Positions 1 through 64,000 of a stretch of 64,000 nucleotides of DNA are shown one piece after another (positions within the stretch are counted from its first letter, which is position 1; every line of letters begins with the position of its first letter). Source of the stretch: Parabacteroides sp. PF5-9 (lineage in GTDB: Bacteria; Bacteroidota; Bacteroidia; Bacteroidales; Tannerellaceae); assembly GCF_029893105.1 (NCBI RefSeq), contig NZ_JARXWG010000017.1:37354-101353 (forward strand). The letters are read 5' to 3'. The notes beneath the pieces were generated by a model. That model made no database searches. It saw nothing but the letters and a program-made list of their open reading frames with translations, and was not told where the DNA came from. The position numbers were made by a program, and so were the translations under genes.

Positions 1-57
1 CGAATAAGGTTTCAACTGCCATATATTTGTTCTTACTAAATCTTTCAGGTTTTTCAT
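1..57 (-). CDS. hisC: Histidinol-phosphate aminotransferase, N-terminal fragment (cut by window edge)
   Basis: Only the first 19 codons are inside the window. They read MKNLKDLVRTNIWQLKPYS, which matches the usual Bacteroides HisC start (an LVR-NIW-LKPYS pattern). HisC is the PLP-dependent enzyme that converts imidazole acetol phosphate to histidinol phosphate. The ATG lies 15 nt past the hisD stop codon, so it is the third gene of the hisG-hisD-hisC operon. Identification rests on this short stretch plus operon position; the catalytic lysine is outside the window. Confidence 0.85.
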   Translation of the reverse strand, partial: MKNLKDLVRTNIWQLKPYS

Positions 58-72
58 ACTACATCTTTAGTT

Positions 73-1353
73 TCATTTCTTATTCATTCGAAGCGTTACC
101 GCATTACAGTGCGCTTCCAACTGCTCATTCCGAGCCATCACCTGTATGGTCTCTCCCAACCCGTTAATACCATCGGAAGTAATTTCCTGAAAAGTGATCT
201 TTTTGATAAAACTATCCAGATTGACTCCACTGTATGATTTGGCATACCCATTTGTCGGCAAGGTATGATTCGTTCCCGAAGCATAATCACCGGCGCTTTC
301 CGGTGTATAAGGTCCTAAAAATACACTTCCTGCATTTTCTATCCGATCTGCAATATACATATAATCTTCTGTCTGCACAATGAGATGTTCTGGTGCATAA
401 GCATTTGTAAAGTCAATAACATCCTGTTGTTCTTTCAGTACGATTATACGGCTATGAGCCAACGATTTCTCAATAATCTCTTTTCGCGGTAGCTGTTTCA
501 GCTGTTCATGGATGGCCTGAACAACCGGCTCTACGATTTTTTCGGAAGTGGTCACTAATATCGACTGGCTGTCTGCCCCATGCTCTGCCTGAGACAAAAA
601 ATCGGAAGCCACAAAGCCAAAATCCGCCTTCTCATCGGCAATTATCAAAACCTCCGATGGACCCGCCGGCATATCAATAGCAACGTCTTTCAGGCTGACC
701 AACTGCTTGGCTGCTGTCACGTATTGATTTCCCGGACCAAATATTTTATAGACTTTCGGGATCGATTCCGTGCCATAACTCATCGCCGCAACGGCTTGTA
801 TTCCACCGACCTTAAACACCCTATTTACCCCTGCTATCGAAGCGGCATACAGTATTGCCGGATGTATCTTGCCTTCCTGATCCGGAGGCGAACAGAGAAT
901 TATCTCCTTACAACCCGCTATAGAAGCAGGAACAGCCAACATCAATACCGTAGAAAACAGCGGCGCTGTACCTCCCGGAATATAAAGTCCGATTTTGTCG
1001 ATGGATAGAGCCTTTTGCCAACAAAAAACACCCGAAATTGTCTCGATTTTACGCCCAACAAACTGCTGTGAACGATGAAATTTTTCAATATTTGCCTTAG
1101 CTGTTTTTATCGCTTTTTTCAAGTCATCCGAAACGAAAGAAGCGGCTTCGTTTAATTCTTCTGCAGAAACCTCCAAAGTCGAAAGTTTGACCTTGTCAAA
1201 TTTTTCACCATACCGTTTAACGGCCTGATCACCTTCAACCCGGATTTCTTCCAATACCGTTCGTACCGTATCAAACAGTGTAGAGACATCCAATGCCGGC
1301 CTTTCCATTAATGATGCCCATTCTTCCCGCGAAGGATATTTGATGATCTCCAT
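73..1353 (-). CDS. hisD: Histidinol dehydrogenase
   Basis: This 426-residue protein has the normal length for HisD, which oxidises histidinol to histidine with two NAD+ in the last two steps of histidine synthesis in the cytoplasm. The glycine-rich run GLYIPGGTAPLFSTVLM, the PAGPSEVLIIAD segment and the zinc/catalytic motif SQAEHGADSQS near residue 260 are all present, as is the C-terminal AGDYASGTNHTLPT motif. Its ATG is 1 nt from the hisG stop and its end is 15 nt from hisC, so it should be cotranscribed and governed by the attenuator upstream of hisG. Nothing is missing or odd. Confidence 0.98.
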   Translation of the reverse strand: MEIIKYPSREEWASLMERPALDVSTLFDTVRTVLEEIRVEGDQAVKRYGEKFDKVKLSTLEVSAEELNEAASFVSDDLKKAIKTAKANIEKFHRSQQFVGRKIETISGVFCWQKALSIDKIGLYIPGGTAPLFSTVLMLAVPASIAGCKEIILCSPPDQEGKIHPAILYAASIAGVNRVFKVGGIQAVAAMSYGTESIPKVYKIFGPGNQYVTAAKQLVSLKDVAIDMPAGPSEVLIIADEKADFGFVASDFLSQAEHGADSQSILVTTSEKIVEPVVQAIHEQLKQLPRKEIIEKSLAHSRIIVLKEQQDVIDFTNAYAPEHLIVQTEDYMYIADRIENAGSVFLGPYTPESAGDYASGTNHTLPTNGYAKSYSGVNLDSFIKKITFQEITSDGINGLGETIQVMARNEQLEAHCNAVTLRMNKK

Positions 1354-1354
1354 A

Positions 1355-2206
1355 TTAAATTATCATTTTTTCAATAGGAATAACCAGAATGCCTTGTGCT
1401 CCCAATGCTTTCAAACGTCCAATGATCTCCCAGAAATGCGATTCGGCAATAACAGACTGGACGGATACCCACTCTTCATCCGCTAACGGGGTGATCGTCG
1501 GACTCTTCATTCCCGGCAAAATCTCAATAATTTCATCCAGCTTATTTTTCGGAGCATTCAAAAGTACATATTTTTTCCCTTCAGCCGTTTGAATAGCTTC
1601 AAAACGGAACAGTAATTCATCCAGAATCGCTTGTTTTTCTTCCGTCAGCGCTTTGTTGGCGATTAATAGTGCTTCACAGTTCAAGACCACCTCCACCTCT
1701 TTCAGGCGGTTGCTGATCAATGTGCTACCCGAACTGACGATATCAAAAATAGCATCAGCCAATCCAATTCCGGGAGCAATTTCAACCGATCCGCTGATCA
1801 CATGTAATCCGGCATTTACACCCTTCTTTTTCAGATAATCTTTCAGAATCTCCGGATACGAAGTTGCGATCGTTTTGCCTTCAAACCATTCAACACCATG
1901 ATACACTTCATTCTTGGGTATAGCTAGTGCCAGTCGGCATTTACTGAATCCCAACCGTTTAACCACCTTTGCTTCAGCACCTTTTTCAACATATTCATTT
2001 TCACCCACAATACCGACATCCGCCACCCCATTGGCTACCGACTGAGGAATATCATCATCTCTAAGAAACAATAACTCCACCGGAAATCCTTTGGCCGATA
2101 AAAGCAAAATGCGTTTCCCTCTGTTCAATTTAATGCCAGCTTCTGCTAATAAAAGCATGGTTTCATCGTATAAACGACCCTTCGACTGTACTGCTATCCG
2201 TAACAT
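1355..2206 (-). CDS. hisG: ATP phosphoribosyltransferase, long form
   Basis: HisG catalyses the first committed step of histidine synthesis, joining ATP and PRPP. At 283 residues this is the long form with its own C-terminal regulatory (ACT-like) domain, so no HisZ partner is expected. Visible family features are the N-terminal LRIAVQSKGRLYDET, the GVADVGIVGENEY segment and the PRPP-binding DAIFDIVSSGSTL near residue 170. It is the first structural gene of the operon and follows a 104-nt leader region that holds the terminator and the His-codon leader peptide. Histidine is likely to act twice: by feedback through the C-terminal domain and by transcription attenuation. Confidence 0.98.
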   Translation of the reverse strand: MLRIAVQSKGRLYDETMLLLAEAGIKLNRGKRILLLSAKGFPVELLFLRDDDIPQSVANGVADVGIVGENEYVEKGAEAKVVKRLGFSKCRLALAIPKNEVYHGVEWFEGKTIATSYPEILKDYLKKKGVNAGLHVISGSVEIAPGIGLADAIFDIVSSGSTLISNRLKEVEVVLNCEALLIANKALTEEKQAILDELLFRFEAIQTAEGKKYVLLNAPKNKLDEIIEILPGMKSPTITPLADEEWVSVQSVIAESHFWEIIGRLKALGAQGILVIPIEKMII

Positions 2207-2237
2207 AATTTATCTTGTTTTATGTGTTAAAGTTGAC

Positions 2238-2279
2238 TATCAAAAAAACAAAAGGCTCACCGTATGTACGGCAAGCCTT
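2238..2279 (-). terminator. his operon attenuator (Rho-independent terminator)
   Basis: On the minus strand a 13-bp stem (arms at 2267-2279 and 2252-2264, two G-U pairs, 2-nt loop) is followed by a U-rich run (TTTTGTTTTTTT). It lies between the His-rich leader peptide and hisG. The upstream arm can instead pair over 8 bp (three G-U) with leader-peptide codons at 2316-2323, giving a plausible antiterminator when ribosomes stall at the His codons. The alternative pairing is my inference from complementarity. Confidence 0.9.
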
Positions 2280-2310
2280 CTCTTTATATGCTATTTCTTT
2301 TATTTGCACA

Positions 2311-2376
2311 TCAACGCCCACCGAACAACTGTCCGATATAATGATGATGGTGATGATGATTTACTGCAAATTTCAT
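2311..2376 (-). CDS. hisL: Histidine operon leader peptide
   Basis: This 21-codon ORF starts MKFAVN, continues with six consecutive histidine codons and ends YIGQLFGGR before TGA. It lies 14-20 nt after a good promoter and 31 nt ahead of the terminator hairpin in front of hisG. This is the classic layout of ribosome-mediated attenuation: scarce His-tRNA stalls the ribosome in the His run and favours the antiterminator, so hisGDC is transcribed. The layout is seen directly; the mechanism is taken from the enterobacterial his operon by analogy. It is too short to appear in ordinary ORF calls. Confidence 0.92.
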   Translation of the reverse strand: MKFAVNHHHHHHYIGQLFGGR

Positions 2377-2396
2377 TTGTTTCGTATTTTACGCTA

Positions 2397-2426
2397 CAAA
2401 GTTACAATAATTATTGAATTTGCAAA
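2397..2426 (-). promoter_or_regulatory. his operon promoter
   Basis: The Bacteroidetes -7 box TAACTTTG (2397-2404) is preceded by a -33 TTTG (2423-2426) with an 18-nt spacer. Initiation would fall near 2390, about 14 nt before the leader-peptide ATG. Confidence 0.75.
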
Positions 2427-2460
2427 TAACAGTGACATTATTTTACCTCAAACGGGTAAA

Positions 2461-2492
2461 TTTGTCAATTCCTATTATAACTACTACCTTTG
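2461..2492 (+). promoter_or_regulatory. Promoter of the YjdM-like gene
   Basis: A -33 TTTG (2461-2464), a 20-nt spacer and a -7 box TACCTTTG (2485-2492) match the Bacteroidetes sigma consensus. Transcription would start near 2499. This excludes the longer upstream start at 2414 and supports the ATG at 2522. Confidence 0.8.
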
Positions 2493-2521
2493 TAGCCTGT
2501 AATCAAAAAACAAATAAACAG

Positions 2522-2848
2522 ATGAGTGATTTTCCAAATTGTTCGGCATGCGACTCTGCCAACACCTATTTTGACGGAACAATGTATATCTGTCCGGACT
2601 GTGGCAGTGAATGGTCTTCAAACACCGATGAAACCGCAGATGATACCCCCAGAGACAGCAATGGTGCCGAACTGGCAGATGGCGATAGTGTGACTGTTAT
2701 CAAAGATCTGAAAGTAAAAGGTTCATCCATGGTTATCAAACGCGGCACCAAAGTAAAAAGTATCCGCCTGACTGAAAACCCGGAAGAAGTAGACTGTAAA
2801 ATTGATGGTAGCAGTATTGTATTAAAAACCTGCTTCCTGAAGAAATAA
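2522..2848 (+). CDS. yjdM: YjdM/PhnA-like zinc-ribbon protein
   Basis: The 108-residue protein has an N-terminal zinc ribbon (CSAC at about 7-10 and CPDC at about 23-26) followed by a small basic beta domain (DGDSVTVIKDLKVKGSS, then RGTKVKSIRL). This is the architecture and length of the YjdM family, long annotated 'PhnA' or alkylphosphonate utilisation. The family name does not establish phosphonate hydrolysis; its physiological role is not known to me. The start was chosen because the promoter at 2461-2492 lies downstream of the alternative ATG at 2414. It is monocistronic, with a hairpin behind it. Confidence 0.9.
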   Translation: MSDFPNCSACDSANTYFDGTMYICPDCGSEWSSNTDETADDTPRDSNGAELADGDSVTVIKDLKVKGSSMVIKRGTKVKSIRLTENPEEVDCKIDGSSIVLKTCFLKK

Positions 2849-2858
2849 TAGTCATTTG

Positions 2859-2887
2859 CCCCGGGTGCAGTTCAATTCAACCCGGGG
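2859..2887 (+). terminator. Hairpin after the yjdM gene
   Basis: CCCCGGGT (2859-2866) and ACCCGGGG (2880-2887) form an 8-bp GC-rich stem with a 13-nt loop, followed by the weakly U-rich ttatattta. It separates convergent genes and may act on both strands. Confidence 0.6.
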
Positions 2888-2918
2888 TTATATTTATGAT
2901 TGATCCTTTCTGATTTTC

Positions 2919-3374
2919 CTATTCCTTTAAGTAGGCTGCTATTTCAAGAAAATTACGTTCCAACAGATACATTTTTTGAGCCATAAAGGCAAACAGTTCA
3001 CCCCAATCTTCTCGCCGGTGCAGGTCTGCCCCTTCTTTTAGTATATAAATCCGGGCGACCTCCTGCCCTGTTTCACGCCGATAACAAATATCCCATATAA
3101 GTTCATTTTCAAGGTCTCGTTCAAGTGTTTCTTTATACCAGGTCAATTTCTCAACCATCTCCAGACGAGAATCTTCCTGACGATGGTTGACCTCTATCAT
3201 CACCATGGTCTTTTTTCGGACGATATCAAATTTAAGTTCAACCGCTTTCACTTTGGTATTATACAATACCCATATTTTCTTTCTTCCACGCAGGTAAGGC
3301 TGTACTTCACAGTAGGCCGCAAAACTCTCCCAAAATTCCGTTTTGAGGTTTTTCAGTTCCTCTTTACTATACAT
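2919..3374 (-). CDS. DUF4268 domain protein
   Basis: This 151-residue protein lacks a signal peptide and is rich in charged residues and aromatics (FWESFAAYCEVQPYL, RKKIWVLYNTKVKAVELKFDI, ELIWDICYRRETG). It matches DUF4268 as I know it, a domain that also occurs at the C-terminus of some restriction/nuclease-like proteins and stands alone in Bacteroidetes. No catalytic motif is evident and I assign no function. Its ATG is 3 nt past the stop of the M16 peptidase gene, so the two are probably cotranscribed, although a functional link is not obvious. Confidence 0.8.
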   Translation of the reverse strand: MYSKEELKNLKTEFWESFAAYCEVQPYLRGRKKIWVLYNTKVKAVELKFDIVRKKTMVMIEVNHRQEDSRLEMVEKLTWYKETLERDLENELIWDICYRRETGQEVARIYILKEGADLHRREDWGELFAFMAQKMYLLERNFLEIAAYLKE

Positions 3375-3377
3375 CTA

Positions 3378-6263
3378 TTATTTATTGTAAATATCCTTTT
3401 TCTTCAATTCCACGATCGTACCGAAGGCTGCCAACTCCTTCATATTTATACGTTTTGAATTACCAACAACCACATATACAATCGGTTTACCCTTGATATT
3501 CTCCTGATAAAAACGGGTAATATCACCCATTTCCATCGCACGTATACTTTCCAAATAAGACTTATTCGGATCTTCCGAATACCCATCACGCCTGAAAGAG
3601 GCTACTTTAGAAGACAAATTACGGAAAGACGGATATTCATTATTGACATGGTTAAGAATCGACTGTTTGATCGCCTCCACCCTGTCCGGCCGCTCAGGCA
3701 TTGTTTGAATCAATGTATTTAATACACCAAGTGCATCCAGTGTTTTATCAGCCTGTGTGGACAACATAGTTACAAAATCACCCGGTTGTTGCAATAATTT
3801 CAACGGAGGTTGATTGTATCGGGCACTCACCCGATAAGCATACGACCGGAATTCGCGGATTTCCTGAAACATCAATGACGACATATCCCCTCCAAAATAG
3901 CCTGTAAACAATTTGGAGGTATACAACGAACGTTCATCCGGCAACACCCCCCCTTTGACATAACTATAGATAATACTTTGTGTCAGATCCGACATATCCA
4001 GAAAAAAGACTGTCGGTTTATCATACTGTCTGGTCTCTCGGTAATAAGGCGATTGCGACGGCCTTGCAACCTGTTCTATAGGAATAGATTGTTTGATCTG
4101 TTCTACTATCTGTTCGAGAGGTAATTTTCCACAATAATGAATGGTCGACTCCACTTGTTTGACCCGTTCAAACTGATCAATTAGGTGTTGCCCTTTCAAC
4201 TTTTTGATCTTAGCTAACGGCAGACGGGTCAAATAACGCGATTGATCACCGAATTTCACTTTTTCGAGCAATGCTGCAGCCACCTGATCACCGGTTTTCA
4301 GGAATGTTTTCTCCATCACCTTCGCTTCATCAATCACCTGCCGCATTTTCTTATCATCGGCTTTGGGCGTTCGCAAAAACGTCCCGATCAACTTCATCGT
4401 TTCACTGAAATGACTGTCAAATCCGGTGATCTTAACTACAAAATCTGTATCATTCGTTTCAAACGACAATGTACTTCCTACGATTTGTAATCGCCGACGA
4501 AACTCTTCAAATGTCAACTCCTCAGTCCCCAGGAAATTCATATAGGAAGCTAATAAAGATAATTCGGGTTTCTCTATACATCCAATACCATAGGCTATTT
4601 TTAATGTAAAAATATCATTCACCGGATTAGATGTGGCGTACAAGGTCACCAATGCATTCAAAGAGGTTGATTGTACATCCTTTTCAAAATCAAGAAAATG
4701 AGGTTGTACCTGTTTGACTGGTATTTGCTCCAGCTGTTTGGCATATTCGGACTGCACATCCGTATTTTTAGGCGTTACCGGTTTATAGTTGGGCTTAGGC
4801 AAATTCTCTTTCGGATATTTTCCGGTTTTTTTTGTCACATATAGGTAATTGTCGCTAAAATACTTCCGGGCAACAGCCACCACATCCTCTTTCGTGATAG
4901 CATCTATCCTGGCAACTTCACGCATATATTCCTCCCAGCTTTTACCCTGCGAAAAGATACGCATCATCACCTGCGCCCGCGAGGCAATATCTTCCAAACC
5001 GGAAGTATACTCCCGCAACTGCTCCAATTTAAGACTCTGGAAGAATTCTTCATCAAAATCTCCGTTTTTTATCCGTTCAATTTCCGCCCAGGCCAGTTTT
5101 TCCGCCGCATTATAGGTTTGTATCACCATTTTGGGCACGACAACGACCCCTAAGATACCCGCCTCATTCATGCTTTCATTCAATGCCATAGAAGAGAGAA
5201 CCTTATGATTGACCGTCAACCGATCCAGATAACCGGTCCCGTTCGAATTATTCAACAACGTCACGGCAATATTCAGTGCTGCCTGATCGGGATGATTGGC
5301 CGGTACTCCCCGAAAAGCAAAACCCATCACCCCCACAAAAGGGATAGGCGCTTTCACCTCTATCTTCTCCCGGCCTTCAAAAGGCGGTAATTCGACCGGC
5401 TGACGATCCGGCACCTGCCCCTCACGTATCCGTGAAAAGGTCTGTTCCAGAATAGGTAAAACCGTCTGACTGTCGAAATCACCCGAAAGAATCAACCCCA
5501 TATTAGATGCAACATAATAGGTTTCAAAAAATTTACGCATCTCTGTCAGACTGGGATTCTTCAGGTGTTCGGTACTCCCTATAATCGGATAGGCATAAGG
5601 GTGGGGATGAAAATAGCGTTCTGTCAATTTCTCTATCGCCTGGCTACCGACAAAATCACCATACATATTCTTCTCCTCATAGACCGTTTCAAGTTCATTC
5701 TGAAAAAGACGAAATACCGGATTAATCAACCGTTCGCTGTTTATTTCAGCCCAATGATGGATATATTGAGGAGAAAAAGTATTGAAATAGACGGTATAAT
5801 CATACGATGTTCCCGCATTCAACTTTGTTCCGCCGTATTTGGATATCAGCCGATCGAATTCATTGGGAATAACATAATCGGCAGCTTTTACACTTAATTC
5901 ATTGATTTCTTGTTGGATGATCTCACGCTCTTTCTGATCTTCCGTCCGAGCCAGTTTATCATAACCTGCTGTTATTGAATCGAGATAAACCTTTTCTGAA
6001 ATATAATCTACCGTACCGATCTTATCTGTCCCCTTAAACATCATATGCTCAAAATAATGAGCAATACCGGTATTCGGGGAGTCTTTTGCCCCGGCTTTCA
6101 CCAGTACCGCACCAAATACTTTGGGCTGGGTATGATCTTCATTTAACCAGACTGTTAATCCGTTGCTTAATACATGCTCTTGCACATGAAGAGATTTGGC
6201 GATCTGGGCTGGAAGGGTATTTGTACAACACGACATCATCATAACGGGGAATAGATATCTCAT
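3378..6263 (-). CDS. M16 family zinc metallopeptidase (pitrilysin/insulinase type)
   Basis: This 961-residue exported protein begins with a hydrophobic leader ending in SCCTNT, so it may be a lipoprotein. The inverted zinc motif HYFEH lies at residues 69-73, and the third-ligand region LETVYEEKNMYGD at about 190. The second half repeats the M16 fold without the zinc motif (for example FFGGDMSSLMFQEIREFRSYAY near 810), as in full-length two-halved M16 enzymes. These enzymes form a clamshell that degrades peptides; here the likely site is the periplasm. A -7 box lies 28-35 nt upstream. DUF4268 follows in the same transcript. Confidence 0.93.
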   Translation of the reverse strand: MRYLFPVMMMSCCTNTLPAQIAKSLHVQEHVLSNGLTVWLNEDHTQPKVFGAVLVKAGAKDSPNTGIAHYFEHMMFKGTDKIGTVDYISEKVYLDSITAGYDKLARTEDQKEREIIQQEINELSVKAADYVIPNEFDRLISKYGGTKLNAGTSYDYTVYFNTFSPQYIHHWAEINSERLINPVFRLFQNELETVYEEKNMYGDFVGSQAIEKLTERYFHPHPYAYPIIGSTEHLKNPSLTEMRKFFETYYVASNMGLILSGDFDSQTVLPILEQTFSRIREGQVPDRQPVELPPFEGREKIEVKAPIPFVGVMGFAFRGVPANHPDQAALNIAVTLLNNSNGTGYLDRLTVNHKVLSSMALNESMNEAGILGVVVVPKMVIQTYNAAEKLAWAEIERIKNGDFDEEFFQSLKLEQLREYTSGLEDIASRAQVMMRIFSQGKSWEEYMREVARIDAITKEDVVAVARKYFSDNYLYVTKKTGKYPKENLPKPNYKPVTPKNTDVQSEYAKQLEQIPVKQVQPHFLDFEKDVQSTSLNALVTLYATSNPVNDIFTLKIAYGIGCIEKPELSLLASYMNFLGTEELTFEEFRRRLQIVGSTLSFETNDTDFVVKITGFDSHFSETMKLIGTFLRTPKADDKKMRQVIDEAKVMEKTFLKTGDQVAAALLEKVKFGDQSRYLTRLPLAKIKKLKGQHLIDQFERVKQVESTIHYCGKLPLEQIVEQIKQSIPIEQVARPSQSPYYRETRQYDKPTVFFLDMSDLTQSIIYSYVKGGVLPDERSLYTSKLFTGYFGGDMSSLMFQEIREFRSYAYRVSARYNQPPLKLLQQPGDFVTMLSTQADKTLDALGVLNTLIQTMPERPDRVEAIKQSILNHVNNEYPSFRNLSSKVASFRRDGYSEDPNKSYLESIRAMEMGDITRFYQENIKGKPIVYVVVGNSKRINMKELAAFGTIVELKKKDIYNK

Positions 6264-6290
6264 GAAATCTTTTCTATATTAATTACATGA

Positions 6291-6298
6291 CAAAGATA
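6291..6298 (-). promoter_or_regulatory. -7 box upstream of the M16 peptidase
   Basis: TATCTTTG on the minus strand matches the TAnnTTTG consensus, 28 nt ahead of the ATG. I see no convincing -33 TTTG at normal spacing. Confidence 0.5.
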
Positions 6299-6381
6299 CA
6301 CTTTTCAACAAATAGCGCCTAATGAAAGTTTATTCGTTTGGCTGTTTTAATACTGATTTTTAGAATCATTTATTTTCTTTA

Positions 6382-7170
6382 TTATTTCATTTTACGGATC
6401 ATACTTGGTGATTTACCGAAATTACTTTTGCAAAAAGCGGCCAACTGCGACAGTGAGGAAAAACCAAATGTGTCACAAATCTCCGTTAAACTCTTATCAG
6501 TCAGAGTTAAACCAGCATATAAACGGATCGCTTTTTGTGTTTTCATCCACTGGTAAGGCGCTTGTCCGAATGTCTCATAAAAATGCTTTTTAAATGCCGA
6601 TAGGCTATAATTGGATAGTGCTACTAACTCTTTGACACTCTTTACTTTTTCATGATTTTCCATCACAAAATTTGAAAACGTATGATTTTTATACCTGAAA
6701 GGAAGAAAAAATTCCTGCAACTCTTTCTCTTCATAATAATTCGTTAACAGAAGTATTAATTCATATAACTTTACGTAATAATAATCCATTTTCAATACCT
6801 CTTGTAAAAGGCATACCCGAATCGTATCCATAAAACAACCGATTTTTTCATGTATCGATAGGGTTAAAAATCTGTATTTTTTAGGCGGTGAATCAATAGA
6901 AGAAAAAAAGTGTTCGAACAAACGCCTATATCCCTGAAAGTTGAATAAGAGTAAAACAGACTCCTCTTTGGCTAATATGTTATAAGTAGTCCCTTTCGAA
7001 ATGATAAACATTTTTTTTTCAATATTTTTTTGCGTAATTGCCTCTCCCAATAAAAGATGAATAACCCCTTCAATCACAAAAATCAAACGGTCGTCCTGAA
7101 AATGTCCATCAAATGACTTTCCGATCATCAGTTTAATTTCTTTGATTGGTGGATTATACTTCTTTTCCAT
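6382..7170 (-). CDS. AraC family transcriptional regulator
   Basis: The 262-residue protein ends with a two-helix-turn-helix AraC domain: VKSVKELVALSNYSLSAFKKHFYETFGQAPYQWM, then the second HTH around TDKSLTEICDTFGFSSLSQLAAFCKSNFGKSPSMIRKM. The N-terminal ~150 residues are a probable cupin-like sensing region (IEGVIHLLLGEA) without recognisable ligand residues. The start at the ATG giving MEKKYNPP was preferred over a TTG 45 nt upstream. A possible -7 box (TATATTTG on the minus strand) is at 7325-7332. No adjacent target operon is evident; the M16 gene follows in the same direction after 118 bp with its own promoter. Confidence 0.9.
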   Translation of the reverse strand: MEKKYNPPIKEIKLMIGKSFDGHFQDDRLIFVIEGVIHLLLGEAITQKNIEKKMFIISKGTTYNILAKEESVLLLFNFQGYRRLFEHFFSSIDSPPKKYRFLTLSIHEKIGCFMDTIRVCLLQEVLKMDYYYVKLYELILLLTNYYEEKELQEFFLPFRYKNHTFSNFVMENHEKVKSVKELVALSNYSLSAFKKHFYETFGQAPYQWMKTQKAIRLYAGLTLTDKSLTEICDTFGFSSLSQLAAFCKSNFGKSPSMIRKMK

Positions 7171-7558
7171 ACGTTTAATTACGGTTTTGGTTTGTCTGAT
7201 GTTTCTACAACACAACTTATTCCGACCCTATACATACCATGATATACAAGAGATCATAATATTTCAAACAACTCTTTTTGTCAAAACACCATAACAACAC
7301 TGGCATCCAACACCTTATCACACACAAATATAATAAAAAAATCACAATAAACCTATCATTTCATCCTGTTTTTCTACGATTCATCTCAATCAGAAATTAA
7401 ACGAAACACCCTCATTTACGGCGGGTCGATCATTTTATTTTTGTTATTAAAACGGACTTCTTGGCGACCCAATCAAGAAAAATCAATTTTCAACGAATCT
7501 GTATTTTGACCATTTTTAATGAAATAGGCGATTAATTCTAACATGAGTTATAAAAAAC

Positions 7559-7680
7559 GGGGTTCGGATGGAAGGAATGATTCAACACCTCCGGCGTTGA
7601 TTCGTATGGAGTATTTTCAACAACCGCGGGTGTAGCGAAGCAAACCCGCGGTTACGCATATGAATCCCTAACGGGATTTT
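7559..7680. repeat. REP/BIME-like palindromic element
   Basis: Three consecutive inverted repeats occur within 100 bp. An imperfect TCAAC...GTTGA hairpin lies at 7582-7600. A perfect 10-bp stem AACCGCGGGT / ACCCGCGGTT with a 12-nt loop lies at 7622-7653. AATCCC / GGGATT lies at 7663-7678. The block is clearly more GC-rich than its AT-rich surroundings. I recall similar palindromic intergenic units scattered in Bacteroidetes genomes, but no second copy was seen in this window. Confidence 0.6.
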
Positions 7681-7889
7681 CCTGCAAAAAAACGAAGAGT
7701 ATGTCAGTTAATGTAAGTTGCAAAAACAAGTTTCGAATGGCAGAGTACTTGATTTCCAAGGAGTACCGAAGGTTCGGTCTATTTTAGCCTTATTTGCTTG
7801 TGTGTTATATCGAACTCATATTAATTACGTTCAAAAAATGAGGCAATCGCTTCTCCCAAGCGTTCCAATCATCGGTTTTTTTCTATAGA

Positions 7890-7993
7890 TCAATTAATCG
7901 TCTAACAGCTGTGTCACTTTCGTCTAACAGTTGGTGCACTTTCGTCTACCAACTGTTGCCTAATCGTCTACCAATTGGTAGACGATTAATTGA
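7890..7993. repeat. 22-bp-period repeat array, type A (copy 1)
   Basis: Four successive units begin TCGTCTA at 22-bp spacing; the last is the 22-bp perfect palindrome with core TACCAATTGGTA. The whole 104-bp element is bounded by a perfect 15-bp inverted repeat (TCAATTAATCGTCTA at 7890-7904; its complement at 7979-7993). Its reverse complement aligns end to end with the array at 45478-45577. Confidence 0.85.
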
Positions 7994-8272
7994 TTCACAA
8001 AAAACAGTTCGGATATCGAGATAAAAAACATAACGCATCCAGTAAAAAAAGAGAGAGCAATTCCAGAATCACTATTTTTTCAATATCAAAAAAACTAGCA
8101 ATACAAGATGAAAATCAACACTTAATGCAAAAACAAAGCCCAAATCCTTGCGTTTTTTCCGGACAGCTTCGCCTATGGCTTCAAATATTCGAATCTCAAA
8201 AGGGATAAAATAGTTAATTGTTCCATTTTTTTCTATTTTTGTATCTCATTCAAACCGTTAATCAATAAAAAA

Positions 8273-9541
8273 ATGCAAATCATTCAGGAATGGATCAATA
8301 AAGGGTTAGTCCATCTTGGCTTAAATGCCGACACAGCCAATCTGTTAGATAATTTTATCCTTTTGTGTGTTATTCTAATCGTCGCTTTCGGTATCGATTA
8401 TATTTGCCGGAATATCGTGCTCGCCACATTCAAACGAGTGGCTAAACGAACAACCAATCAATGGGATGATCTGGTTCTCGACCGGAAGATCATTCACCGG
8501 GTTATCGATATTCTCCCGGCTATTTTTATCTACGTGATGCTCCCGTTAGCCTTTTCGGCAACCGATCATCCGACCTGGCTGACAATCTTTCAGAAGCTGT
8601 GTGTGATCTACATTATTGGTGTCTCATTACGTTTTATCAATGCCCTGTTAAATCTTGTCAATGATATTTATGATCAAAAATCGGCTTCACGCGGGAAATC
8701 TATTAAAGGGTTTATACAGGTCATACAGATTATCGTCGTGTTTGTCGGCATCATTCTGATCATTGCCATTCTGATTAACAAGTCACCCGTCAGCCTGTTT
8801 GCCGGTCTGGGCGCTTCTGCCGCTTTACTTATGCTGGTATTCAAAGACTCTATCCTCGGATTTGTCGCCGGTATCCAACTCTCTACCAACGATATGCTCC
8901 GCCCAGGCGACTGGATCACGATGAACAAGTATGGCGCCGACGGTACGGTGATCGAAGTGACTCTGAATGCCATCAAAGTGCGCAACTTCGACAATACCAT
9001 CGTCACCATCCCTCCTTATTCGCTGGTGAGCGACTCTTTTCAGAACTGGCGGGGGATGAGTGAATCGCCGGGACGACGCATCAAACGTTCGGTCAATATC
9101 GACATGAACAGTGTCTGTTTCTGTAGCCCGGAAATGTTAGAGAAATATCAAAAAATTGCCCTTTTGACCGAATATATTGAGCTCAAAGAAAAAGAGTTGC
9201 AACAGTACAATGAAATGCATCAAATAGACGATTCCATCCGCGTAAACGGCAGACGTCAGACCAACTTAGGAGTGTTCAGAGCGTATCTGGAGCGTTATTT
9301 GCGCAACCATCCGGTGGTCAGTAAAGAATTGACTTGCATGGTACGACATCTACAACCGACAGAAAAAGGAATTCCTATCGAACTCTATTTCTTTCTATCC
9401 GAAAAGACATGGGTGCTCTATGAAAACATACAGGCCGATATATTCGATCATATCCTGGCTGTAATCCCTGAATTCGATCTGGTTGCTTTCCAGAACATTT
9501 CAGGAGCAGATCTAAGAAGTCTATCCAAGCTTCAGGCGTAA
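8273..9541 (+). CDS. MscS-family mechanosensitive channel (YbdG/MscM-like)
   Basis: This 422-residue inner-membrane protein has about five hydrophobic helices in the first 200 residues. They are followed by the conserved MscS pore and beta domain: AGLGASAALLMLVFKDS near 180, AGIQLSTNDMLRPGDWI near 205, then the long cytoplasmic C-terminal domain. Length and layout fit the YbdG (about 415 aa) branch rather than short MscS. Such channels open on hypo-osmotic shock. The C-terminal 21 nt overlap the 3' end of the convergent SDR gene, so the two messages are antisense at their ends. No partner gene is adjacent. Confidence 0.93.
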   Translation: MQIIQEWINKGLVHLGLNADTANLLDNFILLCVILIVAFGIDYICRNIVLATFKRVAKRTTNQWDDLVLDRKIIHRVIDILPAIFIYVMLPLAFSATDHPTWLTIFQKLCVIYIIGVSLRFINALLNLVNDIYDQKSASRGKSIKGFIQVIQIIVVFVGIILIIAILINKSPVSLFAGLGASAALLMLVFKDSILGFVAGIQLSTNDMLRPGDWITMNKYGADGTVIEVTLNAIKVRNFDNTIVTIPPYSLVSDSFQNWRGMSESPGRRIKRSVNIDMNSVCFCSPEMLEKYQKIALLTEYIELKEKELQQYNEMHQIDDSIRVNGRRQTNLGVFRAYLERYLRNHPVVSKELTCMVRHLQPTEKGIPIELYFFLSEKTWVLYENIQADIFDHILAVIPEFDLVAFQNISGADLRSLSKLQA

Positions 9542-10471
9542 TTTCTCCAGCATATCCTGTGTCATACCGTCCAGGTCGTATTCGGGATGCCACCCCCACT
9601 CTGCCCTGGCACAGGTATCATCCAAAGAGTTCGGCCATGAATCGGCTATCGCCTGGCGCATCGGATCGACCTGATAGGACATCCGGAAATCGGGGATATA
9701 TTTGCGGATATTAGCCGCTATACCTTCCGGATCAAAACTCATTGCCGTGACATTGAACGAGTTGCGATGAACAAATCCGGCCGGATCGGCTTCCATGATC
9801 TCTATCGCCGCCCTTACGGCGTCGGGCATATACATCATATCCATATAGGTACCGGCAGCAATTGGGCATTCGAACACCTCGCCACGAATCGCCGAATAGA
9901 AGATATCTACCGCATAATCGGTGGTTCCTCCGCCCGGAGGGGTCACATGCGAGATCAAGCCGGGAAAACGTACCGAACGGGTATCTACCCCGAAACGGAT
10001 AAAATAGTAATCACTCAATAGTTCACCGGCTACCTTGGTGACGCCATACATCGTCCGGGGGTTACGGATGGTGTCTTGCGGTGTTTTATCTTTCGGTGAA
10101 TTGTCGCCAAACACACCGATAGAACTGGGTGTAAAGACTGCACAATGATGTTCACGGGCTACTTCCAATACATTAAAAAGTCCGTCCATTCCTATTTTCC
10201 AAGCCAGTTGGGTTTTTATTTCAGCTACGGCCGATAACAAGGCTGCCAGATTGTAGATTGTATCGATATGGTATTTCGAGACGGTTTCTGCTATTTGTTG
10301 TTCATTGGTGATGTCGACAATCGCCGAAGGTCCTGATTCCAATAGTTCGCCATGAGGTTCTGATCCGGGGATATAACCGGCGACAATGTTTCCGCCGTAC
10401 AGGCTTCTTAATTTCATAGTAAGTTCCGAGCCGATCTGCCCTGTAGAGCCTATGACCAATACATTTTTCAT
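9521..10471 (-). CDS. SDR-type L-threonine 3-dehydrogenase
   Basis: The 316-residue protein opens with the Rossmann motif GSTGQIGSEL (GxxGxxG) and carries the extended-SDR catalytic YGVTK (YxxxK) motif at about residue 145. It belongs to the NAD-dependent epimerase-like enzymes that oxidise L-threonine to 2-amino-3-ketobutyrate. The function is supported by its divergent neighbour kbl, whose product cleaves that ketoacid to glycine and acetyl-CoA. The start MKNVLVIG (ATG at 10471) was preferred over an upstream in-frame ATG because the Rossmann strand begins there and the -7 box at 10502-10509 leaves little room. A UDP-sugar epimerase is the less likely alternative. Confidence 0.85.
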   Translation of the reverse strand: MKNVLVIGSTGQIGSELTMKLRSLYGGNIVAGYIPGSEPHGELLESGPSAIVDITNEQQIAETVSKYHIDTIYNLAALLSAVAEIKTQLAWKIGMDGLFNVLEVAREHHCAVFTPSSIGVFGDNSPKDKTPQDTIRNPRTMYGVTKVAGELLSDYYFIRFGVDTRSVRFPGLISHVTPPGGGTTDYAVDIFYSAIRGEVFECPIAAGTYMDMMYMPDAVRAAIEIMEADPAGFVHRNSFNVTAMSFDPEGIAANIRKYIPDFRMSYQVDPMRQAIADSWPNSLDDTCARAEWGWHPEYDLDGMTQDMLEKLRLKLG

Positions 10472-10501
10472 TGCGTTTTCGTGTTTAATGTTTTTCCGCG
10501 A

Positions 10502-10509
10502 CAAAGGTA
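10502..10509 (-). promoter_or_regulatory. -7 box of the threonine dehydrogenase gene
   Basis: TACCTTTG on the minus strand, 31 nt upstream of the chosen ATG. No good -33 element is visible. Confidence 0.5.
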
Positions 10510-10664
10510 GAGAGAATTCGGTTTTTCCTGTTTATTTTCTCCCTTTTTTTCATCTGATTTCATTAAAAAAGATGACCTTTGTCTTCCGACTGGTATGACG
10601 TATGCCTATCGGTTTTTATATGAAATGTTATCACGTTCAATAATTATCTAAAACACCATAAGTT

Positions 10665-11852
10665 ATGTACGGAAAACTAAAAGACTTCTTGACAAACGAG
10701 CTGGCCGCGATCGAAGCCGCCGGTTTATATAAGAACGAACGGATTATCACCACCCCTCAAAGAGCAGATATTCAGGTGAACGCTGGCAAACATGTGTTGA
10801 ATTTCTGTGCCAACAACTACCTGGGATTATCTGATAATCAGCGTTTGATCGATGCCGCTACAAAGGCTATGGAGACACATGGTTACGGTATGTCTTCCGT
10901 CCGTTTTATCTGCGGCACACAAGACCTGCATAAACAGTTGGAAGCGGCTATAGCCGATTATTTTCAAACAGAAGACACTATTCTTTATGCCGCTTGTTTT
11001 GATGCCAATGGCGGCCTGTTCGAACCGCTTTTCTCCGAAGAAGATGCGATCATTTCCGATGCATTGAACCACGCTTCGATCATCGACGGGGTCAGGCTAT
11101 GTAAAGCCAAACGTTACCGGTATATCAATGCCGATATGGCTGATTTGGAACGCTGTCTAAAAGAGGCACAGGCTCAACGCCACCGGATCATAGCCACCGA
11201 TGGGGTTTTCTCTATGGACGGCAATGTGGCTCCTTTGGATCAGATCTGTGAACTGGCAGAAAAATATGATGCGTTAGTAATGGTCGACGAATCACATTCG
11301 GCAGGGGTGGTAGGCGCTACCGGACATGGAGTAGCCGAACAGTTCGACTGTTATGATCGTATCGATATCTTCACCGGGACGTTAGGGAAAGCTTTCGGGG
11401 GAGCAATGGGCGGATTCACGACCGGCCGGAAAGAGATTATCGATATGTTACGCCAACGTTCCCGCCCCTACCTGTTCTCCAACTCACTGGCTCCGGCGAT
11501 TGTAGGCGCCAGTTTGGAGATGTTCCGTATGTTGAAAGAGAGTAATGAACTGCATACCCGGTTAATGAATAACGTGAACTATTTCTGTGATAAAATGATT
11601 GCGGCAGGTTTTGATATTAAACCGACTCAATCGGCTATATGCGCCGTGATGTTGTACGACGCCAAACTCTCACAAGATTTTGCTGCACTGATGCAGGAAG
11701 AAGGTATTTATGTGACTGGCTTCTATTATCCGGTCGTACCGAAAGGCGAAGCACGGATCCGTGTACAGCTTTCTGCCGGACATGAATGCGAGCATCTGGA
11801 TAAAGCTATTGAGGCGTTTATCAAAGTGGGGAAACAGTTATCAGTTATTTAA
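10665..11852 (+). CDS. kbl: Glycine C-acetyltransferase (2-amino-3-ketobutyrate CoA ligase)
   Basis: At 395 residues this matches Kbl, a PLP enzyme of the alpha-oxoamine synthase family that converts 2-amino-3-ketobutyrate and CoA to glycine and acetyl-CoA. Family signatures are NFCANNYLGLSDN near 45, the VDESHSAGVVGATGHG PLP/substrate segment near 205, and the Schiff-base lysine in TGTLGKAFGGAMGG at about residue 240. It is transcribed divergently from the SDR threonine dehydrogenase (193-bp gap), giving the complete threonine-to-glycine route. Other family members (BioF, serine palmitoyltransferase) are less likely given this pairing. Confidence 0.96.
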   Translation: MYGKLKDFLTNELAAIEAAGLYKNERIITTPQRADIQVNAGKHVLNFCANNYLGLSDNQRLIDAATKAMETHGYGMSSVRFICGTQDLHKQLEAAIADYFQTEDTILYAACFDANGGLFEPLFSEEDAIISDALNHASIIDGVRLCKAKRYRYINADMADLERCLKEAQAQRHRIIATDGVFSMDGNVAPLDQICELAEKYDALVMVDESHSAGVVGATGHGVAEQFDCYDRIDIFTGTLGKAFGGAMGGFTTGRKEIIDMLRQRSRPYLFSNSLAPAIVGASLEMFRMLKESNELHTRLMNNVNYFCDKMIAAGFDIKPTQSAICAVMLYDAKLSQDFAALMQEEGIYVTGFYYPVVPKGEARIRVQLSAGHECEHLDKAIEAFIKVGKQLSVI

Positions 11853-11915
11853 AGGAGTTAAGGGCCTTAAGGGCTTTAAAGGCTTTAAGATCCTTAATGC
11901 CCTTAAAAATAGAAT
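11853..11915. repeat. Degenerate TTAAGG-type short repeats
   Basis: The 66-bp gap between kbl and the PHP gene is built from about six 9-10-bp variants of CTTTAAGG / CCTTAAGG in both orientations, for example TTAAGGGCCTTAAGG. Such low-complexity tracts arise by slippage; they can also fold in mRNA. No terminator U-run follows, so the PHP gene may be read through from kbl. Confidence 0.7.
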
Positions 11916-11918
11916 TAT

Positions 11919-12776
11919 ATGCAACAAAGCAACTATCATAGTCACTGTACATTTTGTGACGGAAGAAGTCACCCGGAGGATTTTCTGAAGTTTGCCATCT
12001 CTCAAGGGTTTCGGGCTTATGGGTTTTCCTCCCACTCTCCCCTGCCTTTCGAAACGTTCTGGAATATGTCGAAAGAGGATATGGTGGAATACTTGCAGGA
12101 AATTGACCGATTAAAGAATAAATATAGCGATTTGATCGAGGTTTATGCGGGTCTGGAGATCGATTATCTCGATCAAACCTATAATCCTTCTATCCCCTAT
12201 TTCCAGGAATTGCCTTTGGATTACCGGATTGGCTCCGTTCATTTCCTGCCGCTTTCCGACCGGTTGGAAGAAAATAATATGGTGTGTATCGACGGACCAT
12301 ACGCTGAATATGCCGGAGCGGTAGATGCTCTCTTTGACGGCGACATCCGGAAACTGGTTAAGCGCTTCTACGAATCAACCATGCAGATGGTTGAAGCCGG
12401 AGGGTTCGATATTGTCGGCCACATGGATAAAATCTATCAGAATGGCTACCGCTATCCGGGATTTTCATTTGAGGCCGACTGGTACCAGGAGCCGTTTCTG
12501 GCCTGTCTCGACCTGATTGCTCAAAAAGGAATAATGGTCGAGATCAACACCAAAAACATGACCCGCAAACAACAGTCATTCCCACACGTACAATACTATT
12601 CGCTCTTAAAAGAGTTGGGTATCCCCGTAATGGTCAACTCCGACTGCCATTTCCCTGACCTGGTCAACGACGGACGGAAAGAGGCTTTCTCTTTATTAAA
12701 AGAAGCCGGGTTTAAAACCACCCGTGAGTTGATTGCCGGAAAATGGCAGGATGTGAAATTAGATATAATAACATAA
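11919..12776 (+). CDS. PHP-domain histidinol-phosphatase-like hydrolase (HisK type)
   Basis: This 285-residue protein has the PHP metal-binding motifs: NYHSHCTFCDGRSHPEDF at the N-terminus, YAGLEIDYL near 85, GSVHFLP near 107, the DIVGHMDKI motif near 168 and VNSDCHFPD near 242. It resembles HisK-type histidinol phosphatases, which remove phosphate from histidinol phosphate. Because it lies 9.7 kb from the his operon and Bacteroidetes usually carry this activity in HisB, the true substrate could be another phosphomonoester. It begins 66 nt after kbl in the same direction. Confidence 0.85.
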   Translation: MQQSNYHSHCTFCDGRSHPEDFLKFAISQGFRAYGFSSHSPLPFETFWNMSKEDMVEYLQEIDRLKNKYSDLIEVYAGLEIDYLDQTYNPSIPYFQELPLDYRIGSVHFLPLSDRLEENNMVCIDGPYAEYAGAVDALFDGDIRKLVKRFYESTMQMVEAGGFDIVGHMDKIYQNGYRYPGFSFEADWYQEPFLACLDLIAQKGIMVEINTKNMTRKQQSFPHVQYYSLLKELGIPVMVNSDCHFPDLVNDGRKEAFSLLKEAGFKTTRELIAGKWQDVKLDIIT

Positions 12777-12863
12777 AAACATTCTATTCGGAACATATTT
12801 GTATTATATTTTTTTCTAACGATAAAACGTATTTCCTCTTCATTTTTGTTAAAAATTAACTAA

Positions 12864-15404
12864 CTAATTAGCATCAATATAAACCCGATGTGTTGTATAT
12901 GGAGGAACTGTTAAACGAACATCGAAGAATAGTCTGCCAATGATAACAAGTTCAACTTTAATAATTCCGCAGCCAGAACCAGTCTGTTGTGATAAGATAT
13001 TTATTCCAGGTCCGACATTCTCAACAATCCAAGTATCACTATCATTAGCAGTAACATAGAAATCTCCTATCCAAGCTATCGGCAAAACTACATCTTTGGG
13101 ATTTACATCAAAGACTACTGGCCCACTATCTTGATAGACAGTCAACTTTCTGGAAAGGTTTCCTCCTGTTCCTTTGACTGTAATCGTTGCACTCCGTGCT
13201 GCTCCGGGGTTGGATGTTACATAGTACGTAGCCGACTGATCCCCTCCATTGGCCAGCATCGGCTGCACACCCAGCGTCAGCCATTCCTGATCAGAACTAT
13301 ATGCCAACTGCAATCCATTTGTCCCATTCACTGTATAATTTCCTGATGAAGATGTATTTGGCACATTGACCGAAGCCGGAAAAACCGTTAATGTTGATCC
13401 TTCTTGTCTTATATTCACCTCTCTTGAGATATTATTATCATTTGTTTTTACTGTAATTATCGCCGATCTTTCCGATGAGTTGGGATTTATCGAAACAGTC
13501 TTATAAGTTATTGCTTGATCATTTCCATTGGTTATTCCGGAGGTAGCCCCACTTAACGTAAGGAATCCGCCGGTGACCGATGAGTTGTAACTCAGTCCTG
13601 GAGTTCCTGTTAAAGTCAATGTTCCCGCGGCATCCTTTGCCGGGCTTAACATGGTCGGGTTTCCGGATATAGTCAGTGAGGAAGCATTTTGTGTGATCGA
13701 GATATTTTTTGTCAGGTTGGCATCCGTTCCCGTAATACCATTCCCCGATTTGATGGTTATATTTCCACTTCGTGCCGCTTCTTTGGGATTAACAGGAACT
13801 GTATATCCTACTGTTTGCATTTCACCTGTTGTATTGGCTGTTCCACTGGTCGTTCCTGTCAGTGTGATCCAATCTGTATTAGATGCTGCGTTCCACGACA
13901 GCCCTTTGGTGGAAGTAAAACGAGCCGTATGGCTATTGGAAGCCGCTGCAGGTATCGTTACCGGATTATCAACAGTAAGCGTTGCGCCTTGCTGGTTGAC
14001 GGTTATATCTCCTATAGTTCCCAATGGTGCTGCGATACTCCCTGTCTTTACCGCCAATGTCTCATGCCGCTGCGAGGAAGAGGGGTTAGCCTCCGCAGCA
14101 ATCAGATCAACCTGCTGGATTCCTGTTCCGGAAACTTCACTCGCCGGTGCAAAAGTCTGCCCGTTGATCATCGCCGAAAGCCACGATGGCAATATAAAGG
14201 CCCAGTTGACACCCGGACGGGTACTAATCTGAAACGATTCGATAGATCCCTTTGCCGCAGCTAAGATATTCGGATCCGACGGTCCGGGGCCATCCCCTGC
14301 CGTGATTCGTTTATCCGAAATATCTATTCCAGTCAGTGTAATATGAATCATATAATGACTGTTACGTCGCAGATTATAGTCATTCATACCTTCACCTGGA
14401 TAAAGACGGAATGTGACATTGGGAAAAACGATTCCATTCTGAGTCGCTTTTCCACTTAATTCAATATAGGAAGCATTGGTAACACCTTGTCCGGTTTTTT
14501 CCTTATCCATACTTACCATATGTTCTCCCGTGGCCTGACCTGCCAAGTTCTCGGGGATATACCAGGTGGAAGTTGCTCCCGAGGATGCAACAATGCCCGG
14601 ATGTACGCGGTAGCTATTTGTGATACGTTGTCCCTCGTTTTTCAGATAAAGGGTATTGACCGGTGCCTGACATAAACGTACTTCATCCGGTTCAAAAGAG
14701 AAATTCGTACCGCCAAACTGATAAGTAAACGATATTTTGGCGACAACCCTTTCCATTTGAATGGTATGTTCGAATACTACTTCAGGTTGATCACTGTTGA
14801 TTTCACCTTCCCAATAACCGGTCATCATCAATAACTTATTGGTAGGTACACCATTGGCATCGTAGGTCATTGATGTGGTCAATGATTTCAATCCGCTTTC
14901 AGTATCTGATGCTGTTTTTATACCGAGATCACCCGCATTTGCGATAAAATAGACTTTACTATCCCCTGTTATCGCATTCAGGCGGATATCGATATATTCC
15001 AGTTGCAGCGGGTCGAGATACACTTTTTTGACACATTGCCCCTGTTCATTGTATTGTCCGACCCAAAGCTGACTGATCCGACGTTCTTCGATGGAGGTCA
15101 GTGCATCTCCGGCTCTTGTCTGAATCATAGTGGACTCCGATGCTTGGAACGTTGTTAATGTATCCGTTTCGACCGTACCGTCACTATTTAATACCAATTG
15201 ACGTGTCACAGGTGAAGAGGGAGACAATACATTCATATAGAATCGCACATCGACCTCTTTTGTCGAAGGTGACGGTGGCGGTCCAACCGTAATCTCCTCC
15301 TGCGAACAACCCAACAATACGAACCATACGGTCAATAAATACAATACTGCCGGATAAGACAGATACTGCCAACTGATTTTTTTATAATTGTTTATCCCTT
15401 TCAT
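12864..15404 (-). CDS. Large fimbrillin-associated lipoprotein with BACON-like repeats (DUF4906-type)
   Basis: This 846-residue lipoprotein has lipobox LLGC near residue 33. Residues ~60-400 form a fimbrillin-clan/DUF4906-like module (motifs RVVAKISFTYQFGG and WYIPENLAGQ; potential processing site TRAGD). From ~400 to ~770 come about four repeats of ~90 residues with the BACON-like pattern W/L-x-LxG near the middle, then SxRSxxITVK and a closing IxQxGxxLTV. A degenerate last module follows. BACON domains are linked to glycan or mucin binding. Being the last and longest gene of the fimbrillin operon, it may be a tip adhesin; that is inference. The ATG was chosen over a GTG 3 nt upstream. Confidence 0.8.
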   Translation of the reverse strand: MKGINNYKKISWQYLSYPAVLYLLTVWFVLLGCSQEEITVGPPPSPSTKEVDVRFYMNVLSPSSPVTRQLVLNSDGTVETDTLTTFQASESTMIQTRAGDALTSIEERRISQLWVGQYNEQGQCVKKVYLDPLQLEYIDIRLNAITGDSKVYFIANAGDLGIKTASDTESGLKSLTTSMTYDANGVPTNKLLMMTGYWEGEINSDQPEVVFEHTIQMERVVAKISFTYQFGGTNFSFEPDEVRLCQAPVNTLYLKNEGQRITNSYRVHPGIVASSGATSTWYIPENLAGQATGEHMVSMDKEKTGQGVTNASYIELSGKATQNGIVFPNVTFRLYPGEGMNDYNLRRNSHYMIHITLTGIDISDKRITAGDGPGPSDPNILAAAKGSIESFQISTRPGVNWAFILPSWLSAMINGQTFAPASEVSGTGIQQVDLIAAEANPSSSQRHETLAVKTGSIAAPLGTIGDITVNQQGATLTVDNPVTIPAAASNSHTARFTSTKGLSWNAASNTDWITLTGTTSGTANTTGEMQTVGYTVPVNPKEAARSGNITIKSGNGITGTDANLTKNISITQNASSLTISGNPTMLSPAKDAAGTLTLTGTPGLSYNSSVTGGFLTLSGATSGITNGNDQAITYKTVSINPNSSERSAIITVKTNDNNISREVNIRQEGSTLTVFPASVNVPNTSSSGNYTVNGTNGLQLAYSSDQEWLTLGVQPMLANGGDQSATYYVTSNPGAARSATITVKGTGGNLSRKLTVYQDSGPVVFDVNPKDVVLPIAWIGDFYVTANDSDTWIVENVGPGINILSQQTGSGCGIIKVELVIIGRLFFDVRLTVPPYTTHRVYIDAN

Positions 15405-15416
15405 CACTTGTCCATT

Positions 15417-16595
15417 TTAGTTTTCTCCTCCGACATCTCCACTCCAATCGATATGACTCCATTGAGCAATCATAAAAGTGGTACCGACTCCTTCATTGAT
15501 ATCCGGATCCTGCGGTTCGTATACCGCACCACTTCCTCCCGGTCCGCCTACATTATCATCCTGTATCAGGATACGGTTCCATGGAAGGATGCGTAAAAAC
15601 AACCGGCTGGTATCTTCATCTCCGACCTCCAAGGTGAACACATACCGTTTGCCCGGTTCAAAAAGAATCCCTCGTTCTATTTTAGCCTGTAACGTTGCCA
15701 AAGCACTATTCCGACCGACAGTTATTGCTACTTTAAACGGATCACCGTTTTTAGGCAGTACGACTGTTGTCGCTTTGTTTAATCCCAGTCCGTTCGGATC
15801 AGCTCCTTCGGCTACCGGTTCAAAATTCTCCAAAACGACCCGTCCGGCACTACTCGGATCACTCCCCGTCATGGCGATCTGCTGCGAAACACCAGCCCAT
15901 AAAAAAGCACCGGCACTGGAAATTTGAGTCATTTCAAGACGAGAACCTTTCAAGTGAGTGATATTCTCTGCTTTATCAGATGGTTGTACATGAAATACAA
16001 CCTGTGCACATTTGCGCTGAAAAACTGCCAGAGGAATGGTATAAAGCGACTTTGCTTTTACTTCAATGTTCGTCGCATAGGAGGTCATCACATCCTCTTT
16101 ATGGGGAATCTGTCTTGTTTGCCAACGATTGTCTTTCGTCCCTTGTACCAATGGACGAGCCGGTGAGATGGCATAAAAGTCATACCCACCTTCACGCACG
16201 TAGAGTCCTTTGGCCTGTTCGGCAGATTCAATCACATTTCCATTCAGATCAACAATACATGGGATCAGTTTCCCTTCCTGATTGATGCGATAGGTTGCTT
16301 CATGATCCGGTGGAGTTGTTAAATAATCAACCTGCGACGAATTATACTCTCCTAATTTGCCTTTATAATAAGCCGCGATCCGCACGGTCGTCCCCTCCTG
16401 TACCGGTTCGTTTTGCCCGGCACGGGTTGTTGTCCGGGAGATAATGGAAGACTCCAGCTTGGCCGCCTCGAAACGAAGTTCTACCCATGCCGGTACTGTT
16501 GGAGGTTCTCCCTCCAGCTCGGCATACGTACAACCTGTTACCAGCAAGCAGCAACCTATTATAAGCCTTTCGAAGTATGTATATAATCGTTTCAT
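15417..16595 (-). CDS. BF2992-type fimbrillin-clan lipoprotein
   Basis: This ~392-residue protein has a signal peptide with lipobox VTGC and a TTTRAG motif near residue 58, the kind of Arg site used by gingipain-like proteases to mature type V pilins. It continues with the segment YDFYAISPARP near 148 and a fimbrillin-like C-terminal half (KRYVFTLEVGDED, then LRILPWNRI). It resembles the 'BF2992 family fimbrillin-A clan' proteins. It lies 12 nt before the BACON protein in one operon. A start two codons further upstream (ATG at 16601) is equally possible. Its structural role (minor shaft or tip-proximal subunit) cannot be decided from sequence. Confidence 0.8.
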   Translation of the reverse strand: MKRLYTYFERLIIGCCLLVTGCTYAELEGEPPTVPAWVELRFEAAKLESSIISRTTTRAGQNEPVQEGTTVRIAAYYKGKLGEYNSSQVDYLTTPPDHEATYRINQEGKLIPCIVDLNGNVIESAEQAKGLYVREGGYDFYAISPARPLVQGTKDNRWQTRQIPHKEDVMTSYATNIEVKAKSLYTIPLAVFQRKCAQVVFHVQPSDKAENITHLKGSRLEMTQISSAGAFLWAGVSQQIAMTGSDPSSAGRVVLENFEPVAEGADPNGLGLNKATTVVLPKNGDPFKVAITVGRNSALATLQAKIERGILFEPGKRYVFTLEVGDEDTSRLFLRILPWNRILIQDDNVGGPGGSGAVYEPQDPDINEGVGTTFMIAQWSHIDWSGDVGGEN

Positions 16596-16673
16596 GAACA
16601 TCACCTCATTTTCTTCTATTAGTTGAATGGAAATGGTTTCCTTTTTACATCCATTCCGTATGCAGAGAGGTTA

Positions 16674-17765
16674 TTATTCTACAGGTACATGAATCGGGGT
16701 CGTATCGTCCCAACCGACAACCTGAATATCATCAAATTCCAATCCTTGGTCGGTTACATTCATGGTGTAGAGATAATGCTTTCCTTTTTCCCATTTTATA
16801 TTTTGTAATACCGTAACACCCTGAGGGGTTTGATAGGTACGGTCTTCCGACGGACTCAGATTACCTTCCGGTCCTAACGTCAGTTTAAGCGAGAGTTCGG
16901 CCACAGGTGTTTCAAGCGGTACGACCAATCCATACGCCTGTGCACAGGGTAAAGCCATATAGTCCGGTGTATCAGCACCGACCGGCCATTCGGCAATTTG
17001 TCCTTGCACATCACCCAGAAGGGTGATGGTTCCGACTTGATCCAGTCCGAGTAGTGATCCATCTTCCAGATTCATCGTCACTTGCGTATTGGCTTTAGCC
17101 AAAAGCTGATTGCCATTCTGGCTGGTCAGTTCAATTTTCTTGACATAATCGAGTTCGGTTATCGCCTGTCCTTTGGCTTTAATAATCCGGAAACTGATTT
17201 TTGCCAACGCATGTTGCATATAGAGATGTTCGATCTGATGCTCCCATTTATTGACGGTATGATGGGTTTCACTTCCCGTCGCTTCACTGTCACTTCCATA
17301 TAAGAGATCATCTTGGGTAGTATCCCATTCATTGCCATAATTAAAGGTCTGTGTGGCAGGAATAGATATGCTTTTGATGATCGGATACTTCGGATTCGTT
17401 CGTGAGAAATCAGCACCATAGCCCGACGGTGCCCAGGCATAAACCGTTCCGTCGACATTGGCCATATTCAATTGCTGGTCTGGGGACCATAAGCCACTTG
17501 CATACCGATATTCTTGTGTTTTTACTTCACTATTATAGTAGGCAATAGAAGATCCGGATCCTTTAGTCACTAATACGCCAATGGCATCCAACTTATTCGG
17601 AGCGTCATTTCCTACCTGTTCAAAAACAGCTCTGGTATCGACAGACATATTCAATTTGTTTATTTGCAAAGGCATATCCTCCTCAACCGCGGGAGGATAT
17701 CCTTTTTCATCTGCCGTGCAAGCAACCATTCCCACGACTGCCAGCATATAAAGGAGTCGTTTCAT
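16674..17765 (-). CDS. Fimbrillin family lipoprotein (Mfa-like)
   Basis: The 363-residue product has lipobox MVAC at about residue 15, a DTRAVF motif near 45 and the fimbrillin core signature around HLYMQHALAKISFRI near 190. The C-terminal segment KWEKGKHYLYTMNVTDQGLEF leads into VVGWDD, the tryptophan-bearing last strand shared across this cluster. In type V pili the precursor is lipidated, cleaved at Arg and polymerised by strand exchange at the cell surface. The start MKRLLYML gives a 13-nt gap to the upstream gene; the longer ATG would overlap it and lengthen the leader unnaturally. Confidence 0.88.
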   Translation of the reverse strand: MKRLLYMLAVVGMVACTADEKGYPPAVEEDMPLQINKLNMSVDTRAVFEQVGNDAPNKLDAIGVLVTKGSGSSIAYYNSEVKTQEYRYASGLWSPDQQLNMANVDGTVYAWAPSGYGADFSRTNPKYPIIKSISIPATQTFNYGNEWDTTQDDLLYGSDSEATGSETHHTVNKWEHQIEHLYMQHALAKISFRIIKAKGQAITELDYVKKIELTSQNGNQLLAKANTQVTMNLEDGSLLGLDQVGTITLLGDVQGQIAEWPVGADTPDYMALPCAQAYGLVVPLETPVAELSLKLTLGPEGNLSPSEDRTYQTPQGVTVLQNIKWEKGKHYLYTMNVTDQGLEFDDIQVVGWDDTTPIHVPVE

Positions 17766-17778
17766 AGTTTTACTTTTT

Positions 17779-19113
17779 TTAAATCTTAATTTCTTCATTA
17801 ACCGGCACTGTATCCCATTCTGTTACAGAGACAGCCCGTACTGTTAATGCACTACGTGATGCACATACTGTATAGAGGTAGTTTTTCCCTTGCTCCCATG
17901 CACTTGTTTCTTGCAAAGGCAGGAATACTTCATAATCGGTTCCGTCGATTGTAAATGTAACAATCAACCGGCTATCTTCATCGGATGCACCCGGAGCCAA
18001 TTCGATCGGATAAACGATCATACTCAATTTGCGGGCAACTCGTGAGCCTGTGACCTGTGTAGAGCCGGATCCGCTAGCAATAAAATGCGTTTCGTCTTGT
18101 GTTTCTCCTGCTTTGACTTCACGAGGTATAGTATATCCGGTAATTGTACGGGTAATCGTTTCATCAGCCAGATTAGTTTCATTATTCAGTCCGGTAATCA
18201 CACCATCTGCCAGTTTCATTTTAGGCGTTCCTCCTGTTTTCAACAGTTGTTTGCCATCTGCATTTTTTATCACGATTTTTGAAAGTACACCTTGTCCATC
18301 CATTGTTCCATCGTTGTACACTCGGAAAGAGAGCATCGACATGGCATGTTGCATAGAGAGGTCTATTTCATTCCCCGGATTCACCGCATCCATATTTCCA
18401 CCCGGTTCATCCAGGTTAGCCCGTCCGTTATTTATATATCGAGCCGGAGTTGTCGGATCAGAATAGAAATAGAGGTAATCTGTTTCGGCAAGATCCCCCA
18501 CTAATTTAGTACTGTTACGGTTGGCTCCTGCTGAATTAGACACCCACTTACTTTGTCCATTATCCCATACCATATCGGCATTACTGACAACTCCTGTAAA
18601 ATCGATCGTACCTGTTTTTGCTATAGGAGCAGCAATGGCAACATTATCCTTTGTCGTTCCTTCAAACGAAGCAGTATACGGATAATAGGCATACAATGTG
18701 CCTACCGTTTCCGTCAGATAATAAGGTTTTGCTGTCGCATCGGCAAAACTGGTTCCTTTTGCAGAAATGGCTTTCCACGATTTACCATCCGCACTCCCCA
18801 TGAACCAGACAGGTTTTCCTTGTTCATACTCATCGGCCTGTGTACCGGAGTTGTACGGTGTATAAAGCGCTGTTCCGTCATTGTTTAAGGTAACTATCCC
18901 TAAACCTTTTGCATCTGTTGCATAATTTGCTGCGTCATAAGTAATATTTGTCCCCTCAATTACAGCACGTGTATTCGTCTGGATCACTCCGGTATGTATA
19001 CCCAAGGAACCATCCATTCTGGCCTTCGGAGGTCTGATAACCTCTTCACTTTCCGAACAGCTGGAGGCTGATACGACTACCGCTATTGCGGCTAAATAAA
19101 TAAATCTCTTCAT
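17779..19113 (-). CDS. Fimbrillin family lipoprotein (largest shaft-type subunit)
   Basis: This 444-residue protein has lipobox ASSC near residue 17-20 and the maturation-type motif NTRAVIEG near 48-54. The core is LYAYYPYTASFEG followed by LSMQHAMSMLSFRVYNDG, and the C-terminus ends VTEWDTVPVNEEIKI. Its core motifs and end are very close to those of its downstream neighbour (the 363-residue paralogue), suggesting tandem duplication. It belongs to the Mfa-like/fimbrillin family of Bacteroidales type V pilins located at the outer membrane surface. Confidence 0.88.
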   Translation of the reverse strand: MKRFIYLAAIAVVVSASSCSESEEVIRPPKARMDGSLGIHTGVIQTNTRAVIEGTNITYDAANYATDAKGLGIVTLNNDGTALYTPYNSGTQADEYEQGKPVWFMGSADGKSWKAISAKGTSFADATAKPYYLTETVGTLYAYYPYTASFEGTTKDNVAIAAPIAKTGTIDFTGVVSNADMVWDNGQSKWVSNSAGANRNSTKLVGDLAETDYLYFYSDPTTPARYINNGRANLDEPGGNMDAVNPGNEIDLSMQHAMSMLSFRVYNDGTMDGQGVLSKIVIKNADGKQLLKTGGTPKMKLADGVITGLNNETNLADETITRTITGYTIPREVKAGETQDETHFIASGSGSTQVTGSRVARKLSMIVYPIELAPGASDEDSRLIVTFTIDGTDYEVFLPLQETSAWEQGKNYLYTVCASRSALTVRAVSVTEWDTVPVNEEIKI

Positions 19114-19175
19114 AATCGGTTTGTTTTATGGAGTTGAACACTCCCTGTTTGTAATCTATTTTGCTAAAAACTGTT

Positions 19176-20114
19176 TTATATTTTAATCATTCCTCCGGGA
19201 GTCGGGATCCATTCTTCGACAGATACAATATGTATCTTCAATTCACCCTCGCCGGAAAACAGTAATTCAACCCTATGCGTAAACCCGGCCTGAACACCTC
19301 CTTCGATATAGATCTCGGTATTATGGGTCGTTTCACCCACTACTCCTCGTCCGTTCTTTGAGGTGATAAGTTTCAGTTGAATAGGAATATCTTGACCTCC
19401 GATAGAGACCGGAAGTAAAACATAACCCTGAGGATCCGGCTTTTTACCCTGGTTGAAAAAAGGTATCTGCAGATTGTCCAGATTTTTAACCGGCACTGAA
19501 ACTTCTTGGCTTGTTGTACCAGGTTTTAACTGTGTCGGATTTTCCAGATCTAATACTAACGGAGTCTTTACTTTGTCGACCTCTATCCGGATCAGATTTC
19601 CCCACGCCTGCAGATCATCTGTATAACAAACAAATTGTAATTGGGTCAACAGATGTTCGAGTACACACGCATTGAAAGGTGAAGACATACAGCCTGTCAA
19701 CCGGCCAGTAGAAAGGATATCGGTTTCGCCGTCAATATCAAATGAGAGATATCCCTGAGCTAAGTGAAGATGAGCATCTGCCGGATAATACCCTAACAGA
19801 TGTAACTGCTTATCATCCTCCGGATATTCCTGTGTCTCAGAAAAAAGAATCAGCTTATTTCCTGTTCCTCCCTGGCGTACTGCCGGGGAGAGATGCCACA
19901 GGCCATAATTCCCGGAACTAATCTCATCCCGTCGCACAAAACCCAATGGGAGATCGTATGGATAATCCGCATCAATCACACTACGTGTCGTGGTACCGAT
20001 AGCCCCATACAACTGGATATTTTTAGGTACTTCGACTCCAGGTATATCCTTCTCCGAACAAGCGATCAGAAAGAGGAAGAGGATTGTTGCTAATATGGAT
20101 GAAACTCTTGGCAT
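19176..20114 (-). CDS. Fimbrillin family lipoprotein
   Basis: This 312-residue lipoprotein (lipobox LIAC) has a TTRSVIDADY motif near residue 41, then LHLLGYYPADAHL, a DGETDIL segment and the core LEHLLTQLQFVCYT near 155. The C-terminal GGVQAGFTHRVELLFSGEGE leads to VSVEEWIPT. It shares VIDADY..DLPL and the overall layout with the 321-residue paralogue just upstream, so the two look like a recent duplicate pair. Gap to the next gene is 62 nt, without a terminator. Confidence 0.85.
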   Translation of the reverse strand: MPRVSSILATILFLFLIACSEKDIPGVEVPKNIQLYGAIGTTTRSVIDADYPYDLPLGFVRRDEISSGNYGLWHLSPAVRQGGTGNKLILFSETQEYPEDDKQLHLLGYYPADAHLHLAQGYLSFDIDGETDILSTGRLTGCMSSPFNACVLEHLLTQLQFVCYTDDLQAWGNLIRIEVDKVKTPLVLDLENPTQLKPGTTSQEVSVPVKNLDNLQIPFFNQGKKPDPQGYVLLPVSIGGQDIPIQLKLITSKNGRGVVGETTHNTEIYIEGGVQAGFTHRVELLFSGEGELKIHIVSVEEWIPTPGGMIKI

Positions 20115-20149
20115 TTTTAATTGATATTATACGATCTCCTGTTTGGTTA

Positions 20150-21115
20150 TTATGGACGAATCACCTGACTGCCACTATTGCCTGGCTTCCATGGAGCGAT
20201 AGTCGATTCAGACCAGATTTCGTTTGATGTTGTAAATGTCAGTGAAATCATATGGGATTGACCGGCTTTTACTCCTCCTGAGATATTCTGTATCTGTATC
20301 GTCCGCGGAGTAGACATAGGTGTTACTCCGTCACCGTTATAAGTGGTCAATACCTCCAATTCGATTGGTGCCTGATTAGTTCCCATATCATTATCCGGAT
20401 ACACCATCAAATAACCGATTTGAGGATCGAGCACACTCGTCAATGACATTTCGGTCGGTACCTGATTAACCGCTAAATCTTGTACAGATCCATCTGTTGT
20501 TAATGGCGGTAGACCATCTATTTGTCCTTTATCAAATGTCAATGTCAGTTTTGTTTTTGCATTTTTCAATTTAATGGAGCGTATATTCCCCCATTTCGTC
20601 TTGGCTTCTGCCGATCCGAGGCATTTAAACTGCAATTGACCCAACAGGTGTTTAAATGTAAATAAGTCGAATTCATCGTTGGATTTGCCCTCTTGCATTG
20701 TTGTAGCCATGAGATCCTCATCACCGGTAATGGTATAAACCACTAATGCCGGATTGGTGGATAATGTTAATGGCGCCTGCGGATAATAACCGACCAAAAC
20801 AGAAGTTTCTGTAGCGGGTAAATAATTTTCTTCTGTCGTAAAACCGATAGATGTATTCCCGCTTCCTGCCGCTCTCACGCCATCTATTTTTCTCCAGGCA
20901 TTGGATGTAGCCGGACGGTCTAGTCGTGCAAAAGAGAGTTCTAACGGCAAATCGTAATCCGCATCAATCACGGCACGTGTTTCATCGCCAATTCCTGCTT
21001 TTAGTTCAATTTTTTTGGAAGCGTCTCCCTGTTCCGGTCTTGCTTCATCTTCCGAACAGCTTGCCATAAAAAGCCCTACTGTCAATGGGACTGCTAAAAA
21101 CTTCATTACTTTCAT
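20150..21115 (-). CDS. Fimbrillin family lipoprotein
   Basis: The 321-residue product has lipobox MASC near residue 17-20, DETRAVIDADYDLPL near 45, VLVGYYPQAPL, GDEDLMATTMQEGK and the core FTFKHLLGQLQFKCLG near 155. The end is GGVKAGQSHMISLTFTT followed by IAPWKPGNSG. This is the paralogue of the 312-residue gene downstream. It is probably another interchangeable or positional subunit of the same pilus; no sequence feature marks it as major or minor. Confidence 0.85.
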   Translation of the reverse strand: MKVMKFLAVPLTVGLFMASCSEDEARPEQGDASKKIELKAGIGDETRAVIDADYDLPLELSFARLDRPATSNAWRKIDGVRAAGSGNTSIGFTTEENYLPATETSVLVGYYPQAPLTLSTNPALVVYTITGDEDLMATTMQEGKSNDEFDLFTFKHLLGQLQFKCLGSAEAKTKWGNIRSIKLKNAKTKLTLTFDKGQIDGLPPLTTDGSVQDLAVNQVPTEMSLTSVLDPQIGYLMVYPDNDMGTNQAPIELEVLTTYNGDGVTPMSTPRTIQIQNISGGVKAGQSHMISLTFTTSNEIWSESTIAPWKPGNSGSQVIRP

Positions 21116-21153
21116 AGTTCCTACGTTTTAATTATGATATGATTATAAAAACT

Positions 21154-22056
21154 TTATTCAATAGTACCTGTTCCGGCTGCTCCGGTTTCCCATGGTGTCA
21201 CACTGGCTGTTGCTTTGATGACTTCTTCATTCGTCCCTTTAAAATAGAGAGTAACCAGATGTGATTTACCGGTTTCCGCATTCAACGGATTATTGTTCTC
21301 ATCCAAAATAGGAACAGTAATTCCATTTGCTTCACCTGTATACCATACTTTGACAGACAAAGCATTTACAGATTGAATCATCAAAGGTTCACCCACTTTG
21401 GTCAGGTTGGTGGAGAGGAATGAGCCGGAGAATCCGGGAAGATTGAACTGTGCCCGATTGGAATAGGTTACACTTCCATTACCGATCTGCATTGAAGTGG
21501 GTAGTCCGACATTTAATACTTCAATTTTTTCTAACCGTTTAGTCGGATTGCTTGCAAGAAATTCTGCTGTAGCCTGAATCTGAAAGTTCAACTGCGTGAG
21601 TGAATGTGTAAAAACAAATGCATTTACCGGATTACTCTTATTTCCTTCCACTTCTCCTCCCCACATAATATCCTCTTTTCCGTCAGCCGCAAATTGAACC
21701 ACGCCATTGACCGAAGGGATATTGGGATGCCATCCACGCATATAGACATTCCCTGTTGCGGGATATACTTTAGAAGTGTTCAACGGTACACGTGGACTTC
21801 CCGACTCAGCCGCCGTAATCGTCACTGAATTTTTCCAGGCAGGAGTAACTGTCCAGTCTGTCGGAGCAGCGATACCTTCAAAAGCCGTAATCGCAGCAGA
21901 AAACTCATCCCCTGTTTTTACCGGAGCCTTTGTGATTGAGGCATACACTGTTGCCCCTACCATGATTTCATTATGATCTGCCGGTGATGATTCATCATTT
22001 GTACAACCGGCTAACACTGCTATTGCAAATACAATAGCAAAACATACATTCTTCAT
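21154..22056 (-). CDS. Fimbrillin family lipoprotein
   Basis: This 300-residue lipoprotein (lipobox LAGC at about 15-18) has VYMRGWHPNIPS, DGKEDIMWGGEVEGN and FVFTHSLTQLNFQIQ near 150, the same ordered motifs as the other small fimbrillins here. It ends in a TGKSHLVTLYFKG strand and VTPWETGAAG. In place of the TRAV site it has ITKAPVKTGDE near 36, so a trypsin-like protease could cut at Lys but a strict Arg-specific one could not. It is in the middle of the operon, 103 nt after the preceding gene. Confidence 0.83.
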   Translation of the reverse strand: MKNVCFAIVFAIAVLAGCTNDESSPADHNEIMVGATVYASITKAPVKTGDEFSAAITAFEGIAAPTDWTVTPAWKNSVTITAAESGSPRVPLNTSKVYPATGNVYMRGWHPNIPSVNGVVQFAADGKEDIMWGGEVEGNKSNPVNAFVFTHSLTQLNFQIQATAEFLASNPTKRLEKIEVLNVGLPTSMQIGNGSVTYSNRAQFNLPGFSGSFLSTNLTKVGEPLMIQSVNALSVKVWYTGEANGITVPILDENNNPLNAETGKSHLVTLYFKGTNEEVIKATASVTPWETGAAGTGTIE

Positions 22057-22159
22057 AATTCTGTTGTTTTGATTTATAATTATGGTAATAATTTTATTTA
22101 AAACGGTCTTGTTAATACATTAAGCTGTTGGCACACAAGAACAAAAGATCTATTCATAA

Positions 22160-23059
22160 TTAATCATATACAATACCGACTCCCTCCAGTCCATCGATCC
22201 ATGCCGATACACTTGTCTGAAGAGTCAGTTTATCCCTTAAGGATAAAATAACAGTGATTAAATAAGATGTTCCGGCATTCGAATGTCCATTTTCTTCATG
22301 AAACAAGACCGGCAAATCCTGATAAAGTATTTCCTCGCCCTCCGGCGACTCTACCACCAACTGAAGCGAGAGGGGACTCTCCGGCTCTACCATGACAAAT
22401 TCGTTCAAGGTGACCGGCTCGCTTGTTATATTGATTATCTCTTTCGAGTTTTCATCCTTATACACCTTTACTGTAGAGGGTTGACCATTAAATTGTAATA
22501 GTCCGTCGGCTAAATTCATTTGTGCTGCCGTTCGGCTTCCGTTTACCATCAGAGACTTCAATTTTACCTGTTGCGGGAAGGTCGGATCTGAAAGGATACG
22601 AAAACGAAGCTGGCACAACAAATGATTGAATACAAATATTTTATCCTTACTTTCAAACGTATCATCTAAACTCCCCTCTCTCTCTGCTGTGAGGATAATA
22701 TCCTGAGAGCCATCAAGCTGATAGCTTATTTTATTCTCATTTATTGCTGCTTTCGGTGAATACCCCCTTAAATAAACAGCGCTGTTGTCTTCCGGATAAT
22801 AATGGCGTTCGGAAAAAACGGCTAAGCCACCAGGCTGTACGTTTGCACTCCACCGATCGTCGTACCAGCCACTTTCCGTACCTTTTGCAAAATAGACCAC
22901 ATACTCTTCTAAATCTACGGCCTGATCCGTTTTCTCAAAGATAGCAGCTTGTGTATATAATCTGATTTCCTGGTGTGAAGGAGAGGGTTGCTCCTCTTGT
23001 TCCGGTGAACAAGAGAAGAATATAAAAAATGCACACACTATTAAACGCTCTACTTTCAT
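22160..23059 (-). CDS. Fimbrillin family lipoprotein lacking the Arg processing motif
   Basis: This 299-residue protein has lipobox FFSC near residue 14-17, VYLRGYSPKAAI, DGSQDIILTAEREGS and the core FVFNHLLCQLRFRIL near 150. It ends with the NAGTSYLITVILSLRD strand and VSAWIDGLEG. No TRA-type site follows the lipobox (the region reads FEKTDQAVDLEEY). It may therefore stay lipidated and serve as an anchor or base subunit rather than a polymerised pilin. That reading is inference. It is the second gene of the operon. Confidence 0.8.
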   Translation of the reverse strand: MKVERLIVCAFFIFFSCSPEQEEQPSPSHQEIRLYTQAAIFEKTDQAVDLEEYVVYFAKGTESGWYDDRWSANVQPGGLAVFSERHYYPEDNSAVYLRGYSPKAAINENKISYQLDGSQDIILTAEREGSLDDTFESKDKIFVFNHLLCQLRFRILSDPTFPQQVKLKSLMVNGSRTAAQMNLADGLLQFNGQPSTVKVYKDENSKEIINITSEPVTLNEFVMVEPESPLSLQLVVESPEGEEILYQDLPVLFHEENGHSNAGTSYLITVILSLRDKLTLQTSVSAWIDGLEGVGIVYD

Positions 23060-23097
23060 CTTAATTCATAATTAAGGTTTTGGTCAATTTATGATTA

Positions 23098-23982
23098 TCA
23101 AGCCTCTCCTGTGCCCTCACGCCAGTCTGTTATCTTTATGGTCAATCCGTCTATCTCTCCGATCGACGCTTCCAGATCGAGTTCGACATATCCGATCCGA
23201 TCGTTAATAAAAGCGTCATGGATCTCTTCTGTTATTTCCAAGGAAGATCGAATAGTAGGTCCGGATAACCGGTCGACCGTCAATTGTAAAGTGACAGGTA
23301 CGATTTTATCCGCTGAACATAATCCAAAAAGATTCAATGATGTATTGTATTGATTTTCTTTGACCTGATCGAATACACATACCACTGAAGAGGGTTGGTC
23401 GAACAACACTTTCCCTGTCGGTATATGCACCCCATGAGCAATACCTCTCAACTCACCGGAAATAGATGAGATATTAAAGATATTGTTCAGATGCAGATTA
23501 ATACGGATATTCTTTACCAACTTCTTCGGTTTCACTTCATAATTGACATCTTCTCCATGTTTCACGACCAAATCGGTTAAACCGGTTCCATAAAAATTTT
23601 CGGGACCTAGAATACGTAAATCCGTCCCCCGAGTGTCTGTTTGAGCAAAAGCATATATATTCCTAAATCCTTTATCCATCTGCACATCTATATTCTTATG
23701 ATTGGCATTTACGATCGCCAATTGGTAATTCCCCGTTGGCAAATAGCCCTCATACCCCATATGGCTGCCAGTATGAATTATCGGAGTCGATTGACCTTCC
23801 TGATAAAAGCAGTAATAAATGTCATCATAACATCTTTCTGTTTCCCAATCTAAAAGGATACGCACTTTTCCGTCACATGATCCCAGATCGTCTCCAAGAA
23901 CGGAACAACTACTTACTCCTATTATCAAATGAATAAATAAGATGAATTTGAACTGTACTAATTTTTTTTCGACTAATATCAT
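23098..23982 (-). CDS. FimB/Mfa2- or DUF5119-like lipoprotein, first gene of the fimbrillin operon
   Basis: The 294-residue lipoprotein (lipobox VSSC near residue 24-27) starts its mature part with a CDGKVRILLDWETE segment and has a transthyretin-like YEGYLPTGNYQLAIVNANHKN strand near 85. It ends in LTIKITDWREG. The layout recalls DUF5119 and FimB/Mfa2 anchor proteins, which regulate pilus length or attach it to the outer membrane; I cannot choose between those families. The only in-frame upstream start is a TTG, so the ATG at 23982 was taken. A -7 box about 131 nt upstream supports this as operon head. Confidence 0.72.
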   Translation of the reverse strand: MILVEKKLVQFKFILFIHLIIGVSSCSVLGDDLGSCDGKVRILLDWETERCYDDIYYCFYQEGQSTPIIHTGSHMGYEGYLPTGNYQLAIVNANHKNIDVQMDKGFRNIYAFAQTDTRGTDLRILGPENFYGTGLTDLVVKHGEDVNYEVKPKKLVKNIRINLHLNNIFNISSISGELRGIAHGVHIPTGKVLFDQPSSVVCVFDQVKENQYNTSLNLFGLCSADKIVPVTLQLTVDRLSGPTIRSSLEITEEIHDAFINDRIGYVELDLEASIGEIDGLTIKITDWREGTGEA

Positions 23983-24112
23983 GTCAATATCTCCCAACTA
24001 AGACGCACTTTAAGTACATTTATATATATACAATCATTAAACGATAAAAAGAATCCCTTTTCTTTTTCTGTTGTCTGTAAAACGGTGTTTCAACTCATCA
24101 TTTTAGGCATTT

Positions 24113-24120
24113 CAAAGATA
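24113..24120 (-). promoter_or_regulatory. -7 box of the fimbrillin operon
   Basis: TATCTTTG on the minus strand matches TAnnTTTG and would give a 5' leader of roughly 125 nt before the first lipoprotein gene. The -33 region is poor. No inverted repeats flank it, so I see no sign of an invertible promoter. Confidence 0.5.
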
Positions 24121-24467
24121 CGATACATTGTTCCTTATTTTAAGTAAAAAAGATAGCCAATCGAAAACTAAAAACAGATATTACCTCCCCTTTCGCGCAT
24201 TATTATTGACATAAAAAGTAAAATTGACTAGTCCTATAATCGATAATTTTCTTTTTGTGTTGCTTTTGTGAGATACACCATTTTCACTTGTCAGAATGAG
24301 TCAAATTGTATGAGTTTATCAAACATCTATTTTGAGGTTCTGTTTCACCTATGTTCTGCCCATCGGCCGTTTTTTGAAAAATCCAGCTGTTATTTTTCTA
24401 CTTCATGCGATGAAAATAAAAAAGCATACTACTCCTTTTTTTGCAATATGCAGACTGTTTTTCTGTA
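24121..24467. other. AT-rich intergenic stretch upstream of the fimbrillin operon
   Basis: Between the fimbrillin promoter and the repeat array I find no credible ORF, RNA gene or strong hairpin; only AT-rich sequence. Confidence 0.5.
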
Positions 24468-24579
24468 ACACCTACCTCTCTTTTTTGTTAGAGGTACGTC
24501 TAAAACAATTTAGAGGTACGTCTAAATCTGTTTAGAGGTACCTCTAAAATCATTTAGAGGTACCTCTAACAGAAAAGTG
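24468..24579. repeat. 22-bp-period repeat array, type B (copy 1)
   Basis: Four 16-bp palindromic units of the type TTAGAGGTACCTCTAA start at 24488, 24510, 24532 and 24554, exactly 22 bp apart, with variable 6-bp linkers (AACAAT, ATCTGT, AATCAT). The left flank (ACACCTAC...TTTTTTG) and right flank (CAGAAAAGTG) are shared with the copy at 55603-55714. It lies in a divergent promoter region. Confidence 0.88.
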
Positions 24580-24646
24580 ATCGAAGAGGTGTAAATAAAC
24601 CGATGGATCGTTTTTATTTTTTGTGCTGATTGTTTCAAAATAGCGT

Positions 24647-24678
24647 GTTGATATGTTACCGAATTATCACTATATTTG
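24647..24678 (+). promoter_or_regulatory. Promoter of the MBL-fold hydrolase gene
   Basis: A -33 GTTG (24647-24650), a 20-nt spacer and a -7 box TATATTTG (24671-24678). The predicted start near 24685 excludes upstream in-frame starts and favours the ATG at 24715. Confidence 0.7.
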
Positions 24679-24714
24679 CTGTTTATGAAGTTTTATGCTG
24701 TAAAAAAATATCGT

Positions 24715-25605
24715 ATGAAAAAGTTCATCCTTTCTATCCTTTGTTGTATTGCTCTTCCTCTGTTTTTATCGGCACAAGAGACGGCACAAGTGTTCACCTA
24801 TAAAATAGGAACCGCCGAGATCAGCCGGCTCAATGAAGTGCTGCGTGACGGATCCAGTACAATTCTGATCGGAGCAACTCCGGAAATGAAACAAGAAACA
24901 ATACCGAACGGCACCTTTCCCAATGCCGTCAATGCTTTTTTCATCCGTACCCCTGAAAAAAACATCCTGGTGGATGCCGGATACGGTACACATCTGTTTG
25001 ACCACCTAAAAACACTTGGAGTATCTGCCGAGCAAATAGATATCGTATTAATCACCCATATGCATGGCGATCATATCGGTGGTATGCTTCGCGAGGATAA
25101 ACGTTCGTTTCCCCATGCCGAAATTTATATTGCCCAACCGGAATACGACTACTGGACCAGTGAGGCTGAAATGAATAAACAACCGGAAAACCGTCGGGGC
25201 GGATTTCTGAATGCACAAAAAATGATCGACGCCTATAAAGGTCAGATCCATCTATTTCAGCCACAAGAAATAGGAACAAACACACAGACAATACTTCCTG
25301 GTATTCAAGGAATAGCCGCCTATGGACACACACCGGGGCATAGCGGTTTCTTACTGAAATCAACCAATCAGCAACTACTTATCTGGGGAGACCTGACACA
25401 TGCTATGGCGATCCAGATGCCCTATCCGGATGTCGCCGTAACCTATGATGTCGATCCGGAAACGGCGGTCGTATACAGAAAAAAGATCCTTGAGTTTGTG
25501 ACTAAAAACAAGATTCCTGTTGCAGGAATGCATATTCCGGAAACCGGAATGGGACAGATCACTACGCATGCGCCAAACAGCTATATTTTTACTTCATTTA
25601 AATAA
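24715..25605 (+). CDS. Exported metallo-beta-lactamase-fold hydrolase
   Basis: This 296-residue protein has a cleavable signal peptide (MKKFILSILCCIALPLFLSAQ) and the MBL zinc motif HMHGDHIGG near residue 115. Further zinc-ligand positions follow at AAYGHTPGHSGF (~205) and LLIWGDLTHAM (~230). It belongs to the branch that includes quorum-quenching lactonases and other periplasmic esterase-like enzymes, but substrate cannot be read from sequence. The start was chosen from the promoter position and signal peptide. A sialate O-acetylesterase gene follows after 31 nt, probably in the same transcript. Confidence 0.87.
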   Translation: MKKFILSILCCIALPLFLSAQETAQVFTYKIGTAEISRLNEVLRDGSSTILIGATPEMKQETIPNGTFPNAVNAFFIRTPEKNILVDAGYGTHLFDHLKTLGVSAEQIDIVLITHMHGDHIGGMLREDKRSFPHAEIYIAQPEYDYWTSEAEMNKQPENRRGGFLNAQKMIDAYKGQIHLFQPQEIGTNTQTILPGIQGIAAYGHTPGHSGFLLKSTNQQLLIWGDLTHAMAIQMPYPDVAVTYDVDPETAVVYRKKILEFVTKNKIPVAGMHIPETGMGQITTHAPNSYIFTSFK

Positions 25606-25636
25606 GATATCAATCACTTTAACCCGTCAGATCATC

Positions 25637-27064
25637 ATGAAAAAATTGATTTATTGGTGTATCCTGTGCTTTTTTGCCGTCAATGGTTCTGCAAAAATAA
25701 AACTACCGCAATTGATCAGCGACCATATGGTCATGCAACAACAAGAATATGTGCGGTTATGGGGTGAAGCCACCCCTAACGCCACCGTGACAATCCAACC
25801 ATCCTGGTCTAATGATGCCACAGAGACCCAAGCCGATGTAAACGGGTACTGGCAAACAGAAATAAATACACCGAGTGCCGGTTTTCAGACATATACCCTG
25901 ACGATCAGTGACGGCGAGCCGGTAACCCTTCACGATATTTTAATCGGAGAAGTCTGGTTCTGTTCAGGACAGTCCAATATGGAAATGCCACTTAACGGGT
26001 TCTGGAACTCTCCGATAAAAGAGGCCAATCACACCATCGCTGATGCCGGGAATCATCCGGGTATACGGATGGCTACCATCGAACGCAAAGGTGCATCGAC
26101 TCCACAGCGTTATGCCAATGGTACGTGGAAAGTGTCTAACCCTGAAAATGCTCCTTCTTTCAGTGCAACGGCCTATTTTTATGCCTTAGCACTTCAGCGG
26201 ACATTGCAGGTACCGGTAGGGATTATATCCTGTGCCTGGGGAGGCTCAAGAGTCGAAGGATGGTTGCCCAAAGAGATACTCCAAACTTATGAAGATGAAG
26301 ACCTCAGTAAGGTTGGCAACAAGGATAAAAGTCCGGAATATCTACAGCCGATGATTATGTATAATGGCTTGTTGTATCCCTGTGTCAATTATACCATTAA
26401 AGGTTTCCTTTGGTATCAGGGATGCAGTAATGTCGGCCATGCCGATACCTATGCCGAACGATTGGCAACGATGGTAGACCATTGGCGAACATTATGGAAT
26501 CTGGGAGAAATTCCTTTCTATTATGTGGAAATTGCTCCCTACAACTATGAGAACAACAGCGAAGGAATTAGCGGGGCACTTCTTCGTGAAGCACAATTCA
26601 AAGCACAAAAGCTAATCCCTCATAGCGCAATGATAACCACGAACGATCTGGTGGAGCCTTACGAAAGTGATCAGATTCACCCGTGGAATAAGAAAGAGAT
26701 CGGTGACCGCCTGGCTTATCAGGCATTAAACAAAACGTATGGTTATCGCTCTATTGTTGCCGAATCTCCGGCTTATAAAAGTATGGAGATAAAAGCGCAT
26801 GAAATCATTCTCACATTCGACCATGCCAACGAGGGATTCAGTCCATGGACTGGCATCGAGGGATTCGAGATTTCCGGTGAAGATAAGGTGTTCCATCCGG
26901 CCAAGGCGGTTATCAATCAATCGGAACGTACAATAACGGTTTCATCAGAGAGTGTATCTGTACCGGTAGCCGTGCGTTATTGTTTTAAAAACTTTCAACC
27001 CGGGAATCTGAGGAATCATCGTAATTTGGCAGTTATACCGTTCCGTACTGATCATTGGGATTAG
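25637..27064 (+). CDS. Sialate O-acetylesterase (SGNH hydrolase)
   Basis: The 475-residue exported enzyme (signal MKKLIYWCILCFFAVNGSA) begins with a beta-sandwich lead-in (QLISDHMVMQQQEYVRLWGEA). It then has SGNH block I at CSGQSNMEMPL (~110) with the catalytic Ser, the WYQGCSN block near 255 and the catalytic SDQIHPWNKKEIG Asp-His block near 350. These enzymes remove O-acetyl groups from sialic acids or other sugars in the periplasm, enabling host-glycan use. The first in-frame ATG lies inside the upstream gene; the signal-peptide ATG was chosen. The last 4 nt overlap the convergent response-regulator gene. Confidence 0.9.
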   Translation: MKKLIYWCILCFFAVNGSAKIKLPQLISDHMVMQQQEYVRLWGEATPNATVTIQPSWSNDATETQADVNGYWQTEINTPSAGFQTYTLTISDGEPVTLHDILIGEVWFCSGQSNMEMPLNGFWNSPIKEANHTIADAGNHPGIRMATIERKGASTPQRYANGTWKVSNPENAPSFSATAYFYALALQRTLQVPVGIISCAWGGSRVEGWLPKEILQTYEDEDLSKVGNKDKSPEYLQPMIMYNGLLYPCVNYTIKGFLWYQGCSNVGHADTYAERLATMVDHWRTLWNLGEIPFYYVEIAPYNYENNSEGISGALLREAQFKAQKLIPHSAMITTNDLVEPYESDQIHPWNKKEIGDRLAYQALNKTYGYRSIVAESPAYKSMEIKAHEIILTFDHANEGFSPWTGIEGFEISGEDKVFHPAKAVINQSERTITVSSESVSVPVAVRYCFKNFQPGNLRNHRNLAVIPFRTDHWD

Positions 27065-27783
27065 ATCTTCCCCAAAAAATGTTTCTCAATATAACTGTTA
27101 AAACGGTCTTTATACTGATTGCCAATGGGGATATAAACCTCTTTATGAAAGACTACCCGGTTATGAGCGACCGCATATATTTTTTGTAAATGGACGATAT
27201 AAGATCGGTGAATACGCATAAATTTATCCTCCGGAAGTTTTTCTTCCAGCGACTTCATACTGAGTAATGTCATGATCGGTTTTGAATCTTCCATAAATAT
27301 CCGGACATATTCGCTCTGACTCTCGATATAGAGAATCCGATCGATATCGAGTCGCAACATTTTGTAATCGGTCTTAATAAAAAGGTTATTCGTTTCTTCC
27401 TCTTTTTCCGGCAGAAGAGATTGGCTTTGTTCAACCTGTCGAAGCGCTTTATTAGCCGCTTTAAGAAAGTCATTGAATCCAAACGGTTTAAGTAAATAAT
27501 CCAATGCATCAATCTTAAACCCCTCTACCGCATATTCGGAATAAGCGGTAGTAAAGACCACCATCGGCTTGTGAACTAAAGATTTAACAAAATCCATCCC
27601 ATTTAAATCGGGCATATTGATATCCGCAAAAATGAGATCAACCGAATTCGAGGATAAGACCGACATAGCCTCAAAGGGACTTGAACAGGCCTTGACCAAT
27701 ACAAGAAACGGAACCTTGTTAATGTATGATGTAATCTGTGCAAGCGCTAACGGCTCATCATCCAAAGCAATACAGCGTATCAT
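27061..27783 (-). CDS. LytTR family response regulator
   Basis: This 240-residue regulator has an N-terminal receiver domain (acidic LDDEPLAL near 7-14, phospho-acceptor Asp54 in FADINMPDLNG, Lys in LLKPFGF near 99). Its C-terminal LytTR DNA-binding domain spans residues ~135-235 (ILYIESQSEYVRIF and KFMRIHRSYIVHL). Its start overlaps the histidine-kinase stop by 4 nt, so the two are translationally coupled. It likely controls the cell-envelope genes of the same transcript or distant targets; no LytTR binding repeats were identified. Confidence 0.95.
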   Translation of the reverse strand: MIRCIALDDEPLALAQITSYINKVPFLVLVKACSSPFEAMSVLSSNSVDLIFADINMPDLNGMDFVKSLVHKPMVVFTTAYSEYAVEGFKIDALDYLLKPFGFNDFLKAANKALRQVEQSQSLLPEKEEETNNLFIKTDYKMLRLDIDRILYIESQSEYVRIFMEDSKPIMTLLSMKSLEEKLPEDKFMRIHRSYIVHLQKIYAVAHNRVVFHKEVYIPIGNQYKDRFNSYIEKHFLGKI

Positions 27784-28982
27784 GTGCCTAACGGTATAAT
27801 AAGTAGAACTTTGTATTCGTTTTCTTCATTGCGGATTGTCAGCGTATACCGCTCTCCATACAACAAATGTAACCGTTTTCTGACATTTTCCAATCCGATC
27901 CCCTGTTGTTTTCCCTGAACATCATTAAAGCTACTGTTGATAATCAGACAGTGAAGTTCTTCTTCTTTAATCTCCATGGAGATATGGATAAACGATTTTT
28001 GCTGGTAACTAACTCCATGCTTAAAAGCATTTTCAATAAACGATATAAATAACAAAGGAGGTATTTTAACCGTTGGAATTTCTTCCGGTACATGAAAGTG
28101 GATATCCAATTGATCGGTATATCGGATCCGCATCAGTTCGATGTAGTTGGTCAGAAACTGTATCTCATGTATCAATGGTAAAGAGGCCTGTGCAGCATCA
28201 TACAGGATATAACGCATCATTTTGGATAGTTCAAGCACCGTTTCTTTCGCCTTTTCCGTATCAATATCGACCAAAGCATGAATGTTGTTCAACGTATTCA
28301 TAAAAAAATGCGGATTGATCTGATGTTTCAGGTATTCCAACTCAGTCTGTAGATTGTGTTTTTCTAATTCTTTCATTTTCTGATCATCACGCAGTGATTT
28401 AAACAGCAATTTAATCGCGATATTTATCCCTATGACAAGAATTGCTAACAATACAAAGTTGAAAACAGGTGCCATCATCACCGGAAAACGGAACATAGGC
28501 GGACGTCTCTCCTCCGGAAACTCGCCTATGGGAGGACGAGGAGGCTGATTCCGTAAGGTCTCATTTCGTGGAGGTTTATTGGGAAAACCATTATTCTGTG
28601 GAGGGACTCTTTGGGGGGTATTTTCCATTTTATCCCTCTCCATATGGTGTTCGGAGAAAGGGGCTCTCTCCGATCTTGGATTGAAACTCATACGTTCCGG
28701 ACTCAACATCATCACCAGTCCGATTGCTGTGATCAACAGAAGAAGATAAGGCCAGTATTTTTTGCGGATCAATAAATACGGAACCAGGAAATAATTATTG
28801 ACCAAGAATAAGACAAAAAAGGGTAAGATCATCTTCCAGACACGAAAAACATCACTCCATTGGATCTGTTCATGGTTGTTACCTGACCAATAGTCTAACA
28901 ATGGAGTAATAAAGACCGTCAACCAGATAATAAGATATATCAGATTTTCGAGTATAACTTGTTTTCGTTCTGCTCTTTTCAT
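27780..28982 (-). CDS. LytS-type sensor histidine kinase
   Basis: This 400-residue membrane kinase has helices at about 12-30, 50-72, 77-95 and 168-192. The His_kinase domain has the phospho-acceptor His225 in HQINPHFFMNTLNNIH, and the C-terminal ATPase carries an N-box FISFIENAFKHG and a G-box QGIGLENVRKRL. Between the third and fourth helices lies an unusual proline- and arginine-rich stretch (~115-165, for example QRVPPQNN and RNQPPRPP), likely a flexible extracytoplasmic loop. It is followed by its LytTR regulator and preceded within 5 nt by the DUF2490 gene, so it belongs to the VTC/DUF4956 transcript. Confidence 0.94.
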   Translation of the reverse strand: MKRAERKQVILENLIYLIIWLTVFITPLLDYWSGNNHEQIQWSDVFRVWKMILPFFVLFLVNNYFLVPYLLIRKKYWPYLLLLITAIGLVMMLSPERMSFNPRSERAPFSEHHMERDKMENTPQRVPPQNNGFPNKPPRNETLRNQPPRPPIGEFPEERRPPMFRFPVMMAPVFNFVLLAILVIGINIAIKLLFKSLRDDQKMKELEKHNLQTELEYLKHQINPHFFMNTLNNIHALVDIDTEKAKETVLELSKMMRYILYDAAQASLPLIHEIQFLTNYIELMRIRYTDQLDIHFHVPEEIPTVKIPPLLFISFIENAFKHGVSYQQKSFIHISMEIKEEELHCLIINSSFNDVQGKQQGIGLENVRKRLHLLYGERYTLTIRNEENEYKVLLIIPLGT

Positions 28983-28987
28983 TGTCT

Positions 28988-29659
28988 TCAGAATTTAAAA
29001 GAGTAACCTAACCCTATCATGTGCCGGGAATTCTCTTCGTCATCCGCATAACTAACATAGCGATAATAGAGACTTAACTCATTTTGTTTGTTTAGTTTAT
29101 ATGCGCTCCCTCCTGTATAACGTACACGATCCAATCCATTACCGGTTGGGTCATTCAATGTATGATATAGTTCGATCGAAGCAAACGGTTCAAATTTCGA
29201 TTTACGGATATCGTATGTAATCTGCAATCGACTGCGGAGATAATGTTTCGGATTAGCCCGTTTTTCAGTCTCCGATATACCTACACGATATGTGCTTTGA
29301 AAACGTTCACGTAAAGATAGTGTAAAACGTTCAATACGATAAGCTGCTGTTGCGTAAAAGTAATAACGATGTCTGACCTCCCACGATTTTTTGGGATGAT
29401 TGTAATTGATCAGATTATATGCTCCGCCTACTTTTAGCAAAGAATTAAAACGATAAGATAATTCGACTGTTGTTGAAAAACGGTCGACTGTCTGCAAGTT
29501 ATCACGCATACGGAAATCTTCTTCCAATGAAATATGAAAATCTGGAAGTATCTTCTTTGTCAGTTCCACAGACATCGATGATCCGAAATCATCCTGTGCA
29601 AAAGATCGAACAGACAACATAAGACAAGCTACAACCCCTATAAACAGATAATTCTTCAT
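28988..29659 (-). CDS. DUF2490 outer-membrane beta-barrel-like protein
   Basis: The 223-residue protein has a signal peptide (MKNYLFIGVVACLMLSVRSFAQ). It is built of alternating amphipathic strands ending in aromatic residues (LSYRFNSLLKVGGAYN, RHRYYFYATAAYRIERF, IGLGYSFKF), with a C-terminal Phe as in outer-membrane barrels. This fits DUF2490. The function is unknown. It is 5 nt from the kinase gene and 6 nt from DUF4956, so it is an integral member of the cassette. The ATG was chosen over a preceding GTG. Confidence 0.85.
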   Translation of the reverse strand: MKNYLFIGVVACLMLSVRSFAQDDFGSSMSVELTKKILPDFHISLEEDFRMRDNLQTVDRFSTTVELSYRFNSLLKVGGAYNLINYNHPKKSWEVRHRYYFYATAAYRIERFTLSLRERFQSTYRVGISETEKRANPKHYLRSRLQITYDIRKSKFEPFASIELYHTLNDPTGNGLDRVRYTGGSAYKLNKQNELSLYYRYVSYADDEENSRHMIGLGYSFKF

Positions 29660-29665
29660 CACTTT

Positions 29666-30355
29666 TCACTCTCCTTCTTTGGGGAAACGGGTCAGTTGAT
29701 CAACCCCATTAATCTCCCGGCTATCCGATTCGTAATAGATTTTAATAAAAGCGGCATCACGCAAAAAATCGATATGCCCTACCTCTACCTTGTTTATATC
29801 AAGTCCGGTACGCAAACGCAAATCAGCCAATAAATCCGCCCGTTTGTCCGGTACGATCAACTGTATTTTGTCATACAAAATAAGTTTGCAGGAAGTGTGT
29901 TTCAACCACCGTTCACTTTCCAACAGCCAGGTACATAACACAAACAGCAGGTTGGTCACCAGCATTTCTGCATATGTAATCTGCGTGGATAATGCATTGA
30001 TCACGGAAATAGCTATAATCAAGAAAAGATAAGTCATTTCCCGGATAGGTACCGATTCCGTTCGATAGCGTATGATTCCAAAGATCGCAAATATCCCCAA
30101 TGCAAATCCGATCTTTAATTTGACACTTCCCATCAGCATAATCAATAAAAAGACACTAACATTGATCAGAGAAAACGTAAAATAATAGTCGCGTCTACGG
30201 CTTTTCGGGTAATAAAAGAAATGTATAATAATACCGACTACCACAAAATTGAAGAGAAAACGGAATATTAATTGTAAAAGTGGTTCCGTCTCTTCCAAAG
30301 AGGCTCCAATAGCCATCATCTCTCCTGTCATATCAACAAGTAAATCCATATCCAT
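29666..30355 (-). CDS. DUF4956 membrane protein
   Basis: This 229-residue protein has four predicted membrane helices in the first ~135 residues. The family hallmark FGIIRYRTESVPIREMTYLF follows helix 3, and a soluble C-terminal domain spans ~150-229 (DKIQLIVPDKRADLLADL). DUF4956 proteins are regularly found beside VTC-domain polyphosphate polymerases, as here (1-nt gap to the VTC gene). Biochemical function is unknown to me; a membrane partner of the polymerase-like protein is a reasonable inference. Confidence 0.92.
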   Translation of the reverse strand: MDMDLLVDMTGEMMAIGASLEETEPLLQLIFRFLFNFVVVGIIIHFFYYPKSRRRDYYFTFSLINVSVFLLIMLMGSVKLKIGFALGIFAIFGIIRYRTESVPIREMTYLFLIIAISVINALSTQITYAEMLVTNLLFVLCTWLLESERWLKHTSCKLILYDKIQLIVPDKRADLLADLRLRTGLDINKVEVGHIDFLRDAAFIKIYYESDSREINGVDQLTRFPKEGE

Positions 30356-30356
30356 C

Positions 30357-31058
30357 TTAAGTGTTTATTAATTTATTTATGTATCTGATCTTCTTTTTAA
30401 ATCGATTATATTTGATCGTATCGTCTGTCAGAATTGAGCCTAAACAATATTTACTGATACTGGCCGGACGTATCTGGTGCTGCGATAAAATCTTTTTTGC
30501 ATATGATGTATAGTTACCGTCTTGCTTCAGTTCGACAATCACTAATTCTTCTATTTTACAGGCTTGCTGTGTATAAACGTTCAGAAAACGGATATCCAAA
30601 TCAATCGTCAGCCGCTCTGTCATTTCCACGTTCACCAACGTTATGCGATAAAAGGAATTTTTCAACCTTGGGAAAATATCTCCGGGACTGAAATGCGACT
30701 TTTCTGTGATGAAGCCTTGTACATCTGCTGTCTGAAGTTGGTTTATATCTTCTATCGGAATACGGGTTTTCCGGGTTCGTCCTTTATTGTTTTTATCTTT
30801 TATCTCCAGAAATGTCTGACCGGTATCGATATAACTACGTAGACGTATCTTTTCACGTGGCCTCCGCCCGCTCTGATGCGCCAGGTACATGGCTATATTT
30901 TCCGTATCCAGATAAGTGGTATGATACAGGCTTACCCGATGACCGTTTATCTCCTGCACATAATACCGGTCTTTCATTTCCCAGAGGAGTTTATATAAAA
31001 CATCACGTCGAATAAGGTATTTGGTATCTATCCGATTCATCAACCGGACAGCAGCCAT
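30357..31058 (-). CDS. VTC-domain (polyphosphate polymerase-like) protein, apparently interrupted at its 5' end
   Basis: The 233-residue ORF carries the VTC tunnel fold: RLMNRIDTKYLIRRD at the start, YYVQEINGHRVSLYHTTYLDT near 30-50, REKIRLRSYIDTG and FLEIKDKNNKGRTRKTRIPI near 68-100. These supply the basic residues expected for a polyphosphate or nucleotide-binding tunnel. The domain's usual lead-in (a ...ISLEEM... pattern before the LMNR motif in relatives I know) is encoded in frame just upstream as SPVSLD but is separated by a TAA stop directly before this ATG. Expression therefore needs reinitiation at the abutting TAA-ATG, or the gene is decaying, or the base is an error. Confidence 0.8.
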   Translation of the reverse strand: MAAVRLMNRIDTKYLIRRDVLYKLLWEMKDRYYVQEINGHRVSLYHTTYLDTENIAMYLAHQSGRRPREKIRLRSYIDTGQTFLEIKDKNNKGRTRKTRIPIEDINQLQTADVQGFITEKSHFSPGDIFPRLKNSFYRITLVNVEMTERLTIDLDIRFLNVYTQQACKIEELVIVELKQDGNYTSYAKKILSQHQIRPASISKYCLGSILTDDTIKYNRFKKKIRYINKLINT

Positions 31059-31118
31059 TTAATCCAATGAGACGGGAGAAAACTGATTCAAAACAAATGA
31101 GATATCCTTGTATTCCAT
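31059..31118 (-). pseudogene. In-frame 5' fragment of the VTC-domain gene (stop codon at codon 20)
   Basis: Nineteen codons reading MEYKDISFVLNQFSPVSLD then TAA are in the same frame as, and immediately adjacent to, the VTC ORF. The sequence matches the expected N-terminal helix of VTC proteins, in which a Glu codon would stand where TAA is found (GAA to TAA is one change). Confidence 0.6.
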
Positions 31119-31149
31119 ATCGTGCGTGTAATAAAACAACGGATTCAGA

Positions 31150-32769
31150 TTACCACCAGCCACCAGGTCCGTTCGGCCCTCCGTTCGGCTCTCCATTTTC
31201 TCCACCTGTGCGCCCTACGGTAGTGACCATCGAGTTTACATGAAAGGTCGTTAGCTGAGTGCCCTGGGTATACGATGTATTTTCATACAAGCCATAAAAA
31301 TCAGATCCACCGGATACAGATCCGCCGCTGTATATGGAATAACTTCCTGTTATTATTTCCAGACTGCTATATAAAACGGTCATTGATGAGAGCGTTCGTG
31401 GAAGTTCATATGTCAGGAGATTAATACCTTCTGATGTTTCAATATGAAACAATGTATTTGCTGTGCCACTTCCTGCATAAAGAACCGATCGCTGCGTACA
31501 GGTATTGGATGTCGGGGTACTTGTTGAGCCTCCAATACCCAGAATAGTTCCACCTGTTATTTTAAATGTATTGTGGTCACAATCAAATCCCTCCTCCGGT
31601 GAGGATGTTCCTACTGCAATAATCCTTCCCCCTGTAATCAACAGTGTCCCATTAGAATCTACTCCGTCATTGGCCTGACTGTAACAATAGATATCACCTC
31701 CGTTAATTTCAATATGTGTCGCAGCATTCAGACAATCATCATAAGCTTCTACGACTATGGTTCCATTATTGATAACCAATGTTTTTTTACTCTCAATCCC
31801 TTCTGCCTCGCGCTGGGAAGTCTTAACCTTTATGTCTCCATTGTGGATCGTCAAATGGCTGCGACTTTTTATTGCTTTTGCTGAAATACCAGAAGTGGTC
31901 ACCTGGATTGTACCCCCATGAATCACTAAATAGGGATCTATAGAGGTGTCATTTTCCTCGTAAGATGCAGCAATGCCATCGTCTCCACTCGTTATTGTAA
32001 TCGTACCATCAAAAATTTCGATATAACCTTTTTCGCATTCAATACCATCGGTCTGTGACTCAATGTCTAATGTTCCGCCATCCATCACAAATGCGCTATT
32101 GGTATGAATTCCGTCAGAGACATTGCTTATTGCTGTAATATTTCCTTTATAAATGCGTATATAATCATCACTGCATATCGCATGTTTATAATTTCCTGTT
32201 ACCTGTAAACGACCTTCCCCGCTAAAAATCAACTGTCCTTCACTAAAAAAAGCAGCTTTCATATCTTCTCCTGACACCGTTTTATACGAGATTCCGTCTG
32301 TCAGTTTGTTTACCGTCCCGTCTTTTATTTCGACAAAAACACGTTTATGCGATTGTATGTTAATAGCCGGACCTGTAGGGTTCGTGATATCAACCCCATT
32401 CATGGTCAATTTAAACTTATAATCACTGTAAATTTTAACGAAACCGGATGTCGTTGTCCCAGTTAAAAGATACTCAACTTCTTCTGCTGTTGATTTAATG
32501 ACGACCTCGTCACCATTGGTCTGAATATCGACGCCATTATTTTCTAATGGATTATTTACGATTGGCGTAGAATCCCATGATATGGTTACGAGAGTTGAAA
32601 AATACGAATTGTCGACTTGATCCTGTTTATCATCCGGTGTTGAAGAACTACCGGATGAAGAACCTGAAGAGTCGGATGTTTCAGCCTTATCACAGCTGCC
32701 GAAAGCATATGGGATAATCAAAAACGAGAAAATACATAGAGCATTGATCAAAGAATACTTCAACTTCAT
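31150..32769 (-). CDS. Cthe_2159-like carbohydrate-binding beta-helix lipoprotein (DUF4353)
   Basis: The 539-residue lipoprotein starts MKLKYSLINALCIFSF and carries lipobox AFGSC; a Ser/Gly-rich linker (SSGSSSGSSST) follows. The rest is a repetitive beta-helix with turns such as YIRIYKGNITAISNVSDGIHTNSAF, DGIECEKGYIEIFDGTITI and NDGVDSNGTLLITGGRII, rich in Asp for calcium binding. This matches the Cthe_2159 family, which binds acidic or cellulosic polysaccharide. It ends in a Gly/Asn/Pro/Trp-rich tail. It heads the operon with VTC and DUF4956; the longer TTG-started frame was rejected because a -7 box lies inside it. Confidence 0.88.
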   Translation of the reverse strand: MKLKYSLINALCIFSFLIIPYAFGSCDKAETSDSSGSSSGSSSTPDDKQDQVDNSYFSTLVTISWDSTPIVNNPLENNGVDIQTNGDEVVIKSTAEEVEYLLTGTTTSGFVKIYSDYKFKLTMNGVDITNPTGPAINIQSHKRVFVEIKDGTVNKLTDGISYKTVSGEDMKAAFFSEGQLIFSGEGRLQVTGNYKHAICSDDYIRIYKGNITAISNVSDGIHTNSAFVMDGGTLDIESQTDGIECEKGYIEIFDGTITITSGDDGIAASYEENDTSIDPYLVIHGGTIQVTTSGISAKAIKSRSHLTIHNGDIKVKTSQREAEGIESKKTLVINNGTIVVEAYDDCLNAATHIEINGGDIYCYSQANDGVDSNGTLLITGGRIIAVGTSSPEEGFDCDHNTFKITGGTILGIGGSTSTPTSNTCTQRSVLYAGSGTANTLFHIETSEGINLLTYELPRTLSSMTVLYSSLEIITGSYSIYSGGSVSGGSDFYGLYENTSYTQGTQLTTFHVNSMVTTVGRTGGENGEPNGGPNGPGGWW

Positions 32770-32801
32770 AGTGTTTAATTCTAATTTACTAAATCTGGGA
32801 A

Positions 32802-32809
32802 CAAATGTA
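32802..32809 (-). promoter_or_regulatory. -7 box of the Cthe_2159/VTC/DUF4956/TCS operon
   Basis: TACATTTG on the minus strand, 33 nt before the chosen ATG. The -33 position is occupied by a T-run rather than a clear TTTG. Confidence 0.5.
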
Positions 32810-32828
32810 TTTCCCAGATTAGCCAACT

Positions 32829-32862
32829 AAAAAAAAGATCAATGAAGAAGTTTTTTTCTTCA
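32829..32862 (-). terminator. Possible terminator behind the lsrF-like gene
   Basis: On the minus strand a 7-bp TGAAGAA/TTCTTCA stem (32856-32862 with 32843-32849) is followed, after six nt, by an eight-T run. The stem is AT-rich, so strength is doubtful. A second small hairpin (GAAGG/CCTTC, 32896-32909) lies just ahead of it without a U-run. Confidence 0.45.
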
Positions 32863-32914
32863 ACCAAATAACGTTTTTGGCGTATAGAGGTTAGCGAAGG
32901 AAAACCTTCTTGGG

Positions 32915-33796
32915 TTATTCCTCTTTATTGGATAAATCGATGAATAGCTCATAGGCCTGCACGGGAGTCAGTCGTTCATGAACAACAGCATGGACAGCCT
33001 GAATCATCGCTGCAGGAGAACTGCTCTGAAAGACATTTCTACCCATATCTACACCGGCTGCACCATCATTGATCGCATAATAGCATAACTCCAACGCTTC
33101 TTTTTCCGGTAGTTTTTTCCCTCCAGCAATAACGACGGGAACAGGACATGCTGCTGCCACTTTCTCAAAACCTTCGCAATAATACGTTTTCACTATACTT
33201 GCTCCATTTTCGGCACAGATACGGGAGGCCAGGCCAAAATAGCGTGCATCACGTATCATCTCTTTTCCAACAGCAGTCACACCCATTACCGGTATATGAT
33301 AACGACTGGCTCTATCTACTGCCTGAAACAGATTGGCAACAGTTTTTGCCTCATAAGCGGGGTCACCAATAGCCAGCATCACTGCCATGGCTGAAACATT
33401 CAGACGGATGGCATCTTCAATATCCATTAACACATTATCATTCAACTCCGTCAAGATAGAGGTACCCCCATCCGAACGAAGACAAACCGGTTTATTGATA
33501 TGAGGAGGCACTGTCGTTTGCAGAATACCGCGTGTACACATGATACAGTCGGCGTATTCAATCAGAGGAAGAATACTGAGATCTATACGCTCCAATCCTG
33601 AAGTCGGTCCCATAATAAACCCATGATCAAAAGCGAGCATAACCGTCTTTCTGGTTGTAGGATGAAAAATACGCGACAAGCGGTCTTTCATCCCCCACGG
33701 TAAATTGGAAGCACCCTTTACATGAAACGCCTGATGTGAAACATCCACACCTAAACCAAAATCTGATCCGTCTTTTAAGTCATCTAAATCTGCCAT
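32915..33796 (-). CDS. lsrF: LsrF-type thiolase/aldolase (class I, DeoC/LacD superfamily)
   Basis: At 293 residues it matches LsrF closely in length and in conserved blocks: [10 protein letters not shown] at the N-terminus, [20 protein letters not shown] (~53), [12 protein letters not shown] and [13 protein letters not shown] with Lys203 in the position of the Schiff-base lysine of E. coli Lsr[22 protein letters not shown] and [11 protein letters not shown] follow. LsrF cleaves phosphorylated HPD, derived from the signal AI-2, with CoA to give DHAP and acetyl-CoA. Here lsrK, lsrG and the Lsr transporter are absent; DhaL and DhaK precede it with 4-5 nt gaps. The true substrate may be another phosphorylated dicarbonyl or ketose. 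Confidence 0.88.
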
Positions 33797-33800
33797 AGTG

Positions 33801-34430
33801 TTATTGATTTTTGTTTAATTCTTCTGCAAAAGCGGAAAACATACAGGCCCAGGAAGCTGCTCCACTATCCATTGTTCCAACCGAACGTTCCCCATAATTA
33901 CGGGCACGACCGAACTTCGCCTGCATATGGACCGTTTGCTCCGCTCCTCCATTAGCAACGTTGGCAGCCTCTGAAAATAGGATATGTATCTCTTCCGAAG
34001 TAACATCCTGCATCGTTCTGACTGCCGGAATAAGTACATCCATCATGGTCTTATCACCAATGGTGGCCTTTGTTTGCTGTTGCACATTAGCCAATCCTCC
34101 GGCAAACATCCGCTTCAACGCTGCGGCATCTAATACCGTATCCTCTTGAACATGATCACTCATCCCCAGGAAAAAAGCACCCAACAATGTACTGGTTGAA
34201 CCACTGACTTCCAACATGACACGCATTCCCATATCACCCAGCATCGATTTGAATGTGACTCCCTGTTGAGCCACATTCGTAATAACCGTAAACGCTGTGA
34301 CAATTGCTGTACCATGATCACCGTCTCCAATAACAGCATCTAACCGGGAGAACTCATCTTCACGGGCTTTGAGGCAAACCAATGCATGTTGCAGCATGGC
34401 TTTGAAAACCTCTATAGTCAATATTTTCAT
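33801..34430 (-). CDS. dhaL: DhaL subunit of a dihydroxyacetone kinase-like enzyme
   Basis: This 209-residue all-helical subunit has the Mg-ATP/ADP-binding Asp cluster D31, D36 and D38 in [13 protein letters not shown]. It also has [15 protein letters not shown] near 75, [18 protein letters not shown] near 122 and [11 protein letters not shown] near the C-terminus. DhaL supplies the phosphoryl group to the substrate bound on DhaK. In PTS-type systems DhaM recharges it, but no dhaM is present in this window, so either DhaM is elsewhere or the pair uses ATP directly. It lies between dhaK and the lsrF-like gene with gaps of only a few nt. Confidence 0.9.
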
Positions 34431-34435
34431 AATTC

Positions 34436-35452
34436 TTATTTACCGATAGTCGTCCAATAAGGAGTATCCGCTTGTTTATTCTTCAAATAATTCACATGGT
34501 CGTCATCCAAAATAGCTAATAACATCTGAAAACCTGATTGTTCCTGCACTGTCAGTATTTCCGCTATACGGGAAAAAGCGATATTCAGACCTCTGGCCTG
34601 TAATTCTCTGTATGCTTTACGGAAAACGATATTCAACTCCATTTGCGTCGTAGCCCCCACCCCATTTATAATAAGCATCATCTGTGCATCCTTCTGAGGT
34701 TTAAGTTTGCGGCAAAGCTGATCTATCATCCGGGTAGCAGTATCATCCGCTGAGATTAATGGAGTTTGTCCCCCTCCGCCTTCACCATGCTGCCCCATTC
34801 CGATTTCCATAATACCGGGAGGAAGTTCTGAAATCGTGGCATTATTCTGTGGATGCGTACATTTTCCCATCGCTACAGCTAATGTAGCTATACGTTCATT
34901 AAAACGGTTACCGATTTCAATCAGTTCATCCAACGACTTGCCTTCCTCTGCTGCTGCTCCGATAATTTTAAACAAAGGTACACATCCAGCCAATCCACGG
35001 CGGTCGTCGTCTGGAGTATCCAATCCTGCACTGATATCGTCGTGTGTCAGAATGCGTTTCACTTTAATTCCTTCACGTTCAGCCAACTGACAGGCCATAT
35101 TGGCACTCATAACATCTCCGGCATGATTCAACACGACCAACAATATACCGGCTTCACGTTTCATCAATTGCAATGCCTGAAATAACCGTTGAGCACCGGG
35201 AGCAGCAAAAACATCTCCGACTACCGAACAATCGAGCATTCCTTCACCGACAAAACCACTCAAAGCCGGTTCATGCCCTGATCCTCCCAATGTCACAATA
35301 GCTACTTTATCTTCACTTTTCGGAGTTGTCCGGACAATGATATTCTCCCCGCCCAATTTTACTTGATCTCCGTAGGCCAATACATACCCTTCCAGTAACT
35401 CTGGAGTTACCTGCATCGGATCATTTATAAATTTTGTTTTAATGTCAGTCAT
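34436..35452 (-). CDS. dhaK: DhaK subunit of a dihydroxyacetone kinase-like enzyme
   Basis: The 338-residue protein keeps the three key active-site residues of DhaK. They are the His in GGSGHEPAL (residue 60), the Asp in NHAGDVMSANMA (residue 113) and the His in MGQHGEGGGG (residue 222), which in characterised DhaK binds the carbonyl substrate as a hemiaminal. It therefore should bind a short ketose or hydroxy-carbonyl compound. Substrate range of this superfamily extends to erythrulose and related sugars, so dihydroxyacetone is not assured. It is followed by dhaL (5-nt gap) and preceded by a small VOC protein. Confidence 0.9.
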   Translation of the reverse strand: MTDIKTKFINDPMQVTPELLEGYVLAYGDQVKLGGENIIVRTTPKSEDKVAIVTLGGSGHEPALSGFVGEGMLDCSVVGDVFAAPGAQRLFQALQLMKREAGILLVVLNHAGDVMSANMACQLAEREGIKVKRILTHDDISAGLDTPDDDRRGLAGCVPLFKIIGAAAEEGKSLDELIEIGNRFNERIATLAVAMGKCTHPQNNATISELPPGIMEIGMGQHGEGGGGQTPLISADDTATRMIDQLCRKLKPQKDAQMMLIINGVGATTQMELNIVFRKAYRELQARGLNIAFSRIAEILTVQEQSGFQMLLAILDDDHVNYLKNKQADTPYWTTIGK

Positions 35453-35477
35453 GGTATTTTTGTATATAAAGGTTTTC

Positions 35478-35792
35478 TTATTTTATCTGCATGATCTCTA
35501 CCGGAATACCTTCTTCTTCAATAAAGGCAATTGTCAGATGTTCATCACACACCAATGGAGGAAAAATGACTTTCTTTCCTTCCAATTCTCTGTTTATATC
35601 GGGAACAGTATACGCCATATGCGTTTGTGTTTGTACCAATTCAGGTAAAATACTGCCTTCTTCAAATTTCAGCCACTCGATTTTATGCGCACTTTGACTA
35701 AAATCCGTTAGCCATACACTCAACACATCGTTGTACATGGCTCCTTCTTTTTTTTCTGTGGTAACGATTCCCACATGATTAAATGTTCTCAT
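35478..35792 (-). CDS. Small VOC/glyoxalase-fold protein
   Basis: This 104-residue single-module protein starts TFNHVGIVT and ends EEEGIPVEIMQIK, the two edges of a betaalphabetabetabeta VOC module. A middle HMAYTVPDINREL provides a second typical strand. Candidate metal ligands are His6 and the Glu residues near the C-terminus. It could isomerise or epimerise a small dicarbonyl before phosphorylation. Its ATG overlaps the ccsBA stop by 4 nt and dhaK begins 25 nt after it, linking the cytochrome half of the operon to the kinase/thiolase half. Confidence 0.7.
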   Translation of the reverse strand: MRTFNHVGIVTTEKKEGAMYNDVLSVWLTDFSQSAHKIEWLKFEEGSILPELVQTQTHMAYTVPDINRELEGKKVIFPPLVCDEHLTIAFIEEEGIPVEIMQIK

Positions 35793-38242
35793 GATTTGTC
35801 AGAATTAAATGTTAATAGTTTTTTATACTTATTCGCCGAAATAATACTTAAAAGAAGAATAACGGCTCCGGCCGCATATAAATAAAGAAAAAGGTCATTT
35901 ACCTGATCATTCTGTCCGTATGAATGCATCCCGCTCAGGAAATAGTTGACTCCGAAATAGGTCATCAGAACAGAGGCAAATGCAAGAACAGCCATCAGAT
36001 TAAATAACCATAAGTTATTCCATTTTTTCACCAACCTTACGTGAATAACAATAACATACACGACCATTGTAATCAAAGCCCATGTTTCTTTCGGATCCCA
36101 TCCCCAATAGCGTCCCCACGATTCATTGGCCCATACGGCACCCAGAAATGTACCAATGGTCATCAATGCTAATCCGATCAGTAAAGACATCTCATTGACG
36201 ATCGATAACTCGCGTATCCGAGTCAACATAAAAGCGGTATTTTTTTCTCTTGACAAACTGATTGTCAACAAATTGGTCAAACCTATTAGACAACTAATAC
36301 CAAAAAAGCCATAGGCTGCAACAATTACCGCTACATGAAACATCAGCCAGGGAGATTTCAGAACAGGTACTAACGGATTTATTTGAGGATCCATCCAATT
36401 CAGTCCCGAAACAAAAAGAATGATTCCACCGAATAAAGTCGCCAAAGCAAAAGTAATCGTACTTCGGCGTACAAAAAGTAATCCCGCCAAAACGGTTGCC
36501 CAAGAGACATAAACCATCGTTTCATATGAATTACTCCATGGAGCATACCCACCTATATACCAACGCATTCCCATGCCATAAACATGAAACGCGAAAACAA
36601 GTATTATGCAAACTGTTAAAATTACAGCAAACGATTTGTTCCAACTTGTTTGTTTAAATAAAGAAAGAAATGATAAGAGCAGTAAAACTCCCCCCAGAAT
36701 GAGATAACCTATTTTACATTTCCGGAAAATATCCAGCTGATTATACTTCATTTCAGTTTGTATTTTTTTATCACTGATCTTCAAGGTCGTATTTTTAGCT
36801 TGCTGATAGGTTTTGATCATACCAAGGACTTCATCTGCCTTATTCCAATCATTACTTTTCAAAGCGTCTTGTACCTCACCTAAATACCATCCCATGATTT
36901 TAGAAACAAACAAGGAGTCTTTACCTGCAAATGAAGAAAGATCATCTCCCGCTGCATACCAGGTATGATCCGGATCATCTTCCTTGGGGAACAAATTCAA
37001 TAACTGATGATTGATGAGTTGATGAAAGATGTTGATCTTCTCATCGAATTTCAACAAATCCTTATCAAACCGGCTCCGTTCTGCCGGCATTTTCTGATAA
37101 GCTTTTTCCAACCGTTCCTGTAATTTGTACGCTCCATTATTGTCGAACACTTCTATAAATGCACATTCTCCAGGCGTTAATTCAAAATAATCGGCCAGAT
37201 CATCGTTTCCGACAACGATAAACGGTATCTGCATCCACATATCCGGCATCGCCAAAAGACTCAGGAGGAATTGATCAGAATTAAGTTTACCAAATGTCTC
37301 CGATTGATGAAATTTGCGCAAAATTTCCGATGAAAACGTATTTATTGGCAACATTCTGCCGTTATTTGCCTGAATAGGCAAAGCGCCAAATTGTGCAGCA
37401 TGTACTTCATTAACCGTATATTTCCAGACAGCCTCCAGTAGAGGAGATGGTTGCTCTTTCCCATGAAGAGTCACCGGTACTATCAATGTGAAAACTATTA
37501 GTCCAATAACTGCTTCACTTCTTATTTTTTTCAATTCCCGACTTAATAGCCTGAAACGTGAATGTTTTCCGATAAAACTTAACACAAAACCGATCATCAA
37601 TACGATATATCCGGTATATGTTATATTTCGTCCGGCCACATCTTTATTGACCGACAAAACGGTACCTTTTTCGTCCGGATCATAAGAAGCCTGAAAAAAA
37701 CGATATCCTTTTACATCTAATACATTGTTCATATAAACCCGTTCGTGAAGCACTTCATTCTCCAGATGAACGATCAGTTCACTTTCATACGAAGAAGGAC
37801 TTGTCGAACCGGGATAACGGGTCAATCTGAATTTGACTAATTCTACGGTAAAAGGTAATGTATGATAATAAGTTTCTTTGGAGGTTCTTACAGCTATTTG
37901 ATGACTACTCTCCCCCTCCCTGAGATGAAGGATCCCTTCCTGACCAAAAAAATGAGAGACCATCGCTCCCGTCAAAATAATGATAAAGGCAAAGTGAATA
38001 AACAAAAATCCCCATTTACGCTGCTTCAATAGTTGATATTGGATTGCAACCATCAGAAAATTAATGACCAACAACAGTTGCAGTAAGAAAAACACCGGCG
38101 AATAATAGACCATCGCTTTGGCTGCCACCGTACCATGGTATTTCTCTATAAAAGTCGCTAATGCTAAGATAAATGCATATACAATCAATAGTACAATTGT
38201 AGTCACATAAGAAGAGAGAAGTCTTTCTATTTTCGTCTTCAT
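35789..38242 (-). CDS. ccsA: CcsBA-type cytochrome c biogenesis protein (ResB-CcsA fusion)
   Basis: This 817-residue membrane protein has ResB/CcsB-like helices in the first ~210 residues, a large extracytoplasmic region (~245-480, AT-rich in charged helices) and a CcsA domain from ~490. The CcsA domain carries the tryptophan-rich haem-handling motif WGRYWGWDPKETWALI near 710 and conserved His in its helices. System II CcsBA exports haem and attaches it to CxxCH motifs. Its position directly behind two genes encoding CxxCH proteins suggests a dedicated maturase for them. Start and length are normal for the fused Bacteroidetes form. Confidence 0.93.
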   Translation of the reverse strand: MKTKIERLLSSYVTTIVLLIVYAFILALATFIEKYHGTVAAKAMVYYSPVFFLLQLLLVINFLMVAIQYQLLKQRKWGFLFIHFAFIIILTGAMVSHFFGQEGILHLREGESSHQIAVRTSKETYYHTLPFTVELVKFRLTRYPGSTSPSSYESELIVHLENEVLHERVYMNNVLDVKGYRFFQASYDPDEKGTVLSVNKDVAGRNITYTGYIVLMIGFVLSFIGKHSRFRLLSRELKKIRSEAVIGLIVFTLIVPVTLHGKEQPSPLLEAVWKYTVNEVHAAQFGALPIQANNGRMLPINTFSSEILRKFHQSETFGKLNSDQFLLSLLAMPDMWMQIPFIVVGNDDLADYFELTPGECAFIEVFDNNGAYKLQERLEKAYQKMPAERSRFDKDLLKFDEKINIFHQLINHQLLNLFPKEDDPDHTWYAAGDDLSSFAGKDSLFVSKIMGWYLGEVQDALKSNDWNKADEVLGMIKTYQQAKNTTLKISDKKIQTEMKYNQLDIFRKCKIGYLILGGVLLLLSFLSLFKQTSWNKSFAVILTVCIILVFAFHVYGMGMRWYIGGYAPWSNSYETMVYVSWATVLAGLLFVRRSTITFALATLFGGIILFVSGLNWMDPQINPLVPVLKSPWLMFHVAVIVAAYGFFGISCLIGLTNLLTISLSREKNTAFMLTRIRELSIVNEMSLLIGLALMTIGTFLGAVWANESWGRYWGWDPKETWALITMVVYVIVIHVRLVKKWNNLWLFNLMAVLAFASVLMTYFGVNYFLSGMHSYGQNDQVNDLFLYLYAAGAVILLLSIISANKYKKLLTFNSDKS

Positions 38243-38306
38243 TTCATTATTTGTTGATCGTGGATGTTCACCTCATAATTGGCAATCATCCACGATCAAT
38301 GACCAA

Positions 38307-41300
38307 TTAATCTTCTATAATAACCCTGAAACCGACATTATGAACCCGTTGCCATGGATAGTAGGCTTTACGGGCATAAGCGGTTGAAAATTTTGGGCGT
38401 TCAAGATACGAACCTCCACGGACAACTTTATAATCTGAAGAAGTTTTAACTTTTTCAGAATATGGGTATGGAAGATAATCCGAACGTGTCCATTCAGCTA
38501 TATTTCCATGCATACTGTACAATCCGAAAGGATTTGCTTCGTATACTTTCGAATCAGTTTGAATCATATGCCCGTCGTCTACGTTTTCGGCTTTAGGTAA
38601 ATAGCTGTAATAGGTGTACCAGAAGGCCTCTTTTTTCATCGGTTGCGGATCGATACCACTCACCGCAAAATCAGTTGTTGAAGCATCAGCCAGATTCTCA
38701 TATTTCCCAAAATCAGTATGGAGATTACCATACCAGAACGGTTCATCACTGCCTGCCCGGCAGGCCCATTCCCATTGTGCTTCAGTCGGTAAAGTCATAT
38801 GAAGTCCTGTCAGAAGGCTCAACGCTTGGCAATACTTAACGGCATCTTCATAACTGACCCGAATAACCGGCTGATGCGGCAGATTCGCTTCGTATCCCGG
38901 CCGGGTATGATCTTTCCATAACTGGTCGACATACCTACTGTCGTGGTCGGGGTTGATCACCTCATACTGAGCATTTGTCACCTCGACTTCCGCCATCCAG
39001 AATGACTTATTAATTTTTACTTTAGAAGTCGGACGAACATCAGCTTCTCCCTGATAACTCCCCATCACAAACTCACCTGCTGGGATACGGACAAATGTCA
39101 TCTTCACACCCGGTATTAATTCGATCTCTTTGCGGGTTTCTGTTTCTTTGATCAGCAAAGCAGATACGGCCTCTTTATTAAATGGCCAATTTTTTACTTT
39201 AATTGCTTTCTGTGTAACAGGTGTTGATCGTTCCGGACGCACCGGGGTAATTTCACCTTTGCCTTTCAGGTACGCGGCATAATCTGCTATTTCTTTTTGC
39301 CAGTCGACCCCGGCATTATTCCCATATTTGTTTGTCAGGTCAATACGACGGGTTATCTGAGGATAACCTTTATAGGGGAAACTGGTAATCGTATCCGCAT
39401 TGAAGTAACCTTTATCCGGAGCATTATAATCGATCCAGTTATAGAGGACTTTCCATTCATCGGCTGTCAATGTGACGTTGTAATGTCCCTTTTTCAGAAC
39501 ACGAATAAGTTCGCTTGTATTCGCATGATATTCATAAGGTTGCAACACGATCATATCCGCTTCCGGTCCTTGACGATGCACATAAGGATGCAAATTCAGG
39601 TAAGCCGTACCATACCCTTTTTCGTCTTTTTTGCCGCCACGCAGATCAAAAGCCCGGCCTTCTCCGGTATGGCAGGCAATACAAGCTCTATCCAAAACAG
39701 GCTGAACTTCCAGATCAAAAGTAAACGAACGAACTCCTCCTTCAGGAAGCGTCAGTTTTACCGGAGTTTTCTGAGAGGCTATGACGCGTTTGGGAATAGG
39801 TATCTGATTTTGATCTTCATGACAACCGACACATGAAACGATTTCACCCGGTTGACCTGTAAACCAGCTACGCATCCATTGAATAGCCGCACCATCTTCA
39901 TCCAACGGCTGTATGGATACAGGAGTATTGGCCGGAATCTTAAAAATTACGGAACCATCCTCTTCCACCGGAACAGTACCCAAGTTACGTTTGATGTCCC
40001 AACCACTCTGAATACCATGCCAGTTATGGTCGGAAGTCGTTTTCACATACGCATATTCATACGCATGTATACGAAGCGCTTTAACCGTACCCCGAGGTAC
40101 TCCACGTAATCCTTCTCCCTCATAGACATCTTGTATAAAGACTGTGGCATCCTTCTCTTCCAACTTGACCCGGTCAGGTATCGCCGGAGGTGTATTTCGC
40201 TTGCCAACTAATATCGGACTAATATACCCTTCACCTTCAACCTTTTGCAAACAAGTGACATTGTCGTAGATATCGACTAAATACAATCCCCAAAGATCAT
40301 GTTCATCCAGTTTGGCAGAGACCAGAAAATAGGTATCGCTCAATGGTGTTGGTTTGACGAATTGCGGCCAAACATCATTGACAAGTTCATCTTTGACCAA
40401 TTCGATGATGGGACGGTTACGGAAAGGGATCTCTTGCAACATTCCCGCAGCCCCTTTACGAGCTTTCGTCGGATCAAACAATATCAGCCGTCCGGAACGA
40501 GCAATACCATGATGCCCTGAAATAATCCCGACAAAGGCTGATGAATGTCCGGGCAAAGGCTGAATATCAAACGTACTGTTTGGAAACATCGAGCCACTGC
40601 CGAACAACGCTTTGTTTTCTGTTCCGTCAGGGTTCATATGCATCACAATACGCGAGTAATAATGGGTAAGATCCGTATATTCCCAACGGGTATACATTAC
40701 GCGACCATTATTCATTATTACAGGATTCCAATTGGCATCCTGATCGAATGTCAATCGGCGCATATTTTTCTCTTTCGGATTATATAACACCATATTGCCT
40801 ACCGGATCAGATCCGCTGACACAAGGTACCCCATGATAACCGATATTGGAATTCGCGATCAAACGACCATCCGGCAAATATGTACCATCATAAAACTCAA
40901 GGTCTGGCTCCAACATATTCATCAAAGGACGAGCACCAGATCCGTCTAATTTTGCCTCAAACAAGTTCCAGCGCTGATCGGGCATCAAAGAAGTAAACAT
41001 CACCCGATCTCCCTCCCAATGGATCTTCAGATCAGCAATAGAGGCCATATTGTCTGGTTTATACACAGTACGTAGAGACGGTTCATTGTCTCGTAAACGG
41101 CTGAGTTCTACAATCTCGGCATCAAAACCTGTCCGTCGAGCCGACTCCTGATTACTCCAGTTATTCGCCTGTGTTCCCAACTCGGGAGCCATGGCTTTAT
41201 GTGCATTTATTCCAAGTTTAAAGCGGGTGGCAACAATCTTATCACCATCCAGTAACGGATTGGCCAACAAAATGGTCTGCTTATTTCTCAAGGCTTTTTC

Positions 41301-41900
41301 TGCATTGGAAAAAGCTTCTTTCTCTCTTTTGTAAATACCGGCAAACCCTTTTTTTACCAATTGATTCAATTCATCCATCACAGGCTGATATTCAGACGCA
41401 TTAAACCCTTTCATCTTTTTCATATCCCCATAAGCCAACTGGATGGATTCCATATTCAACCAAGCCAATTCGCGCTGAAGATCATAAAGAGATTGAAGTT
41501 CTTCATACAACTCCAGATAGTTTTTTATCCGGAGATCAAGATCACTCTCCTGCTCTATTTTATCGATCTCACGGGTATAAAACGAAGGATCGTTTAAAAG
41601 CGACACTAACCGACTGACGACATCTTTCTCGACAGTTGCATCTGTCGTAGCCAACCAGTTATCCAACCGATCCAGATAGGTATTGAAGCGGCTCAATTCT
41701 TTGGGATAACTGCTCACCAATTGTGCAACATCCTCTTTGATGTTGATCCGAATCGAATCAATAGGGATTTCTTTATCCGGATAAGCTGTTCGTATAGCTG
41801 ATTTTAGCTTAACTGAAGCATCAATCCAGTTACTCTTTGATTGCCCTTGTACAATAACCGAAACAACTAAAAAAATGGATAAAATAATTGTATATCGCAT
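38307..41900 (-). CDS. Large exported c-type cytochrome: HZS-alpha-like middle plus SUMF1/FGE-like C-terminal domain
   Basis: The 1197-residue exported protein has a signal peptide (ILSIFLVVSVIVQGQS) and a helical N-terminal part (~20-240). A propeller-like middle follows (TSLMPDQRWNLFEAKLDG, LPDGRLIANSNIG, YTRWEYTDLTHYYSR), resembling hydrazine synthase alpha-subunit-like proteins. Two haem sites, CVGCH (~690) and CIACH (~738), come next. Residues ~940-1197 form a SUMF1/FGE-like domain (GEFVMGSYQGEADVRP, LPTEAQWEWACRAG, NPFGLYSMHGNIAEW, VVRGGSY). The paired catalytic Cys of true formylglycine-generating enzymes is not visible near the C-terminus, so the domain is probably structural or binding. 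Confidence 0.82.
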   Translation of the reverse strand: MRYTIILSIFLVVSVIVQGQSKSNWIDASVKLKSAIRTAYPDKEIPIDSIRINIKEDVAQLVSSYPKELSRFNTYLDRLDNWLATTDATVEKDVVSRLVSLLNDPSFYTREIDKIEQESDLDLRIKNYLELYEELQSLYDLQRELAWLNMESIQLAYGDMKKMKGFNASEYQPVMDELNQLVKKGFAGIYKREKEAFSNAEKALRNKQTILLANPLLDGDKIVATRFKLGINAHKAMAPELGTQANNWSNQESARRTGFDAEIVELSRLRDNEPSLRTVYKPDNMASIADLKIHWEGDRVMFTSLMPDQRWNLFEAKLDGSGARPLMNMLEPDLEFYDGTYLPDGRLIANSNIGYHGVPCVSGSDPVGNMVLYNPKEKNMRRLTFDQDANWNPVIMNNGRVMYTRWEYTDLTHYYSRIVMHMNPDGTENKALFGSGSMFPNSTFDIQPLPGHSSAFVGIISGHHGIARSGRLILFDPTKARKGAAGMLQEIPFRNRPIIELVKDELVNDVWPQFVKPTPLSDTYFLVSAKLDEHDLWGLYLVDIYDNVTCLQKVEGEGYISPILVGKRNTPPAIPDRVKLEEKDATVFIQDVYEGEGLRGVPRGTVKALRIHAYEYAYVKTTSDHNWHGIQSGWDIKRNLGTVPVEEDGSVIFKIPANTPVSIQPLDEDGAAIQWMRSWFTGQPGEIVSCVGCHEDQNQIPIPKRVIASQKTPVKLTLPEGGVRSFTFDLEVQPVLDRACIACHTGEGRAFDLRGGKKDEKGYGTAYLNLHPYVHRQGPEADMIVLQPYEYHANTSELIRVLKKGHYNVTLTADEWKVLYNWIDYNAPDKGYFNADTITSFPYKGYPQITRRIDLTNKYGNNAGVDWQKEIADYAAYLKGKGEITPVRPERSTPVTQKAIKVKNWPFNKEAVSALLIKETETRKEIELIPGVKMTFVRIPAGEFVMGSYQGEADVRPTSKVKINKSFWMAEVEVTNAQYEVINPDHDSRYVDQLWKDHTRPGYEANLPHQPVIRVSYEDAVKYCQALSLLTGLHMTLPTEAQWEWACRAGSDEPFWYGNLHTDFGKYENLADASTTDFAVSGIDPQPMKKEAFWYTYYSYLPKAENVDDGHMIQTDSKVYEANPFGLYSMHGNIAEWTRSDYLPYPYSEKVKTSSDYKVVRGGSYLERPKFSTAYARKAYYPWQRVHNVGFRVIIED

Positions 41901-41933
41901 GGTATATTCCGTTTTATAAGGACTTTTGTATAA

Positions 41934-42632
41934 TTATAAAGAGGCCTTTGAATTACTGAAACGTAATCCGGCTCCATCATGATAAGAGGCCCATTCGTCG
42001 ACAATCGCCCCTTCGGGACCAGCCATTAAGAAATGAAAAGAGGCTTCTTTTTTCAAGTGAACAACTTCTCCCAGCTCTTGTTTGATGAAATTTTTACTTT
42101 TTATCGGTCCATGCAAAGCCGGAATAGTCGGTGGATTGGGCGTTTCTTCTCCGATCTCAGAAAAATTATAAGCCCACCCTTTCGTAACCATCCACGATTC
42201 GAATTTAGGTGCATACGCTGTCTTTACATGGGCGTGTTCAGGAATCATCTGGTCGGGCAACAAATAAATTGCATGGGCAAAATAATTGTGTTCCGCATCA
42301 TTGACCCAAAAGATTCCACCCATACCGATATGTTCGAAATCACCCAGTCCAAAATCGACGACCCACATATCTTTCTCCATAAGCGGAGTAAAAGGAACAC
42401 CATAAAATTCAAACATATCTTTATATGCTTGAATCGCTACATCCTCATTGAACTTTCCGTCGGTGTAAAAATCGGCATTTGTGTACTTTTTAGAATACTT
42501 CATCTCTTTTATATTTTGTAGGTTAGTATTATTCTCTTCAGTAGTCGTCTGTGTTGTTTTTTCCGTGCAAGCAACCATCCCGCAAAGGATGATTCCCAGA
42601 GCAATAGATTTAAGATATTCCTTCTTTTTCAT
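41934..42632 (-). CDS. Cupin-like lipoprotein
   Basis: The 232-residue protein has lipobox MVAC at about 19-22, a Thr/Glu-rich linker and a single cupin barrel. The metal-type motif PEHAHVKT lies near 134 and the second cupin motif around FHFLMAGPEGAIVDEWASYHDGAGLRF near 200. The arrangement recalls cupin sugar isomerases of the D-lyxose isomerase type, but here it is tethered in the periplasm or outer membrane. It could bind or isomerise a sugar-like substrate for the neighbouring cytochromes. Reaction and ligand are unknown. It lies 33 nt before the large cytochrome gene. Confidence 0.7.
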   Translation of the reverse strand: MKKKEYLKSIALGIILCGMVACTEKTTQTTTEENNTNLQNIKEMKYSKKYTNADFYTDGKFNEDVAIQAYKDMFEFYGVPFTPLMEKDMWVVDFGLGDFEHIGMGGIFWVNDAEHNYFAHAIYLLPDQMIPEHAHVKTAYAPKFESWMVTKGWAYNFSEIGEETPNPPTIPALHGPIKSKNFIKQELGEVVHLKKEASFHFLMAGPEGAIVDEWASYHDGAGLRFSNSKASL

Positions 42633-42682
42633 CTGTTGTAAGTGTTTATTGTTAGTTATTTTATTGATTTTTCCCTACTTAC

Positions 42683-44458
42683 TCATAAGGAATTGACATA
42701 TTCAGTAAGTACTTCGATCTCTTTCTTGGAGATCTTCCGGTCGATGCCATGTTTATAGGTATCAAATACGTCCTGCATGGTTGCTGCCCGTCCGTCAAAA
42801 AGATAAGGAGCCGTGCGCCATACTTCCCGTAAGGTGGGAGTATCCCATCCTTTTTCAAATTCAACCGCTTCACCAATACGGTGCATTTTCAGATCGGTAT
42901 AGTATGGGCCACTATGACATGCCCCACAGTTGAATTTTTCAAACACAAGACGCCCGGCTTTGGCTTTCTCCGATAGTTCTCCATCCACCAGATAAGGACT
43001 TGGCACCGGACGAAGCGCTTTCAGATAGGCATTTACACAATCGAGACGTTCCTGATCCATTTCGTAGAATTGTATAAACTTGAAACCGGCATCAACAGCC
43101 ACTTCAGCCGATGCCCGAATACCCGATATCATATTGGGAGAGGTCACATGACTGAACAATAAGCTCTTACAATTTTTAGAATTACCTACTCCGTCATTCA
43201 TCAAGTCCCAGTTCATCGCATCCATCCGGCCATCACCCGGGTGGCAACCATTACAACTTTGCCAGTTCTGAAAACAGTTCATCGCATCATTAAAATACTT
43301 CTCGCCAGACTGCTCTTTTGTCTCCGTCCGTCCCGGATTCATCTGAACCGATGTGATCATACGGGTATTCAAATCCATGGTATTCAATATATCCGCAAAA
43401 TAGGTCGGTATGATCAGTTTGTCGTTCGTCAGTAAGATATGACGAGGACCATTCCCCTCTAAAGGGATACGTTCACGCAGACCATATAAAAAGGTGAGGT
43501 CGTAATCCAATGTCGTTTTATCGGGATATTTCTCAAATTTTTCACGCATAGCCGGATGATCGATCACACTAACTTCATGCGTACCCGAATGCAACACATA
43601 AATCTCTTTTTCATTACAGGCCATTTCCCAAATTCCCGCTGCTCCCCTCTCGGGTTCATCAACAACGATTGCTCCGACAAAACGTTGTGTCTCCGTATCA
43701 ATAACACTGAAAGCACTGGTATTCATCCAGCCTTGCTGCAGCTGCGAGGTAGGAACAGTGAACCGCCCCAGGTTATGAGACACATAGATATATTTCCCAT
43801 CAGGAGTCACACAAATACCACGCAAAGCATTACTGCCATTGGCCAACTGAATATCTTTTATTTTCTTGAAGCTATTGACTTCTATCACAGAAACACAAGC
43901 AGCCACCACATCCAGATCCGCCCGTTGAGCCGGAAGAAAATTAGCTACATAGAGAAAACGACCGTCTTTACTGAATACTGCCGATTTGGGTTCCCGCAAT
44001 ACCTCTACTGTTCGTACAACTTTTTGCGAAACCGGATCGACCTCACTAACCGTATTGGAAAATTGATTACACACATAGATATAACGCTTATCGGGACCGA
44101 AAACAGGTGCACACGCTCCAGAACCTACTGGAATAGAGGCTTTTACCCTACCCGACTCCAAGGACAAAACCTCTAATCGCCCTTTAGTCTCAAAGGTGGT
44201 CACATACACATACCGTCCATCCGTCAAAAGACCTGTCGGGGTTTCATCCAATGAAAAAGATCTAAAAAATTCCTTTCCATCGGAAGAAAACAGATCTACT
44301 CGTTTCAATTCTTTTTGAGCGAACAGAAGTTCACCTTGAGCGGTTCGGGCAATGCCTGTCGTGAAAAACGGCTTATTGCCTGCCCATGCGGTTCCAATCA
44401 AACCGCATAGCAGACAAATAAACAAATTGCTTTTCATTGAGTGTATGTGTGTTTTCAT
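42683..44458 (-). CDS. Beta-propeller dihaem cytochrome c (cytochrome c peroxidase/MauG-like C-terminal half)
   Basis: The 591-residue exported protein (signal MKSNLFICLLCGLIGTAWA) has a YncE/YVTN-type seven-bladed propeller over ~25-375 (VYVTTF, YIYVCNQFSNTVSEVDP, FLYVANFLPAQ, YIYVSHNLGRF). The two haem motifs are CNGCH (~400) and CGACH (~510); the last part (WDTPTLREVWRTAPYLFDGRA) is typical of di-haem cytochrome c peroxidase/MauG-like proteins. It should act in the periplasm, either reducing peroxide or oxidising an organic substrate. It begins 8 nt after iclR. An in-frame ATG 21 nt downstream (44437) gives the cleaner signal peptide. Confidence 0.88.
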   Translation of the reverse strand: MKTHIHSMKSNLFICLLCGLIGTAWAGNKPFFTTGIARTAQGELLFAQKELKRVDLFSSDGKEFFRSFSLDETPTGLLTDGRYVYVTTFETKGRLEVLSLESGRVKASIPVGSGACAPVFGPDKRYIYVCNQFSNTVSEVDPVSQKVVRTVEVLREPKSAVFSKDGRFLYVANFLPAQRADLDVVAACVSVIEVNSFKKIKDIQLANGSNALRGICVTPDGKYIYVSHNLGRFTVPTSQLQQGWMNTSAFSVIDTETQRFVGAIVVDEPERGAAGIWEMACNEKEIYVLHSGTHEVSVIDHPAMREKFEKYPDKTTLDYDLTFLYGLRERIPLEGNGPRHILLTNDKLIIPTYFADILNTMDLNTRMITSVQMNPGRTETKEQSGEKYFNDAMNCFQNWQSCNGCHPGDGRMDAMNWDLMNDGVGNSKNCKSLLFSHVTSPNMISGIRASAEVAVDAGFKFIQFYEMDQERLDCVNAYLKALRPVPSPYLVDGELSEKAKAGRLVFEKFNCGACHSGPYYTDLKMHRIGEAVEFEKGWDTPTLREVWRTAPYLFDGRAATMQDVFDTYKHGIDRKISKKEIEVLTEYVNSL

Positions 44459-44466
44459 AGTTTCGG

Positions 44467-45285
44467 TTATTTTCTTGTACTACTGGCGATTCGACTATAG
44501 CCTAATTCGGCTGATATTTTCCCGGCTATCTCTTTGATAGCTTCTGCTGAAGAGGTAATCATCGCTGGCGACAAACGATCCTTCGGACCCGAAATCCATA
44601 TCGACCCACACGGATAACCGGTATAATTAAAAACGGGCGCTCCGATACAGATTACGCCATTCAACTCTTCTTCATTGTCAAGCGCATACCCTTTTTGACG
44701 CACTTTTTCCAATTCTTTCAGATAATCTTCTTTATTTGTTAATGTTCGTTCATTATAACGTGTGAATGTCATGTACGACAGGTAACGTTCTCTGACCGTA
44801 TTGGGTAAATAAGCCATAATCGCTTTTCCCGGAGCTGAACAATGCAACTCAAACGATTTACCGGGTGAAAGTATAAACCTGAATGTATGATGCCCCTGTG
44901 CCTGTTCGATAAAAATACCCTTTTCATCGCCTAAAACACCAAAACAGGCCGTCTCTTCCACCTGATCCCGCAAGTCACGCAAATGGGGCAAAACGGTCTC
45001 CATCAGGTTATGTTCATTCAAAGATCTGAAACCCAACGTCAACAATTTCCGAGACAATTTATACCGTTTATTATCCTCCTTATACGTCAGATAATCCAAA
45101 CGCACCAAGGTATTTAATATTCTATAAGCTGTTGTTTGTGAAATAGATAAATCTGTTTTTATTTCCTGCAATGTCTTCCCCTCCGAACGAAGAGACAGAT
45201 ATTCAAGTACAGCAATACCTTTTTCAAGATTAGGTACCTTGTAATTCTCTTCTGGTTTTTCCATATTTGGAATCTGCTTTTCCAT
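44467..45285 (-). CDS. IclR family transcriptional regulator
   Basis: This 272-residue regulator has a winged HTH at ~20-80 (LEKGIAVLEYLSLRSEGKTLQEI, SISQTTAYRILNTLVRLDYL) and an effector-binding domain from ~95. The latter has the family motifs FELHCSAPGKAIMAYLP, RQKGYALDNEEELNGVICIGAPVF and GSIWISGPKDRL. IclR members sense small organic acids or sugar derivatives. It is the first gene of the nine-gene operon and is likely autoregulatory: a perfect palindrome overlaps its -7 box. A 13-bp direct repeat around the start provides two in-frame ATGs (45285 and 45264); the first was kept. Confidence 0.92.
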   Translation of the reverse strand: MEKQIPNMEKPEENYKVPNLEKGIAVLEYLSLRSEGKTLQEIKTDLSISQTTAYRILNTLVRLDYLTYKEDNKRYKLSRKLLTLGFRSLNEHNLMETVLPHLRDLRDQVEETACFGVLGDEKGIFIEQAQGHHTFRFILSPGKSFELHCSAPGKAIMAYLPNTVRERYLSYMTFTRYNERTLTNKEDYLKELEKVRQKGYALDNEEELNGVICIGAPVFNYTGYPCGSIWISGPKDRLSPAMITSSAEAIKEIAGKISAELGYSRIASSTRK

Positions 45286-45304
45286 ATTTGAAATAATAGT
45301 TCAG

Positions 45305-45343
45305 ATTTGAATCAAATATAATAAGCTACTGATAATAAGCAAG
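45305..45343 (-). promoter_or_regulatory. iclR-operon promoter with overlapping palindrome (candidate IclR operator)
   Basis: The -33 CTTG (45340-45343), 19-nt spacer and -7 box TATATTTG (45313-45320) form a Bacteroidetes promoter. The palindrome ATTTGA-A-TCAAAT (45305-45317) covers half of the -7 box and the bases after it, a placement suited to self-repression. The operator assignment is inference. Confidence 0.6.
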
Positions 45344-45477
45344 AGATATATCTAAAAATACGTTAAGTATGTTGTAAAACAGACATTATTCTATCGCGCT
45401 ATCTATTCATTCGATTTCGACTTTTATCCAATAGCCTTATCTTTTTGTTCAAAATCTAAAACCGATTTTATGAGCAA

Positions 45478-45577
45478 CAATTAATCGTCTACCAATTGGT
45501 AGACGATAGTGACACAGTTGGTAGACGATAGTGACCCAACTGGTAGACGATAGTGCACCAACTGGTAGACGATTAAA
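45478..45577. repeat. 22-bp-period repeat array, type A (copy 2, inverted relative to copy 1)
   Basis: TAGACGAT recurs at 22-bp spacing after an opening 22-bp palindrome; ends carry a perfect 14-bp inverted repeat (TTAATCGTCTACCA at 45481-45494, complement at 45563-45576). The first 30 bp are identical to the reverse complement of the right end of the array at 7890-7993. It stands between the MATE gene's 3' end and the iclR promoter, about 135 bp upstream of that promoter. Confidence 0.85.
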
Positions 45578-45657
45578 TAGTTGGATTAAAACAATAGCCT
45601 ATTGCCATGATTTTCAAAAGCCATGGTTATAATTGGAGTTGCCGTCCTTGATTCTAA

Positions 45658-46980
45658 CTAAATCTTTTTACTTTGCCAAGCAGCTTTGTTCATATAAAAC
45701 ACACTAAAGGCCAACAAGAAAGCATAATAGACGATCTCCGTCGTGAAACAAAGATGAACGGGCATACGCAAAACGACTCCCATAATATAGAGATAAACAC
45801 AATAGAATAGTAATACGATCAACTCCATCCCCAATGCAGAACGGGTATTCCCTGTACCCGAAACTCCATTAAAATAAATATTACTCACTGCACTCAACAA
45901 CATTGCTATACCGATCGTATAAACGGAAGGCACTGAATCGGCAATCAACGAAGGATCGTTCGTATAGATAGAGATAATTGTTTGAGGCATAGAAATCAGA
46001 ACGATCACACAAACAGCCATGATCAAAAAGGATATTTGGGAGATCTTCCGTATGATTGGTATAACCTGATCGACATACCCTGCACCAATGGCATTACTGA
46101 CAAATGAGTTTGTTGTTGTAGATAACGAATTGACCGGAATAAACATCACTATATAAACACTCCGCACGATATTGGCTATTGCCAGTTCTCGTTGTCCCAA
46201 ACGTTCGACCACCACAAAAAACATAAAAAAAGTACTCATGGAGACAAAATACTGTAACATGGTATAAACAGAAATGCCCAACACCCTTTTTAATAATTGA
46301 AAATCAAATGATCGAAAATGATTTAACCCGTATTTGCGGATATCAACCGTTAACTTTGTGTAAATCAAAAAGAAAACAATGGATACAGCCTCGGCTATCA
46401 CTGAGGCAATTGCTGCTCCTTTAATACCTAATTGAGGGAAACCGCCATGACCGAATATCAATAAATAATCAAGCAACACATTGGTCATCGCCATTAATAC
46501 GGCATTAATTGTCAATACTTTCGTTCGTGTGATTCCTATAAACAAAGCACGAAACATCACATTGACAAAAGAGAAAAAGAAACCAAACACCCGCCAATTC
46601 AGAAAATCATTGGTGGCATTCCATATCTGATCGGAAGAGATCATGACACGCATCAAACTACCGGAAAACAATCGGGAAAACAGAAACATAAACACAGCCA
46701 ATCCCAATAGAAAGAAAACCCCTTGAGTCATGACCGGACCAACAGCCGAATAGTGACGCTCACCATTACGGCGAGCCATAACAATCTGTGAACCTGTACT
46801 AAATCCGAAAGCAATTGTAAAAACACAAATATAATAGAGTCCTCCCATGGCAGAGGCTCCCAACTCTACCTCTCCGACCCGACCCAGAAAAGCGGTATCG
46901 GTCACATTAATAATATTTTGTGCCAATAGGCTGAGAAAGATAGGATAACTAACGTTCCATATCTGTTTATTGGTATACAT
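45658..46980 (-). CDS. MATE family multidrug/cation efflux transporter
   Basis: This 440-residue protein shows twelve hydrophobic helices in two homologous halves and MATE hallmarks near the start: the segment IFLSLLAQNIINVTDTAFLGRVG followed by SAMGGLYYICVFTIAFGFSTGSQIVMARRNGE. MATE proteins export drugs or metabolites in exchange for Na+ or H+ across the inner membrane. The substrate cannot be read from sequence. It stands alone: panD lies 108 nt upstream with a terminator in between, and the type A array lies 81 bp beyond its stop. Confidence 0.93.
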   Translation of the reverse strand: MYTNKQIWNVSYPIFLSLLAQNIINVTDTAFLGRVGEVELGASAMGGLYYICVFTIAFGFSTGSQIVMARRNGERHYSAVGPVMTQGVFFLLGLAVFMFLFSRLFSGSLMRVMISSDQIWNATNDFLNWRVFGFFFSFVNVMFRALFIGITRTKVLTINAVLMAMTNVLLDYLLIFGHGGFPQLGIKGAAIASVIAEAVSIVFFLIYTKLTVDIRKYGLNHFRSFDFQLLKRVLGISVYTMLQYFVSMSTFFMFFVVVERLGQRELAIANIVRSVYIVMFIPVNSLSTTTNSFVSNAIGAGYVDQVIPIIRKISQISFLIMAVCVIVLISMPQTIISIYTNDPSLIADSVPSVYTIGIAMLLSAVSNIYFNGVSGTGNTRSALGMELIVLLFYCVYLYIMGVVLRMPVHLCFTTEIVYYAFLLAFSVFYMNKAAWQSKKI

Positions 46981-47013
46981 ATATAATTGTTCTTTTTTGT
47001 CTGGTTATTACTA

Positions 47014-47047
47014 AAAAAGCCCACCTAATGAGTTAGGTGAGCTTTTT
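47014..47047 (-). terminator. panCD operon terminator
   Basis: A 15-bp stem (arms 47033-47047 and 47014-47028, loop 4 nt, one G-U on the minus strand) with A/T-run ends. It becomes fully paired only when read on the minus strand, consistent with ending panC-panD transcription before the MATE gene. Confidence 0.85.
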
Positions 47048-47087
47048 GTATCTTTTTACGATATATTTTAAGCTTCAACCGCTACAT

Positions 47088-47438
47088 TTAGATTAGTTTA
47101 TTTGTTGCTGTATCCGGAAATATCACTGAAGGTTTAAATGTTTTCGCCTCCTCAAAATCCATCATACAATAGGACATGACAATAATGACATCACCCGGTT
47201 GGACTCGTCGGGCGGCAGCGCCATTTAAACAGACAACTCCCGAACCACGCTCACCTTTGATTATATAGGTATCAAATCGTTCGCCGTTATTATTGTTCAC
47301 GATGGAGACTTTTTCATTCGGAATTAAATTGGCGGCATCCAGTAAATCCGCATCAATCGTGATACTGCCGATATAATTCAGATTGGCCTCCGTGACCGTC
47401 ACCCGATGTATTTTTGATTTTACAACTTCTATGAACAT
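47088..47438 (-). CDS. panD: Aspartate 1-decarboxylase (pyruvoyl enzyme)
   Basis: The 116-residue proenzyme contains the self-cleavage site between Gly and Ser in [10 protein letters not shown] (Gly24-Ser25), which generates the pyruvoyl cofactor. The conserved [15 protein letters not shown] and [21 protein letters not shown] follow. PanD makes beta-alanine from aspartate for pantothenate synthesis. Length is slightly under the E. coli enzyme (126) but all core motifs are present. It follows panC in the same transcript (41-nt gap), so the beta-alanine is made next to its user. Confidence 0.97.
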
Positions 47439-47479
47439 GTTATCTGGTTTATGGGAATCCTGAGAATTAATAAGTCAAA

Positions 47480-48322
47480 TTAAAGATACCTTATATTATC
47501 AATTAAACGAACTTCACCGCAATAAACAGTGATACAACCTACAACAGCTTCAGCATCCGACCACTTTGAGATTGGCTCCAGCGTATAAGCATCTGCTATT
47601 TCAAAATATTCGACCCGCATATCCGGCTCTTTGTTAATGGTTTGGACGACATAATCAATCACTTCCGAAACACTTTTTGCGGAGACAAAGTTAGTACTTT
47701 CTTTTAATGTACGTGCAATCAGGGGTGCTTTTTGACGCTGGAGGGCAGACAAACGCACATTACGACTACTCATCGCCAATCCGTCGGATTCACGAAGAAT
47801 AGGACAGGCATGAATAATCACCGGCAATTGTAATTGACTGACCATTTTACGGATAATTGCAACCTGCTGATAATCTTTTTCTCCAAAATAGGCATTGGTT
47901 GGCTCAACGATATCAAATAGTTTACTGACAACCTGGGCTACTCCGTTAAAATGTCCGGGGCGGTACTTCCCCTCCATGACCTCAGCCAAGCGACCGAACT
48001 CAAACACACGGGTATCCGGTTCCGGATAGATTTCTTCGACAGAAGGGACAAAAACATAATGACACCCTTCCCGCTCCAACAGAGCATAATCGGCCTCCAA
48101 TGTCCGGGGATACGTGTCCAAATCACGCGGATCATTAAACTGCGTCGGATTAACAAAAATGCTAACTACACAGACCTCATTTTCCCGTACACACTGGTCG
48201 ACTAAACTCAAATGTCCTTGATGCAAGGCTCCCATTGTCGGAACAAACCCTATCGTCTTGTTCTTTTGCCGCTCTTTATCAAGAGTTTGTTTTATTTCTT
48301 TAATACTGCTTAAAATTTCCAT
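47480..48322 (-). CDS. panC: Pantothenate synthetase
   Basis: This 280-residue cytoplasmic enzyme joins pantoate and beta-alanine using ATP. It shows the HIGH-type motif [15 protein letters not shown] (~27-41), [35 protein letters not shown] (~145) and [14 protein letters not shown] with the KMSKS-like loop. The ATG giving [12 protein letters not shown] was chosen; the longer frame would add a hydrophobic extension not seen in the family. It is divergent from the glycogen synthase-like gene, with 98 bp between start codons, and forms an operon with panD. Confidence 0.97.
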
Positions 48323-48384
48323 TTTACATGCGCTAACGGAGGTGCAAAGCAAATAAATAATTACCATAAATGAAAGAAATTTAT

Positions 48385-48392
48385 TATCTTTG
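48385..48392 (+). promoter_or_regulatory. -7 box of the glycogen synthase-like gene
   Basis: TATCTTTG matches TAnnTTTG; transcription would start near 48399, which rules out the in-frame ATG at 48370 and leaves 48412 or 48421. Confidence 0.6.
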
Positions 48393-48420
48393 TACCGTCT
48401 TAAAAAAACAAATGCGTAGA

Positions 48421-49242
48421 ATGGATGCGAAAAAGATCTTGTTTATAGCTCAAGAAATTACACCTTACCTCCCCGAATCAGAGATTGCAACAATATCCAG
48501 AAATTTACCACAAGGAATTCAGGAACGTGGCCGAGAAATCAGAACGTTCATGCCTAAGTTTGGTAATATCAACGAACGACGGAACCAGTTGCACGAAGTG
48601 ATTCGTTTATCTGGAATGAACCTGATTATTGATGATACCGATCATCCGTTAATCATTAAGGTGGCTTCTATCCAGTCTGCAAGAATGCAGGTCTATTTCA
48701 TTGATAATGAAGATTTTTTTCAACGCAAACAGACCATCAAAGACGAAAGTGGCAACGAATATGAAGACAATGATGATCGTTCGATTTTTTATGTGCGCGG
48801 AGTCCTTGAAACAGTCAAAAAACTGCGTTGGATACCGGATGTAATTCACTGTCACGGTTGGATGTCTGCATTAACTGCTCTGTATATCAAAAGAATGTAT
48901 GTCGATGATCCTTGTCTTAAAGATGCTAAAATTGTATACTCCATATACAATGATAACTTCCAAATCCCGTTCAGAAAGGAGTTTCCCAATAAACTGAAAA
49001 TGGATGGAGCCAAAGAAAGCGATATAAAAGCATTGAAATCTGACACAAGCTTTGTCGGTTTAACTAAATTGGCCATTGATTTTGCGGATGGAGTTATCCA
49101 GGGAAGTGAAACAATCGATCAGGAATTGCTGGATTATATAAAAACAAAAAAGGATTTACCGTTTTTACCCTATCAAGCGCCTGACAGTTATATTGATGAA
49201 TTTAATGCATTTTATGATGTAATATTAGATACAAGTAATTAA
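48421..49242 (+). CDS. Glycogen/starch synthase-like protein, N-terminal GT5 domain only
   Basis: The 273-residue protein covers only the N-terminal Rossmann domain of GT5 glycogen synthases: [40 protein letters not shown], and [21 protein letters not shown] near 145. Full GlgA enzymes are about 480 residues and need the C-terminal domain for ADP-glucose binding. No second half is found downstream; DUF4270 follows after 10 nt. The N-terminal KTGG-type loop is replaced by LPESEIA. Short forms like this are common in Bacteroides, so it may be a regulatory or partner protein rather than a broken gene. The nearby GT4 protein could be the actual synthase. Confidence 0.85.
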
Positions 49243-49252
49243 CAACAATCAA

Positions 49253-50614
49253 ATGAGATTCAGACCTTTTATACTTGGACTTGGCTTAGGATCACTACTC
49301 CTGAGCAGTTGTAATGATGATTTGACGAGCATTGGATCCAGTATCCAACCAGAGGGGGATAAAGTCGTAGTATACGAAGATACTTTTAAGATTGAAGCGT
49401 CTACTGTTTTGATGGAGGCGATATATGCGAAATCGGATACGACCTTACTCGGTGAATATTATGACCCGGTTTACGGAACATTGAAATCCGATTATATCTG
49501 CCAATTCAGATGTCCACCCGGATTTGTTTTTAAACACACCCCTATTGATGGGAAAATAGACTCCATAGACTTACGTATATTCCACTACAGCCACATTGGA
49601 GATATATATCTTCCAATGCGAGCCGAAGCATTTCCTGTGATTAAATCACTGGAAAAAAACTACTATACCAATATTGATCCGACCGAATATTGTGACATGC
49701 AAAATTCATTGGGGCAACAGACGTATACCATCTATGACCGTAACATTTCCGACTCGGCACGTTATGACGACTTAGATCCTTATTATGATAGGATTACGAT
49801 ACGATTGCCTCAGGAACTTGGACAGACATTTTATGATAAAACACTCCATGATCCGTCCGTTTTTGCCAGCCAGGAAGCATTCAATGAGTTTTTCCCTGGT
49901 CTGTATATCACAAATACTTTTGGAACAGGAGGAATGGTTGGAGTGTATGATACCGAATTAACGATTCATTATAATTATGCTGAAAAAGACACACTGGGAC
50001 AAGATTCGTTGGTTTACGCAACAGAAATATTCAATGTCACAAAAGAAGTTATTCAGCTTATCCGGTTTAAAAATGGAGAGGAAGACAATCTGTTAGAGCC
50101 AAGTGATAAACATACGTATATCAAGTCTCCCGCAGGGGTTACAACAAAGATAGTCATCCCGACTTCTAAAATGAACCAGGTTATCGAGAATCGTATTATA
50201 AATCTTTTCCCTTTTTCGTTAACGGCTATGGCGCAAGAAGAGTGGGAATATTCGATCAGTAAATCTTCCCGTCCCAAACTACTGTTAATTCCGGAAGATT
50301 CTGTTAAAACATTTTTTGAAAATAATAAAGTAGATGATAATATTACGACATACGTCAGTCAATACAACAGCCTGACATCTAAATATGATTTCGGTAATAT
50401 CTCCCAATTGATTAAATATCAGAAAGAACACGCTCCGGATAAAGACCTCTCTATGCTCATTATTCCGATAACCAGCAAAACCGAATCAAATTATTATGGT
50501 TCGTATACAACAAGTATTTTTAATTATTTTATCCCATGGGGAGGGAAATTCCGTAAAGATGGAGATCTAATGAAGTTTGTCATGACCTCTTCTGAATATA
50601 ACGATCCTAATTAA
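49253..50614 (+). CDS. DUF4270 lipoprotein
   Basis: The 453-residue lipoprotein (lipobox LLSSC near residue 15-19) matches DUF4270, a Bacteroidetes family of surface or outer-membrane lipoproteins. Recognisable blocks are CNDDLTSIGSSIQPEGDKV at the start, LLGEYYDPVYGTLKSDYICQF near 65 and KIDSIDLRIFHYSH near 100. Function unknown. It is cotranscribed with the GT5-like gene (10-nt gap), an arrangement I recall as frequent in Bacteroides; the reason is unclear. A strong hairpin ends the transcript. Confidence 0.9.
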   Translation: MRFRPFILGLGLGSLLLSSCNDDLTSIGSSIQPEGDKVVVYEDTFKIEASTVLMEAIYAKSDTTLLGEYYDPVYGTLKSDYICQFRCPPGFVFKHTPIDGKIDSIDLRIFHYSHIGDIYLPMRAEAFPVIKSLEKNYYTNIDPTEYCDMQNSLGQQTYTIYDRNISDSARYDDLDPYYDRITIRLPQELGQTFYDKTLHDPSVFASQEAFNEFFPGLYITNTFGTGGMVGVYDTELTIHYNYAEKDTLGQDSLVYATEIFNVTKEVIQLIRFKNGEEDNLLEPSDKHTYIKSPAGVTTKIVIPTSKMNQVIENRIINLFPFSLTAMAQEEWEYSISKSSRPKLLLIPEDSVKTFFENNKVDDNITTYVSQYNSLTSKYDFGNISQLIKYQKEHAPDKDLSMLIIPITSKTESNYYGSYTTSIFNYFIPWGGKFRKDGDLMKFVMTSSEYNDPN

Positions 50615-50630
50615 ATCGAATAAATATAAT

Positions 50631-50682
50631 GTACCAACATAAAAAAGGCCTTCCGTTTGGAAAGCCTTTTTTATGTTGGTAC
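50631..50682. terminator. Bidirectional terminator between convergent operons
   Basis: A 24-bp stem with one mismatch and a 4-nt loop (arms 50631-50654 and 50659-50682) includes A6...T6 runs so that either strand ends its stem in Us. It separates the DUF4270 gene (+) from the GH57 gene (-). Confidence 0.92.
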
Positions 50683-50707
50683 AGATCTTGCACAATAGTT
50701 ATTTTAT

Positions 50708-52039
50708 CTATTTAACCGATTTCAACGGCTTTTCTTCAGTTTTTACGCGTTTTGCTTTTACTTCTTTTTTCTTTAATTTATTGAGTTCTTTATGCAAATC
50801 TTCGATCTCCTCTCCCTGATTCTTAATAGTCATCAACAACGAATTGAGTTCTTCATTTTCGATTGTTTCCGGGAACTGTGCATTGACACGCACAATAAAG
50901 TCAGATAAGACATTCATATAGTTATTAAATGCATCATAAGGATTTTCATATGGACTGAAATTACCGATGTTTCGCGTACTCATATAAAAGAAATGATCAC
51001 TGCTTTGCAAATAGTTCCAATCTTGTTTCAAACGGCGATCTTCGGCCAAACGAACACGTTCTCCGATCGTGTTGATTTTACGGAATGCCTCTTGCTGTAA
51101 CACATTTCCCATCCACAGATTACAATCTTTTTCCTCTCCTGCCCAAGACATGGGATAAGGTACGGAAATCGAATCAATCGGTTTTAACAAACTAAAAACT
51201 TCCGACGGAGTCGAAAAAGAGATCCCTTTCTCTGCCGCAAAACGGGGCAATGCTTTAAAAAAGTCAAAAATACCTGTCTCAGCCGCATTTAATGAGCCCA
51301 ACACTTCATAATTCATAAAGAGGTTGATGACCTGTTCAGATTCAGGAGTTGAAGCAATCCAGGAGATATATTTATCCGCCGTCAAAGGATACTCATTCCA
51401 ACTGTAATTATTGAAGCGCATCGAAAGATCTTCGCTAAAACGACTATTACGCAATAATAACTTCAAATGAGGTTGCGTATCCGACGTATACACATAATTC
51501 GGACTTTTCCATCCAAGTATATGTTTGGCTCCTTCCGTCAGCATATATTTATACCCCATATCATACACCAATTCAGAGATCTCATCCGAATAGATCAATT
51601 CCGTATTACGGAACACTTTCGGTTTAACACCGAAAATATTATACACCTTATCTCTATGCTCTTTGACCTGCTTTTTAAATTCGTCCGGGTCACCTAAAGA
51701 AGATAACGAATGGGCATATGTTTCCGACAAAAACTCAACATTACCGGTTGCCAACAATTCTTTAAAACTGTCGATAACTTCCGGCGTATAAATCTCCATC
51801 TGATCTAATGCCGTACCGGTTATCGAAAAGGCTACTTTAAATTTTCCTCCACTCGATTTTATCATCTCTAATATCGCTCTATTAGCAGGAATATACGAGC
51901 GTTCGGCTATCCGCCGGATAATCTCCTCATTCTGAAAATCATCGTAATAATAATGCTCGTTCCCAATATCAAAAAACCGATATCTCTTTAACCGGAACGG
52001 CTGATGTATCTGAAAGTAAAAGCATATTGTCTTCATCAT
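50708..52039 (-). CDS. GH57 family glycoside hydrolase (alpha-amylase-like)
   Basis: This 443-residue cytoplasmic protein starts with the GH57 hallmark CFYFQIHQPFRLKRYRF. It carries ETYAHSLSSL near 105 and KVFRNTELIYSDE near 140, which includes the presumed catalytic Glu. MNYEVLGSLNAAETGIFDFFKALP follows near 240, where the acid/base region would lie. A coiled-coil, Lys-rich tail occupies ~395-443 (KNQGEEIEDLHKELNKLKKK). GH57 enzymes hydrolyse or branch alpha-glucans. It is the last gene of the debranching enzyme-GT4-GH57 operon, so its substrate is likely intracellular glycogen. Confidence 0.93.
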   Translation of the reverse strand: MMKTICFYFQIHQPFRLKRYRFFDIGNEHYYYDDFQNEEIIRRIAERSYIPANRAILEMIKSSGGKFKVAFSITGTALDQMEIYTPEVIDSFKELLATGNVEFLSETYAHSLSSLGDPDEFKKQVKEHRDKVYNIFGVKPKVFRNTELIYSDEISELVYDMGYKYMLTEGAKHILGWKSPNYVYTSDTQPHLKLLLRNSRFSEDLSMRFNNYSWNEYPLTADKYISWIASTPESEQVINLFMNYEVLGSLNAAETGIFDFFKALPRFAAEKGISFSTPSEVFSLLKPIDSISVPYPMSWAGEEKDCNLWMGNVLQQEAFRKINTIGERVRLAEDRRLKQDWNYLQSSDHFFYMSTRNIGNFSPYENPYDAFNNYMNVLSDFIVRVNAQFPETIENEELNSLLMTIKNQGEEIEDLHKELNKLKKKEVKAKRVKTEEKPLKSVK

Positions 52040-52062
52040 CTTTTTTATTGTTTTTCCTTACA

Positions 52063-53328
52063 TTATTTATTTACTAATTGATCATAAATATGACGGACTT
52101 TCTGTCCGGCATATTCCCATTTAATATTATCCACTTCCCTTTTTCCTTCCTCTTTCAGGAATTCGTGCATGGCCGGATAACTAATGATCGAATACATGGC
52201 ATCAGCCATAGCTTCAATATCCCAATAGTCGACTTTCACCGCATAATCCAGGATTTCGGCACAACCCGATTGCTTGGAGATAATAGAAGGGACACCACAT
52301 TGCATCGCCTCCAATGGTGAAATACCAAAAGGTTCGGAAACAGAAGGCATCACATATACATCACTTGCTTTAAGCACCTCATAGACCTGTTTCCCTTTCA
52401 TAAATCCGGTAAAATGAAAACGATCCGACATTCCCCTTGAAGCCACCAAACGAATCATTTTATCCATCATATCACCACTTCCTGCCATGACAAAACGGGC
52501 ATAAGGCGCTTTGGCCAACACTTTGGCAGCAGCTTCCACAAAATATTCCGGTCCTTTCTGCATAGTGATACGTCCCAAGAAGGTGATGATTTTATCCTTC
52601 ACCCCTTTTTTATCCTGAATGGCTAAAATCTCAGGACTTAAAGGCTCCACCGCATTATGTACGGTAGTTACTTTCGCCGGATCCTGATGATATTTTTCTA
52701 TGACGGTCTGGCGCGTCAGATTACTGACCGTAATTATATGATCGGCATTATCCATACCGTTCTTTTCAATACTATAGACATCCGGATTCACATTCCCACG
52801 ACTCCGGTCATAATCGGTTGCATGCACGTGGATAACCAATGGTTTTCCCGTTACATTCTTTGAATGAATACCTGCCGGATAGGTCAACCAATCATGCGCA
52901 TGAATCACATCAAATTGCTCCGCCCGGGCAATAACCCCAGCAACAATCGAATAATTATTGATCTCCTCCAGCAGATTATTCGGATAACGTCCGGAAAATT
53001 CAAAACAACCCAAATCATTGACATACCGATAAGTGAAATCGGCATATATATGATCTCGATAATCAAAATACTTTTGAGGATTGGTATTGAATTTTGATAG
53101 TGCACCTTTTACATGATCCATCGACACATCCCGCCATACAACCGGCACATTGCATACTCCCACGATATTAAGAAAACTTTGATCTTCATCTCCCCATGGT
53201 TTGGGTATACAAAATGTGATGTCCATATCAGGTTGCATAGCCATTCCTCTTGTCAGTCCGTAACTGGCAGTACCCAGCCCTCCTAAAATATGCGGAGGGA
53301 ACTCCCAACCAAACATTAATGCTCTCAT
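52063..53328 (-). CDS. GT4 family glycosyltransferase, probable glycogen synthase
   Basis: The 421-residue GT-B enzyme has the N-terminal motif GWEFPPHILGGLGTASYGLTRGM, HAHDWLTYPAGI near 140 and RSRGNVNPDVYSIEKN. The nucleotide-sugar-binding EX7E-type region is SVSEPFGISPLEAMQCGVPSIIS near 340. Lying between a debranching enzyme and GH57, it most likely builds alpha-1,4-glucan. This would supply the full two-domain synthase missing from the truncated GT5 protein across the locus; that role is inference from context. Gaps to neighbours are 15 and 23 nt. Confidence 0.88.
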   Translation of the reverse strand: MRALMFGWEFPPHILGGLGTASYGLTRGMAMQPDMDITFCIPKPWGDEDQSFLNIVGVCNVPVVWRDVSMDHVKGALSKFNTNPQKYFDYRDHIYADFTYRYVNDLGCFEFSGRYPNNLLEEINNYSIVAGVIARAEQFDVIHAHDWLTYPAGIHSKNVTGKPLVIHVHATDYDRSRGNVNPDVYSIEKNGMDNADHIITVSNLTRQTVIEKYHQDPAKVTTVHNAVEPLSPEILAIQDKKGVKDKIITFLGRITMQKGPEYFVEAAAKVLAKAPYARFVMAGSGDMMDKMIRLVASRGMSDRFHFTGFMKGKQVYEVLKASDVYVMPSVSEPFGISPLEAMQCGVPSIISKQSGCAEILDYAVKVDYWDIEAMADAMYSIISYPAMHEFLKEEGKREVDNIKWEYAGQKVRHIYDQLVNK

Positions 53329-53343
53329 AATCAGCGTCTCTTT

Positions 53344-55278
53344 TTATTCGCCATTATACTTCTTCAACAATTCCACTACCCGAAGAATAGCAGCAACACT
53401 TAATGCAAAGGAAATTGCCCCTCGTCCTGTGAACGGAGGATTTCCATCAAACAATTCGGAAATAGTCCCAATACAATGCAATGACATCTCCTCTTCCATA
53501 CTAATCAACATCCTTTCCACAAAAGATACTCCGCTCCTGCCGTAGATATTCAAATAAGCTTCCAGGTAGGGTCCTAACAACCAGGGCCAAGCCACTCCCT
53601 GATGGCAAGCCAGGTCACGATCATATTGAGCCCCTATATAATATGCTCGATATCCCTCACTTTTAGGACTTAACGAACGAAGTCCTTTCGGTATAAGCAA
53701 CTCTTTCGTTACAATATCCAATACCGCTCTCTTCTGCTGTTTGGTCAGGGGGGAATAGGGCAATGTGACCGCCAATATCATATTAGGCCTTACACTCCAA
53801 TCCACCGTTGATCCGCTCGACGAATCAAACAAATAATTATATCCATTCACAAATACCTCTTGAAAAGATTGCTCCATCTGTTTGATTATCGGATCAATAT
53901 CTTCAATGGGATCTCCTCCCGACAATTCGGTATAGAAACAGAGTATGTTATACCATAGTGCATTAAATTCTACTATATAACCCGAACGGGGCACAACAGG
54001 TTTACCGTTTATCGTAGAATTCATCCAAGTGATCGCTTTTTCTTTTCCATTGGCAAAAAGCAACCCATTCTCCATCAATTTCATATCCGGATGTTTCTGC
54101 GCTTTGATATAATAAATGATCTCTTTAACAAAATCCAGATACAACGCTTTGGTACGTTCCAGATTGACCGACCGCGCATATTGCTGAATAGTCCATACGG
54201 CCCATAATAACACATCTGGCTCCTCTATTTCATGAATAATGCGGTCTAAGGCTCCATTTTCCATAAAATTACGAACTGCCGGAATAGCCGTATCCATTAT
54301 TTCTTCGAATTTTGCCTGATCATCTATAGATAATGTACATCCGGGCAATGCCAGGAATAGATCGCGGGCTCTCACCTTAAACCAAGGATAACCGGCCAAC
54401 AAATAGGCTCCTTTCTCCGTTGGATGAAAATAAAATTGTTTCGCCGAATTTTTCAGACAGTTATAAAAACTGGTTCGGGGTGTTCGGGATTCAATCTCTA
54501 CTTCATGCAAAAACTTCAACTTGGTAGTGGTTGCCGGCGTATCACCGGCGCTAAAGTAGATCGATTCTCCCTTTTTTATCGGCACCTCAAAATAGCCCGG
54601 TACATACAAATCTTCTTGATAAGGGTATCCCCTCTCCTGTTCTTTCGGATATTCTATCCCTTTATACCAATGCGGGTCAAATACGAAATTGACTTTTTTA
54701 TTAAATTGCATATACAATTCCGGATATCCGGGATACATGCATGTTTTTATTCCATTAGGTATTTCCGTATAACTTCGATTCACATTCCCATTTTCATAGG
54801 TCAAGGTATTCACATTCCGAAAAGCCAGAAAAGGACGAAAACGAAGTGTAGTAGCCGAATGAGCCTCTTCCAATGTATATTTAATCATGATTCTATTCTC
54901 ATAAGTCGAGAATACTTTTTCTTTTGAAAAAATAACCCCTCCTACCCTATAAAGCGTTCGTGGAACAGTGTCTGATGTATATTCACGAATATATTTATGG
55001 CCTTTCGGACTGTAATTATCGCCTCCGTATTTATGCAGCCCCAGATTAAATTCGGCCTTGTGTTGAATCACTGTCTCATCCAAAGAGGATAAAATGACAT
55101 GATTATCATCATCCAATTCGGGAACCGGCATAACAAGCAAACCGTGATATTTCCGAGTATTACAATCTACAACAGTGGTACAGTGATAGGCTCCTTTTTG
55201 GTTGGTTCGAAGTACTTCACGAGTTAGCGATTCTTCCAGGTTAATCATTATTGTTTTGTCAAACTTCAGATAACTCAT
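53344..55278 (-). CDS. Glycogen debranching enzyme (GH133, amylo-alpha-1,6-glucosidase)
   Basis: This 644-residue enzyme has an N-terminal beta-sandwich domain (TNQKGAYHCTTVVDCNTRKYHGLLV, typical of GDE N-terminal bis domains). Its C-terminal (alpha/alpha)6 barrel carries YPWFKVRARDLFLALPG near 295, FNALWYNILCFYTEL near 428, SVRPNMILAVTLPYSPL near 500 and HQGVAWPWLLGPYL near 560. It hydrolyses alpha-1,6 branches of glycogen. No signal peptide, so it acts in the cytoplasm. It is the first gene of the operon; the upstream region holds a type B repeat array shared with the divergent M3 peptidase. Confidence 0.93.
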   Translation of the reverse strand: MSYLKFDKTIMINLEESLTREVLRTNQKGAYHCTTVVDCNTRKYHGLLVMPVPELDDDNHVILSSLDETVIQHKAEFNLGLHKYGGDNYSPKGHKYIREYTSDTVPRTLYRVGGVIFSKEKVFSTYENRIMIKYTLEEAHSATTLRFRPFLAFRNVNTLTYENGNVNRSYTEIPNGIKTCMYPGYPELYMQFNKKVNFVFDPHWYKGIEYPKEQERGYPYQEDLYVPGYFEVPIKKGESIYFSAGDTPATTTKLKFLHEVEIESRTPRTSFYNCLKNSAKQFYFHPTEKGAYLLAGYPWFKVRARDLFLALPGCTLSIDDQAKFEEIMDTAIPAVRNFMENGALDRIIHEIEEPDVLLWAVWTIQQYARSVNLERTKALYLDFVKEIIYYIKAQKHPDMKLMENGLLFANGKEKAITWMNSTINGKPVVPRSGYIVEFNALWYNILCFYTELSGGDPIEDIDPIIKQMEQSFQEVFVNGYNYLFDSSSGSTVDWSVRPNMILAVTLPYSPLTKQQKRAVLDIVTKELLIPKGLRSLSPKSEGYRAYYIGAQYDRDLACHQGVAWPWLLGPYLEAYLNIYGRSGVSFVERMLISMEEEMSLHCIGTISELFDGNPPFTGRGAISFALSVAAILRVVELLKKYNGE

Positions 55279-55602
55279 ATACGACTATAGGTTTTAAGTT
55301 ATGATTTTTTAGTATCAAAATGCCATTTTTTTAATAAGTATCAAATGTATCACTTAATTAACAAAAAAACAAGTCGAGTTTTCGTTTTAATATGAATTTT
55401 ACGCGATCGCTTACAAATGTATGCCTGATAATCACAATATTAAAACCACACCTTGTATATCATGTGTTATGAAACACATCAAAAACAGAACAACAACTCT
55501 CGTTTTTTTCGAATCGCTTCAAAGTATGTTTCGTTTTTATAGAGGCAAAAAAAATACATGAATGAAGTGCTTTTCCAACAATATTCTGATCATTTTTTTA
55601 TT
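55279..55602. other. AT-rich intergenic stretch upstream of the debranching enzyme
   Basis: I see no ORF, RNA gene or strong hairpin in this part of the divergent region. The debranching-enzyme promoter must lie here, but I could not identify a convincing -33/-7 pair. Confidence 0.5.
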
Positions 55603-55714
55603 ACACCTACGTCTGTTTTTTGTTAGAGGTACGTCTAAACAAATTTAGAGGTACGTGTAAATCGATTTAGAGGTACCTCTAAAACATTTTAGACGTACCT
55701 CTAACAGAAAAGTG
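55603..55714. repeat. 22-bp-period repeat array, type B (copy 2)
   Basis: Four 16-bp near-palindromes of the TTAGAGGTACCTCTAA type start at 55623, 55645, 55667 and 55689, exactly 22 bp apart, with linkers ACAAAT, ATCGAT and AACATT. Flanks ACACCTACGTCTG...TTTTTTG and CAGAAAAGTG match the copy at 24468-24579, in the same orientation. Confidence 0.88.
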
Positions 55715-55749
55715 TTCCAATCTATACAAAAAAAATGCGCAGATTATCC

Positions 55750-55757
55750 TACATTTG
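55750..55757 (+). promoter_or_regulatory. -7 box of the M3 peptidase gene
   Basis: TACATTTG, 35 nt before the ATG and about 36 bp after the end of the repeat array. The -33 position is A-rich without TTTG. Confidence 0.55.
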
Positions 55758-55791
55758 CATTTCGATTGATAAATTTTTAATGCATTGACAC

Positions 55792-57888
55792 ATGAACAAA
55801 CTCGTATACGTAATAGTTTTTTCTTTAAATATCATTCTAATGACACAAGCAGCCAACAACCCATTTTTACAGAAGTATAAAACTCCGTTTGAAACTCCTC
55901 CTTTTGACAAAATCAAGGCGGAACATTACGAACCTGCATTTGAGGAAGCGTTCAAACAATTCAGAAAAGAGGTTGATCAGATAGCCAACAACACCGATGT
56001 GGCTACTTTTGAAAACACGATAGTCGCATTAGAACGTAGCGGGGAACTATTAAACAAGGTTGCTTCCACTTTTTTTAATGTATTAAGCGCTGAAGCAAAT
56101 GATGAGTTGATGGATATCTCAGAACGGATTTCACCGAAATTATCCGAAAGTTCCAATTATATCTACCTGAATGAACGCTTATTCTCACGTATTCAAGCGA
56201 TATACGATAAAAAAGAGACACTGAAACTTCAAACGGAAGATGCCAAACTATTGGAAAACACGTATGAATCGTTTAAAATTAAAGGAGCGACGCTTAACCC
56301 GAATGATAAAGAGACATACCGTCAATTAAGTACGCAATTGAGCATGCTCACTTTAAAGTTTGATCAGAATAATTTAAAGGATAAAAAACGGTTTGAAATG
56401 CTCATTACGAATGAGGACGATTTAGCCGGTTTGCCTGAAAGTATTCGTGAAGCTGCTGCAACTTTAGCCAAAAGCAAAGAAAAAACCGGTTGGCTATTCA
56501 ATCTTTCTGCACCGAGTTATGTGCCGTTTTTACGTTATTCTGACTTACGCCCGCTTCGCGAAAAAATGTACCGTGAGTATATGAGTGTCGGTAACAAAGG
56601 AGATGAATTCGATAACAAAGAGATCATTAAAAACATTGTCAATATACGTTTGCAAATTGCTCAATTAATGGGACATAAGACATATGCCGATTATGCGCTT
56701 GAACATACGATGGCAAAATCGCCTGTTAACGTTTACAAACTATTGAATGAATTATTAGTCGCCTATAAACCTGTTGCTATAAACGAATATAATGCAGTAA
56801 AAGGCTTTGCTTTAGGGATCGAGCAGGAAAACACAGAGGTGATGCCATGGGATTGGAATTATTATTCGGAAAAACTGAAAGACATACGGTTTAAGGTCAA
56901 TGACGAAATGACCCGTCCTTATTTTGAACTGGAAAATGTCAAAAAAGGTGTTTTCGGACTGGCTACCCAATTATATGGTATTACATTTAAAGCAAATAAA
57001 AAGATACCAGTCTATCATCCCGAAGTTGACACATACGAAATATACGATGAAAACGGAGAATTTTTGTCTATTTTGTATACCGACTTCCACCCTCGGGATG
57101 GAAAACAATCCGGAGCCTGGATGAATGACATCCGTTCACAATATAGAGATGCAAAAGGGAAAGATATTCGTCCACAGGTGATTATTGTGATGAATTTTAC
57201 CCGTCCGACTGAAAACAAACCGTCTTTACTCACATTCGACGAAGTAAATACATTCCTGCATGAATTCGGACATGCCCTGCATGGGATCCTGGCCAAAGGA
57301 AAATACGGTAGTCTTTCCGGAACAAATGTTTATCGGGATTTTGTTGAATTACCTTCACAAATCATGGAAAACTGGCTGACTGAAAAAGAGTTTCTCGATC
57401 AGATTGCCGTACATTACGAAACGGGTGAAAAAATACCGGAAGAACTTGTGCGTAAGCTGGTGGATGCCTCTAATTTCAATACAGGTTATTTATGTTGTCG
57501 GCAATTAAGTTTTGGATTTTTAGATATGGCCTGGCATACCATCACTTCACCATTTAATGATGATGTGATCACATTCGAGAAAAAAGCCTGGGAACCTGCG
57601 ATTATCTTGCCAGATGTGCCTGAAACATTGATGAGCAGTAGTTTTAGTCATATTTTCTCCGGAGGTTATGCTGCCGGTTATTACGGATACAAATGGGCGG
57701 AAGTCTTGGATGCCGATGCTTTTGCGGCTTTCAAAGAAGCAGGTATTTTCAATAAGGATATCGCCCGGTTATTCCGCGAACATATTCTTTCCCGGGGAGG
57801 AGCCGAAGATCCATCTGTATTATATAAACGATTCAGAGGAAAAGAACCAAGTATTGAGGCATTACTAAAAAGAAATGGTATCAAGTAA
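55792..57888 (+). CDS. M3 family metallopeptidase (peptidyl-dipeptidase Dcp-like)
   Basis: The 698-residue exported protein (signal MNKLVYVIVFSLNIILMTQA) begins its mature part with NPFLQKYKTPFETPPFDKIK, typical of Dcp/OpdA-like M3 enzymes. The zinc motif HEFGHALHG lies at about 489-497 and the downstream ligand region VELPSQIMENW at about 518-528. The Tyr/His-rich substrate loop FSHIFSGGYAAGYYGYKWAEV is near 622-642. It should remove dipeptides or cleave short peptides in the periplasm. It stands alone behind the type B array; a separate promoter precedes the next gene. Confidence 0.95.
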   Translation: MNKLVYVIVFSLNIILMTQAANNPFLQKYKTPFETPPFDKIKAEHYEPAFEEAFKQFRKEVDQIANNTDVATFENTIVALERSGELLNKVASTFFNVLSAEANDELMDISERISPKLSESSNYIYLNERLFSRIQAIYDKKETLKLQTEDAKLLENTYESFKIKGATLNPNDKETYRQLSTQLSMLTLKFDQNNLKDKKRFEMLITNEDDLAGLPESIREAAATLAKSKEKTGWLFNLSAPSYVPFLRYSDLRPLREKMYREYMSVGNKGDEFDNKEIIKNIVNIRLQIAQLMGHKTYADYALEHTMAKSPVNVYKLLNELLVAYKPVAINEYNAVKGFALGIEQENTEVMPWDWNYYSEKLKDIRFKVNDEMTRPYFELENVKKGVFGLATQLYGITFKANKKIPVYHPEVDTYEIYDENGEFLSILYTDFHPRDGKQSGAWMNDIRSQYRDAKGKDIRPQVIIVMNFTRPTENKPSLLTFDEVNTFLHEFGHALHGILAKGKYGSLSGTNVYRDFVELPSQIMENWLTEKEFLDQIAVHYETGEKIPEELVRKLVDASNFNTGYLCCRQLSFGFLDMAWHTITSPFNDDVITFEKKAWEPAIILPDVPETLMSSSFSHIFSGGYAAGYYGYKWAEVLDADAFAAFKEAGIFNKDIARLFREHILSRGGAEDPSVLYKRFRGKEPSIEALLKRNGIK

Positions 57889-57937
57889 TTAATTTTAATT
57901 ATAAATAGGCTTTAATCCATTTTCCATTGTTTTATAT

Positions 57938-57945
57938 TACCTTTG
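57938..57945 (+). promoter_or_regulatory. -7 box of the dCMP deaminase gene
   Basis: TACCTTTG, 21 nt before the ATG; -33 region weak. Confidence 0.5.
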
Positions 57946-57966
57946 CCCTATTGAATTTAAGCGACA

Positions 57967-58401
57967 ATGAACGATAATTCGGAAAAGCAATACGAATTGG
58001 ATAAACGATATTTACGGATGGCTGCTGTATGGGCAGAAAATTCATATTGCAAACGGCGACAAGTGGGCGCCTTAATCGTAAAAGACCAAATGATTATTTC
58101 TGATGGTTATAATGGTACTCCTTCAGGTTTTGAAAATGTGTGTGAAGATGAAAACAATGTAACAAAACCCTATGTATTACATGCTGAAGCAAATGCCATT
58201 ACCAAAGTTGCCGCCTCGTCTAACAGCAGTAAAGGAGCGACAATATATGTCACCTCTGCCCCCTGCATAGAGTGTGCCAAATTAATCATTCAATCGGGCA
58301 TAAAAAGAGTAGTCTATTCAGAAAAGTATCGGATTGACGACGGTTGCCAGTTATTGAAACGGGCTGAAATTTGTGTGGATTATATTGAGATAAACGAATA
58401 A
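57967..58401 (+). CDS. dCMP deaminase (ComEB/deoxycytidylate deaminase family)
   Basis: The 144-residue enzyme has the zinc-dependent cytidine deaminase motifs HAEANAI (~73-79, catalytic Glu) and PCIECAK (~99-105), with the N-terminal CKRRQVGALIVKD and a GTPSG-containing loop that occurs in dCMP deaminases. It converts dCMP to dUMP for thymidylate synthesis. Length fits the family. It is followed after 22 nt by the S41 protease gene, with which it is probably cotranscribed. Confidence 0.93.
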   Translation: MNDNSEKQYELDKRYLRMAAVWAENSYCKRRQVGALIVKDQMIISDGYNGTPSGFENVCEDENNVTKPYVLHAEANAITKVAASSNSSKGATIYVTSAPCIECAKLIIQSGIKRVVYSEKYRIDDGCQLLKRAEICVDYIEINE

Positions 58402-58423
58402 AAGCATCTATTTTCATAATATT

Positions 58424-60154
58424 ATGGATAAAAACAGGAGATTGGCCATATGGCTTCCGGTAATTATTGCGATCAGTATTGGTTTGGGCATATTTATTGG
58501 AAACTATTATCTTTCTATAGGCAAGAGTAAAGGAAATAATCCGACCTACTCGTCATCTGCCGGAAATAAGATCAATGCAGTTCTGGATATTATCAACAAA
58601 CAGTATGTGGATACGGTTGACATGAAACAGCTTGTTGAAACCACAATACCCCATATTTTCAACGAATTAGACCCCCATTCAGTCTATATTACAGCCGAAG
58701 ACGCAACGGCGGCAAACGAAGACCTGGAAGGATCTTTCAGCGGCATTGGCGTTACTTTTAATATGCAAACCGACACGATATTGGTCATTAGTGTAATCAG
58801 TGGAGGACCTGCTGAAAAGGCCGGATTATTGCCTTTTGATCGTATAATTACGATTAACGATTCGATCTATTCGGGGAATAATTCCAATCAGAATATGATT
58901 ATGAAAACTCTACGCGGAGCCAAAAACAGTATCGTGAAATTAGGTATAAAACGTGGACTTTCTGATCAATTAATTCACTTTGATGTAACTCGTGGTGAAG
59001 TACCGGTCAATTCGGTCGATGTCGCCTATGAAGCCAGTAAAGGTATCGGCTATATCAAAGTCAGTAAATTTGCTCGGAATACGTATAATGAGTTTCTAAC
59101 AGCCATTGCAAAACTCAAACAAATCGGTTGCGACTCTTTTGTCATTGACCTGCGAGGAAATACCGGCGGGTATATGGATGCTGCGATTAATATGATCAAT
59201 GAGTTTATGTCGGATGGCAAATTGATCGTATACACCGAAGGAAAAGCCTTTCCTCGTTCCGATGTATATGCCAATGGAACGGGTACTTGTAAAGAGTCTC
59301 CGATCGTTGTACTGACGGATGAAGGATCAGCCTCGGCCAGTGAAATTTTTGCCGGAGCCATACAGGATAATGACCGTGGATTGATTATCGGCCGACGTAC
59401 TTACGGAAAAGGTCTGGTACAAACTCCTATTCCTTTGCGTGACGGATCTGAATTGCGTCTGACCATTGCACGTTATTATACCCCTTCTGGCCGAAGTATT
59501 CAGAAGTTATACGAATTAGGCAAAACGGATGAGTATGATCAGGATATTTACAACCGTTATATGCATGGTGAATTCGACTCGGCCGATAGCATAAAACTCG
59601 ATGAAACCTTACAATATGAAACAATAAACGGACGAACGGTATATGGTGGCGGAGGTATTATGCCTGATATTTTTATTCCACGTGATACCAGTGGTATTAC
59701 CTCTTATTATTCAACCGTGATCAATACCGGGACACTTTATTTATATGCGTTAGAATATTCTGATCACAACAGGGACAGATTGTCTTCCTGTAAATCATGG
59801 GAAGAGTTGTATACTTACCTGAAAAGTCAACCCCTGTTACAGAACTTCACCAACTTTGCTGCATCAAAAGGCATACGTAAACGACCTACGCTAATTGAGA
59901 TTTCATCCTCCTTGATCGAAGAGCAGTTACATGCTTATATTGTACGCAATTTCTTCGATGATGCCGGCTTTTATCCGATATTCCTGCAAAATGATGTAAC
60001 TCTGCTGGAAGCCATAAAAATGATCCGGGAAGGAAAATCATATCCTGTCCCAGGTTTTATCGGAAAAGCGGAAAATAACTCAAAGACCGAAACAGGGAAT
60101 ACGATCCGGTTTGGTACAGCCAGAGAGAAGATATTTGAGGACTATACAGTCTGA
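58424..60154 (+). CDS. S41 family C-terminal processing peptidase
   Basis: This 576-residue protein has one N-terminal membrane anchor (~7-30) and a PDZ domain at ~95-185 (GSFSGIGVTFNM, SVISGGPAEKAGLLPFDRIITIND). The S41 catalytic domain carries Ser in LTDEGSASASEIFAGAI near 305 and the general-base Lys in GRRTYGKGLVQTP near 330. A C-terminal extension (~430-576) is typical of Bacteroidetes forms. It trims the C-termini of periplasmic proteins. The stop is followed by a strong hairpin. Confidence 0.95.
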   Translation: MDKNRRLAIWLPVIIAISIGLGIFIGNYYLSIGKSKGNNPTYSSSAGNKINAVLDIINKQYVDTVDMKQLVETTIPHIFNELDPHSVYITAEDATAANEDLEGSFSGIGVTFNMQTDTILVISVISGGPAEKAGLLPFDRIITINDSIYSGNNSNQNMIMKTLRGAKNSIVKLGIKRGLSDQLIHFDVTRGEVPVNSVDVAYEASKGIGYIKVSKFARNTYNEFLTAIAKLKQIGCDSFVIDLRGNTGGYMDAAINMINEFMSDGKLIVYTEGKAFPRSDVYANGTGTCKESPIVVLTDEGSASASEIFAGAIQDNDRGLIIGRRTYGKGLVQTPIPLRDGSELRLTIARYYTPSGRSIQKLYELGKTDEYDQDIYNRYMHGEFDSADSIKLDETLQYETINGRTVYGGGGIMPDIFIPRDTSGITSYYSTVINTGTLYLYALEYSDHNRDRLSSCKSWEELYTYLKSQPLLQNFTNFAASKGIRKRPTLIEISSSLIEEQLHAYIVRNFFDDAGFYPIFLQNDVTLLEAIKMIREGKSYPVPGFIGKAENNSKTETGNTIRFGTAREKIFEDYTV

Positions 60155-60170
60155 TTTTCCATTTTTACAT

Positions 60171-60210
60171 AAAAAAGGGGGTTTGTCCGACTTTGGACAA
60201 CCCCCTTTTT
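60171..60210. terminator. Bidirectional terminator between the S41 gene and iorB
   Basis: A GGGGG-TTTGTCC / GGACAA-CCCCC stem (one bulged T) flanked by A6 and T5 runs, 6-nt loop. It can end the S41 message on the plus strand and the iorAB message on the minus strand. Confidence 0.9.
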
Positions 60211-60283
60211 CCTTATTCTATTTCCGGACAACTCTGAAACTGTTTTCAAATATTCAATTCTCAGAGACTTTAAAACAGCTATT

Positions 60284-60877
60284 TCAACCCTTACTTGCCT
60301 GATTTTGAAGGGCTATATCATAGCCAGCTCGCAATGCTTTCAAATTCAAACTAACAATATCCTCTCCTTTCCGTTCGAATATCCGGCGGACTCCTTCTTC
60401 GATCTTTTCATATTCAATATTGACAAATGGAGTAGCAGCTCCAAGCATGACAATATTAGCGGCACGCGCTGAACCGATCTCTTTCGCTATCGTATCAACA
60501 TCCAATACAACTTTATGCGGCAGTTTATCTAATTCAGCATATACTTTTTCAATTTCCGGATAATTGGGAATATTGATAAAAGGTTGAGAGTTAGTCACCA
60601 GCCAACCCTCCTTTTTCAGATAAGGCAAATAGCGCAGACTCTCCATCGGTTCGAGAGAAATAATCAGATCAGCCTGTCCCAATGCGATCAAGTCTGAAGC
60701 AACCGGTTTATCGGATAAACGAAGATTGGATTGTACATCTCCTCCACGCTGACTCATTCCATGAACTTCAGCTTGTTTCATATACAAACCTTCTTTCAGA
60801 GCAGCTTCTCCAATCACAGCAGCAATGGATAAAATCCCCTGCCCTCCTACTCCTGATAGTATAATATCTGTTCTCAT
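60284..60877 (-). CDS. iorB: Indolepyruvate oxidoreductase subunit beta
   Basis: The 197-residue subunit begins with the gamma/beta-type 2-oxoacid oxidoreductase motif DIILSGVGGQGILS and has AEVHGMSQRGGDVQSNLRL near 47, both typical of IorB. IorAB oxidatively decarboxylates aryl pyruvates from aromatic amino acids to aryl-acetyl-CoA, reducing ferredoxin. The ATG at 60877 overlaps the iorA stop by 4 nt, giving translational coupling; the upstream in-frame ATG would start inside iorA. Confidence 0.94.
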   Translation of the reverse strand: MRTDIILSGVGGQGILSIAAVIGEAALKEGLYMKQAEVHGMSQRGGDVQSNLRLSDKPVASDLIALGQADLIISLEPMESLRYLPYLKKEGWLVTNSQPFINIPNYPEIEKVYAELDKLPHKVVLDVDTIAKEIGSARAANIVMLGAATPFVNIEYEKIEEGVRRIFERKGEDIVSLNLKALRAGYDIALQNQASKG

Positions 60878-62475
60878 TTTTTGTTTGCTTTTTTCTTTCT
60901 TGTTAATGTTTGAACACATTCACGACAAGGTATTACCACCGAAACTCCTTTATATTCAACCTCTTGACGAATAACACTCTTCATCTCCTCAAAATTCTTC
61001 TTCAATGGAACCATTTCACGGATATGCGCCGGATCCACTCCCAGTCCCGCACATATGGCATGCAAACGACCTGTTCCTGCTGAATCCTGACCACCGGTCA
61101 TCGCCGTTGTCTCGTTATCAGAAATGATAATTGTAATAGGTGTATTCTCATTCACACAATCCAATAACCCAGTCATACCCGAATGGGTAAACGTAGAGTC
61201 GCCGATCACTGCTACAGCCGGATATAGTCCGGCATCAGCTGCTCCTTTTGCCATGGTGATAGAAGCACCCATATCTACACAGGTATCTATCGCCCGGAAA
61301 GGAGGCAATGCCCCTAAAGTATAACAGCCGATATCACTAAACACCTTTGCTGATCCGTTGTATTCAAGCAACACCTCGTTTAATGCTTCATACACATCAC
61401 GATGTCCACATCCCTGACACAAGGCAGGTGGACGTTGTTCGACCACTTCGGGGATCGGATAAAAGCTATTTACCTGTTTACCTAAAGCTTGACTAACCCT
61501 ATCCGGATTTAATTCACCTTCACGTTGAAGAGTGCCGTCCAATCGACCGTGAACCACCAAGCCTTTTCCAAGAAAACCTTTTAACTGTTCCTCTACGATA
61601 GGGAAACCCTCTTCCAAGACCAGAATCTCTTTACATTCATTCACCAATTTCTCCACCTGTTTGCGAGGAAGAGGATATTGTGTAATTTTTAAAACAGGAT
61701 GTTCAAAACCATCCAGATAGTTCTCGGAAAGATAGTTAAAGGCAATACCAGTAGTAATAATACCCAACGATTTATCCGGAGCATCAATGTATTGATTAAA
61801 CGTTGATTTTTCCGATTCCATCGTAAAAACAGATTGTGCATCCAACAACGTTTTATATCTTTTCCGAGCCAATGCCGGAAGCAAAACAAAACGCTGACGG
61901 CCATCTGCCGGAGTATTCATTTTATTTTCATCTCTCAACGGACGAGTGATCACACCTGCACGCGAATGAGCCATACGGGTCGTAATACGCATCAAAATCG
62001 GATAGCCCAATTTCTCAGACAGTTCAAAACCGTCATAAACCATATCATAAGCTTCTTGCTGACTGGATGGTTCAAATATAGGAATCATCGCAAAATTACC
62101 ATACACACGGTTATCTTGTTCATTTTGGGAAGAGTGCATAGAAGGGTCATCAGCCGTTATAATGATCATTCCGCCATTAATACCGGTCATAGCAGCATTC
62201 ATAAAACAATCGGCGGCAACATTCAACCCGACATGTTTCATGCAGCAAAGCGTCCGTTTTCCGGCATAACTCATGCCTAAAGCCGTCTCCATAGCTGTTT
62301 TTTCATTGCAACTCCACTTACTGTGAATTCCCCTCTCCCGTGCTAACGGAGAAGCCTGAATATATTCAGTAATCTCTGTAGAAGGAGTACCGGGATAAGC
62401 ATATACCCCTGAAAGTCCGGCGTCAATAGCCGCTTGAGCAATAGCCTCATCCCCCAAAAAAAGCTGTTTTTCCAT
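60874..62475 (-). CDS. iorA: Indolepyruvate oxidoreductase subunit alpha, without a clear ferredoxin domain
   Basis: The 533-residue subunit has the N-terminal pyrimidine-binding region (LFLGDEAIAQAAIDAGLSGVYAYPGTPSTEI), CQGCGHRDVYEAL near 358 and the TPP/Mg motif VIGDSTFTHSGMTGLLDCVNENTPITI near 420-445. Archaeal IorA ends in a ferredoxin-like domain with two 4Fe-4S clusters; here the C-terminus shows only CRECVQ and a Lys-rich tail, so the clusters appear to be missing. Electrons may then pass through another protein. The only start upstream of the chosen ATG is a TTG. The gene begins 87 bp from the mltG end and forms an operon with iorB. Confidence 0.92.
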   Translation of the reverse strand: MEKQLFLGDEAIAQAAIDAGLSGVYAYPGTPSTEITEYIQASPLARERGIHSKWSCNEKTAMETALGMSYAGKRTLCCMKHVGLNVAADCFMNAAMTGINGGMIIITADDPSMHSSQNEQDNRVYGNFAMIPIFEPSSQQEAYDMVYDGFELSEKLGYPILMRITTRMAHSRAGVITRPLRDENKMNTPADGRQRFVLLPALARKRYKTLLDAQSVFTMESEKSTFNQYIDAPDKSLGIITTGIAFNYLSENYLDGFEHPVLKITQYPLPRKQVEKLVNECKEILVLEEGFPIVEEQLKGFLGKGLVVHGRLDGTLQREGELNPDRVSQALGKQVNSFYPIPEVVEQRPPALCQGCGHRDVYEALNEVLLEYNGSAKVFSDIGCYTLGALPPFRAIDTCVDMGASITMAKGAADAGLYPAVAVIGDSTFTHSGMTGLLDCVNENTPITIIISDNETTAMTGGQDSAGTGRLHAICAGLGVDPAHIREMVPLKKNFEEMKSVIRQEVEYKGVSVVIPCRECVQTLTRKKKANKK

Positions 62476-62562
62476 ATCTTGTTTATTAATTATGATCTGT
62501 TTCAAATGACTCTATGTCTCCGGCGTGCAAAGATACTGCTTTTTGCGGCAATAAAGATGAAA

Positions 62563-63606
62563 CTAACGAATATTCCGCCGGTTAAGCTCTGCCCGGTAAC
62601 GGTCAGCATTTCGATTATGCTCAGCCAATGAGACGGCAAAATTATGCCGGCCGGAGAAGTCCTCTTTCGCCACCATATAGAGGTAATTATGCTTGGTATA
62701 ATTCAATACACTCTCCAATCCCCGGATTGTAGGAATACGAATAGGTGCCGGAGGAAGCCCTGCATAGATATAGGTATTATAAGGAGAGTCGACTTCAAGA
62801 TGGACATACAATACACGTCGTAAAGTGAAATCACCCACAGCATACTTCACCGTCGGATCAGCCTGTAACAGCATACCTCGATGCAAACGGTTGACATATA
62901 ATCCAGCTACAATCGGATATTCGTCTGCAACAGCTGTTTCTTCTTCCACGATAGAAGCCAGTATAGAGACATCCAAAGGTGTCAATCCGATTGATTTAGC
63001 GCTGTTTTGTCGTTGCTCGGTCCAGAATGCATCATACTCCTTTTTCATCCGTTGCATAAAACGATCTGCCGAAATATTCCAATAAACCTCATAGGTATTC
63101 GGAATAAACATCGCTTTGACTGTTTCTGTGGTAAAACCTAAAGAGTCACAATAAGCCGGATCGTTCAACAAAGACAACAAATCCGTTTGATCGAACATAA
63201 GCTGCTCATCCAGTCGGGCGGCCAAATCATCTAAAATACGGATATTATTAAACGTCACCCGGGTGGCTTCCTGCTGCCCACGACGCAAGTTATTTAATAA
63301 CATACGATTATTCATTCCACCCTTCACCGCATAACGTCCTGTCCACATCGCAGAGGGATAATCCAAGATCTCCGCCAACTGTCTGAAACTTTGAATATGT
63401 TGACAATTAGCCGAATCAGCCAACTGTCGGCATAAGTTATCAAAATCTTTATTCTCATCTATATAAATGTAGACTGTTTCTTTGGGTTCAAAGTTCGATG
63501 CATAGACCAATCGATACCCCCAGTAACCTGCCAGAGCCATTAATAGCAACAAAACAGACACAACAATAATCCCCAAAAGACGCTTAATACGAAACGGTTT
63601 GTTCAT
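62563..63606 (-). CDS. mltG: Endolytic murein transglycosylase
   Basis: The 347-residue protein has one N-terminal membrane helix (~10-30), a LysM-like region and the YceG/MltG domain. The catalytic Glu lies in LASIVEEETAVADEYPIVAGLYVNRL (~211-236), and LQADPTVKYAVG and YNTYIYAGLPPAPI are conserved motifs. MltG cleaves nascent peptidoglycan glycan strands and ends their elongation. The ATG at 63606 was preferred over a GTG 36 nt upstream because a -7 box (63642-63649) lies at that position. Confidence 0.96.
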   Translation of the reverse strand: MNKPFRIKRLLGIIVVSVLLLLMALAGYWGYRLVYASNFEPKETVYIYIDENKDFDNLCRQLADSANCQHIQSFRQLAEILDYPSAMWTGRYAVKGGMNNRMLLNNLRRGQQEATRVTFNNIRILDDLAARLDEQLMFDQTDLLSLLNDPAYCDSLGFTTETVKAMFIPNTYEVYWNISADRFMQRMKKEYDAFWTEQRQNSAKSIGLTPLDVSILASIVEEETAVADEYPIVAGLYVNRLHRGMLLQADPTVKYAVGDFTLRRVLYVHLEVDSPYNTYIYAGLPPAPIRIPTIRGLESVLNYTKHNYLYMVAKEDFSGRHNFAVSLAEHNRNADRYRAELNRRNIR

Positions 63607-63641
63607 GATATTTTTAACACATTGACAATCAGAATTGCCCA

Positions 63642-63649
63642 CAAAAGTA
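63642..63649 (-). promoter_or_regulatory. -7 box of mltG
   Basis: TACTTTTG on the minus strand, 36 nt before the mltG ATG. A TTTG occurs upstream but at 24-nt spacing, longer than usual. Confidence 0.5.
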
Positions 63650-63681
63650 CAATCTTTTTCGCGAAATATTAGCCAAAAACC

Positions 63682-63713
63682 TTTGTTTATTCAGAAATAT
63701 AACTCTATCTTTG
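63682..63713 (+). promoter_or_regulatory. tRNA-Ser promoter
   Basis: A -33 TTTG (63682-63685), 20-nt spacer and -7 box TATCTTTG (63706-63713) form a consensus promoter; the tRNA begins about 29 nt after the predicted start. Confidence 0.8.
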
Positions 63714-63748
63714 CCGCGCATTCTAACGATGAGTGCTATGGTTTTTAA

Positions 63749-63835
63749 GGAAGTGTGGGTGAGTGGCTGAAACCACCAGTTTGCTAAACTGACGTACGGG
63801 TAACTGTACCGCGAGTTCGAATCTCGCCGCTTCCG
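63749..63835 (+). tRNA. tRNA-Ser (anticodon GCT)
   Basis: The 87-nt cloverleaf has acceptor stem GGAAGTG / CGCTTCC (one G-U) and discriminator G. The anticodon GCT at 63783-63785 sits in the loop TTGCTAA with stem CAGTT/AACTG. A long variable arm (TACGGGTAACTGTA) is typical of tRNA-Ser, and the T-arm is GCGAG TTCGAAT CTCGC. The 3' CCA is not encoded. It reads AGC/AGU codons. Confidence 0.96.
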
Positions 63836-63844
63836 CAACAACAG

Positions 63845-63871
63845 AGGTCGCTATTTAAGCGACCTTTTTTT
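63845..63871 (+). terminator. tRNA-Ser terminator
   Basis: AGGTCGC (63845-63851), 7-nt loop and GCGACCT (63859-63865) followed by a T-run, 9 nt behind the tRNA. Confidence 0.92.
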
Positions 63872-63957
63872 ATTGCCCTAATTCTGGAAACACTCACCAT
63901 TTTCATGGCTCACCCCGTAAAGTTGTGGAGCTAGAAAAAAGGGAGTAGTTTTGTTTT

Positions 63958-64000
63958 ATGGAAACAGGCTACGAACTATTATTACCCGATGGCATATTGA
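63958..64000 (+). mobile_element. Start of an ISAon1-family-like transposase (cut by window edge)
   Basis: The last 43 bases encode METGYELLLPDGIL, which resembles the N-terminal LLLPEGLLDYF-type opening of ISAon1/ISL3-like transposases of Bacteroidetes. Only 14 codons are visible. The left inverted repeat would lie somewhere in 63880-63950 (the GGCTCACCCCGTAAAG region is a candidate), just beyond the tRNA-Ser terminator. Identification is tentative. Confidence 0.55.

Follow-up and report, generated by a model that had tools for sequence, protein, structure and literature searches.

Hydrazine synthase (HZS) makes hydrazine from NO and ammonium and, to our knowledge, is known to work only in the ammonium-oxidising anammox bacteria. 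It was earlier viewed as an enzyme with no homologues outside this group; a 2025 study then found distant ones, clades I-IV, in Planctomycetota, Desulfobacterota and other hosts, for which the text of that report gives no function, and its main text names Bacteroidota as HZS homologues only in the beta-gamma tree (PMC12758564). A KEGG subunit of hydrazine synthase has been reported from ruminant gut metagenomes, described there with no genome context (PMC12784710). In open-access titles and the starts of abstracts, with some searches swamped by unrelated papers, we found no link between HZS homologues and a Bacteroidales sugar operon. The remaining enzymes discussed here resemble three known systems: the Lsr system of E. 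coli for AI-2, the D-lyxose/D-mannose isomerases (PDB 7NZO, 2Y0O) and the dihydroxyacetone kinases (PDB 3CT4, 1UN8).

The window, that is, the whole stretch of 64,000 nucleotides that was analysed, comes from a relative of the gut genus Parabacteroides. It contains a nine-gene operon which, judged from sequence, joins HZS relatives to the sugar-isomerase, dihydroxyacetone-kinase and LsrF-aldolase families. All nine open reading frames, from iclR to lsrF, lie where the original prediction had placed them and on the minus strand, and the intergenic distances, in order 8, 50, 33, 64, -4, 25, 5 and 4 nt, agree with its claimed range of -4 to 64 nt. The first gene encodes an IclR-family regulator of 272 aa (44467..45285; PF01614 140 bits, PF09339 39 bits). 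The same relative order of all nine genes recurs in 15 of the 36 regions fetched from related genomes, many of these 15 having an extra gene between HzsBC and the cupin, and because of this recurrence the operon is more than a chance arrangement.

The second gene encodes an HzsBC-like protein of 591 aa (42683..44458), in which a beta-propeller corresponding to HZS beta is fused to a MauG-like di-haem domain corresponding to HZS gamma; it scores 103 bits with NF052342 and matches both subunits in the Kuenenia stuttgartiensis structure (5c2v_B, E 1.4e-20; 5c2v_C, E 1.6e-17). The HzsA-like protein (1197 aa, 38307..41900) consists of a TolB-like propeller, an HZS_alpha middle domain and a C-terminal FGE-sulfatase/SUMF1 domain, in this order. 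Both N-termini resemble signal peptides by eye, and we predict that the two proteins leave the cytoplasm and work together as a complex in the periplasm. Four CxxCH haem sites on two proteins had been proposed, and they are indeed present, at 402-406 and 511-515 (C402, C511) of the HzsBC-like protein and at 690-694 and 740-744 (C690, C740) of the HzsA-like protein; their Cys pairs and His are invariant in 100 aligned rows (87 distinct) and 93 rows (82 distinct), respectively, where each row stands for a single locus, certain genomes contribute two rows and proteins shorter than a length limit were left out. The original prediction took these proteins for c-type cytochromes and did not recognise their HZS homology. 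As in the anammox enzyme (PDB 5C2V), the locus provides an alpha subunit with the HZS_alpha domain and the HZS alpha fold, together with a beta-propeller and gamma di-haem partner, here as one fused protein; there are two CxxCH motifs on each of two proteins, the beta-gamma gene stands upstream of alpha, and His occupies the position of gamma His144 (His437; His in 98 of 100 rows). Unlike in Kuenenia, beta and gamma are fused, as they are in Ca. Scalindua japonica (PMC12758564), and, unlike anammox HZS, the alpha protein has the extra FGE-sulfatase domain and the neighbours are sugar-type enzymes.

A true hydrazine synthase is rejected, as the scores fall far short of the NCBIfam cut-offs for HZS (40 vs 800 bits for the HzsA-like and 103 vs 1250 for the HzsBC-like protein) and three residues of the anammox enzyme are not kept. 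Tyr591 of HZS alpha, a haem I ligand four positions after the CxxCH His, is replaced by Asn698 (of the 93 rows, 91 have Asn and 2 Ser), in a register set by spacing because the local alignment to 5c2v_A stops just before it. Gamma Cys165, which forms the third covalent bond to haem gamma-I, corresponds to Val453 and is Cys in 0 of 100 rows, while gamma Asp168, which sits at the axial water of the same haem, is Asp456 in the window and Asp in only 2 of 100 rows, with Arg in 82. No residue-level alignment covers the alpha zinc ligand Cys303, itself variable even among anammox bacteria in the account of PMC12758564; Cys360 of the HzsA-like protein is invariant in 93 rows. Parts of the HzsA model have low confidence (249 residues with pLDDT < 50), the surroundings of the haem motifs included, so haem geometry was not read from it. 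The non-anammox homologues of clades I-IV, as described in the same source, share with the operon the fused beta-gamma protein, the co-located alpha and the partial loss of HZS-specific residues; clades I-III are described as having Trp at gamma-144, alpha first and a CRTAC1/FG-GAP neighbour (PMC12758564), whereas the operon has His437, beta-gamma first and an isomerase/kinase/LsrF neighbourhood, with no match to CRTAC1/FG-GAP among its proteins.

Between the two haem-protein genes lies that of the cupin lipoprotein (232 aa, 41934..42632). The original prediction recognised the cupin and the lipoprotein, the latter borne out by a lipobox Cys22 read by eye, and missed the family: the protein matches D-lyxose/D-mannose isomerases (PDB 7nzo, E 2.6e-14; 2y0o, E 1e-10) and has their His, His, Glu, His metal site as H133, H135, E145 and H200, invariant in 94/94 rows. 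It differs from those enzymes in being a predicted exported lipoprotein encoded among haem-protein genes. Downstream of HzsA follow CcsBA, a ResB-CcsA fusion of the cytochrome c haem ligase type (817 aa, 35789..38242; PF01578 132 bits, PF05140 75 bits), and a protein of 104 aa (35478..35792) for which sequence searches gave no useful match and the fold model decided; on that model it is a VOC-fold protein with paired His/Glu metal-type residues (H6, E39, H58, E99).

The active sites ascribed earlier to the three remaining enzymes hold in their relatives. DhaK (338 aa, 34436..35452; PF02733 321 bits; PDB 3ct4, E 6.8e-59) keeps His60, Asp113 and His222 in 66/66 rows (57 distinct), and DhaL (209 aa, 33801..34430; PF02734 132 bits) keeps the nucleotide-site Asp31, Asp36 and Asp38 in 40/40 rows (37 distinct), as in described dihydroxyacetone kinases; unlike these, both fall below their NCBIfam equivalog cut-offs. 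The DhaM-type EIIA-man domain (PF03610) was not found in the organism's own genome and was detected in 5 of 14 controls, so that a PTS-type DhaKLM kinase is rejected and, with no PTS partner found, DhaK/DhaL are probably ATP-dependent. LsrF (293 aa, 32915..33796) scores 458 bits with PRK08227 (cut-off 297) and matches LsrF in the PDB with E ~1e-107; Lys203, claimed before, is present in 34/34 rows (33 distinct), in which D57, H58, D250, R253 and the phosphate-loop glycines are invariant as well. The catalytic residues given for LsrF in PMC2728841 are Lys203, Asp57, His58, Asp251 and Arg254, the last two being D250 and R253 in the present numbering.

Absence of co-occurrence in other genomes had been named as evidence against joining the haem and kinase halves, and they are found together; the comparisons support the view that they belong together. 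Among 60 related genomes, own included, LsrF exceeds its cut-off in 22, and an HzsA-like gene is present in 22/22 of these, in one (G035) counted only through a contig that starts inside HzsA. In an order-wide sample of 393 Bacteroidales, HzsBC occurs in 10 of the 11 LsrF genomes (Fisher p ~1e-12, uncorrected for ancestry), and this linkage demotes a reading as accidental neighbours. The converse does not hold: LsrF is missing from 14 of the 24 order-sample genomes that carry HzsBC and from 12/12 genomes picked for haem-half-only loci (the same search detected it in 10/10 others), and 10 of 80 named loci have no kinase-half gene, their visible downstream sequence being 3 kb or longer. Since the haem half often occurs without the kinase half, its product need not enter DhaKL/LsrF.

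At the level of transcription, TATATTTG (45313..45320, minus strand), 27 nt before the iclR start, matches TAnnTTTG, which we take to be the Bacteroidetes -7 promoter motif; this is a pattern match only, the sole one in six intergenic stretches examined, and inside the operon there are six matches on its own strand and four on the other, while the promoter scan gave 36 sites vs 43.9 expected by chance (sd 7.1), no excess. A 22-bp repeat upstream of iclR was rejected as the operator, since the same core occurs at 7897-7986. The terminator scan yielded an excess (20 terminator-like sites vs 12.3 expected by chance, sd 3.5), with no minus-strand site in any intergenic gap of the operon. The HzsA-CcsBA gap is largely taken up by a hairpin (38254..38299, minus strand; 13-bp outer stem, -26.2 kcal/mol, z -5.6) which has no T-run, so the earlier remark that no terminator was noticed is formally right inside the operon; it overlooked a terminator-like hairpin 3' of lsrF (32829..32862, minus strand; hairpin 32843-32862, eight T at 32829-32836), which lies under the G+C rule of the scan and because of which the transcription unit probably ends after lsrF. 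A hairpin recurs at the HzsA-CcsBA position in relatives with different sequence, and a strong one was found in 39 of 52 distinct gaps between the halves, which are not independent because near-identical gaps of related species remain. As these gaps (median 68 nt) are longer than most others, z-scores, with plain shuffling wherever the dinucleotide walk fails, are the fairer measure. An internal element separating the halves, named beforehand as counter-evidence, is in part present in this recurrent hairpin.

It could be argued that the inner half is a sink for AI-2 (DPD) or a related 1-deoxy-diketone, in which the VOC protein would isomerise DPD to 3,5-dihydroxypentane-2,4-dione, DhaKL would phosphorylate it and LsrF would release DHAP and acetyl-CoA, replacing LsrG and LsrK. 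LsrF above the equivalog cut-off with the catalytic residues named in PMC2728841, the VOC-DhaK-DhaL-LsrF gene order and a kinase and small isomerase-like protein adjoining LsrF as in E. coli all fit this, and a Bacteroidetes lsrF homologue was significant in a body-site-specific gut model, AI-2 degradation being suggested for it in the account given there (PMC6084841). We consider it unlikely, and AI-2 recycling as the main function is demoted, as luxS was found in none of 36 genomes from the organism's family, a set that includes its own genome and some incomplete ones, although exogenous AI-2 is a possible source; moreover, LsrK, LsrG, an Lsr transporter and LsrR, which accompany LsrF in E. 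coli, are not among the nine proteins, and the HZS-like proteins and the isomerase would be left unexplained when only one of the 11 LsrF genomes in the order sample is without the former.

The matches of the gamma domain to di-haem peroxidases (3o5c, E 1.7e-7; 6e1c, E 1.3e-5), the many genomes with the haem half alone and the hairpin between the halves would suit a peroxidase- or MauG-like complex with a protective or protein-modifying role, travelling with an independent ketose kinase-aldolase cassette of separate function. Such a pairing seems quite improbable to us given how rarely LsrF occurs without the haem half. The genes also keep together through rearrangement (L064- and L126-type loci), and of the 10 loci with no kinase half, 9 have the isomerase gene adjoining the haem genes. 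A modified nitrogen enzyme, handling periplasmic NO, hydroxylamine or ammonium by NO detoxification or N-N/N-O chemistry while the other proteins process a sugar that is damaged or contains nitrogen, would draw on the anammox-like architecture and gene order, on His437 in place of the Trp of clades I-III and on a Rid/chorismatase-like gene added in 62 of 80 loci; with Cys165 and the alpha Tyr replaced throughout the aligned rows and Asp168 in nearly all of them, it is very improbable.

Our preferred reading, offered tentatively and with a probability of about 0.42, is that the operon encodes a catabolic pathway: the haem complex would oxidise a sugar, and isomerisation, phosphorylation and cleavage would follow. 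From the gene identities, catalytic residues and linkage given above we infer every catalytic step in the operon context as follows. The HzsA/HzsBC-like complex, its haems matured by CcsBA, would take electrons from a periplasmic glycan-derived sugar to give an oxo-sugar, and the isomerase-like lipoprotein would shift the aldehyde to C2, yielding a diketose. After uptake by a transporter encoded outside the operon, the VOC protein may epimerise the compound or shift the keto group next to the carbonyl, DhaK/DhaL would phosphorylate the CH2OH adjoining the ketone, and LsrF would cleave the phospho-beta-diketone to DHAP and acyl-CoA; with the matching ketose phosphate as substrate instead, the products would be DHAP and an aldehyde. 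IclR may sense a pathway intermediate, and the HzsA-CcsBA hairpin may keep the haem proteins in excess. A similar model was part of the original prediction, of which the linkage of the halves and the chemically sensible sequence from oxidation to cleavage stand, whereas the haem half on its own in 14/24 genomes weakens it. We count against the sugar route the haem half without LsrF, the hairpin, the scores far below the HZS cut-offs and the glycoside hydrolases, which vary between lineages at operon-type loci, none being typed adjoining the operon within the window; we also know of no HZS homologue with a demonstrated sugar function.

A broader proposal, which we regard as rather doubtful, is that HZS-type complexes outside anammox bacteria serve carbohydrate catabolism as haem enzymes of the periplasm. 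Gut Bacteroidales would use them to turn glycan-derived sugars into diketoses, which the lyxose-isomerase-like lipoprotein, DhaKL and LsrF would convert thiolytically to DHAP and acyl-CoA; this may be an ancestral function, out of which hydrazine synthesis would have evolved. HZS annotations in gut metagenomes call for caution against an anammox reading. HZS homologues gain a conserved metabolic neighbourhood in the cultivated gut genera Parabacteroides and Bacteroides, which makes the function of HZS-like proteins directly testable. If the sugar model is true, sugar breakdown would gain a thiolytic route that depends on haem, there would be another reason for gut-linked lsrF in Bacteroidetes, and a role would be suggested for the ancestor of a key enzyme of the nitrogen cycle.

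The nine minus-strand genes of the original prediction (32915-45285) were found at the positions proposed, with inter-gene gaps of -4 to 64 nt, running from iclR through the HzsBC-like, cupin, HzsA-like and ccsBA genes of the haem half to VOC, dhaK, dhaL and lsrF of the kinase half. A match to the Bacteroidetes -7 promoter motif TAnnTTTG lies 27 nt upstream of iclR, and lsrF is followed on its 3' side by a hairpin and T-run resembling a terminator. Upstream of iclR, at 45484-45573, there is also a 22-bp tandem repeat (3.7 copies, a palindromic end, core TGGTAGACGAT), which was rejected as an operon operator because a second occurrence at 7897-7986, some 37 kb away, marks it as a dispersed repeat. 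Downstream of lsrF, the stretch 29666-32826 has a gene for a Cthe_2159 carbohydrate-binding protein, adjoined by what by eye resemble DUF4956 and VTC-domain genes, and a long minus-strand series of lipoprotein-like genes at 12864-23997 resembles, again by eye, fimbrillin or Mfa-type surface proteins.

Both the gene identities and their linkage are well supported. All nine genes keep the same relative order in 15 of 36 regions from related genomes (L031, L033, L034, L036, L038, L040-L043, L045, L047-L051), at least one of the nine being in broken frames in L036, L043 and L050, and the remaining regions comprise contig-end cuts, lone HzsA paralogues, HzsA-HzsBC pairs and other partial sets. L064, a locus from a distant genome, retains eight of the nine genes in a different order, with no CcsBA found within the region. 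Its HzsA-like gene is divided into two adjacent frames (L064:7638-11696), one for the N-terminal/propeller part and one for the haem and FGE part, both with a signal-peptide-like beginning by eye. Among the best 80 of 169 loci encoding relatives, from Parabacteroides, Bacteroides, Phocaeicola, Paraprevotella, Prevotella, Dysgonomonadaceae and Petrimonas, 66 combine HzsBC, cupin and HzsA, 51 include one or more kinase-half genes and 21 have the full set of four; ten have HzsA without any kinase-half gene and at least 3 kb downstream in view, and 19 are unclassifiable for the kinase half, mostly since the sequence ends.

Whole genomes show the same linkage. In 60 genomes, our own included, PF18582 was present in 25, LsrF over its cut-off in 22 and both in 21; since the contig of genome G035 begins within HzsA and continues with CcsBA-VOC-DhaK-DhaL-LsrF, HzsA accompanies LsrF in 22 of 22. 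HzsA and LsrF lie on separate contigs in G012 and G015, and four genomes (G028, G042, G046, G057) carry PF18582 without LsrF. Across 393 Bacteroidales, likewise including our own and with HzsBC accepted at E up to 1e-30, LsrF was found in 11, HzsBC in 24 and both in 10, the eleventh LsrF, from a genome without HzsBC, having two internal stops. Fisher p values are about 3e-11 and 1e-12, respectively, with G035 scored as a miss and shared ancestry ignored. HzsBC occurs without LsrF in 14 of the 24 genomes, and LsrF was absent from all 12 genomes, possibly incomplete, chosen for haem-half-only loci (nine of these loci satisfy the 3-kb downstream rule), the identical search being positive in 10 of 10 other genomes. 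The dependence of LsrF on the haem half is one-way, as expected if DhaKL-LsrF take one haem-half product that other routes can also use.

The junction between the halves carries a hairpin. The 64-nt HzsA-CcsBA gap of the window folds at -26.2 kcal/mol (z -5.6), the 52 distinct gaps found at this junction include 39 with a folding energy of -12 kcal/mol or below, and z is under -3 in 37 of the 45 gaps of at least 25 nt (median -5.4). The corresponding counts are 0/10 each for IclR-HzsBC, HzsBC-Rid and HzsBC-cupin, 2/46 for Rid-cupin, 5/24 for cupin-HzsA, 1/32 for CcsBA-VOC, 1/3 for cupin-VOC, 5/36 for VOC-DhaK, 5/6 for DhaK-DhaL (all 41 gaps there having a median of 4 nt), 8/31 for DhaL-LsrF and 2/3 for LsrF-Mal. 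The HzsA-CcsBA hairpin varies in sequence from species to species, and with a T-rich tail in only 6 of the 39 strong cases most are probably not plain terminators; it would lower or separate expression of the second half.

The HzsA-like and HzsBC-like proteins are homologues of the alpha and fused beta-gamma subunits of hydrazine synthase (HZS), and their being true hydrazine synthases is ruled out by residues, named here after PMC12758564 and PMC12607021. Gamma Cys165 corresponds to Val453 in the window and is Cys in 0 of 100 aligned rows, the gamma Asp168 position holds Asp in two of 100 (the window among them), and the Tyr four residues past the alpha CxxCH His is absent from aligned HzsA-like rows. 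Gamma His144 corresponds to His437, conserved as His in 98 of 100 rows, whereas peroxidases and clades I-III of non-anammox HZS homologues have Trp there (PMC12758564; PMC12607021). The beta-gamma gene precedes the alpha gene as in anammox bacteria, unlike the order in clades I-III. Lone HzsA-like paralogues or HzsA-HzsBC pairs also occur (L032, L046, L056, L060, L062; L054, L058, L066), with no isomerase or kinase genes within the fetched regions, so in Bacteroidales the HZS-like family has more members and more varied forms. Genes like the window's could be the source of the HZS subunit K20934 (KEGG) recorded for ruminant gut metagenome samples in one study (PMC12784710).

A model in which the haem complex oxidises a sugar, followed by isomerisation, phosphorylation by DhaKL and cleavage by LsrF, has in our estimate a probability of about 0.4. 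The cupin lipoprotein belongs to the D-lyxose/D-mannose isomerase family (E 2.6e-14; H133, H135, E145 and H200 invariant in aligned rows). The 104-aa protein, for which sequence searches yielded no useful match, is predicted (pLDDT 97) to adopt a VOC fold closest to glyoxalases and methylmalonyl-CoA epimerases, and its H6, E39, H58 and E99 do not vary across 67 aligned rows. The catalytic residues checked are kept in DhaK, DhaL and LsrF; DhaK and DhaL score under their NCBIfam equivalog cut-offs, and as a search of the genome found no EIIA-man domain, ATP probably donates the phosphate. The genome has a second CcsA-type frame elsewhere, suggesting that the operon CcsBA is a dedicated copy. GH36, GH31, GH95 with GH35, GH38 and one SusD flank some loci (eight flank proteins typed), and a sequence cluster with two members typed, both as GH36, recurs in 9 of the best 80 of 169 loci. 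An NPCBM domain, absent from the window's HzsA, is present in 114 of the best 120 of 3723 HzsA relatives found and in L042. In the same best 80 loci, Rid/FkbO-like and Mal s 1-like propeller genes, both named by Pfam, occur in 62 and 14, respectively, the former exemplified by a Rid/FkbO-Hyg5-like (chorismatase-type) gene at L042:13170-14264 beside the HzsBC-like and cupin genes, as in many relatives, and the latter following LsrF at L042:1850-2734 and L064:6711-7631. Neither is in the window operon; the closest Rid relative in our genome is distant (28% identity), and no Mal s 1-like family match was found there.

The kinase half might instead serve as a sink for AI-2 (DPD), in keeping with the tie of Bacteroidetes lsrF to the gut and the AI-2 degradation suggested in PMC6084841. 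luxS, however, was found in none of 36 same-family genomes (our own included, some incomplete) and in two of 60 overall, and the HZS-like and ketose-type neighbourhood offers an alternative reading of the gut Bacteroidetes lsrF in that study (PMC6084841). What is most surprising is the link, in gut bacteria, between HZS-type proteins and enzymes of the ketose type, and this holds independently of the sugar-oxidation model.
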